Of a stretch of DNA of 64,000 nucleotides, positions 1-64,000 are shown in pieces. Source of the DNA: a virus; IMG/VR virus record IMGVR_UViG_3300043256_000236, positions 58,945-122,944 of that record; one strand, written 5' to 3'. Within the stretch, counting starts at the first letter, position 1; the number at the start of each line of letters is the position of its first letter. The notes under the pieces are model-generated. The model saw nothing but the letters and a program-made list of their open reading frames with translations, made no database searches and was not told where the DNA came from. The position numbers and the translations under genes are program-made.

Positions 1-1
1 A

Positions 2-454
2 ATAGCAGAAAATCAGAAGTTTAAGTTCTTGCTGGTTAGATGTGTAATGAAGGATAATCAGCCATTTTTCAAGAATATGAGTGATTATGATAGTAGACAA
101 AATGAAAAGTCTTCGGTTGATGTGGCTGATGCCCTGGCAACTAAGTTATATGGATATGACAGTAAAACTGAATCCAATTTGACAGAAAATCAGTGGTTAA
201 AACAATTTGAGTTTGCTGATGATAGTGGTCGGTTGATCGACCTGGAAAAACGTTTGATAGACGTGGATGGTAATCTGATAAATGATGAGGGACGATTGGT
301 AGATGCAGCTGGTAGTCTAGTTGATAACAAGGGACGACCAGTAGATGAAAATGGTGAGTTTATAGTCGAGGCAAAGCCTTTTTTGGACGATAAAACAGGC
401 AAGCCAATAGAGTCGGATTGTAAGAAATCTGCTAAGAAGAAGAAAAAAAGATAA
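2..454 (+). CDS. C-terminal part of a tail-assembly-chaperone-like protein (5' end outside window)
   Basis: The reading frame is open from base 2 with no stop before 452-454, so this is probably the end of a longer gene; TTG at 29 and ATG at 47 are possible starts but neither has a clear ribosome site. The visible part has an ordinary N-terminal stretch, seven tandem 7-residue repeats, then a Lys-rich tail. It sits directly upstream of the tape-measure gene, where tail-assembly chaperones usually lie; that position is the only functional evidence. A run of seven A at 443-449 just before the stop could allow slippage, and many chaperone genes of this type use frameshifting, but no canonical in-phase slippery heptamer is present. 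Confidence 0.6.
   Translation: MAENQKFKFLLVRCVMKDNQPFFKNMSDYDSRQNEKSSVDVADALATKLYGYDSKTESNLTENQWLKQFEFADDSGRLIDLEKRLIDVDGNLINDEGRLVDAAGSLVDNKGRPVDENGEFIVEAKPFLDDKTGKPIESDCKKSAKKKKKR
221..367 (+). repeat. Seven tandem 7-residue protein repeats
   Basis: The encoded residues read as consecutive heptads DSGRLID, LEKRLID, VDGNLIN, DEGRLVD, AAGSLVD, NKGRPVD and ENGEFIV, so the approximate consensus is xxG-x-L-(I/V)-D. At DNA level the copies have diverged, which suggests an old repeat kept for protein structure rather than a recent expansion. The spacing could form a small beta-solenoid, which is inference. Confidence 0.8.
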
Positions 455-469
455 TTGAAGGTGAGTTGA

Positions 470-3400
470 ATGGCACAGGGTTTCGTTGTTGGTGTCGATT
501 TACGTATACAGCGGGTATTGGGCTTAGACAAGGTCAAGCAACAGCTGTCTAGTATCCAGGGTGTTAGTGGTGGTACGGGTGCTGTACCTGCACAGTTCGA
601 TAAGATATCAAGTTCTGCTTCGAATGCGGCTATAAATACAGCAAAAGTTAACAAGGTTATAGCAGACACTGGGAACAGCGCCCAGACTGCTGGGGGTAAG
701 ATAGGTAATGCTGGAAATAAAGTACAAGGTTTCGGGGATCAACTAGCTCTAGCTGGTAGGCGATACGCTGCTTTCATCGGAGCTACTGCTGTAGCATTCA
801 AGGCCGTACAATTCATAAGTGCTGGTACCAAGGCTGTCATAGAATTTGACAAATCTATGGTCTCTCTGTCTCAAATACTCAGGGTTTCTACCGATCAGTT
901 AGGTGGATTGTCTCAACAATTCTTGGACCTGTCGGTATCTACTGGAACTAGTGCTGCTGAAATTGCTAATGCCGCTAAGCTGTTAGCTCAAGCTGGTTTC
1001 AGAGGTGCGGAATTAACAGAAGCTGTTTCTCAGCTATCCAAAGTACCACTAACCCCCATCTTCGAGAGTATGGATCAAGCTGTTGACGGTGCCATCGCTG
1101 CAATGAGACAGTTTTCTAACGAAGGGCTAACCGTCGAAACAGTGTTTGATAAAATGATAAATGTATCTAATACATACGCTGCTTCATTCCCCGATATCAT
1201 AGAAGGACTCAAGAGGGGTGGTTCAGCATTCCAGGCTATAGGTGGCACTTTAGATGAGTTTATCGCTGCTTTTACAACGATAAGATCCGTCACTAGAGAG
1301 AGTGCTTCTGCTGTTGGTACTTCACTGAAAACACTTTCTACAAGACTGGCTGATCCCAAGATTCTCAAATTCCTAGAAACTAAAAATATTCGCTTACTAG
1401 AAAAGGGTCAATTTGTTGGTCCCTTGGAGGCACTTAAAAGAATCGGAGACGGTCTTGAGAGAACTAAAAGTGTGCAAGAGAAAGTTAGTATAGCTGTACG
1501 GCTGGGCGGTAGACGTCAAGTCAGCCGTTTTCTCGCCTTGTCTCAAAATATGGAAAAGAATAACAAGATTTTAGAAACATCAAAAAATTCATACGGAGCA
1601 TTTAGTGAAGTCGCAGAAAAGGGATTACAGGCCATCAGTGTAAAAATTGATATTCTTGTAGCAAAATCCAAAAAATTAGCCATAGAATTAGGCGAAAATT
1701 TATTCATACCATTTGTTACTGGTTTAACGAACGCCTCCACCGCAGCTATAGCGCTACTTTCGGCACTACAACCACTCCTTCCTATATTAGCCACTGTTGG
1801 TACACTAGTAGCCGGGACAGCTATTACAAAAGGTATAGGAAAGTTTCTTGGACCTCGCATAGCCAACCTTGCTGGTCCTGCAGCTTTTACCGCCGCAGGT
1901 GGTGGCATCAAAGGAGCTAAAACGGCCTTGGGTTCTAGTCCATTTGTTCAGGCTGGTTTACTAATTGCCGCAGCTGAAGTTACTGCATCGTTTTTGCGAA
2001 CATCCGATGGTGCGGATACTTTTGCTTCGACACTAGTATCATCTACGGCGCTTATAGCTGCTGCCATTGCCATCTTCAGACAACAAACAATAGCACAATT
2101 TGCTACCGGTGGAGGATTATTACCTAGTTTGGGTAAGTTTGGAGCAATCGCTACTATCGGGGCTATAGCTTTGCCGTTGGCAATAAATGCTGCTCACAAC
2201 AGTGCCCAGGAATTATCTAATAAAATAATTGAAAGTGCTGTGTTATCTATAAAAAGGATCGATATTCAACCAGCTGATCCCCAGTCACTTCAAAAGGGAT
2301 TAAGTGATTTATATAATAGTATAGGGCAAAGTGTCCGAGAATTAACCAAAAGCGCTAATGTAAATAGCGAACCAAGTATAAAAAAATCTCTCGCAAGTGT
2401 TGGTCGTTTGGTTTCGAATATTGTCGAAGGAGATTACGCTACCCTTGGGAAACTGGGAGGTCTAACTGAGCGTAATGTTAGAGATCAAGTTAAGGAAATC
2501 ATAGATAAAAGTCCAAAGATAGTTGAAGATATTCTGAAGGGTATCAGTCAGAGTATGGTTGACATAACAGGAAGAATTGATACGACAGAATCAGCAGGAC
2601 GAGATAGGTTGATTGGCCAAGGGTTGAGACTCGGATTAAACAGAAAACAGGCTGGTAATTTTTCCGAAGTAATCATAGAGTCTGTCGGTGGGTTGGAAAC
2701 TTGGTTGAAATTAATTCGTAAGAATACAACATCTATACAGAACGAAATACGATCTAGAGAGCAATTAATACAATTAACCAAAATTTTTATACCACCAAAA
2801 CTAGTTGGACAACTACAGCAATTTTCACACGCTGTAGATAAAACCGTCAGGGCTATCAGTACATCTTCTAGGGCATTTTCGTCACAAATATCTGAAATAT
2901 CAGGGGGAGTCAGGCCTCCTTCATTTGATTTTGATTTTGGGGCAGAACAAATTCGAGGGCTTATTAGTTCGAATGGTCTTAAGGATGTTTTTTCATTGAC
3001 TCCAGATATCCCTAAATTTGTAAGTGGTATGAAAGATATCGATAATCTAATAGATCAGTTCATATTAACGATTAGTAGTCTGCCGTCTGATGCTGATTTT
3101 ATTGGAGAAACTGATAGGTTTTTGGATGTCAGAGCCCCTCAGGCTATCAAAGATAATTTCGGTAAATTTTTCGATACTATTGCCCAGGATCTTGTAGAAG
3201 TTTCTGAGGGAAAGTTAATAACTGCTGATGAAATTAAGGATAGATTCCGTAAAGAATTTGCTGATTTAGGCACGGGAGCTAGTGATGCTGTCGTTGAAAA
3301 TGTTAGAAAATTCTTGCAAGGTACTTTCGCACAGATACAGGATGAACTTAGTCGGTTAGGTACCATTAGGGGATTTGAAGCTGCCGTCTCCGTGAGACCA

Positions 3401-4720
3401 GAAAGTCAGGCAGATTTTCTAAGGACACAATTAATGCGTTCTGGGATAAATGCAGGAGGTGTTTCCGCGGCAGATCAACAAGTGAGACAAAGAGGAACTA
3501 TCAGTGAACTAGATCTGATAAGGAGGGAACAGAATGCACGTGTTGGTGGACGTAACCGCTTGAGTCTTCCCACACCAGAACAAGGATTCTTCGAGGGTAG
3601 AGGACAAGGTCTAGTCGATATAGCAGGCGACGAATCAGTTCGTCGACAAGTTCGTGAGAGTTTTGCGAGTATGACCATAGTATTATCGGAAGCACGTAAA
3701 AGTTTGTCTGGATTAAAACCAGGTGCTGAAGGATTTGTTTTTGCTGCGGAAAGAGCCAAGGAATTAGGACGTCAAGTGATAGAACTACAGGTTAGTTTAC
3801 AAGCATTGGATCAAGCGACAAGTGCCGCTGCTGCGTCAGAATTAGAAACGTTAAAAAGAAGGCAAAAATTTGATGTTATACAGAAGCAGGCCGGTCTTGT
3901 CGGGAGAGTAACACCCCTAAGAGGCGAAAGAATTATATTCGACCTACAGAAAAAACACCTACAGGAACAAGCGGAATTACAAAACAGATATGATGTTATC
4001 ATAGAAAAAGATCACGCTCTCAGAGTAGACTTAGCTAGAGAGATTAGCGATATCAACCAGGTTGAATCACAAGAATTTGGAAGGTCAGTGAATTCTTTTG
4101 CTGAATCTACCCGCATACATATTACTGCTGCCGAACTAATGCACAAATCCATAGCTGATTTTGGACAATCAGTTATTGATTTCAAAAATCTCAGCACAAA
4201 TACATTACCACTAGGGAATGATTCTACTAATAGCATCACTAATGAACAAATAAGGTCGGGTGGTTTTAGCAGATCACAAGATACATCAAATGCTCAGATA
4301 ATAGGTGAAGATACCGACCAGGCGATACAACAAGAAATGCTAGATATTATGAATCGCGTCATAGAAGGACAAAATAAAGAATCTAGAGAATCTATTGACA
4401 GAGAAACTACTAAAGCTACTGGCTCGGACAAGTCGCGTGACGAACAAGGTGTGAAAATTGCACAACTGACAGAAAGTTTGAACAACCTACACGGTATTCT
4501 TAGTGAACCAAATGAGTTAAAGTTGGTAACAGATCAACGTATAGATTTAGATATATCGACCCTACCATCAGATATATCCGCTGAGATTCGTCCCCTCCTA
4601 GTAGCTGCTGCTACGCTTGCTGCGGAGACAGTATCTAGAAAAGTTATGGAGAGCTTAGCATCTAAGGGCGATTCTGAATTGTCGATAGCAGCGACAGATG
4701 TAGCGCAGGAGTTAGAATAA
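470..4720 (+). CDS. Phage tail tape-measure protein
   Basis: At 1416 residues this is the longest gene in the window. Tape-measure proteins set tail length and are threaded through the tail tube. The N-terminal third resembles the TP901-type minor tail/tape-measure domain: a fusion-like helix leads into VIEFDKSMVSLSQILRVS, followed by helical segments around residues 120-330. The middle has several hydrophobic helices (about residues 415-560), as expected for a protein that may reach the host membrane. The C-terminal half is charged and predicted helical. The ribosome site AAGGTGAG precedes ATG 470. It lies between the chaperone candidate and baseplate/fibre-type genes, the standard order. 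Confidence 0.9.
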   Translation: MAQGFVVGVDLRIQRVLGLDKVKQQLSSIQGVSGGTGAVPAQFDKISSSASNAAINTAKVNKVIADTGNSAQTAGGKIGNAGNKVQGFGDQLALAGRRYAAFIGATAVAFKAVQFISAGTKAVIEFDKSMVSLSQILRVSTDQLGGLSQQFLDLSVSTGTSAAEIANAAKLLAQAGFRGAELTEAVSQLSKVPLTPIFESMDQAVDGAIAAMRQFSNEGLTVETVFDKMINVSNTYAASFPDIIEGLKRGGSAFQAIGGTLDEFIAAFTTIRSVTRESASAVGTSLKTLSTRLADPKILKFLETKNIRLLEKGQFVGPLEALKRIGDGLERTKSVQEKVSIAVRLGGRRQVSRFLALSQNMEKNNKILETSKNSYGAFSEVAEKGLQAISVKIDILVAKSKKLAIELGENLFIPFVTGLTNASTAAIALLSALQPLLPILATVGTLVAGTAITKGIGKFLGPRIANLAGPAAFTAAGGGIKGAKTALGSSPFVQAGLLIAAAEVTASFLRTSDGADTFASTLVSSTALIAAAIAIFRQQTIAQFATGGGLLPSLGKFGAIATIGAIALPLAINAAHNSAQELSNKIIESAVLSIKRIDIQPADPQSLQKGLSDLYNSIGQSVRELTKSANVNSEPSIKKSLASVGRLVSNIVEGDYATLGKLGGLTERNVRDQVKEIIDKSPKIVEDILKGISQSMVDITGRIDTTESAGRDRLIGQGLRLGLNRKQAGNFSEVIIESVGGLETWLKLIRKNTTSIQNEIRSREQLIQLTKIFIPPKLVGQLQQFSHAVDKTVRAISTSSRAFSSQISEISGGVRPPSFDFDFGAEQIRGLISSNGLKDVFSLTPDIPKFVSGMKDIDNLIDQFILTISSLPSDADFIGETDRFLDVRAPQAIKDNFGKFFDTIAQDLVEVSEGKLITADEIKDRFRKEFADLGTGASDAVVENVRKFLQGTFAQIQDELSRLGTIRGFEAAVSVRPESQADFLRTQLMRSGINAGGVSAADQQVRQRGTISELDLIRREQNARVGGRNRLSLPTPEQGFFEGRGQGLVDIAGDESVRRQVRESFASMTIVLSEARKSLSGLKPGAEGFVFAAERAKELGRQVIELQVSLQALDQATSAAAASELETLKRRQKFDVIQKQAGLVGRVTPLRGERIIFDLQKKHLQEQAELQNRYDVIIEKDHALRVDLAREISDINQVESQEFGRSVNSFAESTRIHITAAELMHKSIADFGQSVIDFKNLSTNTLPLGNDSTNSITNEQIRSGGFSRSQDTSNAQIIGEDTDQAIQQEMLDIMNRVIEGQNKESRESIDRETTKATGSDKSRDEQGVKIAQLTESLNNLHGILSEPNELKLVTDQRIDLDISTLPSDISAEIRPLLVAAATLAAETVSRKVMESLASKGDSELSIAATDVAQELE

Positions 4721-4721
4721 A

Positions 4722-6530
4722 ATGCCTTCTGGATTGTTACATGACGAAAATGTAATCTTCTATCATCCATTGGATGATTTTACTGAATATACCAAGGGTC
4801 TAGCGTGGACTTCCCTGGATAGCAGCTCAAGTTTCGTTCCTGGAATATTGGTCAGTGGTATCAAGCTTGATCCAGGTGAGGCGTTTGAAAGAATAGTATA
4901 CCCTGCTTCTACGTATGATTCAATAGAAAATGCAAGTGGTCTAACTGCCTCTGTTTGGGTTAGTGGTTTCCTGACCTCAGACACCGTCCAAAGATTAGTA
5001 AATATAGGAATAGCCGACGACACTATCCCCGCCGAAAGAAACGACGCAATATTATACAAGATTGGAACTACTGATGGATTTAATTCCGCTGGTAGACTCG
5101 ATGGTACTTTTGGGTCTAAAGTATGGTCACCACCACCAACTAACGATACCGATTGGCATTTTTTCGTAATAGACCTTAGGTATGAAGGAACTGGGTGGAG
5201 ACATCGAGTTAGTTTGGATGGTGCGGATTGGTTGGACTTAGGAGTTAGCGCACACGGTGGAGATATCGCGACCGCAGACTCTAGGCCAATTATAAGAATA
5301 GATGATAGTACTACTGCCACGATCGTAGTAGATGAAGTTGTTTTCTGGGGAGATAACAACCTTTTTACTGCTCAAGAACTATCTAATTTATATGAATTAT
5401 ACAACACTTATAACACTACAATGGACCAATATACCTCGATTTTTGCAACCCCAGCAAGTGGAGGAATAGATCTTTTTGTCAATGGCCATGCAAGTTCTTA
5501 TGGAAGTATTTCTCTCTATATACCAGCACAGTATGAGACGGGATCAATAGATCTGTTTCTAGCTTCTTCGCCACCAACCAGCGGTAGTGTAGACAACTTT
5601 ATACACGGACACCTAGCCGTATTAGATAACAAAGATCAATACATCAAAGGGCACGAATCTGTTTCTGGTGAAGTAGACTTGTATATAAATGCAATACTTG
5701 GCTCGTCGTCACCTCTGTACATACGGGGTCCGTTACCATCATCAAGTTCTTTGGATAATATCATTACGGGACATATTGCCGTATCTGGTGAATTCTCATT
5801 GTTCGTTGATGGCGGGACTATCATCAATGCATTTGTAGGTGTCAATGATAACATAGAATCTGATATTGTGGACTTATTCGTCCATGGTGTCCCGTCTGGT
5901 TCTAGTCCAACTACCTCATACACCAATAATTCAATAGGATTATTTATAAGCGACGACGGAGATAATGACACACTAACTTTCAATCGTAACTCGTTTGTGC
6001 GAGTGGACGATCCAATATCTACGCCAAGTAGTGGTGCGTGGACGTCATTTGTAAAGGTTGGTAACTCTACAAATAACACAATGAATTTATATACCAATGG
6101 TCATGCTTCTGGTGAGCAACCGAATGGCATTTTAGTCACCAATTCGTTCTCAACATTTATAGAAGGTTTGTCTACGAATAGTGGAGACCAGGGATTATTA
6201 GAGGACGGTTTTTCTTTTATAGCTGAGCAAACAGCCAGTTTTGCTAAGGTGTACGATGGAGTCAGTAACGGATTTAATCTATATACATCCGGAGTAATAC
6301 CTGTGGCACCACCGTCAGCGGTTTTGGATATGTTCGTGTTTGGTATTACTGGAACTGAGTCTGGTTTTTTTGATTATTATGTAAAAGGCAAGGCGGCTGT
6401 GTATAATGATATAGACCTATTTGTTTTCGGCATAATTGGATTACCATCCGACAGTGTCTCTTTGTATCTGGAAGTAACTGCTACTGGGGTATTAAATTCA
6501 AGCAATAATGTCTATATACATGGTTATTAA
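4722..6530 (+). CDS. LamG-like tail protein with C-terminal repeat solenoid
   Basis: 602 residues; its start codon is one base after the tape-measure stop, so translation is likely coupled. Residues about 1-230 look like a concanavalin A/LamG jelly roll of the kind that binds sugars or forms a structural cap: the pattern VIFYHPLDDFTEY, later WHFFVIDLRYEG and ending VVDEVVFWGDN. From about residue 245 to the last residue the protein is built of some twenty short repeats of the type x-L-(F/Y)-(V/I)-x-G-(H/x) every 13-20 residues. Likely a distal tail or receptor-contact protein exposed on the virion. Not matched to a named family; the LamG call is by pattern. Confidence 0.65.
   Translation: MPSGLLHDENVIFYHPLDDFTEYTKGLAWTSLDSSSSFVPGILVSGIKLDPGEAFERIVYPASTYDSIENASGLTASVWVSGFLTSDTVQRLVNIGIADDTIPAERNDAILYKIGTTDGFNSAGRLDGTFGSKVWSPPPTNDTDWHFFVIDLRYEGTGWRHRVSLDGADWLDLGVSAHGGDIATADSRPIIRIDDSTTATIVVDEVVFWGDNNLFTAQELSNLYELYNTYNTTMDQYTSIFATPASGGIDLFVNGHASSYGSISLYIPAQYETGSIDLFLASSPPTSGSVDNFIHGHLAVLDNKDQYIKGHESVSGEVDLYINAILGSSSPLYIRGPLPSSSSLDNIITGHIAVSGEFSLFVDGGTIINAFVGVNDNIESDIVDLFVHGVPSGSSPTTSYTNNSIGLFISDDGDNDTLTFNRNSFVRVDDPISTPSSGAWTSFVKVGNSTNNTMNLYTNGHASGEQPNGILVTNSFSTFIEGLSTNSGDQGLLEDGFSFIAEQTASFAKVYDGVSNGFNLYTSGVIPVAPPSAVLDMFVFGITGTESGFFDYYVKGKAAVYNDIDLFVFGIIGLPSDSVSLYLEVTATGVLNSSNNVYIHGY
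5465..6530 (+). repeat. About twenty degenerate LFVxGH-type protein repeats
   Basis: Successive units read DLFVNGHASS, SLYIPAQ, DLFLASS, DNFIHGHLAV, DQYIKGHESV, DLYINAI, PLYIRGP, DNIITGHIAV, SLFVDGG, DLFVHGV, GLFISDD, then NLYTNGHASG, STFIEGL, NLYTSGV, DMFVFGI, DYYVKGK, DLFVFGI, SLYLEV and NVYIHGY at the exact C-terminus. Each begins with a short beta strand and is followed by a Ser/Gly/Pro-rich turn, which suits a beta-solenoid or fibre. Confidence 0.75.
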
Positions 6531-6548
6531 CATTGGAAAGGTGATGTT

Positions 6549-8261
6549 ATGTCTTTAGTTTACACAAAATCTGATAGTGTAGGAAGAAAAATAATACCAG
6601 CTCCGATAGTATCGATAGCTAAAAGTTACGAGACTAACGACAATGATGTGAAAAAAGGAACTACATACTCCATAGTTCTGAAGGGGACCTTACTGCCGTA
6701 CAATGGAAGCCCCAGTGGATCTTACACAAGTATTTCCGATTCGTTTTGGAACCTTGGTGGATATCCACCAGATCAACAAATAGGGATCATTGGTGGTGAA
6801 CCATTCGATTTATTACTTAGAAAACAAGAGTCTCTGAGGTGGTTATTTAATGAGGATGGTGGTGCTCTAGAATGGCAACCAGCAGGCGGTCAGCCTCCGG
6901 TTAAGTGTTATCCTAAGGTAATATCCATCAATTTCCAAGAAGGACAGTGGGCGGATAGATGTGATTATGAAATATCCTTAACTGCTTCATTAATCTACAT
7001 AAATGGTACAGTGGATTCAGAAGATGATTTTTCTGATGACTTTATATCGTCATCCAACGAAACCTGGTCATTCGAAGAAGTGGATGGTCGGGAAAATAAA
7101 CAATACAAGGTTGTTCACGAGGTAAATGCTAAAGGTAAGTTAGGATATGATTCTGTTGGGCATTTACAAGATGATAAACAGGCGTGGGAAAATGCTAAAG
7201 ATTATGTTGATACCAGAGTTAATGGTATTGTAGATAACGATGTAATGTTCGCATCTTTAGGTGCTATCGATAAAATTACTGGACAATATAGCACAGTTAT
7301 AAAGACCGACCAGGATGGTGGAACATATGGTATTACGGAAGAATGGTTGTTATCAGATGAAACTACCTACGAAGAAAGACAATTTTCCGTAGATTATGAC
7401 CACGTTAAGGATGAATACAACATTACTTATCAAGGAACTATACATGGTGTCACAGCAGATAGTCTCACTGGAGAAGTATCCAACATTGATGTTGCCAAAT
7501 CTAATATTCCAGACATAGCAACGGCTAATGCAACTGCTACGTCATATGTTGGATCACTGTTAGATGGACAGACAATACCCGCCTTCCCTAGTAAAGAGAC
7601 ATTTGCTTTGAACCAACTGGATGGCACGGTATCATTTACATACCAGTGGAACACAGCAGACGACGGTCTATCATATATATCAGATGACTCTCAATTATCA
7701 TACTCAACAGACGACCTACTTCACACATTAACTCTAACCCAGACAGTAAACGGCAAAGGATCAACTCCAAGTTCTCGACTAGTTAATGCACGACAATCGG
7801 TATATAGTAATAGCGAAGCTCTTTTGCAAGCCAAGAGTATCGCCGCAACATCATTGGTTTACAATTTATCGTCTACAGTTCAACTCATTGATCCAAGAGA
7901 AGGAACCATTAAAACTACTTGGGTATGGACTGATAGGGACAGTAATAATTTATCGGTTACAGTTCAAACTCAAGAACAAGTTCCTGTATTAGCTACTATA
8001 CCCATTCCTGGTAGAGCAAATGGTCCAATAATACAAAACATGAATACATTAAGTTCTGAGGTTGTTACTGTAACAATGAAATCTACAAGAAATACTGTGG
8101 GATCTAATCCTAAAATACCACGGAAACCAACCAATTTGGATCCATTATTATATCTTGATCCAGGAACCGTAGTACTTTACGTATTGAGTGATGTTGAAAC
8201 ATGGAATCCAATAACTAGTGCAGCAGAAAGAGTCACGAGATATCTTATAGATACACAATAG
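6549..8261 (+). CDS. Virion structural protein, family not recognised
   Basis: 570 residues, preceded by AAAGGTGATGTT and placed between the repeat-bearing tail protein and another large tail protein, so a structural role is inferred from position. The sequence is rich in beta-forming and Thr/Ser/Asp residues with no membrane segment or signal peptide. The N-terminal 130 residues contain GGYPPDQQIGIIGGEPFDLL and WQPAGGQPPVKCYPKV, a pattern seen in proteins that sit at tail or baseplate interfaces. The middle has repeated beta motifs of the kind VSFTYQW and TIKTTWVW, suggesting Ig-like or other beta-sandwich copies. No enzyme motif is visible. Confidence 0.6.
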   Translation: MSLVYTKSDSVGRKIIPAPIVSIAKSYETNDNDVKKGTTYSIVLKGTLLPYNGSPSGSYTSISDSFWNLGGYPPDQQIGIIGGEPFDLLLRKQESLRWLFNEDGGALEWQPAGGQPPVKCYPKVISINFQEGQWADRCDYEISLTASLIYINGTVDSEDDFSDDFISSSNETWSFEEVDGRENKQYKVVHEVNAKGKLGYDSVGHLQDDKQAWENAKDYVDTRVNGIVDNDVMFASLGAIDKITGQYSTVIKTDQDGGTYGITEEWLLSDETTYEERQFSVDYDHVKDEYNITYQGTIHGVTADSLTGEVSNIDVAKSNIPDIATANATATSYVGSLLDGQTIPAFPSKETFALNQLDGTVSFTYQWNTADDGLSYISDDSQLSYSTDDLLHTLTLTQTVNGKGSTPSSRLVNARQSVYSNSEALLQAKSIAATSLVYNLSSTVQLIDPREGTIKTTWVWTDRDSNNLSVTVQTQEQVPVLATIPIPGRANGPIIQNMNTLSSEVVTVTMKSTRNTVGSNPKIPRKPTNLDPLLYLDPGTVVLYVLSDVETWNPITSAAERVTRYLIDTQ

Positions 8262-8273
8262 GGGGGATTATTA

Positions 8274-10775
8274 ATGGCAGGACAGGTACAAAGTTATCAA
8301 TCTTACCACCTATTTGGTGGATTAGTACGTAATATCAATACGACATTGGGTATAAATCAAAATCCTACTGTTGTGACAGTTTCTGTGGTAAAGGATACGC
8401 AAGGTATAACTGTTGAAAATAGACGACTTACGCACATACAAATAGGTGTATTTGATTTTCGTGGTATAGTACAGTCGTGGAGTCGGGCGAAGGTTGACAT
8501 ATCTGGTAAAGATGTTTATCAGATACGTATAACAGACACCAAACCAGTATTGAATGCAGCTAACGTGATTATTGGATCTTCGTTCGACAGTGACGGTAGT
8601 CTATTGTCAACCATGACGCAATCTGAAAATTACGGGGATAATGTCATATCTATCCTCCCCAATAATGCATCACAAATAATTGAGGGTATCCCCTTTGCAA
8701 CGATAAAGAGTGCTGTAGAAAGTTCTGAAATTAAATACGGAAATTCAAGATATACGGTAAAATTTAATTTCACTTTACCTGGTAGGGGAAGTGAGGTTGA
8801 ATACTCCTTGGGCGGCAGAGCCCTTTCTTTGTTGGAATTAATATCTCAGATAGGTAATGATCATGGCCTGGATTGGTTCGTAACAACCTCTGAAGATAAT
8901 GTTATTTCTATAAATATGTATGGCAGAACAAGTATAACAGACAAGACTGTCGATCAATTAGCTGCATTACATCAGGGTGCCATTATTAAAAGACACGAAG
9001 GAGAGGAAAATAGGGATGCTGTTCAGAGAGTTGTTCTGATAGGTGGACATAGAACTCGTCTTAGTAAGATAAGTGGATCACAATGGGAACAATTTTGGGG
9101 ATTTGACTCTAATGGAGACAAAAGATCAGAGCCCGTATACTCAATAGAAGAAATGACTAAAATAATCAACAACAATTTTACATCAGACGACTACACAGAA
9201 GATGATGCTCAAAAAATCTTATCTTATGCTAATGAATTTTGGGGACGAAAATTTATTTCTAGCGTTGGTTCTGCCGTGATCGGTTCTGATGGTGAATCGT
9301 GGGTATTACCAACTAGTGCCGGATGGTGGTCATCCGATTCCCCACCAGAAAATCTAGATCAGGATGGTAGATTGAAATTTCAAACAGAGGATGGAAGATG
9401 GGTTACTTTTATTGCCCTTGCAATACCCGGCAATAGATTCGCTTTTGGTCCTCATGCTCTAAACTACGAATGGGATGATGAATTATTTTCTAATCCAAAT
9501 ACACATATCAACGACAATAATACTATTTGTATGAAATCATCTTTGGAAATTGTTGATACTGCACAGGGTGGCGATAAATATTTTTTGATAACAACTGCTA
9601 CTCCATTGCGAGTACAATCATCTACAGAAGTAACTGAAGATTCTGTTACTTCTACAGTAACTACCAAGACGAGAGCTGATAATTTGGGATATTTATATTT
9701 AGCAGTTATTGATCAGAGGTTGACATATGGTCCATGGTCTAACGGGAATAACGCAATTGGTCGCGCTGATGTACTAATTGACACATCTTTGACTCCGTGG
9801 AATTTCGGGTACAGAGGTATTAATGACACGATTGGTCTGAATTTATTGGATCAAGTTGCTAGAGCAAAAATCAAGACAGTTGCAGATACTGTTATGGATG
9901 CAAAGACGGTTGAATTAGAGGTCGCAGGATTACCTCAAATAAACTTAGGTGATCAATTACAAACAACAGGTGCTATAACCTCTATCCAAATAGTATTTGC
10001 TGTTAACGGCGTAAGAACTACATATAAATCACTGCAATACACCAATGATTTATCTAAACATCTAAGAAAACAACAGGACTTACTAGATCTACTTAGACGT
10101 CAAGCATCTGAATTTAATAACAAAACCGATAAGGATTTGGAACTAGACAAGGCTGTTAGATCATTAAAAAATGACATACCTGACCCACCAATAGACGCCG
10201 GTAATGAAGGGCAACCTACTAGACGCGAGCTTAGAACATTACTTGGGAGAGTATATGCACGCAGTAGTTTGGATCAACCTAAATATAATGTCACGCCAAT
10301 GGCGTGGTCTAGTGATATTTTTGGTGAACTTACTCTTGTCAGAGATCCTGTTGTTTTCGGGAATTATCTAAATGTGGTAAACATGAGTGAAAAACAAACT
10401 GCCCAAGGACGCTTGGCTGTAGGTACTGATGTTCAAATAAAAGAATTTGCCATTACTGATGGTGGAATAGTTTCGTATTATATGGATATTTCTGTATCTC
10501 CAACAGAGAGTTTCAAAGCAACTATCAATTTACACGTGAGCAATAGTCAACCGACATACAAGGTTACACCAGTGAATAATAGTGTGCAAGAAATCAATTT
10601 AACAGATAGGGAGCGTTTATCATTGAATGAAGTCCTGAATATCGGAGAACCAGCAAATTTCCGTGGATATATAGACACGGGTACGGAAGTGACGATTAAT
10701 TGGAATGAAAATTCTGACGGATCTTTTACTCCATTTATGGAACAGCAACTCAATCTATTTTTGCCACCATTTTAA
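8274..10775 (+). CDS. Large virion protein, candidate baseplate or tail-hub component
   Basis: 833 residues with a strong ribosome site (GGGGGGA, 8263-8269). The N-terminal 300 residues contain VFDFRGIVQSWSRAKVDISG and a region ending in GLDWFVTTSEDNVISINMYG, an arrangement reminiscent of phage hub proteins in which a beta-rich domain is built around a D-loop, but I could not match it securely. Residues about 590-650 are charged and helical (KHLRKQQDLLDLLRRQASEF), a likely coiled coil, followed by a beta-rich C-terminus. It lies in the tail operon just before another structural gene. Function inferred from location and size only. Confidence 0.55.
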   Translation: MAGQVQSYQSYHLFGGLVRNINTTLGINQNPTVVTVSVVKDTQGITVENRRLTHIQIGVFDFRGIVQSWSRAKVDISGKDVYQIRITDTKPVLNAANVIIGSSFDSDGSLLSTMTQSENYGDNVISILPNNASQIIEGIPFATIKSAVESSEIKYGNSRYTVKFNFTLPGRGSEVEYSLGGRALSLLELISQIGNDHGLDWFVTTSEDNVISINMYGRTSITDKTVDQLAALHQGAIIKRHEGEENRDAVQRVVLIGGHRTRLSKISGSQWEQFWGFDSNGDKRSEPVYSIEEMTKIINNNFTSDDYTEDDAQKILSYANEFWGRKFISSVGSAVIGSDGESWVLPTSAGWWSSDSPPENLDQDGRLKFQTEDGRWVTFIALAIPGNRFAFGPHALNYEWDDELFSNPNTHINDNNTICMKSSLEIVDTAQGGDKYFLITTATPLRVQSSTEVTEDSVTSTVTTKTRADNLGYLYLAVIDQRLTYGPWSNGNNAIGRADVLIDTSLTPWNFGYRGINDTIGLNLLDQVARAKIKTVADTVMDAKTVELEVAGLPQINLGDQLQTTGAITSIQIVFAVNGVRTTYKSLQYTNDLSKHLRKQQDLLDLLRRQASEFNNKTDKDLELDKAVRSLKNDIPDPPIDAGNEGQPTRRELRTLLGRVYARSSLDQPKYNVTPMAWSSDIFGELTLVRDPVVFGNYLNVVNMSEKQTAQGRLAVGTDVQIKEFAITDGGIVSYYMDISVSPTESFKATINLHVSNSQPTYKVTPVNNSVQEINLTDRERLSLNEVLNIGEPANFRGYIDTGTEVTINWNENSDGSFTPFMEQQLNLFLPPF

Positions 10776-10787
10776 GGGAGATGTCTT

Positions 10788-11888
10788 ATGAGGGTGGGAC
10801 CGAATCAAGATATAAATAATCCTGAAGTACTTATAACATTGGCATATGATTTTCAACGTCAAAGTGATGATTTTGGAGATCTGTTAGCAGAATACAATGC
10901 ACAAAATCCTGATGTGAATAGTGGGGCAACTATCGTTGATGTATCAATTCCATTTCTTAAAACTGACGGTTCTACGCAATTATTACATGGAGAGAGTATA
11001 GAACCAAGTGGCAACACCCTTTTATATGATATCGATTTAGTTTCTAATTCTGTTATCACAACTTATATCAACTTAGCTGAACGTTTTAGAGATTATTGGG
11101 AAACTTTGAATAATGTCATAGATCAGGTTGGTCCATGGACCTATGATACGGAGAACGATATTGATCCAGAAGGGCCTATTTTTCTAGATTTTGGTAACAA
11201 CATATCGCGTATACGTGGATCACTGGGGGGGGTATCCTACACAACAACATCGTTTTCTTATTCCCCGTCTTCGTCCCAACCTATTCCTGCTTGGACTGGC
11301 GTTGGACCTACTTATTATAACTACAGTACGCATCCACAATTATTACGAGAAATAGGCGATATGTCATTGATTAAAAATACAGATTCTGATATATCTTGGG
11401 AAACTATTTATTGGTATACTAAAGACACGGATAATGGCGGGAGCTTTAGGGGTGCTGATGCATATTTTGGGGCTAATCCAAATCTCGGCTATCCTGCAGA
11501 ACTACAGTATATACAATTCTACAATGATAAAACATTTCCTATATATATATCATTATCTATGAGTATTGCTTCAACAATGGAAGCTGCCTTTAGCGCTGGT
11601 CTTAGTTCATGGGCTGAAATTGGTGATCTTGATGATTATCCAACTCCTTTTGGAGGTGAAAAATCCTTTTTATCTTCATGGATGTCAGTTGGTCAAGCAG
11701 CAACACCAGGTGAAGTTGTAAGTTTAAGTGCAGAAAGAACTGTAGAGATACCACCTGGAAAATCTGCATTTATAGGGTGTCAAGGTAGTACAGGTACGGC
11801 ATCTTTCCAAGACGGAGATACTGGTTCCGTATCTATAACGCTAACGCTGGATGAAAAGACAATCACACATTCCGCTGTCCTTGGATAA
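10788..11888 (+). CDS. Virion protein of unknown function
   Basis: 366 residues, ribosome site AAGGGAGA upstream of ATG 10788. The protein is acidic and rich in Tyr, Ser and Asp, with predicted beta structure and no transmembrane segment. Near the C-terminus the pattern SLSAERTVEIPPGKSAFIGC followed by a Gly/Ser-rich strand resembles a jelly-roll fold in a capsid or tail decoration protein. It is the last gene before the tandem paralogous pair at 11923 and 12590. Its role is unknown; a structural part is inferred from the operon. Confidence 0.55.
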   Translation: MRVGPNQDINNPEVLITLAYDFQRQSDDFGDLLAEYNAQNPDVNSGATIVDVSIPFLKTDGSTQLLHGESIEPSGNTLLYDIDLVSNSVITTYINLAERFRDYWETLNNVIDQVGPWTYDTENDIDPEGPIFLDFGNNISRIRGSLGGVSYTTTSFSYSPSSSQPIPAWTGVGPTYYNYSTHPQLLREIGDMSLIKNTDSDISWETIYWYTKDTDNGGSFRGADAYFGANPNLGYPAELQYIQFYNDKTFPIYISLSMSIASTMEAAFSAGLSSWAEIGDLDDYPTPFGGEKSFLSSWMSVGQAATPGEVVSLSAERTVEIPPGKSAFIGCQGSTGTASFQDGDTGSVSITLTLDEKTITHSAVLG

Positions 11889-11893
11889 CTAAT

Positions 11894-11902
11894 TGTGTAT
11901 AA
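11894..11902 (+). promoter_or_regulatory. TGTGTATAA motif, possible late promoter
   Basis: TGTGTATAA lies in the 34-base gap before the gene at 11923. The same nonamer occurs before 12590 and, on the minus strand, before the lipoprotein gene at 57975. No convincing -35 element is visible, so if it is a promoter it would be phage-specific or extended -10 type. Confidence 0.3.
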
Positions 11903-11922
11903 ACAAGTGAAAGGAATACAAA

Positions 11923-12531
11923 ATGGCTGAAGTTAAGATGTACGTAGCAGAAACTGATGTTTATATCAGTACTGATGAATCATTGGGATTTTTTGGTCCT
12001 GCTGGGTTCGGAGATCCATTATCACTTGGCGAATTCAATGGTCGTACATTCATTACAAATTCAAGTGGTTCTGTATCTTATACAGAATGTGACAACTGTA
12101 AAAAAGTATCAACATCTGGTGTTGTTATAGGACAGGTGGGAGATGGGATCAATTTACAGAATCTTCCAAATTACCTAGCAACGCTGAATATAAGGTTTAC
12201 ACATCCACAAGCAGTATTAGTACAAGATGCTAGATTAATAGTATCCGATGGTAGTTCTAGTGCACCTGTTGGTTTAAGTGTGTATGGCGCAGAGATAATA
12301 CATACAAGTAAGTTACAAACAGATGTTGGAACTGGAGATACGGAATGGCAACTAATGGATGGTTCAGACAACCCATTGTATTTAGTTAGTTCCCCAGGGG
12401 AATCTGGGTTTAGTCCTTTGGGACCAGCCACATTAGATACCAGACACGATTGGTATTGTGCTATGTCTGTTGCCCCAACATTACCTGGGGATAAACAGTT
12501 TGTTTTGGAAGTTTCTCTCGAATTCATCTAA
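11923..12531 (+). CDS. Virion protein, paralogue A of a tandem pair
   Basis: 202 residues with ribosome site GAAAGGA. It shares several blocks with the next gene: GFFGPAGFGDPLSLGEFNGR against GFFGATFGTSVQVGQYQDS, LNIRFTHPQAVLVQDARLIV against MNIRFTFDTVVKTQNCQLRI, and a C-terminal block with DTRHDWYCAMSVAPT against DTRHDWYACLSATPT. The two therefore arose by duplication. The small all-beta appearance and the separate promoter-like motif ahead of each suggest abundant surface or tube proteins, which is inference. Confidence 0.65.
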   Translation: MAEVKMYVAETDVYISTDESLGFFGPAGFGDPLSLGEFNGRTFITNSSGSVSYTECDNCKKVSTSGVVIGQVGDGINLQNLPNYLATLNIRFTHPQAVLVQDARLIVSDGSSSAPVGLSVYGAEIIHTSKLQTDVGTGDTEWQLMDGSDNPLYLVSSPGESGFSPLGPATLDTRHDWYCAMSVAPTLPGDKQFVLEVSLEFI

Positions 12532-12533
12532 AA

Positions 12534-12542
12534 TGTGTATAA
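12534..12542 (+). promoter_or_regulatory. TGTGTATAA motif, possible late promoter
   Basis: Second plus-strand copy of the nonamer, here extended as TGTGTATAATAT, in the gap before the gene at 12590. It contains a perfect TATAAT. The repeated placement ahead of both paralogous virion genes is the main reason for listing it. Confidence 0.35.
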
Positions 12543-12589
12543 TATATTGGTTAAATGTATGTTTTTAATACAAAAAGGAGGTGAAAAAC

Positions 12590-13231
12590 ATGGCAGCAGC
12601 AATTAACTTTTATGCAGGAGAGGGAGCGGGGGTTTGGACAGATCTTAGTTCGTCTGGTATGGGCTTTTTCGGTGCTACATTTGGGACTTCGGTTCAAGTC
12701 GGGCAGTATCAAGATAGCACTTTCATAAGTTCAGCTAACGGCGCTTCGGAGGGTCCTCAAGCCACTAACTGTAAGTATGACACGTCTGATGGTTCTGGAA
12801 CAATCATCAATGGAGATGTGGCAGTGGCCCCGTCTGCGGTACCTATCAACTCAGGGACCATGAATATAAGGTTTACTTTTGATACGGTTGTCAAAACGCA
12901 GAATTGTCAACTACGTATCTTCGATAGGACGACCATTACCAACGGAGCAACTGGTGTAATTACACAAGTACTTCAAGTTTCCAACGGAGGTTCTGGAGTA
13001 AGTTCGAGTGGAACAGCAGAAGCACCAGCCAGTCATACGGGATGGATAGCTCCGTCTGGCTCTGGCGTAACAGTGGCACTTCTGAGCAGTGCTGGTAGTG
13101 GTGGTCTTAGTCCTTCCGGTACCGACACCACAGACACACGACACGACTGGTACGCTTGTCTATCGGCTACTCCAACCAGTATTGGTTCCAAGGAATTATT
13201 CGGACTTTATTGTCAGTTGGAATATTTGTAA
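12590..13231 (+). CDS. Virion protein, paralogue B of a tandem pair
   Basis: 213 residues from ATG 12590. I prefer this start to GTG 12581 because the strong ribosome site AAAGGAGGTG (12574-12583) overlaps the GTG and is well spaced from the ATG. Shared blocks with the preceding gene are listed there; this copy has an extra Ser/Gly/Thr-rich segment around residues 125-170. The very strong ribosome site and nearby TATAAT suggest high expression, fitting a major structural protein. It is the last gene before the terminator candidate. Confidence 0.65.
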   Translation: MAAAINFYAGEGAGVWTDLSSSGMGFFGATFGTSVQVGQYQDSTFISSANGASEGPQATNCKYDTSDGSGTIINGDVAVAPSAVPINSGTMNIRFTFDTVVKTQNCQLRIFDRTTITNGATGVITQVLQVSNGGSGVSSSGTAEAPASHTGWIAPSGSGVTVALLSSAGSGGLSPSGTDTTDTRHDWYACLSATPTSIGSKELFGLYCQLEYL

Positions 13232-13260
13232 CCTATTATAAGATAAGAACTTAGGAAAAC

Positions 13261-13305
13261 AGGAGTGTTGATTGTCCCGGCGATCATAGCTCCTTCTTTT
13301 ATTTT
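13261..13305 (+). terminator. Hairpin plus T-rich tract ending the tail operon
   Basis: AGGAG at 13261-13265 pairs with CTCCT at 13290-13294, and an inner stem GATTG/CGATC (13270-13274 and 13281-13285, one G-T pair) encloses the loop TCCCGG. The stem is followed by TCTTTTATTTT. It sits 30 bases after the last virion gene and just before an endonuclease gene with a poor ribosome site, as expected for a transcription terminator. Confidence 0.55.
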
Positions 13306-13317
13306 CGGATACTAAAT

Positions 13318-14040
13318 GTGAAAAGAAAACCCCTGCTGAGAAACGAAGATGGCTGGATAATAAATATTTGTACAGACTGTGGTAAGACGAGGCTTTCTCG
13401 ACAAAAGAAACTAAAACCATTATGTAAAAGTTGTGGCATAAAGAAAAGTTTCGTATCTAGACCTGCCGTTGGGCTTAAAACTCTAGACAATATGGATAAA
13501 ATAATAATAGAATATAAATCTGGTAGAAGTCTATTGTCTCTTGGTAAACAATATGGTGTCTCGGCAATGACAATCAGGACTAAGATTATCGATCTTGGCT
13601 GTGAAACAAGACGTCCTCCAGAGATCTCTATCCGATTAGGTACTATATCAAAGGCACATGAACGCATTAAAGAAATGTGTAAAACAGGTGAATTCCAGCG
13701 GAATAGAAGTGCAATGTTACAAGGCGTTACAATAGAAGAATGGAAAGGTTTCATAACACCAGAGAACAAGCGACTAGTTGCTAGCCCAGAATATAAACAA
13801 TGGCAACAATCAGTATTCGGCAGAGATAATCGTATTTGCCAACTGTGCAGTAAAACAAAATGCCCGATAGCGGCCCATCATATTTATCCTAAAGCCAAAT
13901 ATCCAGACATGGTTTTAGATGTTGATAACGGCATAACACTGTGTGATAAGTGTCATCACAAAACAATTGGCAATGAAGATAAATATATAAACTTATTTAC
14001 TTCAATACTCTTTGGTGGCTTATGTGGCAAAAAACGATAG
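13318..14040 (+). CDS. HNH homing-type endonuclease
   Basis: 240 residues from GTG 13318; there is no clear ribosome site. Order of parts: an N-terminal four-cysteine knuckle (CTDCG then CKSCG), a helix-turn-helix around residues 66-90 (SLGKQYGVSAMTIRTKI), and a C-terminal HNH nuclease with CQLC, the histidine pair in AAHHIYPK, VDNGITLCDKCHH. This is the usual architecture of a free-standing phage HNH nuclease whose finger and HTH bind the target site. It follows the terminator of the tail operon and overlaps a second small nuclease gene by 19 bases, so the pair may be one mobile unit. Confidence 0.8.
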   Translation: MKRKPLLRNEDGWIINICTDCGKTRLSRQKKLKPLCKSCGIKKSFVSRPAVGLKTLDNMDKIIIEYKSGRSLLSLGKQYGVSAMTIRTKIIDLGCETRRPPEISIRLGTISKAHERIKEMCKTGEFQRNRSAMLQGVTIEEWKGFITPENKRLVASPEYKQWQQSVFGRDNRICQLCSKTKCPIAAHHIYPKAKYPDMVLDVDNGITLCDKCHHKTIGNEDKYINLFTSILFGGLCGKKR

Positions 14041-14336
14041 GACTTGACGGAGAAACATATGATTCTATATCAGAATCAAAGGTAGCCGACTGGCTATTAA
14101 CTAACGATATAGAATACGAACCACACAAGCGTCTTCCGAAAAGTCGTAGTATATCCGATTTCTATCTACCAGAATATGACCTCTGGGTTGAATATGACGG
14201 TCTCATGGAAGTAAGGACTGATGATAAACTAAAGAAGAAAATAGCGTTCTACGAAAAAAGCGGATTGAAATTTTTAGTTATTACCAGAAGCAATTGGCAA
14301 AGAGACCTTGTTGGGCGAATAGAATTGGGAGGATAG
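14022..14336 (+). CDS. Small PD-(D/E)XK / Vsr-like nuclease
   Basis: 104 residues starting inside the end of the HNH gene, with GGTGG as ribosome site. The core motif DFYLPEYDLWVEYDG places an Asp and an Glu-x-Asp in the spacing of phage Vsr-like or T7-endonuclease-I-like PD-(D/E)XK folds; an upstream Glu lies in SESKVADWL. The end of the protein, LKFLVITRSNW, resembles the last strand of this fold. The partner gene at 44518 has the same kind of core (DFFIPSVNLVIECNG). Likely a DNA endonuclease that may help mobility or repair. Confidence 0.6.
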   Translation: MWQKTIGLDGETYDSISESKVADWLLTNDIEYEPHKRLPKSRSISDFYLPEYDLWVEYDGLMEVRTDDKLKKKIAFYEKSGLKFLVITRSNWQRDLVGRIELGG

Positions 14337-14693
14337 ATGATACAAAAAAGGCACACATTCTACGGTATCTGTGGTACTATACTAGGCGTTATTTGTGGCA
14401 TAGCTGGTACTGCCTTTTCTCTTGGCGCAGATAGCCAAGCTACACTGAACTCTATAGTAAAGAATGATTCAGCGATAACAGACCTTAAAACAGCAGATAT
14501 CAAACATGAAACATCAGTTCAAAGAGAAATGGACAGATACGTTGTAGTTATAACAGCTCAAATGACTGGTATACAAGAATGTATATCTAATCTCACAGAG
14601 ACTGTAGGAAAGTTGCGCACTGATGTCCAAGTACTAAAGGCTATAATTGAACGTGTTGAACAGAATATACAAAACAGGTCTGATCACGACTAA
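14337..14693 (+). CDS. Single-TM coiled-coil membrane protein
   Basis: 118 residues, ribosome site GGGAGGAT. A hydrophobic segment rich in Gly/Ile/Val (about residues 9-28) follows a basic start and is a membrane anchor or signal anchor. The remainder is polar and helical with heptad-like spacing of hydrophobic residues (about residues 40-112), a coiled coil. In phages such proteins can be inner-membrane spanins or holin-associated factors, but no lysis enzyme lies beside it and I cannot assign it. It is the last plus-strand gene and ends four bases into the convergent minus-strand gene. Confidence 0.6.
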   Translation: MIQKRHTFYGICGTILGVICGIAGTAFSLGADSQATLNSIVKNDSAITDLKTADIKHETSVQREMDRYVVVITAQMTGIQECISNLTETVGKLRTDVQVLKAIIERVEQNIQNRSDHD

Positions 14694-15163
14694 TGCCACC
14701 TGTATATAACTTCTATTGCACGACGCAAAAGAACACTCAGGACACAAGCTTCTCCGCTACTAATTGAATGATGGATCACATCCTGGGCATCACCCCTCTT
14801 TGTGCTCAGTCTAATATGAAATCGACCACCTTCATTCTTGTCAAAACGCAGAATAGCGTTGCCCTTTTCGTTTGAGTGATATAGGCCCTTATATCTGCCT
14901 GATTGAGTATCTAAAGAACCTACCCCAGCCTGCAACCCGACGAGAGTCGCAAGAATCTCGCCTATATCGGCTATACCTAGCTTGAAGATTAGCTTGCTGT
15001 CCCAATCAAACCTGGCATTGTTGTTACTGTCCTTGCCATCCTGGCTAGCCATTTCTAAAAAGACACAATCTCTTTTAGACCCCAGACTCCACTGAGAGGC
15101 AGCACCTTGGCCATCGTTCTTAGCTTTGTATAACATATATTGTTCACTGAACTTATCTGACAT
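14690..15163 (-). CDS. Whirly-like single-stranded nucleic-acid-binding candidate
   Basis: 157 residues, ribosome site AAAGGA, start overlapping the upstream stop as TAATG. Its layout matches the Whirly fold as I recall it: a strand and turn ending FDWDSKLIFKLGIADIGEIL where Whirly proteins have YDW-(S/x)-x-K-x-x-F-x-L-x-x-x-E-I-G, then LYHSN, AILRFDKNEGGRFHIRLS, and a last helix that starts HSISSGEACVL and ends IEVIYRWH, against the Whirly ending ALPxxxGWH. Whirly/MRP proteins bind single-stranded DNA or RNA. It is followed by a candidate recombination gene upstream, so a role in replication or repair is reasonable. Fold assignment is by pattern memory. Confidence 0.5.
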   Translation of the reverse strand: MSDKFSEQYMLYKAKNDGQGAASQWSLGSKRDCVFLEMASQDGKDSNNNARFDWDSKLIFKLGIADIGEILATLVGLQAGVGSLDTQSGRYKGLYHSNEKGNAILRFDKNEGGRFHIRLSTKRGDAQDVIHHSISSGEACVLSVLLRRAIEVIYRWH

Positions 15164-16107
15164 TATTTACTATCCTTTTCTGAGGCCATTTCTCTCATTC
15201 TCGAAGAAGTAGCAACTGCGTCCTCATACGACAATGACTTCAAATTTACTTCGCCAGTCTGGTCATTCAATTCATATTTCATACCCATGCCATCCAAGAT
15301 TTCTGTGATTTTAAAATCATGGCGATCGGCCATCATTCTAATGAGTGTAATCTGACCAACATGTATTTTCCCACCAGGCTGGACATCATCCACAGCCGCC
15401 ATCGTTTTACTTACTTCCTCTGCGGCCACCACACGCTTGAGAAAAAGTGCATTACGATACATCCTGCCCTTGGCTCTAGTGTCAGCCATGGCAACCAAAT
15501 ACGTCGCATAATCTTCCAGACAGTTATCGCTGTGGGCATCCGCAAGGGCTTCGAACCTTTTGGTTCTTCCCTCTGGTGTAATAAATACACCCCATGCTTT
15601 GACACATGCACGGAATCTATTTTCTTCTGTCGGAGCTGCGATCAGATCGCATCCTTCCTCTATTAGCTCACCGACAAGTTCGCAAGCCACCCGTCTAAGA
15701 CCTTCAACTCGTGGGTTACTCCCATCTACTTCATCTTGAAGGAATTTCCCTAGTACATACTGGGTCCATTCGGGACTACTGGGAGTCGGTGGATCAGTCT
15801 CTTCTAGTTCTGGTTCATCCGTATCCGAGTCCGAGTCCTTTATGTAATCTTTTGCGTCTGGCAAACCACCATTAATGACAGTCTCGACGTCACTATCTCC
15901 ATCACTACTATTCTCTGCAATGTTACTCATGACTTCCAGCCCTTCTTCTCCCTTGTTGTGTTCTTGGAGTTTTTCGCACAACGCAGGCCTCTTCAATTTA
16001 TACCCTTTTCCGTCTAGCAACTGTTCCTGCGTATATCCTAGACCAATCAACGTGTCCCTGAGTTCTTGGGCCTTCATCTTAGTGGGCGGATTGGTTTTGT
16101 CTGACAT
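15163..16107 (-). CDS. Candidate DNA recombination/annealing protein, not securely recognised
   Basis: 314 residues, ribosome site CGGAG. The first 110 residues are polar with an acidic linker (DSDSDTDEPELEETD). The folded part begins near NPRVEGLRRVACELVGE and includes DYATYLVAMADTRAKGRMYR followed by NALFLKRVVAAEE; an Ala-x-Thr-Arg-Ala-x-x-Arg helix of this sort occurs in some phage single-strand-annealing proteins. That comparison is weak. It is translationally coupled to the Whirly-like gene downstream, which supports a nucleic-acid role. An unrelated function cannot be excluded. Confidence 0.4.
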   Translation of the reverse strand: MSDKTNPPTKMKAQELRDTLIGLGYTQEQLLDGKGYKLKRPALCEKLQEHNKGEEGLEVMSNIAENSSDGDSDVETVINGGLPDAKDYIKDSDSDTDEPELEETDPPTPSSPEWTQYVLGKFLQDEVDGSNPRVEGLRRVACELVGELIEEGCDLIAAPTEENRFRACVKAWGVFITPEGRTKRFEALADAHSDNCLEDYATYLVAMADTRAKGRMYRNALFLKRVVAAEEVSKTMAAVDDVQPGGKIHVGQITLIRMMADRHDFKITEILDGMGMKYELNDQTGEVNLKSLSYEDAVATSSRMREMASEKDSK

Positions 16108-16687
16108 TTTTCATCTCCGTTATGACTAATTTGGCTAACATTTCCGCATTAAAATCGGGAATTATAGTGTCGCACACTTGAACTCCAAATTCTTCTTCTA
16201 TCAATGACTTATGAGACTCATGTCTTACCACTACCTTGATCCTGGGATCACAAAATGCCAATTTCATATCAGACGGATCGATGCATGGCTTGTCTATGAA
16301 TTCTGGATCAAATGCATAATGGTAAATAACTGGAGCGTTACTCGCCAAAGCATCTATCGTGGTCCCTATGCTAGTTGAAATCAGCGGGTCTTCCTTCCAT
16401 CTAGTAAGCTCTGACACACTGAATACTGGGTATAGCGGTGTGACACACGGAGGTATAATATGTTGGGCAAAAACACATATGTCCACACCAGCGCACGTCT
16501 TACATAGCTCATTCATAGACGTAAGCCCAAGATATGTTAAATGCGACACAGCAAGATGACTAAAGACAAAACCTAACACGGATATATCGTCATCCAGGCT
16601 AAGACCTATTCTACCAACCTCTTTCGACGCCTGGGTTTTCCTCATTGTTGCGTCTTTTTGTTGAGTGTTTTTGTTCCTCTTAGTCAC
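16079..16687 (-). CDS. Hypothetical protein at the end of the modification island
   Basis: 202 residues overlapping both neighbours (29 and 8 bases). Not recognised. A short basic N-terminus precedes alternating strands and helices; the middle has SIGTTIDALASNAPVIYHY and the end VVRHESHKSLIEEEFGVQ, an arrangement like one Rossmann-type half of a GT-B glycosyltransferase. Because it lies directly downstream of a GT-A glycosyltransferase it probably works with the sugar genes. There is no signal peptide or membrane segment. Confidence 0.5.
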   Translation of the reverse strand: MTKRNKNTQQKDATMRKTQASKEVGRIGLSLDDDISVLGFVFSHLAVSHLTYLGLTSMNELCKTCAGVDICVFAQHIIPPCVTPLYPVFSVSELTRWKEDPLISTSIGTTIDALASNAPVIYHYAFDPEFIDKPCIDPSDMKLAFCDPRIKVVVRHESHKSLIEEEFGVQVCDTIIPDFNAEMLAKLVITEMKNVRQNQSAH

Positions 16688-17450
16688 CTGGTTGTCCCCT
16701 GCGTCGTACCACCATCTGTTGGGCTAATTTTTCCGATTGCAGTATACGTTGCCGAGCAGCGTCGTCTACCGGAGTTATAGTATTGTTGTGTAGTGGTGCT
16801 GGTATATGGTATATGAGACCTATCTCGGATATCCTAAGCATCAAATCGTATTCTTCTCTAGCAGCCATTTGTTCGTTGAAACCACTTTTTAGACTGATGA
16901 ATACTTGCGACCTAACTAAAAAATTACCATCATAAGGATAGCCAGCCAATAGCCTCTGCATATCAAAAGAATTACGAAAAACTCTTTCAACTCTACCGTC
17001 TGAGTGGTAGTTGTCGCAATCACTAACTACACATGCTATCGACGGGTTACTCTGGAAAGCCCTGATAGATTGTGCAATTTTGTCTGGCGAGTACCAACTG
17101 ACAGGGTCCATAAAACCAAATATAGTAACACCCTGCCACTTAGATTGCATGGCTATATTCAAGGTGTGTCCTGCAGAACTGATTCTTTTCCTAAAGATTC
17201 GAACAGGAACACCATTTAATGTACCTTCGAATTCAGGAGGCAGACCCTTCTTCCCATCTAAAGTAATTTGCTTGGCGCCAAGGATCTTGCACATCAGGTC
17301 ATAAGTGCCATCAGTACTATCGTTATCTCCAACGATTACTTGATTAGCTGGACGAACACCTTTGGTTACGGAATCTAAGGATCTTCTGATAGTTCCCACA
17401 TTGTTGTGTGTGACAGATACTATAGTAACGCTTTCTTTATCTTGCATCAT
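16680..17450 (-). CDS. Glycosyltransferase family 2 (GT-A fold)
   Basis: About 256 residues. I place the start at ATG 17450, which overlaps the upstream stop as ATGA; an in-frame ATG at 17462 is possible. The opening strand VTIVSVTHNNVGTIRRSLDS and VIVGDNDSTDGT are typical of the nucleotide-sugar-binding half of GT2 enzymes; a later CVVSDCDNYHSDG may supply the acidic metal site, and the region FLVRSQVFISLKSGFNEQM with REEYDLMLR matches the acceptor half. It would transfer a sugar from a nucleotide donor in the cytoplasm. Acceptor unknown. Confidence 0.8.
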   Translation of the reverse strand: MMQDKESVTIVSVTHNNVGTIRRSLDSVTKGVRPANQVIVGDNDSTDGTYDLMCKILGAKQITLDGKKGLPPEFEGTLNGVPVRIFRKRISSAGHTLNIAMQSKWQGVTIFGFMDPVSWYSPDKIAQSIRAFQSNPSIACVVSDCDNYHSDGRVERVFRNSFDMQRLLAGYPYDGNFLVRSQVFISLKSGFNEQMAAREEYDLMLRISEIGLIYHIPAPLHNNTITPVDDAARQRILQSEKLAQQMVVRRRGQPGD

Positions 17451-18208
17451 GTCAATCCACACTCAGAACAAAACCAAGAGAGATGCATCTCTGTTGTATT
17501 TTCTTCTTTTTTCAACTCTTCTGAGAATGATTTGCTGTCCAGAGGCTTAGTTAGTGCTAAATATGGTTTGGTTATAAACAAGCCGTACTGGTATTTATTG
17601 GGAACGATGACGGTACCTCCCACAACACAGGGGAATGACCATTGGATAACACGACTAGGTACGTTTTTTACATGGTCGGCTAAGTAGTCCATGTTTTTTA
17701 CCATATTGCCAGCAGGTATTGTCATGAAAAACGGAGACCTAACCTGATTAACTATACGTTTGATAGTATCCTCTCGTTGTAATACCGATTCGTTGTTCAC
17801 ACTACTGTCTACCACCGTATCTATGTTATGTTTATGGCCGAGATATTCTAACGCTAAATTACGTCGTCTACCGAAACCAGTAACGTCTATTATAATAGCT
17901 CTTTCGGCATATGGTATGTACCAACCAGTCCCCAGAGTACGTTCTAAGTCTGCTATGGAATTAAAGTTCTCATCAAAAAACACCAATAGATCAAACTTCA
18001 GTTCATTCTCTTTCACCACCGCGTTGACCATTTTACCTATGCGTGTATCGTCTTGTCGTTTCGCCCATTTACTACTACGACAATATCTACAGTATCCGGG
18101 AGCGAAAACCACATTGTCCCTTTCGACACACACTTGTTGCAGAGCGCATCCTTTCTTAGAATCATCCTTTTTAAGGAAACAACATCCTTCACATCCCGTA
18201 GTTATCAC
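17447..18208 (-). CDS. Cys-rich protein with glycosyltransferase-like domain
   Basis: 253 residues from GTG 18208 (ribosome site GGAGG, GTGA overlap with the upstream gene). The first 50 residues hold eight cysteines (CEGCCF, KGCALQQVC, GYCRYC), a metal-binding knuckle or Fe-S site. The remainder alternates strands and helices like a GT-A fold: LKFDLLVFFDENFNSIADLE, then GRRRNLALEYL, and PFFMTIPAGNMV where a GT2 enzyme would have its acidic DxD; the acidic motif is not obvious, so it may be inactive or a different transferase. Two further Cys (CSEC) lie at the C-terminus. Confidence 0.5.
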   Translation of the reverse strand: MITTGCEGCCFLKKDDSKKGCALQQVCVERDNVVFAPGYCRYCRSSKWAKRQDDTRIGKMVNAVVKENELKFDLLVFFDENFNSIADLERTLGTGWYIPYAERAIIIDVTGFGRRRNLALEYLGHKHNIDTVVDSSVNNESVLQREDTIKRIVNQVRSPFFMTIPAGNMVKNMDYLADHVKNVPSRVIQWSFPCVVGGTVIVPNKYQYGLFITKPYLALTKPLDSKSFSEELKKEENTTEMHLSWFCSECGLT

Positions 18209-18678
18209 TTTGCAGCCTCCACATAGATAGCGACACCTTCATATCTCTTGAGTAATATAGACAATCCAGCCTCCTTTATCATAGACAACAATGTTGACGC
18301 ATCTAATATCGACATCCTTCTATCATTGTCTGCTTGTGTACCAAAGGTAATCTTAGAATATTCCTGAAGACTAAATTGGCCTTGAACAAACGCATTTGCA
18401 ACCACATGGCCGTCTGGTATGAGAATCTTAAGCACTCCACCAGTTATGAGTTTGCGACCCCAATTGGACAATGTTTGTTGAATTATGTCTGGAGGTAAAT
18501 ATTCTATACAGTCTGCCGCTATAATTTCATCAACAGTGTTGTCCTCGGTAATCCAATCTAATGATTGTATATCTCCTTGCTTATAGTCAACGCCAGTAGG
18601 TAGTGCAGGAGAAGGCAGACGGTCTATGTTGACGTATCCTGTTCGTATATCTGTACCACATCCGAGGTTCAATTTCAT
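18205..18678 (-). CDS. SAM-dependent methyltransferase (class I, small)
   Basis: 157 residues, ribosome site AAGGAG. It opens directly with motif I, LNLGCGTDIRTGYVNID, and continues with EIIAADCIEYLP (motif IV region) and GGVLKILIPDG, the order of a class I Rossmann methyltransferase without an N-terminal extension. Such small enzymes in sugar clusters often methylate sugars or act on glycan chains; the substrate here is unknown. It is tightly packed between two glycosyltransferase-type genes. Confidence 0.75.
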   Translation of the reverse strand: MKLNLGCGTDIRTGYVNIDRLPSPALPTGVDYKQGDIQSLDWITEDNTVDEIIAADCIEYLPPDIIQQTLSNWGRKLITGGVLKILIPDGHVVANAFVQGQFSLQEYSKITFGTQADNDRRMSILDASTLLSMIKEAGLSILLKRYEGVAIYVEAAK

Positions 18679-18688
18679 AATTTACTCC

Positions 18689-19708
18689 TTATGACAATCT
18701 ACCAGAAGGACACTTAGAAACCCTTCTAAAGATCTCATTCCATTTATTAAGAAACTGCTGTTGTCCAAACTGTTCTATAACCGTTTGTCTACCTGCATCA
18801 CCTATTACTTTAGCAAGATCTTTGTCATTAATCAACAATTCTATACGCTCTCTCATAACCTTAGGATCATTTGTTATGAAACCATTTACGCCGTCTTCTA
18901 TAAATTCAGGCATTGATGTTGTTGCAGTAGTAACTATCGGGCATCCAACAGACATAGCTTCTAGTAAAGAAAATGGACAGGATGACCAAAGTGTGGTGTT
19001 AAGATATACAGACGCACGACGATAAAGGTCTCTGAGGTGGTCGGTGTTGTCTGCCATTTTTGACAATCCAGGAGTTTCTCCCCATATACTTACTGGCAAT
19101 CCTTCTGTCACTTCTTTCCATAATGAAAAACCACAAATTCTGTCTCTTTTAATATAGTCCCATACTGCAGACATTACCTTCCCATCGCCACCTACCCATC
19201 CGTTCCAGTATTCAGTATCCATTCCATGCCTTAAAACAGAAACATCTGGATCATCAAGGTCATGGAACCACGCCCCAACAGAGAAATCGGCAACAAAAAT
19301 ATTGTGATCACACTTTAGGTGACCAACTTGATCTGTTGTTTTATCGTCCCAGTCGGGCCATGGCAGTGTATGTTCCATCTGCAACAATGGGCAATTGAGC
19401 TGTTGTGCCAATTGTAGCATTATCGGATAATGATCTATTCTATTTTGTGTTAACACAAGATCGAAAGATATATCTATTTTCAATTGATCTGGTATATCTT
19501 TGCCGTTAAGCATAAAAAAGTTGGGAGGTAATGGACGCTCTTTGGTATCCCATGGATGGAATCTAGGATGTTGCAAGACGTAAAAGTTGTGACCTGTTTT
19601 TGCCAGGGTGGCACTATAGCCCTCGTGATTATTGGCGTATAGAATATTCAACGGCCTGTTGTCATCTCTATTGATACTTCTTAATACACTAGAAAGTGGT
19701 GCAGCCAT
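18689..19708 (-). CDS. GT-B glycosyltransferase (GT4-like)
   Basis: 339 residues, ribosome site AGAGGT. The N-terminal half contains NILYANNHEGYSATLAKTGH and a likely acceptor region; the C-terminal half has the family 4 signature region LRDLYRRASVYLNTTLWSSC followed by SLLEAMSVGCPIVTT and EFIEDGVNGFI, which bind the nucleotide sugar. The E of LLEAM is the conserved EX7E-type first glutamate. Cytoplasmic, no membrane segment. Confidence 0.8.
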   Translation of the reverse strand: MAAPLSSVLRSINRDDNRPLNILYANNHEGYSATLAKTGHNFYVLQHPRFHPWDTKERPLPPNFFMLNGKDIPDQLKIDISFDLVLTQNRIDHYPIMLQLAQQLNCPLLQMEHTLPWPDWDDKTTDQVGHLKCDHNIFVADFSVGAWFHDLDDPDVSVLRHGMDTEYWNGWVGGDGKVMSAVWDYIKRDRICGFSLWKEVTEGLPVSIWGETPGLSKMADNTDHLRDLYRRASVYLNTTLWSSCPFSLLEAMSVGCPIVTTATTSMPEFIEDGVNGFITNDPKVMRERIELLINDKDLAKVIGDAGRQTVIEQFGQQQFLNKWNEIFRRVSKCPSGRLS

Positions 19709-19718
19709 TTGTTTACCT

Positions 19719-20897
19719 CTATTCAGTCAAAAGACCCTTGGCTATCATCCCCACTTTGGGATAGCTGAATTCAGCCGCACGTCGTTTTGCAGCATCTCCC
19801 CTAATACTCAATTTGTCGTCTTGCCACGCCGTATATGCGTGTTTCATACATTGAATCAGGGCTTTTATGTCTGGGTCAAACCAGAATTCGTCCCCGGTGT
19901 ATAAATCAGGGAAACTGTCAACCATACCAAAACATGGTGTTAACTGTCCATTAACTAGCCAACCACAATTAATACGTGGACACCATCTAAACCGTTTACT
20001 ATCTGAATCCCAGTCTCTCTGAGTTGTTTTTATTGTTAGTTCTGGGAAAGAACCCCAGTTGCTCAGAATCACAGGATTACAAAAGCCCATAGCATCGTGT
20101 GCTGGGATACCCCAGGCTTCCCCATGGGATGCCGAAACAAAAACATCACCTGTCACATGGATTTTATCTAGTTCATTTTCAGAAAGAAAGTTGGTCATAC
20201 ACACTACTGGCGGATAGTATGGGTGCCTTATGTATATATGTAAAGACTTCTTGATGTCCTGGATTGTGGTTCTTAAGATATTAATTGCTTCGTCTGATTT
20301 CTTACCTGGTACATTAGTTTTGATAACCAAAACAACATCATCTCGAAGACTAAATGCACTATAGAATGCTCTCAAAACTGCTACTATATTTTTCCTCCGA
20401 GTCATTTCCCCTATAGTATAAAAAACACACTTATTTTTGAATTCTGGTGAATCAATGGGTTCCGGAGGATTGTCGAATCTTTTTATATCACATGCACATG
20501 GTAAGATTTTTACTGGTACCGTAACACCACTGTCTTTCGCAGCCTGCGCATTCTGTAGAGATGGAACCCATAATTCGTCCATAAGATTGCAACAATGTGC
20601 CCAGTTTGATCTACTAAAATGAGTTGTCTCCCAACACATCATACCAATATTTTTTACCCCAGCTTTGTATTCGAACTGATGAGGTAAAACGTGTTGAATT
20701 ACTACCGATACGTTGTCAACAGATTTCTTTTCTAGATGTTCTACTTTTTCCGCTAGTTCAAGATTGCTGCTTGGAGATAGTTTTATTGCTCTAGCAACAA
20801 CATCGATGCCACCAGCTTCCATAGCCAACATATTATGCACAGCTTGGTTACTATACCCAGTACCATCACGAAATACAGATAAATAAGCAACCTTCAT
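19719..20897 (-). CDS. GT-B glycosyltransferase (GT4-like)
   Basis: 392 residues; its start overlaps the stop of the intein-bearing gene (TAATG). The N-terminal domain begins MKVAYLSVFRDGTGYSNQA with GTGYSNQAV as the acceptor-side glycine loop. In the C-terminal domain VFYTIGEMTRRKNIVAVLRA is the classical start of the donor domain and VFVSASHGEAWGIPAHDAMG is the signature with the conserved glutamates. Likely retains activity; donor and acceptor are unknown. Probably cotranscribed with both flanking glycosyltransferases. Confidence 0.82.
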   Translation of the reverse strand: MKVAYLSVFRDGTGYSNQAVHNMLAMEAGGIDVVARAIKLSPSSNLELAEKVEHLEKKSVDNVSVVIQHVLPHQFEYKAGVKNIGMMCWETTHFSRSNWAHCCNLMDELWVPSLQNAQAAKDSGVTVPVKILPCACDIKRFDNPPEPIDSPEFKNKCVFYTIGEMTRRKNIVAVLRAFYSAFSLRDDVVLVIKTNVPGKKSDEAINILRTTIQDIKKSLHIYIRHPYYPPVVCMTNFLSENELDKIHVTGDVFVSASHGEAWGIPAHDAMGFCNPVILSNWGSFPELTIKTTQRDWDSDSKRFRWCPRINCGWLVNGQLTPCFGMVDSFPDLYTGDEFWFDPDIKALIQCMKHAYTAWQDDKLSIRGDAAKRRAAEFSYPKVGMIAKGLLTE

Positions 20898-23818
20898 TAC
20901 ATCACCACCATACTAATTTGTCCAGGATCTGCTTTCTTGAGAGAAGATGTTCTTTTCTCTTCAACTACATTAGCCTGTTGCACAAGTCCCATGAAATGCT
21001 CAACTAACATCTTGCGATCAAACGGTACTCGCCTATCTCCAACGGTCCGTGATCCACTATTGAGAGCCTTAAGCCATTCACCGGAAAAATGAGTGTGTAA
21101 CATTTCTGGGTGATTCCAAACCTTGCCTATAACCCAATTGATAAATTCACTATTGTTCATATTGTTGCTAGGAGGTGTCAAATTTGGATTATGAAGACGA
21201 GCTGTGGGGCATAGCCAGGTTTCTGTCTGATCCTGAATTTTGGTTTCACGGATAACTTGTCCCCAGATAGCCGCTGTTCTTTCCCATCCCCTTCTTTTCA
21301 TGGGTAATTCCTGTCCGTAAGTTGCAACTGGTTCTTCTATATACGCTCTGGTTTGTTGCATCTTCGTGTTTCTCGCATCTTCGCTAAGTTTGAGAAAACG
21401 ATCCATTTTTCTGACAAAATCGTCATTACTAGGCAAAGCCCTTCTTTGTTCAGTTTCAATAATAGCTTCCCAAAAGAATTTATGTACTTCTATTGGAATA
21501 GAGGTAGGATTATCCAAATGGTCTTCCATAGCAGAGTATCTCACCGCCATAGTAGGTACGCCACAAGCCTGAGCCTCAGTTAAGGGCATACCCCAGCCCT
21601 CACACGTAGAATACTGCACGTACAAATCGAAAGACTTGATGATGTCTGCTAACACATTCCGGGGGCACGAATGACTCGCATTAGGCGGATGCGCAGCTAA
21701 TTTGCCACACTTACGACAAACCATGATTTCCCCAGAGAAAAACGATGGATAAGCAGTGTTGCACTCGCTACATAGATATGTCATTATGACCTTGTTGCCT
21801 ATTTTGAAATCACGAATAGCTTTCGCTATGTCATAACCAACATCAGGGTAACTAGTATGTAAGTAAAGAAACGTTTTCCTTGCCAACTCCGTATGTCCCT
21901 TGGATGTTGATCGATTAACCCACATGGCAAACGCTTCTATCAAGTCGTAGTACAACTTTCGTTTTTGATTCCGCATTACGGTTCCGACAATAAGAGAATT
22001 AGGATCTATGCCAAGTTTTTGTTTGTGTTCTCTTTTATTGTCTGGTGGTTTGAATACGTCTAGGTCTGCGCCAGGAGATGCTATAGTTATAAGATTAGTT
22101 CCTTTCCTACCGGTTTTTTTTAATAGCTGCATACCATACTTAGAGTACGTAAGAATACGATCGCACTGCTTGTATGAATCTAACCAAAGCTCTCTCTGCG
22201 GCTCCCCATCGATTGTTGGCATCCATATAAAAGAAAAATTATGACGCACAGAAGAACGTAGTATAAACTCGTCCATCCACCAATCTCGAATACTGCAATT
22301 GTGAACACTGAACCCCGTTACATAGCTATTATCTTGATCTACTTCTAGGTTATAAACTTGTCCATGATATTGTTCTGTTCGTATCCGCCGAATCGGAACA
22401 ACTATGTAATCATCTTCGATCCATCCAATACCTCCTTTGTCTATCCATTTTGGATTAAGAGATTTTCTCGACAAAAGTTCTGACTGTTTGTTAATAAACT
22501 CATGTGCCAAACGGGCTGATTGACCATAACATTCTACATCGAACGACAACCTTTCTGTTTTGACCAATTTCGAAGGTTTATTGATCTTCCACATTATCGA
22601 CGCCTTAACCCCTATTCTCGCAAACAGCATTCGTACTTGTCTTGCCAAGGTTTCAGAAACAGTGCTCAATGAAACCGTGTCAGGACCGTAATATCCATCG
22701 CCCTTAATTAACCCCTCTAGAAATGACTGGATTAATTCGATATCATTTGATTTCCAAATACAATCTGGTATTCTTTTATTGTGTGCGCCACAACCAACCA
22801 TCTTCCCCATTAATTCTTTGATAAGAACAGAACAACATTTTACTGATTGACCATTTGACACTTTTGACTTCACCACGGAAGTAGACAGCCCAAATAAATC
22901 CTGTATTAGTGATTGTACGTCTTTGACATATTCGTTTTCCTTTATGGTAATGCCAAAATCGAGACTAATAGAATTACCAGAGTTTGAGCCTTCTGCGCAA
23001 TAGTAGCCCAGTAGTCTAGCAAAACGTTTAGTTATATGGATGTACTTGGGTATGCCGTGGTCTTTTTTGTAATCCTGGTGCCCTGCTGGGTAAACCTTCG
23101 TGTCTATATTATCATAGATAAATTGATCAAAGTAACAGGTTGTATCTAAAACATTTGACCGCTCTTTTTCGGGACGATGAATGGGAATTAGAACATAATC
23201 ACCGGAAGACAAGTTTCGTGCTTCCACGAACTTCGCGTCATCAACAGAATGTCTGTCTCTAACATCTCTTTGTTTCCAAGTTCGTTTCTTACTTTTAATC
23301 ACTAGGATTGGATGTTCTGGTGTAAAAGTATAACATTGATTGTCATTGTGTGGATAAATCTTAACAACATCACCTATATGTTGCCGTCTCGTAATATCTA
23401 AAACTTTTCGAGCTTTCCCCGTATGGGAAATAACTAATTCACCTTTTTGAATATCCTCTATATTTTTTACACCACTTGGCGTTTCCACTTTCGTCCCAGG
23501 AGGAACACATACTATATCAGGCTTAAAATCGAGACATACATCATCAAATATTCCTTCGCCGAATTGATTGGTAGGATTAGCCTGATACTTTTGCATAGCC
23601 TGCTGGTCACTCCTTGGCGGCGCAACTGGATAGAACTTCCAAGGAACTTGACTACACCGTTGATCGTCTGCGTGGGCGTAAGAACCCATTTCCGCAATTT
23701 CGAATTCGTTAGTTGCATGCAGTCTTTGAATAACTTCGTTCCAATAGGTACTAAATCCAGTAGCGAGATAAGACGCCTCACCTGTAAACAAAACACGGCG
23801 TTTGCGATTAGATTCCAT
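20897..23818 (-). CDS. GT4-like glycosyltransferase interrupted by an in-frame intein
   Basis: 973 residues from ATG 23818 (GAGGAG ribosome site; GTG 23824 is less well spaced). After removal of the 404-residue intein a 569-residue glycosyltransferase remains. N-extein: RRVLFTGEASYLATGFSTYW, a GT-B glycine loop, ending FKPDIV. C-extein: begins CSIRDWWMDEF, later VGTVMRNQKRKLYYDLIEA and the family 4 signature YVQYSTCEGWGMPLTEAQAC. An unusual four-cysteine knuckle (CSEC ... CRKC) is inserted in the donor domain. It heads the left half of the sugar island. Confidence 0.88.
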   Translation of the reverse strand: MESNRKRRVLFTGEASYLATGFSTYWNEVIQRLHATNEFEIAEMGSYAHADDQRCSQVPWKFYPVAPPRSDQQAMQKYQANPTNQFGEGIFDDVCLDFKPDIVCVPPGTKVETPSGVKNIEDIQKGELVISHTGKARKVLDITRRQHIGDVVKIYPHNDNQCYTFTPEHPILVIKSKKRTWKQRDVRDRHSVDDAKFVEARNLSSGDYVLIPIHRPEKERSNVLDTTCYFDQFIYDNIDTKVYPAGHQDYKKDHGIPKYIHITKRFARLLGYYCAEGSNSGNSISLDFGITIKENEYVKDVQSLIQDLFGLSTSVVKSKVSNGQSVKCCSVLIKELMGKMVGCGAHNKRIPDCIWKSNDIELIQSFLEGLIKGDGYYGPDTVSLSTVSETLARQVRMLFARIGVKASIMWKINKPSKLVKTERLSFDVECYGQSARLAHEFINKQSELLSRKSLNPKWIDKGGIGWIEDDYIVVPIRRIRTEQYHGQVYNLEVDQDNSYVTGFSVHNCSIRDWWMDEFILRSSVRHNFSFIWMPTIDGEPQRELWLDSYKQCDRILTYSKYGMQLLKKTGRKGTNLITIASPGADLDVFKPPDNKREHKQKLGIDPNSLIVGTVMRNQKRKLYYDLIEAFAMWVNRSTSKGHTELARKTFLYLHTSYPDVGYDIAKAIRDFKIGNKVIMTYLCSECNTAYPSFFSGEIMVCRKCGKLAAHPPNASHSCPRNVLADIIKSFDLYVQYSTCEGWGMPLTEAQACGVPTMAVRYSAMEDHLDNPTSIPIEVHKFFWEAIIETEQRRALPSNDDFVRKMDRFLKLSEDARNTKMQQTRAYIEEPVATYGQELPMKRRGWERTAAIWGQVIRETKIQDQTETWLCPTARLHNPNLTPPSNNMNNSEFINWVIGKVWNHPEMLHTHFSGEWLKALNSGSRTVGDRRVPFDRKMLVEHFMGLVQQANVVEEKRTSSLKKADPGQISMVVM
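22298..23509 (-). mobile_element. Intein with LAGLIDADG endonuclease in a glycosyltransferase
   Basis: 404 residues, all splicing blocks visible. Block A is CVPPGTKVETPSG with Cys1; block B includes TFTPEHPILV; the LAGLIDADG endonuclease has LLGYYCAEGS and FLEGLIKGDGYYG; block F is VYNLEVDQDNSYVTG and block G ends SVHN followed by extein Cys+1. Both junctions were checked on the DNA: GTA|TGT and AAT|TGC. All catalytic splicing residues are intact, so splicing is expected, and the homing nuclease motifs look intact too. Confidence 0.93.
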
Positions 23819-24398
23819 AACCACTCCTCATGAGTTTGGGACGTAAATTCCTGGTTCGCAACCATCTCTGTTTTCTACTGAGACCTAGCTTGTTGATCTG
23901 TCCATCCATCTGTGACACAATCATATCCTTATCTTCTTTAGTCAAGTTAATAGACGACAAAATATCTGATAGCACGGAAAACGGATCAATGGTATCAACA
24001 GGTTCTACAAATAAAGTTTGCCAAGACTGTGGGTGGAGCATAGATCTAAGGACTTCTAGTTTAAGCCCTGTTATCTGTAGTTGTTCACAGATCTCGTGGT
24101 CATTCTTGCCTAAACCAGAAAGCATTTCAACCTGATGAATCTGTCTCTTTACTCTGCATGGTGCAGAGACCACGCACATCGCCCCCAAAGCAGTGTCTCT
24201 CATCGCACGAGCTATAGATACTATCGCATAGGCAGTGAAGTTATTCTTATTATGTCCCCCAGCTTTAATCTCTGCTAATTTGAGATGTCCAGCTTGTATA
24301 TAATCTTCTGCATCCGCGCAACTATTGTTATAGGCAGCATCTATTTTTATAGCGAAATAAGATATAAACTTTTCTAGTGTCTGTTCTGCTTCCTGCAT
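23808..24398 (-). CDS. Sigma-70-like factor (compact)
   Basis: 196 residues, start overlapping the SSB stop as TAATG. Residues about 25-75 resemble sigma-70 region 2: EDYIQAGHLKLAEI, then NNFTAYAIVSIARAMRDTAL, the helix that in sigma factors contacts the -10 element and core polymerase. The stretch after it (SAPCRVKRQIHQVEML) is like region 3. A region 4 helix-turn-helix is less clear; the C-terminal LTKEDKDMIVSQM with RKQRWLRTRNL could be it. Lying between SSB and the sugar genes it may direct host polymerase to phage promoters. The family call is by pattern. Confidence 0.6.
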   Translation of the reverse strand: MQEAEQTLEKFISYFAIKIDAAYNNSCADAEDYIQAGHLKLAEIKAGGHNKNNFTAYAIVSIARAMRDTALGAMCVVSAPCRVKRQIHQVEMLSGLGKNDHEICEQLQITGLKLEVLRSMLHPQSWQTLFVEPVDTIDPFSVLSDILSSINLTKEDKDMIVSQMDGQINKLGLSRKQRWLRTRNLRPKLMRSGYGI

Positions 24399-24826
24399 TA
24401 GAATGGGACACTGGGATCGTTAGTGGGAGCCTGAGCACTTGGTTCAGCTACTTTGGTCGCCTGTGCTGGTTGTGCTTCATCGCTGTTTTTAGCGGTCTTC
24501 ACACACAACTGAAAATCACGGACATTCAAAGAATAGGCGACCCTCTTTTGACCACTATCCTTGTCTTCCCAGCTATCTTGTTTAATATATCCATTGACGT
24601 AAATAGGCTGGCCCTTCTTGACTAGTTCAGACATCCTGGTTGCCTTAGCACTCCATACCTGCGCCCTCATAAAACAGGGTTCGTTCTGCCACTGATCATT
24701 ATTATCCTTATAACTACGATTAAAAGCCAGGTTGACAGTACAAACGGGCGTTTTCTTCTGTCCAACGAACTTTAGCTCCGGATCTGCAGTTGCAACACCA
24801 ACACCATTAAAACTTAACTCTGCCAT
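24398..24826 (-). CDS. ssb: Single-stranded DNA-binding protein
   Basis: 142 residues. The OB-fold core begins SFNGVGVATADPELKFVG and continues with CTVNLAFNRSY, FMRAQVWSAKAT, and QPIYVNGYIKQDSWED, all expected in bacterial-type SSB. The tail is Pro/Ala/Gln-rich and ends DPSVPF, the acidic-hydrophobic tip that binds replication and repair partners. Ribosome site GGAAGGG. It sits between the sigma-like gene and DNA polymerase C-half. Functions at the fork and in recombination. Confidence 0.95.
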   Translation of the reverse strand: MAELSFNGVGVATADPELKFVGQKKTPVCTVNLAFNRSYKDNNDQWQNEPCFMRAQVWSAKATRMSELVKKGQPIYVNGYIKQDSWEDKDSGQKRVAYSLNVRDFQLCVKTAKNSDEAQPAQATKVAEPSAQAPTNDPSVPF

Positions 24827-24852
24827 TACACATACCCTTCCAATAAATACAT
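24826..24852 (-). CDS. Possible 8-residue leader peptide before ssb
   Basis: ATG at 24852 has a perfect ribosome site AGGAGG eight bases upstream and encodes MYLLEGYV, ending in TAA that overlaps the ssb start (TAATG). It could couple ssb translation to that strong site. It may equally be a chance ORF. Confidence 0.25.
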   Translation of the reverse strand: MYLLEGYV

Positions 24853-24868
24853 TAGTTAGTCCTCCTTG

Positions 24869-24895
24869 TTATACGTCCAAAGAGGTATTCTGTTG
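24869..24895 (-). promoter_or_regulatory. Promoter-like conserved intergenic motif before ssb
   Basis: On the plus strand this reads TTATACGTCCAAAGAGGTATT then CTGTTG. A near copy, with two single-base gaps, lies before the tyrosine-recombinase gene at 60406-60432. On the coding strand both contain GACGTATAA next to the ribosome site. Likely a phage-specific promoter or operator. Confidence 0.45.
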
Positions 24896-24902
24896 CACAA
24901 AA

Positions 24903-26771
24903 TTATAATAATTTTTGTATATTCTTAACAATAAAGCTGCCCTTTCTTTTATCCCCGTAAACAAGACAGATAACATCATCTTTACATAATCCCCTAAGCT
25001 TGGAAAATACGTCGGGGAAGACTACCGCGTGATCCACTGAATACGTAGAATCTGACATAGTCAAGAAACACATTGGCTTACCGGGATTCTTACCTCTTTT
25101 TGTTTTAGTATGTTTCACACTATCTATTATGACACACACAACAATATCATCCTGATTAGTAGCCTTAGCTATATCTAGGCAGGTATGTGTGGCAAGTGTT
25201 TGGTCTGCATCGTCGGCCTGAGAACAAGAAAGGGCGATTCCAAGAAAATACTTCTCCGCAGTAGCATTAGCCATGTTTGTATCCTTCAGTGGACTTTCTG
25301 TCATGGCGGCTTTCCTGGCCATCATTGTCCGTCTAGCATCACTGGCACACGGTGGTTTGACGACAATATCTCGATATCCATTGTCTAGCATTAGTTTTTC
25401 TAATTTCTTCTTAGTCCGTCCCCCTAGTTCGGACAACCACGACACTTTCTCTTCACTTGAAGTATATACAAATTTACTGTCCCCATCTGTGATTCCGTCA
25501 AAAGCAACATCGGCTTGGTCCAAGTATTCCTGTGTAGCTTTTACCAATTCACCCTTGGTCATTTGCTTGATAGTTTTTGTTTTGCATCCAGCAGGCTGGG
25601 ACATTTGTAGTAATATTTCCTGTGTAGTCATCTCACCAAGTTCCAGTTGATTGAAAAAATAAACTTTCTCTTTACCGGTTAGACCCTTTACTTCTACTTT
25701 TTTGCCAGATTCGTCATGAACAGAAGTCCCCAGTATTACTTCAAGTTCTCTGACCATCTCACTACGCTCCATACCGTAGCAATCGCACGCACCTGACTTA
25801 ATTAAAGCTATTCCAACATTTCTGTGAAAATCAGGGACAGAGGCCAAAAAGCCACCCCAAGTTCCCAAACATGGACTAGATACTTTTAAAGGGTCCATTC
25901 CTGGCGTTTCTGTGGCCGCTGAGACGATCTTCTTGATAGCCGAGGCACCAACACCCCTAATATGCGCCAGGCCAAAAGCTATGCCATTCTTTGTTTTTTC
26001 TGCCATCGTAAAATGTGTGTTTCCACTTCTGATGTCAGGAGGTAGAATTTCAACACCGAATAACCTGGCATCCTGTACTAATTTGTAAATCTCCTCCTTA
26101 GGATCACCCTTATAACTAGAATATGTAAGGTAACTTGTGAAGAACTCTCTAGGAAAGTGGCACTTTATCCAAGCAGTTTGGTATGCAATCAGACCATAAC
26201 TTACAGCATGGCTTTTATTAAAACTGTAGCGTTGACATTTTTCAATCCAACCAAAGATTTCTTCAGCTACTTCTAAGTCAATCTTGCCATATTCTTGGGC
26301 ACCTTTGATAAATTTAGACTTTACTTTAGCCATAAGCTTAGAATCCTTTTTACCTATAGCTTTTCTCAGCGTATCGGCACTTTCGGGACTAAGACCAGCC
26401 AAGTCGGTAGCTATTCTCAGCGCTTGCTCCTGATACACCATCTGGGCGTGAGTAGATTCTAATATCGGTTTTAAGGCGGGATGTAGATAAGTTATTTTTT
26501 TCTTTCCAAACTTAACGTCGACATAGGCTTGACTGAGCCCACTTTCAAGTGGACCTGGACGTAAAATACTCACTAACGCAGCCAATTCTTCTATACTATC
26601 GGGCTTTAATTTCTTTGACCAATCTTGACCAAGATTTTTTTCAAGCTGGAAGACTCCAACAGTATTACCACTAGCCAGAAGCCTCCATACGGCAGGGCAA
26701 TCCAAGTTGATGTTGTTGATATCGAACTTACCCCTGTCTACGCGACATTTACAATTAGCGAACTCTATCAT
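24903..26771 (-). CDS. dnaE: DNA polymerase III alpha, C-terminal half (fingers, beta-binding and OB domains)
   Basis: 622 residues, ribosome site AGAGGT. It starts just after the last catalytic aspartate of family C polymerases would occur. Recognisable motifs: GNTVGVFQLE (35-44), RPGPLESG (71-78), QMVYQEQ, FNKSHAVSYG, then FGLAHIRGVG of the helix-hairpin-helix region and a late OB fold including GKPMCFLTMSDSTYSVDHAV. No PHP or palm residues are present; they are in the gene at 36853-39228. Together they would form one polymerase. It is not a broken gene: it has its own start, ribosome site and full length. Confidence 0.9.
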   Translation of the reverse strand: MIEFANCKCRVDRGKFDINNINLDCPAVWRLLASGNTVGVFQLEKNLGQDWSKKLKPDSIEELAALVSILRPGPLESGLSQAYVDVKFGKKKITYLHPALKPILESTHAQMVYQEQALRIATDLAGLSPESADTLRKAIGKKDSKLMAKVKSKFIKGAQEYGKIDLEVAEEIFGWIEKCQRYSFNKSHAVSYGLIAYQTAWIKCHFPREFFTSYLTYSSYKGDPKEEIYKLVQDARLFGVEILPPDIRSGNTHFTMAEKTKNGIAFGLAHIRGVGASAIKKIVSAATETPGMDPLKVSSPCLGTWGGFLASVPDFHRNVGIALIKSGACDCYGMERSEMVRELEVILGTSVHDESGKKVEVKGLTGKEKVYFFNQLELGEMTTQEILLQMSQPAGCKTKTIKQMTKGELVKATQEYLDQADVAFDGITDGDSKFVYTSSEEKVSWLSELGGRTKKKLEKLMLDNGYRDIVVKPPCASDARRTMMARKAAMTESPLKDTNMANATAEKYFLGIALSCSQADDADQTLATHTCLDIAKATNQDDIVVCVIIDSVKHTKTKRGKNPGKPMCFLTMSDSTYSVDHAVVFPDVFSKLRGLCKDDVICLVYGDKRKGSFIVKNIQKLL

Positions 26772-26811
26772 ACTACATTATACCTCTAACTAAACGATTT
26801 GTTCCATGTTT

Positions 26812-27744
26812 TTACAATATAATATCAACAGAAAAAAATTGTCCCTTTATATCTTGCCATATATTATGAGACAATCCTCCGTCAGATTGTATTGCATAGT
26901 AATTATTATGTAACTCGTATCCGGCTGATGCTATTTTATTAGTTTGTGCATCATTATGGATAGCTTGTTCGCACACATCAAGTAGGTCTGATAAATCTTG
27001 CTTGACAGACAAGTAATGCACATCTGGTTCCATACAGTTAAGCCATCGAACATCTTGTAGACAACATGACACCACAGCAGAACCGACACCAAGGGTCTCG
27101 AACATACGATAGGTTAACGGACTATTGCCCGGCATACATAGCGATAGCAGTGATTGATTTATGGTTCTGAGATAGAAGCTCCTTGGACGATGACCAATTT
27201 CTACACCGCTAATATCTCTCGGTTCAGTCCCACCCTCTTGCCCAACAATACCACCAACGAACCACGGTTGACTTTTCAGGATTTCGCACGCACGGATTCT
27301 TAGGTTGTCTTTTGTACTCTGTGCTCCTGTTGGCAATCCAAAGAAACACGCCTTGGGCTTCTTTGTCGATGGTTTAGGTAAACCACCAATCAGAAATGGA
27401 TGTACCGTTATCATCTTATCCAGTATCCGTGGATCATAGATGGCAAGGTTATTATCCCACTGTATTTTTGCGAAAGCAGATACTTTATCGATTAATTCAT
27501 CTGGCAGACCGTCGAGTTTGAATACATTCAAGTCTCCTAAAGATACAAGAACTATTTGACCACGAAAAGCCAATATTTCATCGACGATAAACTGGTCCAG
27601 AGCGTGAGGCCATATGCAGTCCACAAACCATATATCTGCGTCATTCCTGTTAGTTAGCGTATGTCCATATCTTTGGAGGGTTTGCAGTAAAGCGTACATT
27701 CTTGGTGGTGTAGCCTTGTGGATTGCAAGTGTGCGTATCTTCAT
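26812..27744 (-). CDS. Probable GT-B-type glycosyltransferase
   Basis: 310 residues. N-terminal half alternates helices and strands around DADIWFVDCIWPH and QIVLVSLGDLNVFK. The C-terminal half contains LCMPGNSPLTYRMFETLGVG, the sort of segment that in exostosin-like and related enzymes binds the nucleotide sugar (start of the donor domain with a conserved Glu). The absence of the classic GT4 glutamates makes the exact family uncertain. It opens the right half of the sugar island as transcribed last. Confidence 0.55.
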   Translation of the reverse strand: MKIRTLAIHKATPPRMYALLQTLQRYGHTLTNRNDADIWFVDCIWPHALDQFIVDEILAFRGQIVLVSLGDLNVFKLDGLPDELIDKVSAFAKIQWDNNLAIYDPRILDKMITVHPFLIGGLPKPSTKKPKACFFGLPTGAQSTKDNLRIRACEILKSQPWFVGGIVGQEGGTEPRDISGVEIGHRPRSFYLRTINQSLLSLCMPGNSPLTYRMFETLGVGSAVVSCCLQDVRWLNCMEPDVHYLSVKQDLSDLLDVCEQAIHNDAQTNKIASAGYELHNNYYAIQSDGGLSHNIWQDIKGQFFSVDIIL

Positions 27745-27759
27745 TATCTTATCCCCTAA

Positions 27760-28446
27760 TTATTCGAATGTGTATCCAAATCTATTAACAATGTATTTAT
27801 CCATTTTCTCAACCGATTGTCTAAGCTTGGCGTCATAATACTCTTGATACCTGCCATGTTTAGAAGTATTCACCTTCGCCATTGTTGCTAGAGTGTTTTT
27901 CTGTTGTTCTGTTATTCCAACAGTGGTATCTGCCAGGAAATTAGTTAGGTCTTCTCTAAGGTTTTCGGTACGGCACAAATGAATATTAAATACCATATCA
28001 TCTGTTATGGACTTGGTTTTCAATGCTTTGAATACCACAGCTTGATTACGACAATAACTTTGTATATAATAGTATGTGTAAATTCCTATCCCAAGCCTAT
28101 TGATTAATCCAAAATCTATGTTATGGACTTTGGTATTCAAATTGGCAATCTTACTCATGAATTCAACAAAGTTTGTTTGTTTGCCATTGGGATGTAATAC
28201 TTTAAAAGGCCCTTTTAAAGCTTCTGTTCTCTGAGTACTAGCATACCAGGATACATACCAATCCCACGGATTACGGATTGTGCCCAGTATAGGTTTCTGT
28301 CTATATCTCTTTGGGATATCACATGCTTTGTCATGAACTATTCCATTGTATTTGGCGTTCGGTATGTTGTTAGTCAGATATTCTCGAATAAATGATCCTC
28401 CAGTTTTTTGAAGATGTATACAAATAAAATGTGGTGTGACAATCAT
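27760..28446 (-). CDS. Sulfotransferase-family protein
   Basis: About 228 residues from ATG 28446 (ribosome site AAGGA; ATGA overlap with the upstream stop). HLQKTGGSFIREYL matches the 5'-phosphosulfate-binding loop of PAPS-dependent sulfotransferases, and GTIRNPWDWYVSWY the 3'-phosphate-binding region. The spacing of about 45 residues is normal for this family. It would transfer sulfate from PAPS to a sugar or other acceptor. Surrounding glycosyltransferases suggest the acceptor is a glycan. No PAPS-synthesis gene is in the window, so the donor would come from the host. Confidence 0.75.
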   Translation of the reverse strand: MIVTPHFICIHLQKTGGSFIREYLTNNIPNAKYNGIVHDKACDIPKRYRQKPILGTIRNPWDWYVSWYASTQRTEALKGPFKVLHPNGKQTNFVEFMSKIANLNTKVHNIDFGLINRLGIGIYTYYYIQSYCRNQAVVFKALKTKSITDDMVFNIHLCRTENLREDLTNFLADTTVGITEQQKNTLATMAKVNTSKHGRYQEYYDAKLRQSVEKMDKYIVNRFGYTFE

Positions 28447-29348
28447 TTGCAAATTCCTTGTACTTGATTCAGAAGCTCTACCACGCGATCACTATAAGTG
28501 GGACATCTATCAAAACCGCACTTACGTATTTTTTCCCTCTCATCATCGTGGTCGCAATAATAATCTATTGTTGTTTTCAGTGAGTTCATGTCGTGTCGCG
28601 GGAATACGACCAACTCTTCCCCAATTACAAATTCCTGCTCCATACCAACTGTTGCTGGATGTAACAAGAATCCACCGCGACCACGTTGTTCGTATAGACG
28701 ATTACTCCAATAATAATTGCCAGGTAACGAATCACCAACTACAACCTTTGTCGACCTTAGTAATTTATTTAGCTCTAACCCACGAATTTGGTCGCACGGG
28801 TTTTCAGATGCGCCAAAGACCTTGAATTTCTTCCCATAAGTGTCTTGCAGGAAGTTTACTAATTTCTTGCGATACTCGTTGTACACACTGCCGACAAAGA
28901 TAATATCACAATCAACAGCGATAGGGTCTACCCATACACGATCGGGAGCGTGAAGGCCTTGTCGTAAGGTGATGTGGTCAACTCCAAACTGAGCCTTCCA
29001 CTGATCGTCGCACCCACCATCAGTTGTGCAAACTAGGTCTGACAAATATAGTTTGCGTTTTCTTATTATGGTTTGTGCCCTGTCGAGGTAGAAGAGTCTG
29101 TCGAAACTCCAGTGTACCACCAGAATATTCTGTTGATTTAACCACGGCAGTAGTATTCCAAAATAGTCAGCCCCTTTGCCACACAACACGAAGTCTGGTT
29201 TGTTGCTGGTGATTATCTGCTTAATCTTAGTCAGGGCTGTTTCTAGAGGCACTTTGGTCACATTGATCCCTAGTTCGTTGAATGCCGTTGTTATGTAGTT
29301 GCCGCTAGAGAAGAAGTGGTCAAACTTATCGATATATATAATGTTCAC
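28443..29348 (-). CDS. CgeB-like GT-B glycosyltransferase
   Basis: 302 residues from GTG 29348, chosen because GGAGGT lies nine bases upstream. The N-terminal half reads NIIYIDKFDHFFSSGNYITT then LVVHWSFDRLFYLDR; the donor domain has CDIIFVGSVYNEYRKKLV and RLYEQRGRGGFLLHPA, matching the spore-protein CgeB/DUF3880-type glycosyltransferases common in phage sugar clusters. Its stop overlaps the sulfotransferase start, indicating one operon. Confidence 0.65.
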   Translation of the reverse strand: MNIIYIDKFDHFFSSGNYITTAFNELGINVTKVPLETALTKIKQIITSNKPDFVLCGKGADYFGILLPWLNQQNILVVHWSFDRLFYLDRAQTIIRKRKLYLSDLVCTTDGGCDDQWKAQFGVDHITLRQGLHAPDRVWVDPIAVDCDIIFVGSVYNEYRKKLVNFLQDTYGKKFKVFGASENPCDQIRGLELNKLLRSTKVVVGDSLPGNYYWSNRLYEQRGRGGFLLHPATVGMEQEFVIGEELVVFPRHDMNSLKTTIDYYCDHDDEREKIRKCGFDRCPTYSDRVVELLNQVQGICK

Positions 29349-29387
29349 AATAACATACCTCCACAAAACTGTCCTGTGCAATTCTAA

Positions 29388-30107
29388 TTAAGCAGGCTTC
29401 TTCCACAATGCACGGACGTATCTCTGCCCCTTGTCTCCACTGAGTTTCCACTTAGCTACTTCTTCCATACCACATCTCTCGCGCAGTATGTCCAGTGCTT
29501 TGTATTCGAATTCTGTCATATGTCCCGCTGGGCTGAAGCGTATCAACTCGGAAGCGTTCTTAATTGGAACTTCGATATGGATATGGCCATTCGGCTTCAG
29601 CATCTTTACAGCTTTGTCCATTGATTCAAGGGGGTTAATAACATGCTCAAGTGTGTTCCAGAACACTACCAAATCGAATTTATTATCAACTGCAAATGGG
29701 TCATCTTCCACAAAACCATGAAAAATATCTAAGCCATAATTATGTCTTGCCCATGCAATGGCTTGCCAACTTAATTCGTTACCGTATACTTTCCATCCCT
29801 TTGATTGGGCAATGTGCATTACAAAACCTGCTGCTGCTCCTACATCATAAAGTTTACCTACAGTAACGTGTGGTTTAATGAGATCCAATTGTTCAGAAGC
29901 CTGGGTAAGACGCTTCTTCCTGGTTTCTGAATTGGTACAAGCAGTAAGCATCATATTTGCTAACGACTGCTTCAAAGCAGCCTTGGACGGCACTTCAGTA
30001 TTCCAATGCACCTGGCACATTTTACATGCAAAAAATTTATCAACCACCGGACCAGACAATTTACTTCCGCAAAATCTACATTTCATAATTTTTGTATGAC
30101 TAATCAC
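29388..30107 (-). CDS. SAM-dependent methyltransferase with N-terminal zinc knuckle
   Basis: 239 residues from GTG 30107, which makes a GTGA overlap with the upstream stop and is well spaced from GGGAG. N-terminus MKCRFCGSKL ... CKMCQ is a four-cysteine knuckle. The Rossmann part has LYDVGAAAGFVMHIA (motif I), VYGNELS, FDLVVFWNTLEHV (motif IV) and LKPNGHIHIEVP. Zinc-knuckle-plus-methyltransferase proteins of this type are often linked to sugar C-methylation in deoxysugar pathways, but I cannot show that here. Confidence 0.75.
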   Translation of the reverse strand: MISHTKIMKCRFCGSKLSGPVVDKFFACKMCQVHWNTEVPSKAALKQSLANMMLTACTNSETRKKRLTQASEQLDLIKPHVTVGKLYDVGAAAGFVMHIAQSKGWKVYGNELSWQAIAWARHNYGLDIFHGFVEDDPFAVDNKFDLVVFWNTLEHVINPLESMDKAVKMLKPNGHIHIEVPIKNASELIRFSPAGHMTEFEYKALDILRERCGMEEVAKWKLSGDKGQRYVRALWKKPA

Positions 30108-30865
30108 TTTATCCATCTCCCAGCTTCACGAATTTTCCTAACCAAACTCTGGTCTTTTGGCCATACTTTTCTGTCTGGCCTACCGTAATTGATTACATCA
30201 ATTATTACACCCATAGCGTCACAAGCATGGACAAAAACCGACGAAGATAAAACTCTATACCTAGCCTCACGGGCTAAAACAAAAGAAAAATTGATGTCTG
30301 GATCAGCGCAGTAGTGGTTGCCACCAAGCCCTGTATCTATAACTGGTAAATCTGGTAAGTGTTTTTTGATCCAATCTGCGCAATCCCAATCGTGTGTGGT
30401 ATGGAATTCTATTTGTGTATGTCTGTATATGTACCCGTTTGGGTAGCAAGACGAAACAAGGTCCATGGCTCTTGCTTCGGTATCCGGGGGAATAAAAACT
30501 TCAAGTTGATTGTCGTCAGGTGTAATACCGCATTCCTTCCAGTTGGTCGCAATTTTACATCCTTTTATGATTGATTCGTGCAAACAACTTATGGACATAT
30601 CATAATGTTTGGATAGTCGCTCGAATTGTAGAATATTCAATTCCTTTTGACACTCGAATCCTAAATCGGATCTCCACGGGTTGTCAATATTTACAAAACC
30701 TTTTACATATGGACATTCTCTCAATAGGCCAGAATTGAAAACTTCAGGTCTACACATCAAATCAATAGTATGTCCTTGTTTATAAAGATGTCTCAAAATT
30801 GGTGTCAATAAGACAACATCCCCCAATCCGTGCCAGTATAGAATGATTACTTTCTTATTTTTCAT
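30104..30865 (-). CDS. Heptosyltransferase-like glycosyltransferase (GT9)
   Basis: 253 residues, ribosome site AAGGG. MKNKKVIILYWHGLGDVVLL with TPILRHL at the N-terminus is the GT9 opening, where the Gly-x-Gly-D loop binds donor and acceptor. The C-terminal half ends with ARYRVLSSSVFVHACDAMG where GT9 enzymes have the conserved DSG-HLA segment; here it is D-free and Ser-rich, so the catalytic site is divergent. One of three GT9-like genes in the cluster. Confidence 0.6.
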   Translation of the reverse strand: MKNKKVIILYWHGLGDVVLLTPILRHLYKQGHTIDLMCRPEVFNSGLLRECPYVKGFVNIDNPWRSDLGFECQKELNILQFERLSKHYDMSISCLHESIIKGCKIATNWKECGITPDDNQLEVFIPPDTEARAMDLVSSCYPNGYIYRHTQIEFHTTHDWDCADWIKKHLPDLPVIDTGLGGNHYCADPDINFSFVLAREARYRVLSSSVFVHACDAMGVIIDVINYGRPDRKVWPKDQSLVRKIREAGRWIK

Positions 30866-30869
30866 ATAT

Positions 30870-31430
30870 CTAAACCCTTAAGATAACCTCAATAAAAGCT
30901 TCTGCTCCCATCTGAGTTTGGTCAACGTTACCCAGTGAATAATCATAGTCCGTATCTACTATTTTTACAGACAATATGTCAACATCAAACTGTTTCAACC
31001 ATGATTGAATGTGAATAGATTTGGGCAACTGACTGCATGTCTTCATGGTGAAAGACCATAAATGACTTTTGTTAAAAGTACTGGGCCACTTGTCGTGTTC
31101 ATATAATGTTTCGTCGGGGACAGTAAAGAAAACAATCCCGCCCGGCCTTACAATTCGTATCCACGATTTAAGTGCTTGAGCAGGATCGCCGATGTGTTCT
31201 AGGCAATTCGATGAATAGGCGAAGTCAACACTGTCATCTTTCATTTCTCCCATCGTTTGAGCTTCATGGGCACTGCTATGGTGCAACTTATCATAAGGGA
31301 TCACGTTGCCGTCAATAATTTGCAGGATGTCTTTACCACATCCTATGTCTATTCCATTACCACAAAGATACCTATGAAAATATCCAGCTGCTAAGCGACG
31401 AGGATATCCTTTTCTTGTTTCGTTACTCAT
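30870..31430 (-). CDS. SAM-dependent methyltransferase
   Basis: 186 residues from ATG 31430 (ribosome site GAGGAGG); an upstream in-frame start at 31466 is not supported. Motif I is GNGIDIGCGKDILQIIDGN; the motif IV region is DSVDFAYSSNCLEHIGDP, followed by IRIVRPGGIVFFTVPDE. Compact class I fold. Substrate unknown; packed between two GT9-type genes, sharing four bases with the downstream-coded neighbour. Confidence 0.75.
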   Translation of the reverse strand: MSNETRKGYPRRLAAGYFHRYLCGNGIDIGCGKDILQIIDGNVIPYDKLHHSSAHEAQTMGEMKDDSVDFAYSSNCLEHIGDPAQALKSWIRIVRPGGIVFFTVPDETLYEHDKWPSTFNKSHLWSFTMKTCSQLPKSIHIQSWLKQFDVDILSVKIVDTDYDYSLGNVDQTQMGAEAFIEVILRV

Positions 31431-32113
31431 AATTCCTCCTCTTGTACATGATGATATGGTGCCCACTCTGGTACAATTCGTTCACTATAAGATGGTGAGT
31501 CTAGAATATGCCGTATATACACGCTACTTTGTATTCGTTGACTGACAGCCATTATACTTATTATTCCTTGAAATGTTGTGACGTGTTGGGCCATGCTTAC
31601 AACACCAAGTGCTTCCAATAAAGATGTTTTATTGGTTAAATTAATAACGTTATCGCCTTTTATCTTCTTAGCTGTCTCACTTGTTCCTAAAACTACAACT
31701 GGGTAGCATGAATTTTTAATTGTTGTATCTATGATTTTTTCAGTCAATATTCTTTTTTGATCTGGTCTACCAGATCGTGGATTCAAGACAACATAATGTT
31801 CTGGTAAATCAGATACTTTAGGGAAAACAAAGTTTGGGAAGACACACCAGTCGTCTGGGGAAGATAGTATTTTACCAAATTTCTTATGAGGTGTAAAAGC
31901 AGAGTATATTCTTGGGTTTATTGTGTCTGGTTTGTCTACAAACTCCACACGTATATTTGGCATTAACGAGTAAATTTGTCTAATCAATCCTTGCCATTTT
32001 TTGTTATCTGTGTGGTGTCTACATAGAATATGCTCTATCTTCGCAACGTGATATAGAATACATAAATTTATATATGTATCTCCAATTGTACCGCTACATC
32101 CGTAAGTTTTCAT
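31427..32113 (-). CDS. GT9-like glycosyltransferase (small, divergent)
   Basis: 228 residues from ATG 32113 (ribosome site AAGGAG; GTG or ATG further upstream lacks one). HYVVLNPRSGRPDQKR resembles the GT9 donor-binding strand and loop, and INLTNKTSLLEALGVV with TTFQGIISIMA the later nucleotide-binding part, with the usual Asp-Ser-Gly missing. The N-terminal domain is shorter than in classic heptosyltransferases. It overlaps the heptose-kinase-like gene by 20 bases, strengthening the heptose idea. Confidence 0.55.
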   Translation of the reverse strand: MKTYGCSGTIGDTYINLCILYHVAKIEHILCRHHTDNKKWQGLIRQIYSLMPNIRVEFVDKPDTINPRIYSAFTPHKKFGKILSSPDDWCVFPNFVFPKVSDLPEHYVVLNPRSGRPDQKRILTEKIIDTTIKNSCYPVVVLGTSETAKKIKGDNVINLTNKTSLLEALGVVSMAQHVTTFQGIISIMAVSQRIQSSVYIRHILDSPSYSERIVPEWAPYHHVQEEEL

Positions 32114-33074
32114 CTTGTAACTCCTTGAGCGAACACACGGCAGTACCGGTTTTACCCACGACAATTCCTGCCGCCAGGTTGCTTAATTTGACAGCTTGTT
32201 GCAAATTGTAGTCATTGGCGACACAAGCTGCAAAAGTGCTTAATACAGTATCTCCTGCTCCTGTTACATCAAGTATCATTTGTGGATCATCTCGATTGAT
32301 AGATATGTGTGCTGGGAAAATATGTGACTGTCCTTCTTGATCAAGTAAGAAAATACCATCATGCGACATAGTGATTATAACCGCTTTTAAGTTGAATTTT
32401 TTCTTAATGGCGTGAGCCAAATCTTGTACTGTCTCATTATTGTCAGACACTACCAGTTGCTTAGCTTCAGCGAGGTTAGGTGTAATACAAAATACATCAC
32501 AGAACAATTCACTATTGACTGGCTTGATGTCACATATAATTGGACATACAAATGACGATCTGATTACTTTCATTACTTTATCCGTAACAGTTCCTTTAGC
32601 ATAATCAGACACAACTATTACATCAAAGTGTTGCTGTTGACTAAGTTTCTTTAGATGTTCTATCATTGTAGACTCATGTCTTTTTCTGTGCGATAAGGTT
32701 TTTATTGTTGAATCATCATCGTATCGTACCATATGCTGTCTATTTGCAATAATACGTGTTTTAGAGATAGATGGAGCAGTTGAAAAAATTAAATTATTAC
32801 ATCCAATCAGATGTATCTTCAATTGTTGTTTTAGTTGATTTCCTGTGTAGTCGTCACCAATATACCCTACAAGTTTAACATTACATCCGAATGATTTAAG
32901 ATTTACCGCCACATTTGCTGCTCCACCAGCAGCGACATTTTCTTTAGATATAAGAACAACAGGAACAGGTGCTTCTGGAGATATACGGGTAGCTGTACCA
33001 TACTTGTAAATATCAAGCATAATATCTCCAATCACTAAAATTCGTGCATCATTGAATGTCAATGATTGTGTCAT
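32094..33074 (-). CDS. HldE/RfaE1-like sugar-phosphate kinase (PfkB family)
   Basis: 326 residues, ribosome site GAGGAG, ATGA overlap with the upstream stop. PfkB-family carbohydrate kinase: VIGDIMLDIYKYG at the N-terminus, GGAANVAVNLKSFG as the sugar-binding GG loop, CDIKPVNSELF and ITPNLAEAKQL, and the ATP/anion-hole motif DVTGAGDTVLSTFA with the catalytic Asp. The segment RISPEAPVPVV is characteristic of the heptose-7-phosphate kinase domain of HldE. The nucleotidyltransferase half of HldE is absent. Would make heptose 1,7-bisphosphate; the rest of the ADP-heptose route must come from the host. Confidence 0.82.
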   Translation of the reverse strand: MTQSLTFNDARILVIGDIMLDIYKYGTATRISPEAPVPVVLISKENVAAGGAANVAVNLKSFGCNVKLVGYIGDDYTGNQLKQQLKIHLIGCNNLIFSTAPSISKTRIIANRQHMVRYDDDSTIKTLSHRKRHESTMIEHLKKLSQQQHFDVIVVSDYAKGTVTDKVMKVIRSSFVCPIICDIKPVNSELFCDVFCITPNLAEAKQLVVSDNNETVQDLAHAIKKKFNLKAVIITMSHDGIFLLDQEGQSHIFPAHISINRDDPQMILDVTGAGDTVLSTFAACVANDYNLQQAVKLSNLAAGIVVGKTGTAVCSLKELQDENLRM

Positions 33075-34705
33075 GCCTGTCTCCTCACAACAGAAATACC
33101 AAAGGTATAAAGTCCTCTTACAGACCTCTCTTTTCTGTTTGCAATATCGACGTTGCTGAAGTCGGTGTCACCGACTCTTACAACCCCCATTTGCTTTAAC
33201 GGTTTGAGGATTCGTTCTTCAAACGTCTCTGGGGTGTAAACCCTAGAATCTGTATGGGAACCAACAGGTCTATCCAAAACGATGGTCCTGTTTGCGTCTG
33301 GATACTCGATATATTTGTCGTAGAAATCCGTAGAGATCACCATAACGCCACCCGGTTTCAGATAACGAGCGAGATTCTGTATTGCCTTTGTATCTTCGTC
33401 AATGTGTTCAATGACACTTAGGTTAGTTATCAAATCAAATTGACCTTCTAGATCTTGGTCGAATTCTCTTAGGTCTCCGATGATACTCTTTACGCCAAAC
33501 TTATCTCCAGTCTCATCTCTATAAGATCCATCAGAAACATCAATTGTTGTAACATTGTATCCCCTGTGTGACAGATAATATGGGAATACCGAGCGGGCAC
33601 TACCTACATCTAGCGTCTTGCCTCTGATTCTGTGTCCTGAATATAACAAACTATAAGCATATTCGAACCACTTCAATTCATTACACTCTAACGAGTGTTC
33701 TATTCCAAATAATTTAATGTCTGCAAACAAACTCTCTATCTCAGGCAATTCCCTTTCTCTCTTGTCATAAAGCTTAGTCAACACTTGAGGCTTGGCGGTT
33801 TTATTCTTGACACACCCAACCCTTGGGACATCGCACCAATTACACAGCCCATAATGACGACAAGTAACAGCTTTGTCTGGTACTGGCTTGAAGTTTTTAA
33901 CATTACAGACCGGTCCAATATTGTAGTACATCTTATAATGACAGTGATAGTAGTCACCATTAGGCCCAATAATCAAGCTTCTTCTAGGATGAAAACACTG
34001 GGCTTCTTTTCCAGTTGCCTGTCCGCATATGTGTCTATAAGCAGCCAAGTCTGTTAAACCACATCTTTCCCCTACTCGCTTTAAGTCGTGATAATTTTCA
34101 TCTGGCATCAAGTTCCCTTGATCAAAAGGAGCATTGAAACCATTTGCGTCATCATGAAATCCCAAGAACGAACCTTCGGTCATAGAAATATTTGCACTAA
34201 CCTTTTTTATCTCATTTCCGTATTGTTCCATGACTCCTGGCGCATATACGAATGATGTTTGATCAACAAAGTATGAACCCTTTCTCCATTTTGCAATGAC
34301 AGCTAAGTATTCATCTGCGGTAATGTGATTGGGATGAAATGTTGTGTTAATTCTAAGTGTCGAAGTTGGATGAACTTTGAACCTCTTGTCGAAATCGGGG
34401 TCTTTATAAAATGGACTTTTGCAGTTGGTCGTCATTGTGATGTTGTAGTTCTTCAGACCGTTTATGATTTCAACAATATCTGGATGTAGAGTCGGTTCTC
34501 CACCAATGATGGACAATTTTTGTCCATGCTCGTGTTCAACTCCGTTCCACCACTCCAGGATTTCCTTTCCACTCATTTCCTTTTGTGATACTCTACGACC
34601 TCTTCCATTGAGAATACAGAATGGGCATCCAGCACTACAACGTAGTGTGATCATATGCGCCCAATAACACCTCTGGTGATTATAATGTGATGGCAGCTTA
34701 GTCAT
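33071..34705 (-). CDS. Radical SAM enzyme fused to a methyltransferase
   Basis: 544 residues. N-terminal radical SAM: CSAGCPFC is the CX3CX2C Fe-S motif, LSIIGGEPTLHPDI the GGE motif; additional cysteines in CRHYGLCNWCDVPRVGC are like an auxiliary cluster. C-terminal class I methyltransferase from about residue 355: TLDVGSARSVFPYYLSHRG, then FDLITNLSVIEHIDED and YLKPGGVMVISTD. The two domains suggest one enzyme that modifies a substrate and adds a methyl group, or a substrate-channelling pair. No family name fits; the fusion is unusual. Confidence 0.75.
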   Translation of the reverse strand: MTKLPSHYNHQRCYWAHMITLRCSAGCPFCILNGRGRRVSQKEMSGKEILEWWNGVEHEHGQKLSIIGGEPTLHPDIVEIINGLKNYNITMTTNCKSPFYKDPDFDKRFKVHPTSTLRINTTFHPNHITADEYLAVIAKWRKGSYFVDQTSFVYAPGVMEQYGNEIKKVSANISMTEGSFLGFHDDANGFNAPFDQGNLMPDENYHDLKRVGERCGLTDLAAYRHICGQATGKEAQCFHPRRSLIIGPNGDYYHCHYKMYYNIGPVCNVKNFKPVPDKAVTCRHYGLCNWCDVPRVGCVKNKTAKPQVLTKLYDKRERELPEIESLFADIKLFGIEHSLECNELKWFEYAYSLLYSGHRIRGKTLDVGSARSVFPYYLSHRGYNVTTIDVSDGSYRDETGDKFGVKSIIGDLREFDQDLEGQFDLITNLSVIEHIDEDTKAIQNLARYLKPGGVMVISTDFYDKYIEYPDANRTIVLDRPVGSHTDSRVYTPETFEERILKPLKQMGVVRVGDTDFSNVDIANRKERSVRGLYTFGISVVRRQA

Positions 34706-35489
34706 CTAAAATTCCTTTGTCTAGCAAAGTATCAACATTTTGTACCACTTCTTTTGGAGATGGCACCCTATTCTGACAAATAAACTCTACCGGAGTGTTA
34801 AACGGATTCCATAGTTTCTTGTATCTTTTTTCGAGTGTGTGGTGTATGGATGCTATCCATGTAACATGAGGACACCCACATAAACTTGCAAGATGTATGG
34901 GTCCGCTACTTGGTCCGACAACACACTTTGCTGAGGATATTGCGCTGCACTGTTTTTCCAGTGATTGGCCTCTCAAATCTTCTGCACCATCTGGACAATA
35001 ATTATCGACACCTCCGAAACAAGCAACAGATAAACCCCGCGATATTAGTATTTCAACCAAATGTTGACATTTACCAAAGGGATATTGTTTACCTGATATT
35101 ATTTTCCCATCAATACGTTTAATAGGGCGAAATGCACATAAAACATCAGCTACATACCCTGGAGATTCTGGTGACAAGTTTCTCCATAATCGCTTGGTCG
35201 ATATTCTTTCTGGTTCATCACTGTGTTTGGCAAATTCTTTGTGGGGCGACAATGTTTTATCTGCATTTATTATTGGATAATCACCCAATAGCTGGCCATC
35301 ACAATAAGAAGTACCAATAGTATCAAGTGGTATAAATTTGTCTGCAAATTCATATAAGTATTGTGACCCTTTTGGCGCTGCGACTATTACATGATTATAT
35401 TTTTTAGCATGATATCTCACCAATGGATTATAAAAACATAATTCCCATCCAAATTCCCCAACCCAGGGTTTACAATATAATGCTGTCAT
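34698..35489 (-). CDS. GT9-like glycosyltransferase
   Basis: 263 residues from ATG 35489 (ribosome site GAGGGTGA; GTG 35498 also in frame). VVGPSSGPIHLASLCGCPHV is a textbook GT9 nucleotide-binding segment (Ser-Gly-x-x-His-Leu-Ala). The N-terminal half has PWVGEFGWELCFYNPLVRYH, seen in a GT9-like subgroup of phage and Gram-negative sugar genes. Together with the heptose-kinase-like gene two positions upstream, a heptose- or similar sugar-transfer role is plausible. Confidence 0.7.
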   Translation of the reverse strand: MTALYCKPWVGEFGWELCFYNPLVRYHAKKYNHVIVAAPKGSQYLYEFADKFIPLDTIGTSYCDGQLLGDYPIINADKTLSPHKEFAKHSDEPERISTKRLWRNLSPESPGYVADVLCAFRPIKRIDGKIISGKQYPFGKCQHLVEILISRGLSVACFGGVDNYCPDGAEDLRGQSLEKQCSAISSAKCVVGPSSGPIHLASLCGCPHVTWIASIHHTLEKRYKKLWNPFNTPVEFICQNRVPSPKEVVQNVDTLLDKGILDD

Positions 35490-35494
35490 TCTTT

Positions 35495-36124
35495 TCACCC
35501 TCTCGTTGGAGTTGTTAATGCCTTATTAATTGACCAATGACCCCTAACGAGTCGCTCTCGTATAGTCCTTTTGTTAATACCGGTTTCTTCTGCCCAAGCC
35601 GAGATGCATTGCGTTTTTTTGTTAAACGTAATCATATAATTACTACGTTTATTTCTGCTATTTTCTTTGGGTGTTGTCCATCGACAATTTTCTTTACAAT
35701 AATTTCCATCGTTGTCGATTCTATCTATCTGCAAACCAATTGGGACTTCACCCATATCATCTAAGAAATTCTTAAATTTTTTCCATCGATCACAGATAAT
35801 GATCCCTCTGCCACCATAATTCTTCCAATGCTGATCATTTTGGTTGGTACATCTTTGTATAATGCTTGACCATACATTGTAAGTTTTTCTTGTTCTACCA
35901 GCATCGTTTTTTGTATGGCCGTGTTTAACATTGTTACCTTTTCTACGTAGACATCCGCAGCTTTTAGTATTACCTCTTTTCAAACTATTCCCACAAATTA
36001 TCTTTTCATTGCCACAATCACATTTACACAGCCATTCATAATGACCATCACTACTTTTCCCTGTCGGCTTAATCACGACTAATTTATTAAATTTCTTACC
36101 AGTTAGATCTATAAAATTTGACAT
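35495..36124 (-). CDS. HNH/AP2-type homing endonuclease
   Basis: 209 residues inserted among sugar genes. The N-terminal third has CKCDCGN and SCGCLRRKGN, a zinc site. The nuclease part, SSIIQRCTNQNDQHWKNYGG followed by RGIIICDRWKKFKNFLDDMG and the IDRIDNDGNYCKENCRW block, is the well-known phage HNH type, and the C-terminus (AEETGINKRTIRERL) is a helix-turn-helix. Its weak ribosome site and the way it separates two sugar genes that otherwise abut indicate an inserted mobile gene. Confidence 0.82.
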   Translation of the reverse strand: MSNFIDLTGKKFNKLVVIKPTGKSSDGHYEWLCKCDCGNEKIICGNSLKRGNTKSCGCLRRKGNNVKHGHTKNDAGRTRKTYNVWSSIIQRCTNQNDQHWKNYGGRGIIICDRWKKFKNFLDDMGEVPIGLQIDRIDNDGNYCKENCRWTTPKENSRNKRSNYMITFNKKTQCISAWAEETGINKRTIRERLVRGHWSINKALTTPTRG

Positions 36125-36130
36125 AATATA

Positions 36131-36868
36131 TCATCTTAAAGTATGACCATCTCTAGTATATATTGTCACACCATTTCTATCAATGACCCTATTGACGTTT
36201 AGATGATCCATCAACATATTGAGGTGATATTGCATACGTTTATTCCTGTGATTAAAATAGTTTTGATCTCTAATTGGCATATGCCCAGTGACTATACCAG
36301 GAGTATACACAATATTCAACTTCCCTAAAGCACGACAAAAAAACGGAATATGATCACATGTCTTGAACAAAGCACTCCATCCACCAATTCCCCTGATCTT
36401 TTCTGTTCTACCCATCCAGAACTGAAGAACAATATCCCATAGATCAAAGTTTCTTAGTCGACTGCGCGGATTTGGCTTAAAAATAAGCGCATTGTCTTCT
36501 ATGTGGAGTGAACTTTGATACTGGGGGTGGCCATCAACTTGTCCTCCTACAATGTCGATTTCTGTATTGTTTTCGAGAATTTCCAACCATTTTGATAATT
36601 GTGTCCTGTCATTAAAAATAAAATCATCATCAAGAGTTACTACATACGGCGTATCAACCTTACTAAGTGCAAGATTACGGCCAGCCGAAACACCACTATC
36701 GTACGGCATTAATAGATGTTCTGCTCCTGTAATAGAATGTGGTTTAGCACTGTCATCTGCTACAATTATTCTAATATCAGGATACATCATTCTGATGCTA
36801 TAAATCAGCCTATCTACACATCTAGGTCGTTCAAATGTTTTGACTATCAGAGTTACTTTGTCTCGCAT
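36131..36868 (-). CDS. Glycosyltransferase family 2
   Basis: 245 residues starting inside the end of the polymerase N-half gene (ribosome site GAGGTG). VTLIVKTFERPRCVDRLIYS is the GT2 opening; IRIIVADDSAKP and TPYVVTLDDDFIFND carry the acidic metal-binding residues (DDD). GIGGWSALFKTCDH and FHNRNKRMQ-like regions follow in the acceptor half. Sixteen bases overlap with dnaE N-half, so the sugar island and the polymerase gene are one transcription unit. Confidence 0.82.
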   Translation of the reverse strand: MRDKVTLIVKTFERPRCVDRLIYSIRMMYPDIRIIVADDSAKPHSITGAEHLLMPYDSGVSAGRNLALSKVDTPYVVTLDDDFIFNDRTQLSKWLEILENNTEIDIVGGQVDGHPQYQSSLHIEDNALIFKPNPRSRLRNFDLWDIVLQFWMGRTEKIRGIGGWSALFKTCDHIPFFCRALGKLNIVYTPGIVTGHMPIRDQNYFNHRNKRMQYHLNMLMDHLNVNRVIDRNGVTIYTRDGHTLR

Positions 36869-39228
36869 TCTTGCACCTCTTTGAATTCTTCGTCTAACAC
36901 AGAATCTGCTGATTCTCCATTAATTAGATCCATCGCTTTCCATAGCTTATCCAACGCTACGACCCCCAGAAAATCGAATTTCACCGCCCCCATAGCTTCT
37001 GCATCAGACATCTCTAGACCGACAACTCTATCTTTATTTTTGGCATCATAAACCATTGGTACAAGTTCTTCTATGGGCCTATCTGCTATAACGACACCAG
37101 CAGCATGTTTTGATTGTGATTTTTTAGTACCTTCGATTCTCATAGCCTGATCAAACAACGGCTTATACCACTCGTAAGCATCTTTTACTTGTTCAATATG
37201 GTGTATCGCCCATTGTAAGATACCATAATCGTCACCATGATCTTCTCTTGCTTGCCTTAACTCATCAGATATAGACGCCTCATCAGGTATATGACGTGTA
37301 ATATCGTTACATAAATCATGGGGAGTCATACATATATCATCTGCGTTCTTTCCCTCTTTGATTGATTTCACTTTCATAAGATGCTTGACAGTATCTGGAT
37401 GAGCACGGAACACTTCTTTCAAAGCTGCTTTACCCTGGAGTCTTCCGAACGTAATCATTTGCGCAACGTATTCTTCACCCCATCTCTTTTTCAGATACGT
37501 AATGACTTCGTTGCGAAACACAACCCCTATATCCGTATCAATATCAGGAAGGCTAATATGACCCTTATGGATAGTTACATCTTTGTTGGTGTCCAATTCA
37601 CAAGATTCAACTATTGTTATACCAAGACCATGTGCCAAATGTGAGTTAGATGGATTAGTAGACGGCTTCTCTTTGATCATATCAGCCAAGTACATCCACA
37701 TACGAGAATTATTGGCATCAATCCATTCAACTTCCTTCCTCATCATATCCGTAAACACCACGGGGTCAAATGGATCTTTACAATATTGTTCTATTCGTCC
37801 AGCCAGGTGAAGAGAGACATATTTCCTGTCTGAGTCTATATCCCTTGTGTGTAATAGTTCAAAGTTATCAGACATCCAAGACATGAAACTAGTATGCCCG
37901 ACATCAAAGTGAGGTGGTATGTTACGACTCATATTATAGAATCTTTCAAAATACAAACCGTATTTGATCGGATCTATTCCTGTTATTCCTGTTAGATAAT
38001 TGATAAGTGATCCTGCTCCAGAACCTCGTCCCTTGCCTCTTGGTCCGTTGGATTCGTCTACGAACTTACATGCATCCCAAACTATAAGAAAATAATCTGC
38101 TAATCCGGCCTCTTGGATGACTATGAGTTCCCTTTTTAATCTTTTCCAATATGTAGCCTTTTGTGATTGATCAAGATGGGACAACTTTTCCTTAGCACCT
38201 TCTATACACAGGTGTTTGAGATATTCTATAGAATTCATGCCAAGTTTTTTAGACTCATCATTTGTAAAAATTGGCAAATACGGATTATGGCCAAGCGATG
38301 AGTATTCTATACGATCTGCTATGTCTAATGTCGCTTGCAGTTCTGCTTCCGTAAATGTCTCCCGCATTTCTTCGTATGACGGTATATAGTACTTATCAGA
38401 AACAAAAAAGTCCATTACATCTTGGCCGGTGGAGATTTTGTAGTCTTGCGCCTCTTTTGTTGTATGGAGACTTGCATACAAAAGCAATCGTTGGTCCTCA
38501 GCATCTTCTTGTCTACAATAATGGGCATCAATGGTGGCGACTGTGGGAACACCAGTTTCTATACTTAGCTCACGGAGACATTCGACAACCACAGTTTGAA
38601 TTCCCATCGATTCGTCCTGTAATTCTAAATAATAATTGTCTTTTCCGAATATCTCTATATGCTTTTGAATTATTGCTTTGCCAACTTCTAACCAATCTGG
38701 TTTTAGATACTTTCTAGCCTCAGCAACATTGTGATTACGACCAGCCATGATAGCTTCTTTAAAATCTATAAACAGCTCCATAGATAACTCCCCTGCGATG
38801 CACGCAGTCAGGAATATGAGATTTCTACGTTTTGCGAATTTAGCTATGCCAGTCAGATCTATTCTAGGTTTTCGATAGAAGTGGTCCGGTTTATTAGTTT
38901 CAGATACCAACCGCATTAAATCTTCGATTCCTTGATCGTTTTTAGCAAGAACTATTAAGTGATGTCTTTTGTTGTTGGCGTTGTTTTTTATAGTTGGGTC
39001 TTGTTCACAGACATATAGTTCACATCCGATAATGGGTTTGATTTTTGCTTTTCGTGCTGCATCATAGAATGTCTTCATACAGCTTATATTTCCATGGTCT
39101 GAAATTGTGCAAGCAGGAAGTCCCAACTCAACACATCTGTTAACTATGTCTTTTGGTGAACAAAGTCCGTCCAATAAACTAAAGTATGAATGTAAATGAA
39201 GTGGGACATATGTTTTTGTATTATTCAT
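36853..39228 (-). CDS. dnaE: DNA polymerase III alpha, N-terminal half (PHP, palm, thumb)
   Basis: 791 residues, ribosome site GGGAG. PHP domain: LHLHSYFSLLDG (from residue 10) and CTISDHGN. Palm: PRGKGRGSGAGSLINYL (396-412), the PDIDTD motif with two catalytic Asp (562 and 564), and KFDFLG with the third (752). The protein ends 38 residues after that motif, just where the fingers begin; the fingers are encoded at 24903-26771. Between FERF (427-430) and PDIDTD about 130 residues occur instead of about a dozen, an insertion with no intein blocks. Neither half shows split-intein motifs, so the halves probably assemble non-covalently. Confidence 0.9.
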   Translation of the reverse strand: MNNTKTYVPLHLHSYFSLLDGLCSPKDIVNRCVELGLPACTISDHGNISCMKTFYDAARKAKIKPIIGCELYVCEQDPTIKNNANNKRHHLIVLAKNDQGIEDLMRLVSETNKPDHFYRKPRIDLTGIAKFAKRRNLIFLTACIAGELSMELFIDFKEAIMAGRNHNVAEARKYLKPDWLEVGKAIIQKHIEIFGKDNYYLELQDESMGIQTVVVECLRELSIETGVPTVATIDAHYCRQEDAEDQRLLLYASLHTTKEAQDYKISTGQDVMDFFVSDKYYIPSYEEMRETFTEAELQATLDIADRIEYSSLGHNPYLPIFTNDESKKLGMNSIEYLKHLCIEGAKEKLSHLDQSQKATYWKRLKRELIVIQEAGLADYFLIVWDACKFVDESNGPRGKGRGSGAGSLINYLTGITGIDPIKYGLYFERFYNMSRNIPPHFDVGHTSFMSWMSDNFELLHTRDIDSDRKYVSLHLAGRIEQYCKDPFDPVVFTDMMRKEVEWIDANNSRMWMYLADMIKEKPSTNPSNSHLAHGLGITIVESCELDTNKDVTIHKGHISLPDIDTDIGVVFRNEVITYLKKRWGEEYVAQMITFGRLQGKAALKEVFRAHPDTVKHLMKVKSIKEGKNADDICMTPHDLCNDITRHIPDEASISDELRQAREDHGDDYGILQWAIHHIEQVKDAYEWYKPLFDQAMRIEGTKKSQSKHAAGVVIADRPIEELVPMVYDAKNKDRVVGLEMSDAEAMGAVKFDFLGVVALDKLWKAMDLINGESADSVLDEEFKEVQECETK

Positions 39229-40174
39229 TATCTACTCCCGGTTTTCCAATTGCTAGCTGCTGTTCGTATGTCAACTTGGCATATTTGTTTTTCACAAAGT
39301 CTCCTCCAGAAGTATGTAAATCGCTCCACACCCTATCACAGATACCATTGCGACCGAAAGAACACATCTTACAAGACCAGTGCTTATTTCTTCGTATCAA
39401 CGTATCGTTCTTTACAGTTCTTAAAAAGTCATAGAGAAACTCGACGGTACCAATAAGATCATTGCGAGATAATGCAATTGTTATTGGGCCACCACTATTA
39501 GCATAAAAGAAGGTGATAATTATATTCTTGTATTGTGGATAAAGAAAGAATGCTGCTAGGTGGTATAGTCTAGGTTGTACTTCTCTCATCAGAACTTTTT
39601 CGTCAATTGGTTCCTGTGTATGAAAATTTGTTCTATTACCAGATTTCCAGTCTATTATTTCTAAAGTATCTTTGTCTATTTCACGGGTTAGATCAATGAA
39701 ACCTCGCACAGTAAACTGTTTCTCTTCTCCTTCATTATTTGAGCATTTCCATTCTTCTCCAGGCATCTCCAGAGAAAACCATTGTTCTGCTTCTAATACA
39801 TCTACTAAATAGGGATTATAAAATTCATCAGCAAGTACGGTCTCAAGAGCAACTCTACACTTCTTGAAGTCAGCAGCTTCCTTTAGGGCACCAGTTTCTC
39901 TATCTACACGAGTAGTAACTTTCCTGATCTGTATTTCTGGAGAATTTTGAGTGTGCTCGTCCCATGCTCTATTCAGCAACCACATCGGATCAACATTGGT
40001 TTTGCCACGTTTTTTTAGCCGAGCCATCCATTCCAGAGCCTGATGTATGATGCTACCCTGAAGAGCCGCCTTACCAGTTTTAGATTCTAGACCTAAAAGG
40101 TAATGCAGATAATAAGCGAATTGGCAATGATTATATGTCCCAATTGCACTAGAGCTACATCTTACAATTTTCAT
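39221..40174 (-). CDS. Cas4/RecB-type PD-(D/E)XK exonuclease with Fe-S cysteines
   Basis: 317 residues, ribosome site GGAG. One cysteine near the N-terminus (YNHCQFAYYLHY) and three at the C-terminus (CKMCSFGRNGICDRVW) form the Fe-S cluster pattern of Cas4/AddB nucleases; GSIIHQALEW matches motif I, and RGFIDLTRE with LEIIDWKSG supplies Asp and the D-x-K. Probably a 5' or 3' resecting exonuclease for recombination or concatemer processing. A paralogous gene lies at 50043-50996. Confidence 0.85.
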   Translation of the reverse strand: MKIVRCSSSAIGTYNHCQFAYYLHYLLGLESKTGKAALQGSIIHQALEWMARLKKRGKTNVDPMWLLNRAWDEHTQNSPEIQIRKVTTRVDRETGALKEAADFKKCRVALETVLADEFYNPYLVDVLEAEQWFSLEMPGEEWKCSNNEGEEKQFTVRGFIDLTREIDKDTLEIIDWKSGNRTNFHTQEPIDEKVLMREVQPRLYHLAAFFLYPQYKNIIITFFYANSGGPITIALSRNDLIGTVEFLYDFLRTVKNDTLIRRNKHWSCKMCSFGRNGICDRVWSDLHTSGGDFVKNKYAKLTYEQQLAIGKPGVDNE

Positions 40175-40476
40175 ATGTAGAAACTCCTAAAATATATCTC
40201 TAGAGCCGGAACACAATGGCAATACGATGGGGGAAATTCTAGAGTGTAACAAGCTGCACTAACAACCTGTGAATTGCTTAATAATAACGAACCCCTAATT
40301 GCTATGCGTCTCCGAAATCTATTCCATTTAGACAGGAGAGGCATATTCACTTTTGGCCAATGTTTATCAATGAATATCTTCCACCACAATACTTCAAATC
40401 TGAAAATAATTTCACCTATATCATGAGTCATCCAGTTCCTGTGCGATCCGTGATAGTTCCTGAACAATACCCTCAT
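40171..40476 (-). CDS. Possible hypothetical protein
   Basis: 101 residues starting at ATG 40476 after a weak ACAGGAAC ribosome site and ending in an ATGA overlap with the nuclease gene. It is rich in Trp, Arg and Phe (MRVLFRNYHGSHRNWMTH) and matches nothing I recognise. The preceding 70 bases contain two short out-of-phase peptide-like reading frames, so the region could also be the decayed remains of a gene. Confidence 0.35.
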   Translation of the reverse strand: MRVLFRNYHGSHRNWMTHDIGEIIFRFEVLWWKIFIDKHWPKVNMPLLSKWNRFRRRIAIRGSLLLSNSQVVSAACYTLEFPPSYCHCVPALEIYFRSFYI

Positions 40477-40546
40477 TGATATGGTTCCTGTTTATTCTGA
40501 CGACTCCGTCTCTCGCGATTCAAGGCCATCAATTACACGAGGAACT

Positions 40547-40939
40547 TTAGTCGTTCTTCCCTCGGTTACCACAGTGTTCGTACCACGCCTTGACACGTGG
40601 AGTTACGTCGTCCAGGTCATCTCTACCACACTCCTGGAAGTGCATAATAGCATTAGCGTTAAACACAACCGCTGCTAAGTGATCTTCATCAGACTCACCA
40701 CGCTCAAAGGATGCTATGTGCCGTTTCATACTAGCGAGAAACCGGCTATATGGCATCCCCTTAGCCCAATTCCATTCATCATACTTTTTTGCGCCACTGC
40801 TGTAGTGTAATGCCGTTCGTTGTTCGGCGAGTGGAGGGATGAGGTCAAACCTTGGTTTTCCATCGTCTGTATCTCGAACAGCACCGCCATCAAACTTCTG
40901 TCGTTCACCAGAATCCTTAATATCAAACTGCTTAGCCAT
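40547..40939 (-). CDS. dATP/dGTP diphosphohydrolase-like protein (DUF5664-type)
   Basis: 130 residues from ATG 40939 (GGAG ribosome site; ATG 40945 is too close). The order GKPRFDLIPPLAEQRTALHY, SGAKKYDEWNWAKGMPYSRF, MKRHIASFERGE and HLAAVVFNANAIMHF matches the phage family annotated as dATP/dGTP diphosphohydrolase N-terminal domain, an all-helical MazG-like fold. It would adjust dNTP pools. In 2-aminoadenine phages related enzymes act with PurZ, but no PurZ-type gene is in the window. Confidence 0.75.
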   Translation of the reverse strand: MAKQFDIKDSGERQKFDGGAVRDTDDGKPRFDLIPPLAEQRTALHYSSGAKKYDEWNWAKGMPYSRFLASMKRHIASFERGESDEDHLAAVVFNANAIMHFQECGRDDLDDVTPRVKAWYEHCGNRGKND

Positions 40940-42098
40940 TTCCATTCTCCATTACATAACCGTCAGAAAAAACCTCAGATCTAGATGTCTGTTGTAAAAT
41001 AGGACCAATCTTACTCGCTATGTCACTTGGTAACATATCTCCAATATCACCTTCTGTATCGGGTGTCACACAAAATACCCTAAAATAGTGTTGGAAATCT
41101 TCCTTGATTCTATCCATTGCTGTCTGTCCGGCTTTATCGTTATCGAACGTACATATAACAGTCAATGCTCCAGCATTTTGAAGCATCAAACGTTGTTGTT
41201 TAGATATACTTAATCCAAGCAATGCTACGCTGTTTCTAATACCAGCAGCCTCGTAAGCCCAGACATCCCCTGGCCCTTCACACAATATTGCTGTACCAGT
41301 TTTCCCTATGAATGGCTTCGCGTACCAAGAGTTATATAAACACAATCCCCCTCGCAACCCCTTTGAGTGTTTCCATTTGGTATACACAGCACTGTATTCA
41401 GAATCTGGACACGATGTTCTATCCGGATGATGGTGCAAACCACAGTCATCACATTTATTATATATACTTCTACCAGACCATCCTACAACATATCTGCCAG
41501 TAATATCTAATATGGGGAAAAATGCCCTTTTGTACATCTGTTTCCCTTTGATATTACAAAAAGATATATGATACTTAGCTATTATCTCTGGTGATACACC
41601 TCTATTCGGATAATAAACCTGATCAGCCTGGAGCTTAGACACTACCGTTGACAATGGTAATCCATTATTTATCTTGGTGACGATGCTTTTTCTCTTGTGC
41701 AGTTTTATTACTTTAGATATCTCTATATCCTGGGCAGTTGTTTCGCTTGTTCCAAACTGATCCAAACCAAGAGCTTGAGCTACGAATTTTACTGATTGAT
41801 GAAACTCCCATTTCTTTCCTGTCTTGCGACTCATAGTCCCTCGCACTAGACCAAAAATACTATTTGAAGGACCTGTCAACGGATCGCGGTGGCACCCCCT
41901 TGTTTTGCACTCAAAATGGTTAGATTGTAATGCCCAGAACAAGCCCCTGTCATTATCACCATCATGAATAGGGCAAGCACTTTGAATATAGTCGTGCCGT
42001 TCAGTAAATTCTACACCCATAGCATCAAAGATTTCACAAACTCTTTCACAAGCCCTGGCTTGAATAAACTCTACTTGACTCGCATTGAATCTTTGCAC
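40932..42098 (-). CDS. DnaG-type DNA primase (zinc finger plus TOPRIM)
   Basis: 388 residues from GTG 42098 (AAGGA ribosome site). Zinc-binding region: SACPIHDGDNDRG, then HFECKTRGCH. TOPRIM: AILCEGPGDVWAYEAAG, with the catalytic Glu, and VICTFDNDKAGQTAMDRI, the DxD. The RNA-polymerase-like region between has VVGWSGRSIYNKCDDCG. Shorter than host DnaG because the helicase-binding C-domain is missing. It makes RNA primers and lies next to its helicase. Confidence 0.88.
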   Translation of the reverse strand: MQRFNASQVEFIQARACERVCEIFDAMGVEFTERHDYIQSACPIHDGDNDRGLFWALQSNHFECKTRGCHRDPLTGPSNSIFGLVRGTMSRKTGKKWEFHQSVKFVAQALGLDQFGTSETTAQDIEISKVIKLHKRKSIVTKINNGLPLSTVVSKLQADQVYYPNRGVSPEIIAKYHISFCNIKGKQMYKRAFFPILDITGRYVVGWSGRSIYNKCDDCGLHHHPDRTSCPDSEYSAVYTKWKHSKGLRGGLCLYNSWYAKPFIGKTGTAILCEGPGDVWAYEAAGIRNSVALLGLSISKQQRLMLQNAGALTVICTFDNDKAGQTAMDRIKEDFQHYFRVFCVTPDTEGDIGDMLPSDIASKIGPILQQTSRSEVFSDGYVMENGNG

Positions 42099-42100
42099 TG

Positions 42101-43540
42101 CTATGATTCCTTAGCTTTATTTTCTAAAGAAGACTTAACTACGGCAGAAAATGTTTGTCCTTCTATGAACTTGCCTACCTCAAGCTTCTCTACCACGTTT
42201 ATATATTCACCACTTTCCATACCAGCTCCAAATCTAGTATCTGTTACCACCAACTTCTTTGTACCATTTATTGGGGGATCTTCGTTTAGTTCGGTTTGTG
42301 TTTTCTTTTTCAATATAGTAAAATTGGAACATAACCACGCAATCCTGTCAGAACCCGACACTACCTCTGACCCTTCTTTTTCTATCCCGTCTCTATTAAG
42401 TTGAACAGTAGCCAATACTGGTAGTTTGAATTTAACGGCAAAGTTGTGTAGTGCCGTCACAAGAAAACCAAGCAATTGATACTCCTGTAACCCCTTCTTC
42501 AAACCACCATCATCCATGAGTTTAAGATAATCATATATAATTAGACACGGTTTTGCTGCGCCGCTGTGTGTAAATCCAACCTTCTTTGATAACCATCTTC
42601 TTGCTATGGACATGATCGCATGCGGAGCTAAGCCCGCTACCGAAAAATGATCTATGGACAGACCTTCTATCTTATCTTGACAACTCCATAATGCTTCCTC
42701 TTCTTGCTTGTTGTGCTTAAAACTTCCAGTCTCTATGCGATTCAAATCTATGCCTGACACTAAAGATGATAGGCGGTGCAACTGGATGTCGCTTGTTAAC
42801 TCTGTGTCTAAATACAATACTGGAATTCCATGCTCTGCTATATTACATGCTACGTTGATGCAGAAAAAACTTTTTCCAATTTTAGTTCTAGCACCTACAA
42901 CATTTACGGTAGCAGGTCTCAATCCTCCTCCGATTGCATTATCCCAAGCGGGAAACCCTGTCGGCAAGCCTACTATGTCCTGTGGTGTCTCTGCCAGGGC
43001 TTTCATCACACTATCGAATTGTTGCCCAAGAGATACAACGGTAGCACCCTGATCCATAATCTGTCCTGTGAATCCAAAGATAGGTTCCTCTATCTGTCCA
43101 ATTATATCGTCGACATCTTCTGCCCCTGTGATTTTCTTTAGATTGTTCTGAACAGCAACCGCTGCCATATATCCTTGTCTTGCTATGGATAGCTTGTATA
43201 CAGCTATCACTAATGATCTAATATTATCTTTAGATGATTCATTCTCTCCTATTATCGCCTCTAGGTATTCAGTGTGTTTCCCGTCATTTACGAAATTGTC
43301 GCAATTAAGAATTTTTGCTGCTGCTTGAATACTAGGAATATCAAAAGTCTTAGCATCATCATGACTAACAAGATGGGAAAGTATTTTGAATAACTCTTGA
43401 TTGATTGGCCAATAAAAATCCTTCACACCAATAAGGTCTTCAACTTCGAAAAAACAATCGGTGCCATATGTGGTTATACCAGAAAGTATAGCACGCTCCA
43501 TACCTGCATCTTGTAATATAGCATTTGATTTACTTTTCAT
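42101..43540 (-). CDS. DnaB-type replicative helicase
   Basis: 479 residues from ATG 43540 (TGATG overlap; TTG 43543 is not preferred). The N-terminal helical domain has ERAILSGITTYGTDCFFEVE. RecA-like motor: VVGARTKIGKSFF (Walker A), VLYLDTELTS, LIIYDYLKLMDDG (Walker B) and LKLPVLATVQLNR, as in DnaB H4. SDRIAWLCSNFTILKK is a late conserved part. Forms a hexamer that unwinds the fork with the adjacent primase. Confidence 0.92.
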   Translation of the reverse strand: MKSKSNAILQDAGMERAILSGITTYGTDCFFEVEDLIGVKDFYWPINQELFKILSHLVSHDDAKTFDIPSIQAAAKILNCDNFVNDGKHTEYLEAIIGENESSKDNIRSLVIAVYKLSIARQGYMAAVAVQNNLKKITGAEDVDDIIGQIEEPIFGFTGQIMDQGATVVSLGQQFDSVMKALAETPQDIVGLPTGFPAWDNAIGGGLRPATVNVVGARTKIGKSFFCINVACNIAEHGIPVLYLDTELTSDIQLHRLSSLVSGIDLNRIETGSFKHNKQEEEALWSCQDKIEGLSIDHFSVAGLAPHAIMSIARRWLSKKVGFTHSGAAKPCLIIYDYLKLMDDGGLKKGLQEYQLLGFLVTALHNFAVKFKLPVLATVQLNRDGIEKEGSEVVSGSDRIAWLCSNFTILKKKTQTELNEDPPINGTKKLVVTDTRFGAGMESGEYINVVEKLEVGKFIEGQTFSAVVKSSLENKAKES

Positions 43541-44112
43541 CAAACAAATCTACTCTTTGTACCCATTAGACATTTCTTACATTTTTGACCCATTTCTCCA
43601 CCAGGTCTATTAGATTGGAACATACTATCACATTCACTACACTCAACATCATAGCTATTTATTTGTGGTCGCTTTACTTGGATAGTTTTAGTTTTCTCAG
43701 CTAAAATCTTGTTCTTCTCTATCTCAATTGGATCTGGATTATTTGTAATAAAACGGACTCCATCAGTTTGTTTCTGTACCGCAGTCTTCCTTCTTGAATC
43801 AATATCTGGAGGACTACCTTCTTCATCTTTATTTACTGATTTAGATTTTTTAGATGTCTTTTTTCTACTAACCTTTTTCTTTAAGGCTTTTGGTGGTTTT
43901 GTGGTTGGTGTTTGTTGCAGCTCAAGAACATTGGATAACATATCTGCAACCTGACGCAATGCAGCTTCCGCATCTTGAATTGTTAACTTAGCAATGAACG
44001 CTTTTGCCGAAGGTACACTTAAAGTTTCTCCGGTAAGTCGCTCATACCCCTCACAAACTATATCCCAGTTTCCTGTGCGAATACCTTCTGCTATATACTC
44101 AATAGGACTCAT
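43540..44112 (-). CDS. Hypothetical protein with C-terminal zinc ribbon
   Basis: 190 residues from ATG 44112 (TGATG overlap; GGGGAG ribosome site). Not recognised. Parts seen: an N-terminal helical stretch, a long Lys-rich linker with KKKVSRKKTSKKSK, and a C-terminal CSECDSMF ... CKKC zinc ribbon. The Lys-rich linker and knuckle suggest nucleic-acid binding. It lies directly upstream of the helicase gene, so a replisome accessory is a reasonable guess. Confidence 0.6.
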   Translation of the reverse strand: MSPIEYIAEGIRTGNWDIVCEGYERLTGETLSVPSAKAFIAKLTIQDAEAALRQVADMLSNVLELQQTPTTKPPKALKKKVSRKKTSKKSKSVNKDEEGSPPDIDSRRKTAVQKQTDGVRFITNNPDPIEIEKNKILAEKTKTIQVKRPQINSYDVECSECDSMFQSNRPGGEMGQKCKKCLMGTKSRFV

Positions 44113-44528
44113 CAACAACTCCCCTCATTATATCTGGCTCTTACTAAACCATTAATACTCTGTCCAATTACTTCTATCCTACGTGCAAGGTAAACTATTC
44201 TATCAAGTCTTAGTTCAACCTCTTTAACTAACTTATTAAGCTTAGGACGATCATCACCCAACAAACGGTTTACTACCTGTTTTGACCACCTAAGAAACGT
44301 TTGACATTCATTTGTTTTTTGCTGCAAAAATAAAGCATACTGAGCTAAAATAACTGTATCTTCAGACAGATCTACTGAAGATTGTTCTCTTAACAACTCT
44401 CTAGTAAACCCAAGAATCTTTTCAACTTCATCATTAGATGGCTGATGTTGTGGTAACCCTAATGCTTTACACCACTTATCTAGCTCATCTGAATACAATG
44501 CTATTTCATTGGTCAAATCACTCATCAT
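44112..44528 (-). CDS. Hypothetical helical protein
   Basis: 138 residues. Predicted all helical with several heptads (LNKLVKEVELRLDRIVYLARR). No motif recognised. It is coupled to the next gene by a TGATG overlap and shares a few bases with the upstream nuclease-type gene. Possibly a helicase loader or scaffold by position, but this is only a guess. Confidence 0.55.
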   Translation of the reverse strand: MMSDLTNEIALYSDELDKWCKALGLPQHQPSNDEVEKILGFTRELLREQSSVDLSEDTVILAQYALFLQQKTNECQTFLRWSKQVVNRLLGDDRPKLNKLVKEVELRLDRIVYLARRIEVIGQSINGLVRARYNEGSC

Positions 44529-44877
44529 AAATTTCTAACATTTTAAACCCATTTAATTCGCACCAATCTCGTTTCTTTTGATCCGTATCTTGTTGTTTGT
44601 GAAATTCTCTTTTCGTTTTGTGAAAATGTTTTACGTGTTCCGTGTGTTGTTTTCCATTACATTCGATCACTAAATTAACTGATGGTATAAAAAAATCTAT
44701 GATAAATCTCTCAACTGGTATGATCACCTCTTCAAAAATAATATCATGAGGGTATTTTTCGGCTAGTTGTTGACCTATCCTATATTGAAACAACGACTTA
44801 CATTTTTCTTTTGATCTTCTTTTTTTATTACTTAATCGTATCCTTGTGGTTCCACCATTGAGTAGTTTAACTTCCAT
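44518..44877 (-). CDS. Small PD-(D/E)XK nuclease (Vsr/DUF559-like)
   Basis: 119 residues. Motif: KYPHDIIFEEVIIPVERFI then DFFIPSVNLVIECNGKQH, the Asp and E-x-N-G-K arrangement of DUF559/Vsr-type endonucleases, and WCELNGFKMLEIYDE for the last strand. A shorter relative is encoded at 14022. May be a free-standing mobile or repair endonuclease inserted in the replication block. No clear ribosome site. Confidence 0.65.
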   Translation of the reverse strand: MEVKLLNGGTTRIRLSNKKRRSKEKCKSLFQYRIGQQLAEKYPHDIIFEEVIIPVERFIIDFFIPSVNLVIECNGKQHTEHVKHFHKTKREFHKQQDTDQKKRDWCELNGFKMLEIYDE

Positions 44878-44878
44878 G

Positions 44879-45400
44879 TTATGGGTTAATTCCCATCATT
44901 ATACAATGAATGTATTCAAGCTCGTCCGAGATAAGACCTTTATCCTTAGGTATCCACCTAACTACTTCTATGTCTTGATTTTCCAACATATCCTTTACGA
45001 CCTGATTGACATCTTCCAGTTTTGCATCAGTATATAATCCACTTTGTGATGTAGTAATAGGTCCATACACTACTCGCTTAATACCCTTCTGAATAATATG
45101 AGCCCAACAGTGAGTACATGGAGGTCCACTCACATACAAAGTAGCATCTTCCAAATCTCCAGTAGAATTTAGTATTGCATTTTCTTCTGAATGCAATATA
45201 GGAGGATATTTTTCTGGTCGCATCTGTGGCATCTTATCATCATTGACACCCCTAGGGTAACCGTTATATCCTTGGCCAACTATACATCCACGACTATTTA
45301 TAATAACACAACCACATTGGGTACTTGTATCTGGACTTCGTGTCTTAGCCCAAATAGCTTGTACCATAAAATAGTCGTCCCAGCAAAGTCTAGTTCTCAC
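44879..45400 (-). CDS. Deoxycytidylate deaminase
   Basis: 173 residues from GTG 45400 (ribosome site AAGGAGG eight bases upstream). An earlier in-frame ATG would read through that ribosome site and is unlikely. HSEENAI is the HxE zinc site and GPPCTHCWAHI the PCxxC zinc site; QCGCVIINSRGCIVGQGYNG is typical of dCMP deaminases. It supplies dUMP for the ThyX encoded at 60449. Confidence 0.9.
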   Translation of the reverse strand: MRTRLCWDDYFMVQAIWAKTRSPDTSTQCGCVIINSRGCIVGQGYNGYPRGVNDDKMPQMRPEKYPPILHSEENAILNSTGDLEDATLYVSGPPCTHCWAHIIQKGIKRVVYGPITTSQSGLYTDAKLEDVNQVVKDMLENQDIEVVRWIPKDKGLISDELEYIHCIMMGINP

Positions 45401-46451
45401 TATTATTGTCCTCCTTAGGTAGAACCACATCTCTAACTTCTTTTTCCAATAATTGTAATTTATCAGGGTTGTCTCTAAGAAAATTGGATAACCTTGCCAA
45501 TCCCTGGAACTTCGGTGGATCACCATCATCTGCGAACATAGGTAATGAGTACCAAGATCCAGCCTTCTCTATTAATCCAAGATTTTCCGCAGTAGTCACA
45601 ATATCCCTTATAACATCAATACCAAAACCATATCTCAATGGTAATATGCACGGAAGAAGAGGTCTGCCAAGCGCAGATGACTGTACAGTAATATGCATGT
45701 CGTGACCGTCAGAAGTATTGGTTTCTGCGTTGCGTTCCCATTGTTGTGTCCACGTTACCTTCAACCACACAGAACACGCATATTGTATAGCCACCCCGCC
45801 CTTCTCTACAAATTTTGGACCACGTGGTTCCCTACTGGTCATTAGCTGGGATATAAAAATCAGTATTACATTTTTTGAATCAACGATTTGTTGGGCACGT
45901 CTAAAGAATGCAGACAACAACTTGGCTGGTCCAGCCATGTCTCTACTAGAACCAATGTCGTCCTCTTGTTCTGTCATGGTTGATAAAGCAGCAATGCTAT
46001 CAATGACAACAACTGCCTTCTCTTGGGTCTTGGCGATCCGTTCTATAATGTTTAGGTAGTCTTCTGCTGTCAATGGCTTGTCTATATGATGAGGAATGAC
46101 CTTGAGCTTAGCTGGATCTAGACCGTGGATAGTGGACAATAACGCAGGAGTACATCTTCGCTCTATATTTATATAGTAGGTTGGTCTGTTAAGTTCTTGT
46201 GCATTTCTGAGCAATTCTAAACATAATGTAGTTTTTCCAGACTTTGCTTTTCCGGTTATCAAACAAATCGTTCCATCAGGGATCCCACCGTTTAGGGCAA
46301 TGTCTAGCGACAACGGGGTGTGAAGAATATCTCTGGTACATGGAGGCAAAGCCTTTTCTGCCGTGGCTATAATACCATGGCCATGTATTCTAATCAAAAA
46401 CTCATCCAAGGATTCATCTGCAATCTTTGCTTTTGTTTTTGTCTTAGCCAT
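45390..46451 (-). CDS. recA: RecA-type recombinase
   Basis: 353 residues from ATG 46451. Walker A: ITGKAKSGKTTLCLELL; the Glu after strand 3 is in YYINIERRCTP; Walker B: AVVVIDSIAALSTMTE with LMTSREPRG and GGVAIQYACSVWLKV as the L1-L2 area. The L2 loop has KFVEKGG, similar to but shorter than in host RecA. Strand exchange for recombination-dependent replication. Shares eleven bases with the dCMP deaminase start. Confidence 0.9.
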   Translation of the reverse strand: MAKTKTKAKIADESLDEFLIRIHGHGIIATAEKALPPCTRDILHTPLSLDIALNGGIPDGTICLITGKAKSGKTTLCLELLRNAQELNRPTYYINIERRCTPALLSTIHGLDPAKLKVIPHHIDKPLTAEDYLNIIERIAKTQEKAVVVIDSIAALSTMTEQEDDIGSSRDMAGPAKLLSAFFRRAQQIVDSKNVILIFISQLMTSREPRGPKFVEKGGVAIQYACSVWLKVTWTQQWERNAETNTSDGHDMHITVQSSALGRPLLPCILPLRYGFGIDVIRDIVTTAENLGLIEKAGSWYSLPMFADDGDPPKFQGLARLSNFLRDNPDKLQLLEKEVRDVVLPKEDNNSEN

Positions 46452-46914
46452 TCTCTTCATCTCTTATCTTAGCAAGTGCAGTTTTTCTTCCTGTATCAAC
46501 AAACGTAGCGTTCTTTTTGTTGTCTATTTCGGTGTGTTGCTGTCTTTTGGATAATTCTAAACGTTGTGCAGTCAAAGATTCTACACGGTTATTCGTCCAC
46601 CGCACTATCGTTGCTATTGTCTTCTTGGCAACAAGCGCTTTTATATTGCGTTCTCGGATTATCTCTACCAAAGCTCTCCGTAATAGGGCGTCAGAAAGAT
46701 TCAATTCTTTTCCTAGGTTGGTTACTCCTCTTATTTCTCTCCCATACTTAGGTCCCCAATATTTCTTATCAGACCAAAATCGTGGACCAATCTTTGGATT
46801 AACATTCATACACACCAATTCTATTATGTAGTCTCTGAATGTGACATATAATCCAGGCGTAGTAGGAGAAAGGTAAGGATGTTTTTCGCTTTTTGGTTGA
46901 TGCCTTATTGCCAT
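46444..46914 (-). CDS. Hypothetical protein
   Basis: 156 residues, TAATG overlap with the upstream gene. The segment VTNLGKELNLSDALLRRALV looks like a winged-helix or helix-turn-helix. Rich in Arg/Lys at the C-terminus. Probably a DNA-binding regulator or a recombination accessory because it is immediately upstream of recA. Not recognised. Confidence 0.5.
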   Translation of the reverse strand: MAIRHQPKSEKHPYLSPTTPGLYVTFRDYIIELVCMNVNPKIGPRFWSDKKYWGPKYGREIRGVTNLGKELNLSDALLRRALVEIIRERNIKALVAKKTIATIVRWTNNRVESLTAQRLELSKRQQHTEIDNKKNATFVDTGRKTALAKIRDEENG

Positions 46915-47339
46915 TATGGATTCCTGATCAAAAAGAAACCTGCATCTGCCACTGTTCTTTCTTCTGTTTGTGCGTGGTCAAAACCTGGTTGTCGGTACCA
47001 AACTATATTGATCTTTTGTCCATCATAATATCCTATGCCGATGTAATTAAACTGGGCACCACCCCAAACAGCCATGTGTTTCTGCCCAAAAAAGTATCCC
47101 TTTTGGTTAGGCGGCATTGGTATGTCCACACCCTTTGGGCCTTGCAGACGAAGGTTTGATATGGATATGTCCTTATTTGCGCCAAGCCATTTAGCCAAAC
47201 GAACCCATGCATGTCTTTCTTTAGGCCTATCGTCTTGTATCACGGTTCTCCCATCTGATAACGACACCACGAACCTATTAGTAGGAACAGCATCTGTTAC
47301 TGCAAATGCCAGGATAGCGTCGTTTACTGTATTATACAT
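46914..47339 (-). CDS. Hypothetical protein
   Basis: 141 residues. Beta-rich, with GLYFFGQKHMAVWGG-like aromatic pattern in the second half (visible as GYFFGQKHMAVWGGAQFN). No catalytic motif, no membrane segment. It overlaps the next upstream gene by eight bases. Not recognised. Confidence 0.5.
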   Translation of the reverse strand: MYNTVNDAILAFAVTDAVPTNRFVVSLSDGRTVIQDDRPKERHAWVRLAKWLGANKDISISNLRLQGPKGVDIPMPPNQKGYFFGQKHMAVWGGAQFNYIGIGYYDGQKINIVWYRQPGFDHAQTEERTVADAGFFLIRNP

Positions 47340-47694
47340 CTACAGATTCCCCCTTGTCTCCTTGTTGGGCATATGGAGAACGGCCTAACTGTTCGTCTGC
47401 CCTGCTAGACTCAGTCGCGTTCATAGCACAAACACCTTTGCCAGCATCCAATGCTTTTCTAGGATCTTCAGGTTTGATCCGTATGACACCGTCTCTAAGA
47501 GAGTTGGGTTTCTTTTCGCGATCCACATTATCATCACATATTTCAGCAACTATCAGACCCTCTCCGTAAGAGTCGAATTTATCTGACACAGCCTTCAAAA
47601 ACCTTTCCTTAGACTTAGTATGCTTGCGACCTAGGTTGACATTAGATTTCTGCAGAAACTCCATTAAATCTGTTTGAAACTCTTTAAAAGTCAT
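47332..47694 (-). CDS. Hypothetical protein
   Basis: 120 residues with AAGGAG ribosome site. The first 50 residues are helical and charged, the remainder polar and loop-like (SLRDGVIRIKPEDP). No motif recognised; position in the small-gene block only. Confidence 0.5.
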   Translation of the reverse strand: MTFKEFQTDLMEFLQKSNVNLGRKHTKSKERFLKAVSDKFDSYGEGLIVAEICDDNVDREKKPNSLRDGVIRIKPEDPRKALDAGKGVCAMNATESSRADEQLGRSPYAQQGDKGESVDV

Positions 47695-47992
47695 TTCTGA
47701 ATCTCCTTTGAGCGAGAGTGTATGGTACCTTATTTTTGCTTCTGAGAAAAACAGTGTAATCGCTGTAACACTCTTTACTACAAGACTTCAATCTCCAAAA
47801 TAATCCGCCACGTTCTTTATCTTTTTTCTGCAAATTGTGATCAATATTGTATGGACTGAATAGATCCATCTCGTTAGAAGCCAACACCATGTATCTGTCA
47901 CCAATCCACTTAGCAAAAACAACAAATGTTGGCTCGACATCATGAACAACAGAATGAGGAGTACCATGTATATCTACTGCTATTAAGTTCAC
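47684..47992 (-). CDS. Hypothetical protein
   Basis: 102 residues starting at GTG 47992 in a GTGA overlap with the upstream gene. Beta-rich N-terminus and basic C-terminus (TLAQRRFRNDF). No known motif. Confidence 0.5.
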   Translation of the reverse strand: MNLIAVDIHGTPHSVVHDVEPTFVVFAKWIGDRYMVLASNEMDLFSPYNIDHNLQKKDKERGGLFWRLKSCSKECYSDYTVFLRSKNKVPYTLAQRRFRNDF

Positions 47993-48321
47993 TTATTTCT
48001 AGCCTCGAACAAAACATCGGTCTGTGGGGAATCTGTGTCTACGTCAATAGGTTCGAACATCATATCGTCGTTCGGAGCACCTGGAAAAAACTGACCAGAT
48101 ATCTGCTCGACCAATGAATATCCACTACAAAAACCACACTTCACAGCTACACGCGTCAACACGTTAGCCTTATCCACACCCTGTGTTTTCACCAATTGAA
48201 GCACCAGCAATTCATGGTCACAATTCGAGCACTTAAAATTAACCTGACCCTGATCAGTCAAACCCTTTAATTTTTTTTCTGCAGAGTCAATCTTACCAGT
48301 TGTAATCTTTTGTTTATCCAT
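47989..48321 (-). CDS. Zinc-ribbon protein
   Basis: 110 residues from ATG 48321 (TGATG overlap). NFKCSNCDHEL and AVKCGFCSGYS form a four-cysteine ribbon. Such small phage zinc ribbons often bind RNA polymerase or nucleic acids. The acidic C-terminus (DSPQTDVLFEAR) could be a protein-binding tail. Function unknown. Confidence 0.6.
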   Translation of the reverse strand: MDKQKITTGKIDSAEKKLKGLTDQGQVNFKCSNCDHELLVLQLVKTQGVDKANVLTRVAVKCGFCSGYSLVEQISGQFFPGAPNDDMMFEPIDVDTDSPQTDVLFEARNK

Positions 48322-48626
48322 CAACCTACCTTACCTTCCTTTATATACTTATCAGGATCTTTAAGTACATCCTTGTTAATCTTTCCATCTCTCCAGAATG
48401 GTTTTTCGCCTTTGAACTTTCCTTCGCCTAACTTATCTTTGTGTGTCTTGCGACCCTTACACGGATTCTCAGTACCTCTTATGATCACAGCCGCTCCAGG
48501 GCTGATCAACTTGACCAATCCCGGTTTACAACACTCGGGACAAGACAATAGAGGCTCCATGGACATACTATGAAATGCCTCGAACTCAAATCCACACAAA
48601 CTGCACTCGTAATCATATGTAGGAAT
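48321..48626 (-). CDS. FmdB-family zinc-ribbon protein with apparent ATT start
   Basis: 101 residues if translation begins at ATT 48626-48624. The first residues then read MPTYDYECSLCGFEFEAFHS, the near-universal opening of FmdB/zinc-ribbon-type regulators, and AGGAGG lies eight bases upstream. A stop codon (TAA) lies two codons before the ATT in the same frame, and the next possible start is TTG at 48599, which would cut off the first zinc cysteine. The second pair is CPEC. Rare ATT starts are known, for example in infC. Confidence 0.7.
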   Translation of the reverse strand: MPTYDYECSLCGFEFEAFHSMSMEPLLSCPECCKPGLVKLISPGAAVIIRGTENPCKGRKTHKDKLGEGKFKGEKPFWRDGKINKDVLKDPDKYIKEGKVG

Positions 48627-49027
48627 TACTTATTCCTCCTACTACGTCGATTCATTCTATTATCTTTAAAAGCAACCCTAGCACCATCAGATCTAATTGA
48701 TGTATCAACATTGATCGATTTGACAGAATCTTCCTGTATATTCTCTTCGCATTCTAACGGATCCGTTTCTTTGCTCAAGTGATCAAAATGAGCAAAACCC
48801 CCAGAATTATAATGTGTTTTACCAGCTATTTTTTCCCAGTATCTTGTGAAGCGACGAGACTTTCTTTCTTCTGGAGATAGATCAATTGTAGTACAATCCG
48901 CAATTAAACCTTCCGCTAACTTAGTTCTTCGCTTTGCAGACTTTAACTTCCATCGCATTACTGCCGATTTCCATCGCCTCATTGACCTACGAGCAAATCT
49001 ACGAAAACGAAATACAATATTCTTCAT
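48626..49027 (-). CDS. Arg-rich hypothetical protein
   Basis: 133 residues, AAAGGAG ribosome site. The first 40 residues are strongly basic with RFRRFARRSMRRWKS and KLKSAKRRTKL; the C-terminus is also basic (RMNRRSRRNK). Nucleic-acid binding is plausible. Its stop codon overlaps the ribosome-site region of the FmdB-like gene. Confidence 0.5.
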   Translation of the reverse strand: MKNIVFRFRRFARRSMRRWKSAVMRWKLKSAKRRTKLAEGLIADCTTIDLSPEERKSRRFTRYWEKIAGKTHYNSGGFAHFDHLSKETDPLECEENIQEDSVKSINVDTSIRSDGARVAFKDNRMNRRSRRNK

Positions 49028-49060
49028 AACAATCTCCTTTACACCTAATTATACCTAAAA

Positions 49061-49585
49061 CTACGTCTTTTGTTCCGCAAAAGTTCCCATTTTCTTTGCG
49101 AAATTTCCAAGATCTTTACGGTTTTTCTCTAAACGATCTATCTCCGGAACAGTGTCCGGAGCATGAACACACATTTTGAGATGTCGTTTAATTTCTTTAA
49201 CGACTTCATCTCCAAAAGGCGAAGCCTCTCCCGCATTTTTAACAGCACGAGTTAACAAACTCAACATACTGCCGCGTTTCATGAAAGCGCGTATCAATAG
49301 TAAACCAGCTCCAACGAAAATAATTGCCATAACACTAGTTCCGATAACAACCCATCCAGCACCACTGTAATTAATGGTTTCTGCTTGTACACTTTTCTTC
49401 CAAATAGATAGTTCTTCTGCAACTGTCTCAAGATTACCCATGTCCATACGGATTCCTTGTATATCTGCTTTAAAAGCTTCTGGGGCCATGCAGCCTGGCA
49501 AGACACAAAAAGATATGAGAATCATCAATATGACCATGAATGCACCATGTGTCCATAGTATCATCGCTTTCGTTGTTTCTTGCAT
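49061..49585 (-). CDS. Two-TM membrane protein with a possible lipobox
   Basis: 174 residues, overlapping the RNase H gene by 25 bases. First hydrophobic segment at about 14-31 ends FCVLPGC, an imperfect lipobox (Pro before Gly-Cys); second at about 76-103 (VVIGTSVMAIIFVGAG then LLLI). Between them a periplasmic helix (MDMGNLETVAEELS). The C-terminal part is cytoplasmic and charged. Role unknown; possibly membrane anchoring or lysis-related. Confidence 0.5.
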   Translation of the reverse strand: MQETTKAMILWTHGAFMVILMILISFCVLPGCMAPEAFKADIQGIRMDMGNLETVAEELSIWKKSVQAETINYSGAGWVVIGTSVMAIIFVGAGLLLIRAFMKRGSMLSLLTRAVKNAGEASPFGDEVVKEIKRHLKMCVHAPDTVPEIDRLEKNRKDLGNFAKKMGTFAEQKT

Positions 49586-50043
49586 CGCTTTACCTTTCCT
49601 TTTTCTTTTCTCCTTAGGAACACTTCATTGACAAGTGCATCTGCTCGTTTGTTTAGGTGGCGTGGTACCCACTTGATAGAATAATCCTCAAACTTACTCA
49701 ACAACTCTAATACAAGATCTCTATGTTTGATTAGTTCTGGCTTTTTCGCCTTGTACACACCGATAACCTGTCGAACTATTAGTTGTGAGTCTCCAATAAT
49801 ATGAATTGTATCAACTCCAGCTTTTAAACTGCCCTGAAGCCCGGCGATTAGGGCTCGATATTCTGCAATATTGGACGTCCCTTCTCCACATGTCCTCTTG
49901 CCGGATGCTATGATTTTTGTACCCTCTGAAAGATAGTGTGGTGCTTCGGCAATAATTGAGGGAAAAGGTTTGTCCACCAACAACCAACCATATGCCATGG
50001 TTCCTTGTCTAATGCCACCATCGAAGTACAGAGTAGCTTCCAT
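49561..50043 (-). CDS. rnhA: Ribonuclease HI
   Basis: 160 residues, TAATG coupling with the upstream nuclease gene. The four catalytic acids are in place: Asp8 in LYFDGG, Glu61 in SNIAEYRAL, Asp85 in IIGDSQLIV and Asp135 in NKRADALVN. Matches RNase HI core with a basic C-terminal extension (EKGKVKRCKKQRKR). Removes RNA primers; sits beside replication nucleases. Confidence 0.92.
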   Translation of the reverse strand: MEATLYFDGGIRQGTMAYGWLLVDKPFPSIIAEAPHYLSEGTKIIASGKRTCGEGTSNIAEYRALIAGLQGSLKAGVDTIHIIGDSQLIVRQVIGVYKAKKPELIKHRDLVLELLSKFEDYSIKWVPRHLNKRADALVNEVFLRRKEKGKVKRCKKQRKR

Positions 50044-50996
50044 TAGAACGGAGTCTCCGAATCATCTATTTCTGTTTGCGCACCCTTGCACATGTCGCGG
50101 AAGAAGCACCGATCGCAGGATTTTTCGTTGTCCGTCCTTTTGAAGTACGATGGATTATCTTTGTTATCAAATGCCTTTTTCAACATTGGAGTTTCACTTT
50201 GTATGATACCAGCCTGCCTTTTAATGTGTTGCATGGTTACATCGAGGTGAGGTGTTGCCTGCTCGCCAAGCTCTGCAAATGCTGCCAAATAAACTGGTAT
50301 GATTACAATGTCTTCTGGTTGGTCTGCCCATCCTTGTTTTAATGCGTACATACTATAACTTACCAATTGGTCTATCACGCTATCACTGACCATACCGGTC
50401 TTCCAATCCAATAAGTACACTTTACCTTTGTATCTAAAACCACAATCTATTTTAACAGTTACCTCTTCGCCTGTACTTAATTGGAATTTTTGGAAGTCTT
50501 CTAGAGTCAGCCAATCTTCTTTCGGGAGATTTTGTAGTATACTAAACAATGGCATGTCATAAAATGCCTTGAGGGAGCTTAGGACCTTCTGTTTATATGA
50601 TGCCAATTTATCTGGTGCTATTTCTTCTTGATAGAAATGTTCTGCAAGATTGGTATTTTTCTTAGGACTTCCCTGCCATCTCTTTCCTACCGATTGCTTC
50701 CAACCTTTTCGAAGTGCCTGGACACCATCATGTTGTGCTTGTTGAAGTGTCTTCCATTCTCCTGTTGTGCGACCAGTAGTGATGATTTCTTCTATAATAT
50801 CGTGGACGAGAGAACCCACGAACATAGGAAAATTGGTCATATTCTTAAGCATATATGCGCGAGACTTTTCCTGTGGAGCACTGGTTAACCAACCTTCCCA
50901 GGCTACGTGATAGATTAAATGATATCTCCACGCGCACTCTCTTAGAGTTTTTATACGACTATTTGACCAAGCATACGTCTGTTCTATATTACCCAT
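50043..50996 (-). CDS. Cas4/RecB-type PD-(D/E)XK exonuclease, second copy
   Basis: 317 residues. LRECAWRYHLIYH contributes one cysteine and CDRCFFRDMCKG three, the Fe-S pattern; VKIDCGFRYKGKVYLLDWKTG supplies the Asp and DWK catalytic residues; GSLVHDIIEEII matches motif I. Same layout as the gene at 39221, with the same length, so the two are paralogues. Likely a resection or processing nuclease. Confidence 0.85.
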   Translation of the reverse strand: MGNIEQTYAWSNSRIKTLRECAWRYHLIYHVAWEGWLTSAPQEKSRAYMLKNMTNFPMFVGSLVHDIIEEIITTGRTTGEWKTLQQAQHDGVQALRKGWKQSVGKRWQGSPKKNTNLAEHFYQEEIAPDKLASYKQKVLSSLKAFYDMPLFSILQNLPKEDWLTLEDFQKFQLSTGEEVTVKIDCGFRYKGKVYLLDWKTGMVSDSVIDQLVSYSMYALKQGWADQPEDIVIIPVYLAAFAELGEQATPHLDVTMQHIKRQAGIIQSETPMLKKAFDNKDNPSYFKRTDNEKSCDRCFFRDMCKGAQTEIDDSETPF

Positions 50997-51150
50997 TGGT
51001 TTTCCTTTTTAGTTTGAGACATTTTTTGCATGATACATGTGCCCATCTAGTACGTGAAAATATGTGTGCATTTTTACTATTGAGTTTCGCACAACACAAA
51101 GTTGGGTTGTCGTAATGTTTCTTTGGTGTTATAGCTTTATGTATCTTCAT
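50989..51150 (-). CDS. Small zinc-knuckle protein (53 residues)
   Basis: Too short to appear in long-gene scans. ATG 51150 begins MKIHKAITPKKHY and continues to LCCAKLN, then VSCKKCLKLKRK, ending in TAA at 50989-50991. The paired cysteines separated by about 20 residues with a Trp-Ala-His between are typical of small phage knuckle proteins. It starts three bases after the stop of the upstream Cys-rich gene and overlaps the downstream nuclease by eight bases, so it fits the operon spacing exactly. Confidence 0.6.
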   Translation of the reverse strand: MKIHKAITPKKHYDNPTLCCAKLNSKNAHIFSRTRWAHVSCKKCLKLKRKTNG

Positions 51151-51152
51151 TA

Positions 51153-51389
51153 TTACTTACAATTCTTACAGGTAATCGTCCTGTACTGTGTCCTATTCTC
51201 ACCACACGAAGCCTGTGCATTGGTAGCCTCTCTATCAACTTCACTAACCTTCCTTGTTCCACAACATTTACGACATGTTGCATAACGAGCATTGGTGCTG
51301 CATCGTTCACACAAATCATAGGTTCCGAACGACACACCCTTGGTATCTTTTATAACTAGAGAACAAAGATCACACTTACGAATTTTCAC
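51153..51389 (-). CDS. Cys-rich zinc-binding protein
   Basis: 78 residues from GTG 51389, six bases after AAAGGAG; ATG 51395 directly abuts that site and is unlikely. Cysteine pairs CDLC, CERC, CRKC and CKNC indicate two zinc knuckles. Function unknown; similar small proteins in phages modulate transcription or nucleases. Confidence 0.6.
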   Translation of the reverse strand: MKIRKCDLCSLVIKDTKGVSFGTYDLCERCSTNARYATCRKCCGTRKVSEVDREATNAQASCGENRTQYRTITCKNCK

Positions 51390-51419
51390 TTCCATCTCCT
51401 TTAGTCTATACTACCACTA

Positions 51420-51941
51420 TTAAGAATATGCCCACGACCTTTTTCCTTTTATATCAGAAATTGTCATCCGAGTAACACCAAATATATCTGCTATTTGTCT
51501 TTGTAAAAGATTGCCCTGTAATAATAATCGTCTTATTTCCGAGACCTGCTCTAGAGTCAGTTTCGATCTTCCATTCCTTTGGCCCCTGTTGGTTCTGCGA
51601 TGACGTATTTTATCTTCTTCGTTTTCTTTCCTTGTACCCCAAGACAAATTAGATCGACAATTGTTCTGTTTATTTCCATCAAAGTGTCTTACTTCATGTT
51701 TTATGGTTGGAGGATCACCAATAAACGCATAAGCTACCAAACGATGTACTCGGTGGTATCTCCTATCGCAATTCACTCTTAAATCTACCATATTATAACC
51801 ATTAGAAATACGTGGTTTCAGTATCTTTTTGGTTTGTTTTCGTCTAACATATCCTATATCAGATACTTCATAATACCCTTCATATCCAACAACTGGTTTC
51901 CAGTATTCTTTAATCACCTTGAAGTCTTTCTGTGATACCAT
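51420..51941 (-). CDS. HNH homing endonuclease (NUMOD4-HNH-HTH)
   Basis: 173 residues from ATG 51941, inside the 3' end of the phosphoesterase gene; a start at 51968 is also in frame. NUMOD4: EYWKPVVGYEGYYEVSDIG; HNH: HRLVAYAFIG then VRHFDGNKQNNCRSNLSWG; C-terminal helix-turn-helix: SEIRRLLLQGNLLQRQIADIF. Canonical phage homing endonuclease. The overlap with the phosphoesterase end means it inserted at a gene boundary without loss of the host gene. Confidence 0.85.
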   Translation of the reverse strand: MVSQKDFKVIKEYWKPVVGYEGYYEVSDIGYVRRKQTKKILKPRISNGYNMVDLRVNCDRRYHRVHRLVAYAFIGDPPTIKHEVRHFDGNKQNNCRSNLSWGTRKENEEDKIRHRRTNRGQRNGRSKLTLEQVSEIRRLLLQGNLLQRQIADIFGVTRMTISDIKGKRSWAYS

Positions 51942-53100
51942 CTCTCTTAAGATAATATCCACGGTCAAAGAACGGAAAGAACTCAGGGGAAAATTTCGTT
52001 ATGCTACCCTTAATGTCCTGCTGTAAAGTTACAATACAAAATCCTACATGAGCTGCAAGCTTTCGTTTACGCATGAATAAAGTTTGGTCTTGCATTGTCC
52101 CTGCTTGTAAACAATGAATGTTTCTAACGTAACAATATTCCATTTTATGATAATGTCCTATTATGCATACTGCTGGTTTTTCCCCTCCTGTAAAACTTTC
52201 TGCCAATTTTTGAGAAGAGTATGAAAGAGCATATGAACTACCCCCGCCAGCATGAATAACTTTTATAATAGCTGATCCATGTGGCGCCTTTAATTCAAAA
52301 TCCGACTCCATATATCCCAGATAGACTAGATCTTCTCGGCCTTGAGCCCTTGCTTCTAACATCAAATAACGACCAAACTCGATTCCTTCTCGTTGGTGCC
52401 ACCACCCACAATGGTCATCTCCATCTACGTAATATGTTTTAATTCCTGGTTTTGAAGGCCAGTGATCTATCGCGTATTGACATTGATCTGCGATACCGTG
52501 AGCTAGTAATTCGTGAGTATTGAATCTACATTCTCCATCTACATAATTTCCTGGGCATAGAACTGTTGTTATCCCCCTTCTTTCGAATTCGTCATAAGCA
52601 GCATTAAGTACATCTAGTCGTTCAGCCTTACTGCATAGATGCATATCTGCAATGACACCGAATGATATTGGTTTTCCGTAGTTATGATTTGCCATTATAA
52701 TCTTTGGACAAGATTGTTCCACCGATTTACCAAGTTGAATTGTGCTGCCACGTCGCATTATAATGTAACCGCGCTCTTCCATATCATTAATTACAGCAAG
52801 CACATCCTCCTCTGTTGAATGCATCTTCTCAGCAACCTTGGCGGGTGTAATCGCTTTCTTTATGCGTCTAGCAACTTCTGATCTAAACAAAGGATCACTT
52901 GGATCAATTCCCACAATAGGTACACCTGATAATATTGTTTCTGCCTGGGTGATAAGCTTCCGAGCCTTCCATACGGAAACACCTAAAGTACTCGCCACTT
53001 CTTCCCTTAATGTACCAGTACTCCCAGCCTTATTGTGAGATCTAATAAGTTGAATAACTTCCTGCACCTCTGCGCTCAATTGCGGCTTTTCTTTAGCCAT
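51910..53100 (-). CDS. Winged-helix plus metallophosphoesterase protein
   Basis: 396 residues, ribosome site GGTGGAAG. Residues 1-115 are helical DNA-binding-like segments (LREEVASTLGVSVWKARKLI, then a second HTH-like stretch). From about residue 147 a calcineurin-like phosphoesterase: ADMHLCSK (Asp152, His154), CPGNYVDGE, VDGDDHCG, VIHAGGGS and IIGHYHKMEY. The usual GD...GNH order is altered: Asn185 occupies the usual Asp position and Asp228 the usual Asn position. Likely a DNA nuclease or phosphatase targeted by the N-terminal domain. Confidence 0.75.
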   Translation of the reverse strand: MAKEKPQLSAEVQEVIQLIRSHNKAGSTGTLREEVASTLGVSVWKARKLITQAETILSGVPIVGIDPSDPLFRSEVARRIKKAITPAKVAEKMHSTEEDVLAVINDMEERGYIIMRRGSTIQLGKSVEQSCPKIIMANHNYGKPISFGVIADMHLCSKAERLDVLNAAYDEFERRGITTVLCPGNYVDGECRFNTHELLAHGIADQCQYAIDHWPSKPGIKTYYVDGDDHCGWWHQREGIEFGRYLMLEARAQGREDLVYLGYMESDFELKAPHGSAIIKVIHAGGGSSYALSYSSQKLAESFTGGEKPAVCIIGHYHKMEYCYVRNIHCLQAGTMQDQTLFMRKRKLAAHVGFCIVTLQQDIKGSITKFSPEFFPFFDRGYYLKRDGITERLQGD

Positions 53101-53102
53101 AT

Positions 53103-56027
53103 CTAACTTCCACCTTTCGTTGTATCACATTTACCGCTTGGACAATCATTAACCGCAGCTTCTTCCGCCATGTCATCCAAGTGTTTTTTAGCCTCAGATA
53201 TAGGCATAGGAACCAGAGGACTCTCTCCCTTACTTCCATCCCTATACACGGTTATTCCCTTGAGTTTTACTATATGTTTTCTCAAATCCTTTGACAACTG
53301 TTCTACTGGATAATCTGCTGGTAAATTTATTGTTTTAGAGATAGAGTTGTCTATATGTTTCTGGCAAGCTACCTGCATTACAAGATGCGCTTCTGGTGAG
53401 ATATCATGAGCACCCTGAAAATGTTTAGTAGACCTATGCGTTCGTATGAATTTTTTCAACAATGGATGAACAACAACTTCAGTAACACCATCCCTTTTAC
53501 TGTCATCATGCATATTTTTATGTATGTTAAAGCGTCTCTCATATACCGGTTGAAACAATGGTTCAATACCGGATGAACAACCAGCAACGATGGATGTTGT
53601 CCCAGTCGGCGCAATACAGAGTAAAGCACAGTTTCTGATACCATGTTCTTTAATTAATCTCCGATGATTGCGAGTTAAATGTTTCCTAGCAAAACCAGTT
53701 TTGATATGCTGTTCTGCATCAAAAGAATGGAATGGTCCCTTTTCTATTGCAATTCTTATGCTAGCGTGATAAGCCTGTTTTTTTATGCAGTTCATCACCT
53801 TATCAATCAGATCCCTAGATTCTTGACTAGAATATTTTATACCTAGTTCAAGCAACATGTCATGAAGTCCCATCACTCCCAAGCCAATTCGACGATGTTT
53901 TTGAGATGTTTCTTCTATCAGAGGCAGTGGATAATTATTTTGATCTAACACGTTGTCTAGGAAACGAACACTTAGAGAAACTGTTTCTTCTAACATATCT
54001 AGGTCAATCTCATTATCAACGACATGAGTGTGTAAATTTATAGCTCCTAAACAGCAGCATCCATATTCTTCCAAAGTGACCTCACCGCAATTTCCAACAA
54101 CCAGTCCATTAACTATTAAGGAATGTGTATCAGGTTCATTAAGACAGTAAACATCTTCTACTCCATCCTTAACTATAGATTTGATTTTAGTGATAAATCT
54201 TTCTGGCTTACGACATTTCCTTCCCCTTTGATCCAATAATTCAGTAAGTTGTTTTTGTTTATTTCCAGCGAAAGCAATAAGTTTCTCAAAAGTAATAGAA
54301 TTAGGCCTATTTATAATCAATTCGTATTGTGTTTTGCACAGATAGGGTTTGTGCCCACCATGACCATCGGGCAAATTGCGGTATTGTTCATCTCTTCTCT
54401 TATGGATACTGGATATTATTCCAAAATTGTTGAGAAGAATTTGTACATCCTGTAATAACGGAAGATTACTTTGGGAAAGTCTAACAGAAAGGGAACCTTT
54501 GGTTCCACGATCTTTGAGTTGAACAGAACCATCTGCTTGAAACAATCCAGCCAGATAACCCTTTACTAATTCTCGTGACCCTCTCCAAACTAATTCTGGA
54601 ACACGATTTTTGAATGTTCTGATGTTCTCATCAAATTCTTCAGAAAAGTATCTAGATAATCTTATCGACGCAATACGTTTTTTATCCGGTTCCAAACAAC
54701 TCCTAACAGTTACGAATCCATATTCCTTTTTAGTCTTAGTAAATTTTTTATTATTTATTTTTCCATTAACTATACACAGCGTTTGGTCGCATAATTCATC
54801 TTCACTCCAGTAATCTAAACACATTATAACATCTTTGTCGGATCTAATTGTTGTCCCATCTCCAGTAAATGATCCGATTATCAATCCATCTCCATAATCA
54901 CCGATATCTCCCCAGATACCTTCTCCAGATTGTAAATTAAGTTCATGGCCTTCAGATAATACTTTTAATGGCCTACGGCCTAGTTGTGTTATAAATTCAT
55001 GATATTCAGTACATCTTATCGTATGTCCATGTGATGTGGTTACTTTATAAATTTGCTGCTGTTTCCCCGTCATTTTCACAGGACTTGCTTGTCGAACTTT
55101 AATACCGCGTAAAATAGAATTTACACATCTATTATCTGTAGATACGTGATTATTCCCGCCAGATTCAAATAACTCACCAAAAGATATAATCCCACGATCT
55201 GTATGAAGTCGCATTTCCTTTGTAAAACAAGGATTAGTTGAGGAGAACTCTCCACCACTGGCATAAGCTAATGTATTTTGTTCATCTATAAAACCCTTAT
55301 TCAGAAAACCAGGATCTCCACCCTTCCACGCATTTTGTATAATCTTATCCCAGACTTCCTTAGCAGGAATCCTACCACGTTCTTCCCCTTGCCACTTAAA
55401 GACTATCTCTCCTTGGTCGTCAAGCAACTTAAAAAACTCATTATCAACCAATACGGAAATATTAGCATTAGTTAATTCTTTGTTATCAAGTTTCGCTTCC
55501 AAAAATTCAAGCAGGTCTGGGTGGTCATAATTCAAACAGAATAAAAGAGCGGATCTGCGCCCCCCACCTTCTCGCAACTCATTACAGACACCATTGACGG
55601 CCCTCATCAGACTGACAGAACCAGTAGCTTCTCCACCAGTCCCTCTAATCTTCGTGCCTCTAGGTCTAATTTTGGAAAAGTTAATGCCGACTCCACCACC
55701 CGTTCCGGAAATGATTGTTACATTACGGAGGACATCTCCCCACCCTTCTCGACTGTCCTCTGCGGGAATACAGAAACAGTTTAAAAGCTGACCACGAGGA
55801 CGCCCTGCTCCTCTCCATATCCTACCACCCGGAGAAAAACGATTGGTTTGCAATATCTCAATGAATCTAGCGAAGTACTCATCCCTCTTTGTTCCAAGTT
55901 CTGCATCAGCTATATTCCTGGAGACCCTTTCACAAGCCTGAGAGAATGTCTCCTCTTCATGAATAGCATATCTATCCTTAAAGATCTGTAAAGCGAACCC
56001 CTGTGGTTCATACATCTCTGTGCTCAC
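53103..56027 (-). CDS. nrdJ: Ribonucleotide reductase, class II-like, interrupted by an intein
   Basis: 974 residues from GTG 56027 (GAGGAG ribosome site). Without the 380-residue intein, 594 residues remain. GQLLNCFCIPAEDS carries the first redox cysteine, STNPCGEVTLEEYG the thiyl-radical cysteine and adjacent Glu, and APTGTTSIVAGCSSGIEPLF a diagnostic loop. The tail holds CPSGKC, like the C-terminal redox pair of adenosylcobalamin-dependent NrdJ. No small subunit or activase gene is in the window, which fits class II. Short for the family and without an N-terminal ATP-cone. Confidence 0.85.
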   Translation of the reverse strand: MSTEMYEPQGFALQIFKDRYAIHEEETFSQACERVSRNIADAELGTKRDEYFARFIEILQTNRFSPGGRIWRGAGRPRGQLLNCFCIPAEDSREGWGDVLRNVTIISGTGGGVGINFSKIRPRGTKIRGTGGEATGSVSLMRAVNGVCNELREGGGRRSALLFCLNYDHPDLLEFLEAKLDNKELTNANISVLVDNEFFKLLDDQGEIVFKWQGEERGRIPAKEVWDKIIQNAWKGGDPGFLNKGFIDEQNTLAYASGGEFSSTNPCFTKEMRLHTDRGIISFGELFESGGNNHVSTDNRCVNSILRGIKVRQASPVKMTGKQQQIYKVTTSHGHTIRCTEYHEFITQLGRRPLKVLSEGHELNLQSGEGIWGDIGDYGDGLIIGSFTGDGTTIRSDKDVIMCLDYWSEDELCDQTLCIVNGKINNKKFTKTKKEYGFVTVRSCLEPDKKRIASIRLSRYFSEEFDENIRTFKNRVPELVWRGSRELVKGYLAGLFQADGSVQLKDRGTKGSLSVRLSQSNLPLLQDVQILLNNFGIISSIHKRRDEQYRNLPDGHGGHKPYLCKTQYELIINRPNSITFEKLIAFAGNKQKQLTELLDQRGRKCRKPERFITKIKSIVKDGVEDVYCLNEPDTHSLIVNGLVVGNCGEVTLEEYGCCCLGAINLHTHVVDNEIDLDMLEETVSLSVRFLDNVLDQNNYPLPLIEETSQKHRRIGLGVMGLHDMLLELGIKYSSQESRDLIDKVMNCIKKQAYHASIRIAIEKGPFHSFDAEQHIKTGFARKHLTRNHRRLIKEHGIRNCALLCIAPTGTTSIVAGCSSGIEPLFQPVYERRFNIHKNMHDDSKRDGVTEVVVHPLLKKFIRTHRSTKHFQGAHDISPEAHLVMQVACQKHIDNSISKTINLPADYPVEQLSKDLRKHIVKLKGITVYRDGSKGESPLVPMPISEAKKHLDDMAEEAAVNDCPSGKCDTTKGGS
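54090..55229 (-). mobile_element. Intein with LAGLIDADG endonuclease in the RNR active site
   Basis: 380 residues from Cys (after TNP) to Asn (before CGE). Block A CFTKEMRLHTDRG; a block B-like TEYHEF; LAGLIDADG motifs LIIGSFTGDGT and LAGLFQADGSV; block F DVYCLNEPDTHSLIVNG and block G LVVGN then Cys+1. The penultimate residue is Gly rather than the usual His. Junctions CCT|TGT and AAT|TGC verified on the DNA. The Cys+1 is the catalytic cysteine of RNR, so the enzyme can only work after splicing. Confidence 0.92.
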
Positions 56028-56671
56028 TAAGCATCTCCTCCATTTATTCGTAAGGTTCTGTCACTATCAGAACCAATAATTGCCTGTTGACTACTACTAG
56101 GTTGCTTCTTTAAATACGACGTCACAGCGGACCTAAACGGATCTATTGTCCTGCTATAATATTCTCCATAACGAGAGTAAGCCATGGAGTCTGCGATGCG
56201 CAACTTGAACCAATTCTGAATATTATCCCGTCCAACATCAGCGATGAATTTCCTAATGGTTTTTTCCTTGGTGGCCCCAGTTATGTCATACATATGTGTA
56301 GACACTAGCCTGACGACACGATCTGTCACATACGAAGAGGCACCCCATTCCCCCAACCTCCTGACCGCTATCTTAGCCGACTCTATATCGTGATTCGGAA
56401 ATCTAGACTGTGGATTAGTGGTCGGTTTTATACAACTTTTCCCTAGGTCGTGAAATAGGCCAGACAGCAAAGCTATCGAGGTGGCGTCCGACAGACTATC
56501 TATGACCAACATTGTATGTTCCCACACGGATTGGCCGTTGCTGTGCTTAATATCCTTAGCTACTTCTAGCTCTGGGAAATCAGATGGCGCATGATTAGAC
56601 ATCCAATAATCACTGGGATTACCAAATCTCATTCCTATCACCACTTGTTGTATCAAAGGTCTCTTGTCCAT
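56027..56671 (-). CDS. HD-domain phosphohydrolase
   Basis: 214 residues, starting at the ATG immediately after the protease stop. SVWEHTMLVIDSLSD holds the first metal His, GLFHDLGKSCIKPTTN the His-Asp pair, FPNHDIESAKIAVRR a further His-Asp, and RLVSTHMYD another. The order resembles the HD domain of tRNA-nucleotidyltransferases and 5'-nucleotidases. A nucleotide hydrolase is likely because it borders the RNR gene; the substrate cannot be read from sequence. Confidence 0.75.
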   Translation of the reverse strand: MDKRPLIQQVVIGMRFGNPSDYWMSNHAPSDFPELEVAKDIKHSNGQSVWEHTMLVIDSLSDATSIALLSGLFHDLGKSCIKPTTNPQSRFPNHDIESAKIAVRRLGEWGASSYVTDRVVRLVSTHMYDITGATKEKTIRKFIADVGRDNIQNWFKLRIADSMAYSRYGEYYSRTIDPFRSAVTSYLKKQPSSSQQAIIGSDSDRTLRINGGDA

Positions 56672-57466
56672 TTAGTTTGAAGTATAGCTACTTTCTATGA
56701 TGTCTATAGCCATCAACAAAGAGATGGCCTTTGCCATGTGGGGAATTATCTGGCCACGCTTGGTTGTCGACATCATATATGGAACACCTATCAGATAATA
56801 ATGGCCATCGTATTCCTTGAACAATCCGCCTCCGCTTGAACCGTTGACTATTGATGCGGTATTAGCGTAAACAACCCATTCTATTTCGCCGCAAGCACCA
56901 TTTGCAATCCCAGAAATTATTCCTTCTGTGGGTAGGGGCCTCATACCCAACTTACAACCAACAGAGACTACCTCGTCAAATATTGTTATTTGGTCTAATT
57001 GAGCCATGTCCGCCATCTTGGCTACTGGTAGCATTTCTTTGGAAGTGAAAGACAAAACTGATAAATCTCGGTGCGCATCTTCCTCCACAACGCGTGCCAC
57101 GTGGTCGGACCACTCGTCACTTAGGATACTAAAAGTTAAAACGCCACATCCAGTATCCACAGCCTTCGTCGTTGTCCTTCCTGTCAAAAAGTCCACGCTG
57201 TCCACCTGGGTAATCCATCTTGGGCGTATGACGTGTTCGTTTGTAAGCACCCTGTATTCGAATACTCCATCGTCATTTCGACGCAACCGATCTATGACTG
57301 TTCCAGAACCTGTTCCATACTGGGTGTAGACGAGGACTATCGGGCCTATTGTTTCCTCCCGTTTGATCTCTTTTGTGTCTGGCGACAGTAGTAGTTCTGT
57401 ATTAATTGCGTCTATTGGTGAACACAAGATCAAGTATAACACTAATGTTTTTAACAACAAAATCAT
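56672..57466 (-). CDS. Secreted trypsin-like serine protease
   Basis: 264 residues with an N-terminal hydrophobic signal or anchor (residues 1-20, MILLLKTLVLYLILC). Trypsin/DegP-type catalytic triad: His78 in VLTNEHVI, Asp134 in AHRDLSVLSF, Ser211 in IVNGSSGGGLF. No PDZ domain follows. A protease exported to the periplasm is unusual for a phage and could act in lysis, on envelope proteins or against superinfection. Cotranscribed with a lipoprotein gene. Confidence 0.8.
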   Translation of the reverse strand: MILLLKTLVLYLILCSPIDAINTELLLSPDTKEIKREETIGPIVLVYTQYGTGSGTVIDRLRRNDDGVFEYRVLTNEHVIRPRWITQVDSVDFLTGRTTTKAVDTGCGVLTFSILSDEWSDHVARVVEEDAHRDLSVLSFTSKEMLPVAKMADMAQLDQITIFDEVVSVGCKLGMRPLPTEGIISGIANGACGEIEWVVYANTASIVNGSSGGGLFKEYDGHYYLIGVPYMMSTTKRGQIIPHMAKAISLLMAIDIIESSYTSN

Positions 57467-57531
57467 ATTTTGTTTTCCAGAAAGAAATATTGCACGGCTC
57501 TATGCAGAGTAATACAAACTTAACCAATCAC

Positions 57532-57975
57532 CTACCCTGCGAATTCTTGAACCCCATCGAGTGCCCCGTCGATTCCCGACGAAACAATAGCTATTATCAA
57601 CTCTTGATCTTCTGTCATATTAAAATCCAATGCCCCGAGATATCTATCTAATAGATCTATTATAGTCAAACCATATACCTGATATTTCTGAGGCAATTCT
57701 GTTGCTACCAGCTGGCGGGCACCTGTAAAATTCGGTTGACCAGGTACAGATAATAAGTCTTTCATCGCTACTAGGTACCCTTTGATTAAGTTTACGTCTT
57801 CTGACGGCATATCAGCTTCTTTCAAAGCGAGGCGTGTCGCCATCTTGGAGAACATAAAAACATCAGCTTTCAAATTAGGAACATTATCCTGCCAATCACC
57901 CCCACCAGTGCTACATCCGACAACCGGTCCACACATGACCACCAACAACAACGAAATTATCGACCACTTCTTCAT
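57532..57975 (-). CDS. Lipoprotein
   Basis: 147 residues from ATG 57975 (ribosome site AAAGGGTGA; the earlier GTG 58011 is not supported). MKKWSIISLLLVVMCGPVVG followed by Cys is a signal peptide with a lipobox-type V-V-G-C. The mature part is helical and acidic with no known domain. A phage-encoded lipoprotein may block superinfection or act in the envelope. The gap between it and the protease gene (57467-57531) holds nothing obvious. Confidence 0.75.
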   Translation of the reverse strand: MKKWSIISLLLVVMCGPVVGCSTGGGDWQDNVPNLKADVFMFSKMATRLALKEADMPSEDVNLIKGYLVAMKDLLSVPGQPNFTGARQLVATELPQKYQVYGLTIIDLLDRYLGALDFNMTEDQELIIAIVSSGIDGALDGVQEFAG

Positions 57976-58017
57976 TTTTTCACCCTTTTCCTGATAAAAC
58001 CCAAAAACCACAGTTAG

Positions 58018-58026
58018 TTATACACA
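58018..58026 (-). promoter_or_regulatory. TGTGTATAA motif, possible promoter of the lipoprotein gene
   Basis: Minus-strand copy of the TGTGTATAA nonamer found before 11923 and 12590, extended here as TGTGTGTATAACTAAC. It lies 43 bases before the ATG at 57975. Its presence in three intergenic gaps suggests a phage-specific promoter, here giving the lipoprotein and protease their own transcript. Confidence 0.35.
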
Positions 58027-58038
58027 CATAACTAGCTA

Positions 58039-58362
58039 TTACTGACATTCTCTTTCTATTTTTTCTCTTCGTTTTTGTTTGCTTTGTTGATTTGCGTCTA
58101 TATCCTTCTGGCGACCATATCTCCATGTACGCTTAGACCTTTTTTTACCACCCGACTTGTCTGGAGGACTCTCTACGTGATACAATTCTCCACACATAAC
58201 TTGTCCGGTCGTCTTACTTGTATGTTTTTCTCTACACTTATCTTTACACCTGAGCCTATCTCCCCCTCCACATGCGCACAAATCCAGCCCAGACAATCTC
58301 CTGAGTCTCTGTGTCTTTTTTTCTTCTCTCTTTTTTTTGTTATGACCCTTTTCGTTTTCCAT
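58039..58362 (-). CDS. Basic Cys-containing hypothetical protein
   Basis: 107 residues, Lys/Arg-rich at both ends (KKKREEKKTQRLRR and SKQKRREKIERE). Middle holds CACGGGDRLRCKDKCREKH, a possible zinc site resembling an SEC-C-like or CGGG motif. Probably nucleic-acid binding. Not recognised. Confidence 0.5.
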   Translation of the reverse strand: MENEKGHNKKKREEKKTQRLRRLSGLDLCACGGGDRLRCKDKCREKHTSKTTGQVMCGELYHVESPPDKSGGKKRSKRTWRYGRQKDIDANQQSKQKRREKIERECQ

Positions 58363-58365
58363 TAC

Positions 58366-58878
58366 TTATCCCACCTTTATTGTAAATTTATGTTTCATTT
58401 TATTAATAGCCCTTGTTTTAATACGATAAACTGTAGACGGCACAATGCCATGAGAAGAAGCGACCTCTCTGGTAGTCTTGTGCTCAAAAAATAACTCTGC
58501 AATAATGCTTGTCTCTTCTTCATTTAGACACGCCAAACATTCCTGTATGGTCATCCCAGAATCTAAATCCCCACAAAGTCCAGCAAAATTAGACATACGT
58601 TCATGAGATATGCTCTGTGCTCGTTTTGCTCTTAATTCCGCATCCCTCATGTGTCTGAATGTACCCAATAATCTAGAATACAAAAAGGTGATAAACGAAC
58701 CACCTCCACAGTAACATATCATACATTTCAAAAGTTCATCATCAGCACGAGCTTTTAACTCATCCGAATGAGCTGAATCTACCCCTACGGATGTGGATAA
58801 CTGTACAACTAATGGAGCATACTTGATTCTGGCTCGATGGAAATACTCCTTAGTAACACGACGATTTACTTGCAACAT
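58366..58878 (-). CDS. Second sigma-70-like factor
   Basis: 170 residues from ATG 58878 (TGATG overlap with clpP; ribosome site GGAG). Residues about 8-90 are region 2-like, helical with YFHRARIKYAPLVVQLS and FLYSRLLGTFRHMRDAELR; the C-terminus is a region 4-type helix-turn-helix, LNEEETSIIAELFFEHKTTREVA then HGIVPSTVYRIKTRAINKMK. This region 4 is clearer than in the factor at 23808. Two sigma-like genes in one phage suggest separate promoter classes. Confidence 0.6.
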   Translation of the reverse strand: MLQVNRRVTKEYFHRARIKYAPLVVQLSTSVGVDSAHSDELKARADDELLKCMICYCGGGSFITFLYSRLLGTFRHMRDAELRAKRAQSISHERMSNFAGLCGDLDSGMTIQECLACLNEEETSIIAELFFEHKTTREVASSHGIVPSTVYRIKTRAINKMKHKFTIKVG

Positions 58879-59510
58879 CAACGAGACTCCATATAAATCT
58901 TCCGTTCCATAGTCGGTGTCCATAACCCGTCTATAATTCCCATACGCGTAGCTGTCTTTGGGGACATCCACTTAGTTTCTTCCATCATAGATAGTAATTG
59001 TTTGTTTGTCAACTTAGTCCTCCTAGCCATTGCCTTCATTTTCTCTAAATAGTCGTCATTGACATATTTTATCATAGAGTTGTGCTTGTCCAGAGACTCC
59101 ATACCGCTTTGTATAATGACAGAATGCAACATCATAGATGAGTTGGGTGTTGCATATCTTTTACCCTTGGTTCCGAATATAGAAATTATAGCACCCATAG
59201 AATGGGCTTGCCCACGGACTATTGTGTAAACTGGGCCACGACACGACAACATCTGATCTATGATAGCATAACCAGAGGCCAAACAACCACCGGGACTATT
59301 AATATACATATATATTGGATCTTTAGTCAAAGAAAATAGCTGTAAATAATTACATATATTAACTGATGACATTTCATCAATCAAGCCCACTACCAAGATA
59401 CGACGAGTTCTCGTCAAAAATTCTTCAACGATAGGATCCACCTGTATTGGTATTGACATTTCTAGCCCGTCGCCACATTTACATACCCTGTGCTTTGGAT
59501 TAAATTGCAT
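58878..59510 (-). CDS. clpP: ClpP-like serine protease
   Basis: 210 residues, ribosome site GGAGGG. ClpP fold: YINSPGGCLASGYAIID, the catalytic Ser104 in GQAHSMGAI and His129 in SSMMLHS. The usual third-residue region (rDxWms-x-EA) reads EETKWMSPKTATRMGIID, so the Asp is not clearly conserved. In phages ClpP-like proteases often mature capsids, but here it lies beside a sigma-like gene and integrase and could be a regulatory protease. Its N-terminal CKCGDG is unusual for ClpP. Confidence 0.85.
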   Translation of the reverse strand: MQFNPKHRVCKCGDGLEMSIPIQVDPIVEEFLTRTRRILVVGLIDEMSSVNICNYLQLFSLTKDPIYMYINSPGGCLASGYAIIDQMLSCRGPVYTIVRGQAHSMGAIISIFGTKGKRYATPNSSMMLHSVIIQSGMESLDKHNSMIKYVNDDYLEKMKAMARRTKLTNKQLLSMMEETKWMSPKTATRMGIIDGLWTPTMERKIYMESR

Positions 59511-60384
59511 CTTTCCCTCCGAAAGGATGGCACTTCTTGTGTAAGATTTGTAGTCTATTAAAATCAGTTGTCAAATAGCTCTGAGTAGTAGCAAGATGCT
59601 CATGGCCTAGGAGTGTCTGAATACATTCAAGGTCCATGCCATTACGCATTAACGTTGTAGCGCAAGTTCTCCTTAACATATGAGGAGTCACGTGCTGAAC
59701 TCCAGCTCGGCGAGCAGACGACGTAAGCATGTCCGAAACAGCTCTTCGAGTAAGACGATTGCCATCTGTTTTGACGAACATTGCCTTTCGGGACGAGGCC
59801 CTTTCTAAATTAACGTAATCCTGAATCTTCTTAACACACTCTTCTGTAGTAGGAACGATCCTGTCTACACAACCTTTACCAGATACTCGCATCTCTCGCT
59901 TCTTTATATTAATATCCTGTAGATTAAGACTACACAGCTCTGATACTCTCAACCCGCTATGATACAGCGTCAATATAATAGCGACATTCCTGCGAACGTT
60001 AGATGTTCCATATGAGGGCATACTATTTTTAGCAAATGAAACAAGACTATCCACAACCTTAGATTCCACCGCATCTATAGTTCTCCTTTCCACGCGAATC
60101 GAATTCATAATAGACAGTAAGTTATCATCTAATAGACCAATACTAGTCAAGTGATGACACAAACAACGAATAGACATATATTTGCGACGTACGGTTGTAT
60201 CTATTAGGTTGCTCGATTGTAATCTTTGAATAAAATCTTCAATTAACTCAATAGTAATAGTTTGCTTATCAGCAAAGACCATAAATTCCGATACATCCCT
60301 AGTATAAGCTTCGATCGTTGCATCAGCCAGGCCAAGTTCCACCTTCATATACGTGTTAAACTTTTCCCACACTAAGATCGACAT
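59500..60384 (-). CDS. Tyrosine recombinase (XerC/D-like)
   Basis: 294 residues, ribosome site AAAGGA. N-terminal SAM-like domain, then catalytic Arg146 in YHSGLRVSEL, Lys170 in VSGKG, the His235-x-x-Arg238 pair in TPHMLRRTCATTLM, His261 in LGHEHLATTQSYL and Tyr270. All active-site residues are present. It could integrate a prophage or resolve dimers of a linear or circular genome. No attachment site was recognised nearby. Confidence 0.9.
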   Translation of the reverse strand: MSILVWEKFNTYMKVELGLADATIEAYTRDVSEFMVFADKQTITIELIEDFIQRLQSSNLIDTTVRRKYMSIRCLCHHLTSIGLLDDNLLSIMNSIRVERRTIDAVESKVVDSLVSFAKNSMPSYGTSNVRRNVAIILTLYHSGLRVSELCSLNLQDINIKKREMRVSGKGCVDRIVPTTEECVKKIQDYVNLERASSRKAMFVKTDGNRLTRRAVSDMLTSSARRAGVQHVTPHMLRRTCATTLMRNGMDLECIQTLLGHEHLATTQSYLTTDFNRLQILHKKCHPFGGKDAI

Positions 60385-60405
60385 TGCAGTCCTTTCATCG
60401 AGTTA

Positions 60406-60432
60406 TTATACGTCAAAAGGTATTGTTTGTTG
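60406..60432 (-). promoter_or_regulatory. Promoter-like conserved intergenic motif before the recombinase
   Basis: Reads TTATACGTCAAAAGGTATT then GTTTGTTG on the plus strand, a near copy of 24869-24895 before ssb. On the coding strand it ends GACGTATAATAA, with a good -10-like element 22 bases before the recombinase ATG. Confidence 0.45.
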
Positions 60433-60448
60433 CCAACATTTTCGTCTT

Positions 60449-61276
60449 TTATACTCTTTTATATTCAGATTCTACTCCGTTTGTTCCATCTTCAAGTGTG
60501 ACTATATTAAATCCGTGTGCAAAAAGTGGAGCTTTATCTTGTAGAATACGACACATTTTGACAGCTAATTTCCGTATCTCAACATCTGCAAACTTACTAC
60601 CTCTTAACTCTATAAAATGACGCACAGCTCTAGCATTCATAGTCACGAATATCTTAGTTTCAGTTGCGTTAGGGAGTACTGATCTCGCAGCTTGTCGAGC
60701 CTTTTTGCGGCGCTCTAACCCACTTTCGATATCCTTATACATATCCGATAACTTAGTTGTCAGATCTTCATATAGTTGACGGGATTTCTCACAATGTTCT
60801 ATCCATGTCCGATATGTATCTGGGTCAGACTTTGCTAACTCCTGAATTGCCGGAGGTACAACAAACGCGACACTCGATGAATCTACATACCTTTGACTTA
60901 ACTGTGAAAAAGATGCGATCCGATGACGAACCAATTCATGAGTCAGACTACGAGAAGCATTCCATATAATAAAATTGAAAACAGCATGTTCTATTGCCGC
61001 TCCATGACCTACTTCAATCAAATGCTTTATGTGTTCGTCATGAGTCCTACCCTTTGGTTTTTCGCCTTCTTTGGCCCATGATTGGTAACAATTCCTCCCG
61101 GCCATCTCTACCAACCATTCTCCATCTTTATCACCTAAAGAAATCATAGAATCAAGTTGATCTGTAAATTCTGGCCAAACATAATTATGATCATCTAAAA
61201 ATTCCTTAACTCCTTCAATTTCTATAATTACCTTTCCTACTAAAGCTATCTTTGGTTCTGTCACGAAATTATTCAT
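60449..61276 (-). CDS. thyX: Flavin-dependent thymidylate synthase
   Basis: 275 residues from ATG 61276 (AAGGAG ribosome site, ATGA overlap with the upstream stop); an upstream in-frame start would add 35 unusual residues. RHRIASFSQLSQRY is the ThyX signature. Also LVEMAGRNCYQSWAKEG and FVTMNARAVRHFIELRG. Makes dTMP from dUMP using methylenetetrahydrofolate and FAD; the dUMP can come from the dCMP deaminase at 44879. Confidence 0.95.
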   Translation of the reverse strand: MNNFVTEPKIALVGKVIIEIEGVKEFLDDHNYVWPEFTDQLDSMISLGDKDGEWLVEMAGRNCYQSWAKEGEKPKGRTHDEHIKHLIEVGHGAAIEHAVFNFIIWNASRSLTHELVRHRIASFSQLSQRYVDSSSVAFVVPPAIQELAKSDPDTYRTWIEHCEKSRQLYEDLTTKLSDMYKDIESGLERRKKARQAARSVLPNATETKIFVTMNARAVRHFIELRGSKFADVEIRKLAVKMCRILQDKAPLFAHGFNIVTLEDGTNGVESEYKRV

Positions 61277-61836
61277 ACCTTTTCTCCTTGTTTGACTATC
61301 ATCCAACAATTGCCGTCTACTACAGGTTTCAACCCATTCGATTGAGCAAAAGCATCGACGACACCACTGACTGATCCCCAAGTATAATCATGACCCCCTA
61401 GAATTCCTCCGCATTTAATCTTTGGCCACCACGCTTCTATATCCCTCTTAACATCTTTCGCAACATGGGAAGCATCTATGAAACAAAAATCAACACTTGT
61501 GTCGCGAAACATGGCGGAGGACTCAGCGCTGTCTTCTTTGTGAATATTAAATTGTCCCAACAGGTTCAATCTCTTCATATTCTCTTTGAAAACTTCCAAC
61601 ATATTTCTTGATCGTTGAGCTTTAGTAGCTGGATCACTAAGACAACCGCCAATACAATTATCTACCGCATGATACTCATTATTATTGCGGATACATATAG
61701 GGACCATCACCGCAGTGCTCTTACCTGCGAAAAAACCCAACTCTACCACGATGCCATTTGTTATCTTATTACATATAGCTGAAACGAACCTCGCATCATT
61801 GGGGGCGAACCATCCTTCAATTTGATCCCACCTCAT
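61273..61836 (-). CDS. SAM-dependent methyltransferase (Methyltransf_24-like)
   Basis: 187 residues, ribosome site GGAATG. IVVELGFFAGKSTAVMV is motif I; VDFCFIDASHVAKDVKRD the catalytic Asp region, and GGILGGHDYTWGSVSG the motif VI-like part. Resembles the TylF/cephalosporin-hydroxylase-type methyltransferases of sugar clusters. It lies apart from the sugar island, next to thyX. Confidence 0.75.
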   Translation of the reverse strand: MRWDQIEGWFAPNDARFVSAICNKITNGIVVELGFFAGKSTAVMVPICIRNNNEYHAVDNCIGGCLSDPATKAQRSRNMLEVFKENMKRLNLLGQFNIHKEDSAESSAMFRDTSVDFCFIDASHVAKDVKRDIEAWWPKIKCGGILGGHDYTWGSVSGVVDAFAQSNGLKPVVDGNCWMIVKQGEKV

Positions 61837-61837
61837 T

Positions 61838-62239
61838 CTACATTCCTTTCTTAATGGCTTTTTCTAAAGCCTTAATCATCGGCAACGCATTATGATTGTC
61901 AATGAATAAATAAAATGGTGAACCACTATAACAACAACGAGCTATACCAGCTTTAGTTAATGGGCATTTTTCACAATCGTCACGTAAACCACTAAAATGC
62001 TGGCACAATGCACAAGTCTTGTCAGTAAATTCAAAACACTTTACATCCTCCCCATCTTCCGCTCTTTGTATGTCTGAAGTATTCATCAAATCGGTACCGT
62101 CTAACGACACCTTATGTTTCTTTCTATTAACAGGTTTCAAGCCCAACCACTTTTTCAATGAATGCTTTAATGCATACCTTGCAGACACTTTATTAGCTGG
62201 TGTACTATAGAATTCCTTTTTCCACGATGACAGACTCAT
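61838..62239 (-). CDS. Cys-rich hypothetical protein
   Basis: 133 residues from ATG 62239, six bases after AAGGAG. C-terminal half holds CALCQHF, DCEKC, CCYSG, a cluster of cysteines that may bind zinc or an Fe-S centre. Not recognised. Confidence 0.5.
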   Translation of the reverse strand: MSLSSWKKEFYSTPANKVSARYALKHSLKKWLGLKPVNRKKHKVSLDGTDLMNTSDIQRAEDGEDVKCFEFTDKTCALCQHFSGLRDDCEKCPLTKAGIARCCYSGSPFYLFIDNHNALPMIKALEKAIKKGM

Positions 62240-62265
62240 TCCCATCTCCTTAAATAGTTCAACAT

Positions 62266-62541
62266 CTACCCCATCTTTTCATGACGTTCTTCTTCTTTTA
62301 TTCTACCTATCTCTCCTTCAACAAAAATATCTTCACTACAATGATTGGTAAAATCTTCACACTCATTACACAAATACATATTATAGATTTCATTGATACC
62401 TATAACTTTATGAATAGTGAACTCGCATCCGATAGGGAACGATATACAACAACCGAAACACTTATGGGGCTTCCTTGTCTTAGCAATATGGATTATTCTC
62501 AATGTATAACAATCTCTTGGTGATGTCTTAAGTTTTTTCAT
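62266..62541 (-). CDS. Small zinc-binding hypothetical protein
   Basis: 91 residues from ATG 62541 (AAGGAG ribosome site lying inside the end of the BrxL-like gene; a start at 62574 is unlikely). CFGCCISFPIGC and LCNECEDFTNHC make a two-knuckle zinc protein. Its start overlaps the BrxL-like coding region by 14 bases. Confidence 0.6.
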   Translation of the reverse strand: MKKLKTSPRDCYTLRIIHIAKTRKPHKCFGCCISFPIGCEFTIHKVIGINEIYNMYLCNECEDFTNHCSEDIFVEGEIGRIKEEERHEKMG

Positions 62542-63997
62542 GACACTCCTTAATCTTATAAGACAAATCAACACCCTTAAACTCTGCTGGTGCTATAATA
62601 GCCAATTGGTCGACAACACGACCCCGTAGATCAACCGCAACATCTAACACGGTCGTTAATTCCTGATTAGTAACAGTCTCCGGTGTTCTGTGAGGAAACA
62701 TCAGCTTCAACAGCCCAGACCCAATCCTGACTAACGATCGCTGGTTACGTTGAGACATGTTGCCAAAACAAACATTATCTAGAATAACTGGCGCATAATT
62801 CCGATTTCTCATTCTATGCATAATCTCACTTAAATAATCAGCCATGAAACCAACCGTCTTCGCAAGATTAGACTCCCGTATTTGTGGAATTCTCCATCCG
62901 GCTATAAACCCATGAATGCGGTCTAAAAACGCGCGATCTCTATTGACTGCTTGTGGTAGTGGTGCAAATAGGTTTCGATATCTAGCTGCTACTTCCTTTT
63001 TCTCTCTATCACAAGCAATGTTACCAGCGAAGACTAGAGAACATCCTGACGCAAATTCTGCAGTACCACGACTTATCCTGCCACTGTTCATATAGTCTTT
63101 GAGCATGTCGACAAGATCGCCTTGTCCAGACCATTTATTGCCACCATTATCGCTAGCAAATTCGTCGAACATAACAACATCCCTGTACCCAATTATTCCC
63201 AATTGACGACGTAATTTATCATAAAATAAAGAAGCAACAGTTGTTTTACCTCCAGATAAAACAAATCCATGAGAACTCAAAGACTGGTAATTGAATGTCT
63301 TACCCGTTTCAGGAGGACCAAGCTCGCATAGATTAATATTCGATTCTACAAAAGGAACCAAACGAACCATATATAACAATTTTTCATCATAAGAGAGATT
63401 ATCCGGGTCGAATCCCATACTAGTAATCATCAAATTCAACCATTCATCATCTGTAAATTGTTTTCGACGTTCAACCCATGTGTTCAAATCTATTCCCGTA
63501 ATCTGTATGGGCTTAAATTCTGTCACAATAAAAGGAAACAACTTGTTTCTTAAAACGAAAGAATTATCATATTCTATTTTGAAGACACCCCACGCGCCAG
63601 TCGTCAAAAGAACCTCCCCATACTCGGCTATGAGATACGGATCTATCCTGACATTCTGATTACCCAGAGCAGCTACGTCTACCCAATATTGGTCCCTACT
63701 CTCGTCGAACCGACACCTAATACGACCAATCAATATATGGCTACCACGCTCTCGTATATTACTCTTTACTAATTCTTTTTCATCAGAGTCCATAAAATGA
63801 TCATTAAGAAGATTCTCAATACTATCAAGTCCAGGCTTAGGATCTTTCGGATCTACCATTGATGAAATCAAATAGTCTACTACAAATGCTGGTAGCTTTC
63901 TAAATTGCTCATTCAAACAACCCAAACTCTTATCGACTATTACACCTTCTTCTGAAAAGACATCCACAATTTTTTGTTTTGTCTCTATTCCAGTCAT
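62528..63997 (-). CDS. brxL: BrxL-like AAA+ ATPase without Lon-type C-terminal domain
   Basis: 489 residues; the ATG at 63997 is three bases from the window edge, so the ribosome site is out of view. Long collinear match to the N-terminal region of BREX protein BrxL: FPFIVTEFKPIQITGID, LLYMVRLVPFVESNINLC, Walker A LGPPETGKT (227-234), VLSGGKTTVASLFYD, Walker B DVVMFDEFA (Asp278-Glu279), MLKDYMNSGRISRGTAEFAS, LVFAGNIA and LFAPLPQAV. The protein ends where BrxL continues into a Lon-like domain. BrxL is a DNA-associated ring ATPase of BREX phage defence; in a phage it might serve replication or counter-defence. Confidence 0.85.
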   Translation of the reverse strand: MTGIETKQKIVDVFSEEGVIVDKSLGCLNEQFRKLPAFVVDYLISSMVDPKDPKPGLDSIENLLNDHFMDSDEKELVKSNIRERGSHILIGRIRCRFDESRDQYWVDVAALGNQNVRIDPYLIAEYGEVLLTTGAWGVFKIEYDNSFVLRNKLFPFIVTEFKPIQITGIDLNTWVERRKQFTDDEWLNLMITSMGFDPDNLSYDEKLLYMVRLVPFVESNINLCELGPPETGKTFNYQSLSSHGFVLSGGKTTVASLFYDKLRRQLGIIGYRDVVMFDEFASDNGGNKWSGQGDLVDMLKDYMNSGRISRGTAEFASGCSLVFAGNIACDREKKEVAARYRNLFAPLPQAVNRDRAFLDRIHGFIAGWRIPQIRESNLAKTVGFMADYLSEIMHRMRNRNYAPVILDNVCFGNMSQRNQRSLVRIGSGLLKLMFPHRTPETVTNQELTTVLDVAVDLRGRVVDQLAIIAPAEFKGVDLSYKIKECHEKT

Positions 63998-64000
63998 TTT

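Follow-up and report, generated by a model that had tools for sequence, protein, structure and literature searches.

BrxL is required for phage restriction by the BREX systems of E. coli and Acinetobacter (PMC12839542, PMC10164562). In the Acinetobacter protein, the N-terminal and AAA+ domains assemble the ring and make all DNA contacts, the ATPase is stimulated about 8-fold by dsDNA, and the C-terminal domain only pairs two rings, tail to tail; DNA unwinding has not been demonstrated even for BREX BrxL (PMC10164562). The N-terminus of BrxL is described as sigma-HTH-like, and the BrxL of type-4 BREX has no Lon domain (PMC12839542). The latter was confirmed here on two loci from gut contigs, MT835963 and MT835511, whose BrxLs are 474 and 503 aa long, with PAPS-reductase-like, PglZ-like and BrxC-like ORFs beside their genes.

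The DNA analysed here (the window) is a stretch of 64,000 nucleotides, positions 58,945 to 122,944 of the IMG/VR virus record IMGVR_UViG_3300043256_000236. At its end lies the following gene:

62528–63997, minus strand: BrxL-family AAA+ ATPase without the C-terminal domain, 489 aa (assigned by profiles, an AlphaFold2 model and Foldseek comparison with 8EMH)

The opposite (plus) strand contains 22 stops over the same positions. The ORF belongs to the BrxL family beyond doubt. It exceeds the curated cut-offs of Pfam BrxL_ATPase (6.5e-104, 347.5 bits) and BrxL_N (9.5e-26, 90.8 bits), reaches 433 bits with NCBIfam TIGR02688 against a cut-off of 329, is recognised by the PADLOC BrxL profile at 1e-127, and in a PDB sequence search matches BrxL (8EMC/8EMH) at 4e-82 over its residues 18–481. 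The profile search suggested by the initial annotation thus supports its identification of a BrxL homologue; another AAA+ family was ruled out, as the BrxL profiles dominate. The protein had also been described as collinear with BrxL from the conserved KPIQ region onwards. This holds for the AAA+ domain (aa 156–477), but the similarity begins earlier, since a BrxL_N domain (aa 17–143) is also present. At the other end, the AAA+ residues shared with BrxL run up to Y480, and the protein stops 9 residues later. A Pfam search found no Lon_C, no nuclease (HKD) domain and no Ser–Lys proteolytic domain of Lon protease in it, in agreement with the earlier statement that the Lon-like domain is absent.

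Just 3 bases separate the start of the ORF from the edge of the window, and the 122,944-base virus record ends at the same point. In a sibling record (L002, 165,526 bases), the BrxL ORF is 100% identical and the sequence runs on upstream. A stop is located there just upstream of BrxL, and an alternative TTG start adds at most five residues, so the phage protein is complete at both ends.

The Walker A motif is GPPETGKT (227–234) and the Walker B motif is DVVMFDE (273–279), with sensor N326 and R360; K233, T234, D278, E279, N326 and R360 are identical in all 30 phage homologues. E279 corresponds to E280 in the Walker B motif of 8EMC/8EMH, and the E280Q chain aligns as well. The AlphaFold2 model of the phage protein has a pLDDT of 87, and its best Foldseek match is DNA-bound BrxL (8EMH, TM 0.81), followed by MCM helicases (E about 1e-10, TM about 0.4–0.45). 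A fold related to that of MCM, in line with the remark of the initial annotation that BrxL structures are described as MCM-like, thus appears in the model, whereas no MCM match was obtained in the Pfam and PDB sequence searches, and there is no usable sequence similarity to these replicative helicases. A search of a viral structure library gave no close member of this BrxL family; its best matches (TM about 0.53) were two uncharacterised archaeal virus AAA+ proteins, SIRV9 A0A1X9SJE3 and AFV2 ORF425, which have 14–16% identity to phage BrxL and are not BrxL by sequence. Judging by its model, the phage protein would work like BrxL in fold and ATPase.

The N-terminal and AAA+ domains are common to phage BrxL and the type-1 protein of Acinetobacter NEB 394 (8EMC/8EMH). 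The latter has 679 aa and a C-terminal Lon-like domain, whereas the phage protein has 489 aa, lacks this domain, has no BREX operon and belongs to a separate clade. The domain content of the type-4 BrxLs is the same as that of phage BrxL; however, the phage gene lacks their BREX-type neighbours, and the two type-4 sequences branch far from the phage clade.

PglZ and BrxC are components common to nearly all BREX types. Neither PglZ (PF08665) nor BrxC (NF033441) was found in 22 phage records, nine of them 160–181 kb in length, while the same searches gave matches in control genomes. PglX, BrxA and BrxB were not recognised among the neighbouring ORFs. The initial annotation was right that no other BREX genes are in view, and, judged by PglZ and BrxC, phage BrxL stands outside the BREX systems. 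Its suggestion that the end of the window truncates an incomplete island fails. Beyond base 64,000, as seen in the sibling record, BrxL is preceded by three genes outside BREX: a small ORF resembling a zinc finger, one resembling a peptide deformylase, and one for an AAA+ ATPase (PF00004). A relative of 168,090 bases (G004) looks complete and circularly permuted, because its two end genes adjoin in a third contig, G003; it has no island at its flanks either. A cut BREX island is ruled out by these two records and by the absence of PglZ and BrxC noted above. The broader idea of a non-functional relic or cut island arose from the position of the ORF at the end of the window, and nothing is left in its favour: the flanks in the sibling record and complete relatives are intact without BREX, and the dN/dS of phage BrxL is well below 1, which makes its probability negligible.

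The genes of the window that characterise the phage and the surroundings of BrxL are as follows:

62266–62574, minus strand: small ORF 3' of BrxL, no assigned function (weak PHROG 16244 match)
61273–61836, minus strand: class I methyltransferase (Methyltransf_24), located beside BrxL in some relatives
60449–61276, minus strand: ThyX-like thymidylate synthase (RHR...S motif by eye; synteny)
59500–60384, minus strand: tyrosine recombinase (Phage_integrase), XerD-like
58878–59510, minus strand: ClpP-like protease
58366–58971, minus strand: sigma-70 region 4-containing protein
53103–56027, minus strand: ribonucleotide reductase (RNR) with a probable intein (by eye; 974 aa against 594 aa in G004)
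51910–53100, minus strand: clade-specific HTH/metallophosphatase-like protein, independent lineage marker (fold by eye)
45390–46460, minus strand: RecA/UvsX-like recombinase
42101–43543, minus strand: DnaB-like replicative helicase, the phage's own
40932–42098, minus strand: Toprim primase (DnaG-like)
36853–39228, minus strand: PHP and catalytic regions of DNA polymerase III alpha
24903–26771, minus strand: finger and HHH regions of DNA polymerase III alpha, encoded by a gene of their own

The record also encodes a tape measure protein, two PD-(D/E)XK nucleases and a terminase large subunit interrupted by an apparent intein. The source is a tailed phage that brings its own replisome of bacterial type. 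Among cultured phages, no close relative of it was found: the best match of its DnaB in the search for such relatives has 29% identity, the only match of the marker protein is from a haloarchaeal virus (26%), and the BrxL matches in the phage collection are of the BREX type, with at most 36% identity. The two halves of the DNA polymerase III alpha subunit are about 10 kb apart, with glycosyltransferase-like and methyltransferase-like genes between them, and this split is shared by G004. Two contigs of the lineage were binned in MAGs, L044 (Nitrosospira) and L045 (Phycisphaerales); they are likely mis-binned, although they may hint at hosts.

The terminase large subunit (L007:16632-19901) has 1089 aa against 734 aa in relatives, and its insertion looks like an intein. 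Both this long insertion and that of RNR resemble inteins with homing-endonuclease parts. In addition, many free-standing homing-endonuclease-like ORFs of 170–220 aa with the pattern DLTGKKFxxL...GNTKSCGCL are scattered through the genomes (for example, L006:6548-7180, L103:8493-9014 and 35495–36124 of the window). Several of them are inserted beside BrxL or ThyX, with BrxL still kept.

Scans of IMG/VR revealed 33 BrxL-bearing loci, 32 of which are from phages of this family. In every contig that extends far enough downstream, ThyX comes after BrxL as its nearest constant downstream neighbour in the clade, usually with ClpP, the sigma-like gene and RNR next. Where contigs reach that far, the BrxL locus is located upstream of RNR, RecA, DnaB, DnaG and PolIII. 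The independent marker was found in 29 contigs, and BrxL is present in all 16 of them that reach the locus. The remaining 13 comprise eight that stop short of the locus and five with a different gene order; BrxL may therefore be missing in more distant phages. The identity between phages is 64–71% for BrxL, 71–76% for RecA and 58–74% for DnaB, with XerD and ClpP below BrxL. The dN/dS of phage BrxL is 0.03–0.14 in close pairs with usable dS, values with dS above 1 being rough. In this lineage of tailed phages of about 160–180 kb, BrxL is a core gene, probably passed on vertically and working without BREX. The BrxL family itself is already known; its place as a core phage gene is a new setting. 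No report of a BREX-free or core phage BrxL was found in the literature searched, which covers a minority of the subscription papers and, of bioRxiv, what is deposited in PMC.

Genes for DNA metabolism share the neighbourhood with those for ClpP, the sigma-like protein and a methyltransferase, which makes a role in transcription or host takeover conceivable. In the form considered here, a BrxL ring, its zinc-binding partner (see below) and the sigma-like protein would remodel host RNA polymerase or promoter DNA. Rings of the bEBP-type AAA+ class act on transcription and offer a precedent, the sigma-70 region 4 gene and ClpP are linked to BrxL in most relatives, and the sigma-HTH-like N-terminus (PMC12839542) would also fit. 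However, in comparison with PDB structures BrxL groups with MCM and not with bEBPs, and the sigma-like gene, with 28–57% identity, is far less conserved than BrxL. We consider such a factor very unlikely.

Directly upstream of BrxL, the sibling record encodes a small putative zinc-binding protein of 84 aa (L002:9735-9989); its gene is outside the window because the virus record ends there. It is found next to BrxL in 29 of the 30 phages with upstream sequence, sometimes with a homing-endonuclease-like ORF between the two genes. Its CxxC motif is invariant and its H..C motif nearly so, and it ends in a conserved RSDALxLF-like peptide, R-[ST]-[DN]-A-L-x-[LF]. A profile of this protein detected one copy in 16 of 17 phage records with BrxL, whereas seven phage records without BrxL and three bacterial genomes with BrxL had no copy. 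The phage lacking it, L105, also has the fastest-evolving phage BrxL. In the predicted structure, the N-terminal part is modelled with confidence and resembles a zinc knuckle, a disordered linker follows, and the C-terminus forms a short helix; structure comparison yielded no significant known fold, and no Pfam or PHROG family was assigned. This protein is a candidate loader, tether or clamp-binding factor. More speculatively, its C-terminal ALxLF peptide might be beta-clamp-like.

A constant small partner, along with a methyltransferase nearby in some relatives, could also point to superinfection exclusion, in which a minimal module of BrxL and the zinc protein, perhaps with the methyltransferase, would block the replication of competing phages. 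The need for BrxL in restriction by E. coli and Acinetobacter BREX (PMC12839542, PMC10164562) is in line with this. Nevertheless, such a module would have to do without PglZ and BrxC, the methyltransferase is not constant among relatives, and phage defence genes are usually located in variable loci, whereas the BrxL locus is invariant. This possibility is distinctly unlikely.

The tree of phage and bacterial BrxL proposed by the initial annotation was built by maximum likelihood from 81 sequences, including 30 phage proteins. It is unrooted and contains several long branches; its cellular side is mainly Pseudomonadota, Planctomycetota and plasmids, with two type-4 BrxLs only. A branch that is supported at 100/100 and present in every bootstrap tree separates all 30 phage proteins from the others. 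In this unrooted tree, the phage proteins are neither nested in type-1 BrxL nor sister to the two type-4 BrxLs. The identity of phage BrxL to the cellular BrxLs compared is about 33–38%. The lack of the Lon-like domain, pointed out by the initial annotation, is real, but it is not a phage invention, because type-4 BREX BrxL shares it (PMC12839542).

These data bear on a further idea of that annotation, a dominant-negative counter-defence factor. Phage BrxL would co-assemble with or displace host BREX BrxL, or occupy the BREX complex, so that restriction is blocked. It has the same fold and an intact AAA+ interface region, mixed or capped assemblies would be defective because the ring-pairing C-terminal domain is missing, and phage-encoded BREX inhibitors such as Ocr and OrbA do exist (PMC7261183, PMC11580459). 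However, such inhibitors are patchy and fast-evolving, whereas phage BrxL is a syntenic core gene under strong purifying selection with every catalytic residue retained. Its identity to cellular BrxLs is low, nothing in its own deep clade points to a recent acquisition from host BREX, and the consistently co-encoded zinc protein is left unexplained. A BREX decoy is thus unlikely, and less likely than a DNA motor.

With moderate confidence, we favour the view that phage BrxL is an active single-ring dsDNA motor, accessory in phage replication or recombination. The protein keeps the parts with which BREX BrxL forms its ring and grips the duplex, namely the N-terminal HTH/OB region and the AAA+ domain, and lacks the part that joins two BREX BrxL rings tail to tail. 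On these grounds, it would form one ring of six or seven subunits on dsDNA. Using ATP, the ring would move along DNA or remodel it during replication or recombination; origin opening, fork restart and recombination-dependent replication are candidate tasks. The word motor here follows from the intact ATPase and the fold. The upstream zinc protein may load or tether the ring. Overall, the ring state, motor activity, replication role and partner interaction are what we infer.

The initial annotation had suggested a replication or remodelling helicase ancestor. The accessory form of the helicase idea is plausible, while the role of sole replicative helicase is unlikely, because the phage encodes its own DnaB and DnaG-like proteins. 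The motor would act alongside DnaB and not in place of it, and with DnaB present the need for an extra ring motor is not obvious. A replication origin at BrxL was also sought by GC skew, which follows gene strand and transcription and places no origin there.

BrxL is needed for restriction in several BREX systems, and a BREX-free, presumably single-ring BrxL with one constant partner would offer a simpler system for learning how this motor acts on DNA. A BrxL match in a phage genome should not be labelled anti-phage defence or Lon protease. The locus also prompts a testable hypothesis, in which a component of phage replication was taken over by a defence system. The BrxL fold would then be native to the DNA replication of phages and mobile elements as a two-gene core module, a single-ring MCM-like motor and a zinc-finger tether with a C-terminal peptide, and BREX would later have recruited the motor and added the ring-pairing domain, turning it against phage replication. 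We regard this whole scenario as tentative and rather doubtful.

Other unusual BrxLs were seen in the course of the analysis. A Lon-less BrxL of 495 aa is encoded in a BREX-like locus (L180:9466-10953, G808). It nests among long type-1 BrxLs and is an independent loss of the C-terminal domain; the Lon-less state thus arose more than once or was repeatedly lost. The Lon domain of BREX BrxL is inactive. Planctomycetota have a separate BrxL lineage (L183:8756-10852, L164 and L166) of 696–703 aa. It matches Lon_C strongly, its GPSAG serine and lysine motifs seem intact, and no BREX genes were recognised nearby; by sequence, it is possibly a real BrxL–Lon protease. The thirty-third locus of the IMG/VR scans, L107:10016-12052, is from an element of a bacterial isolate (IMG isolate record 2846856033) and encodes a BrxL of 678 aa with a C-terminal extension. 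This 86-kb record contains no PglZ or BrxC, and its BrxL is apparently another one outside BREX.
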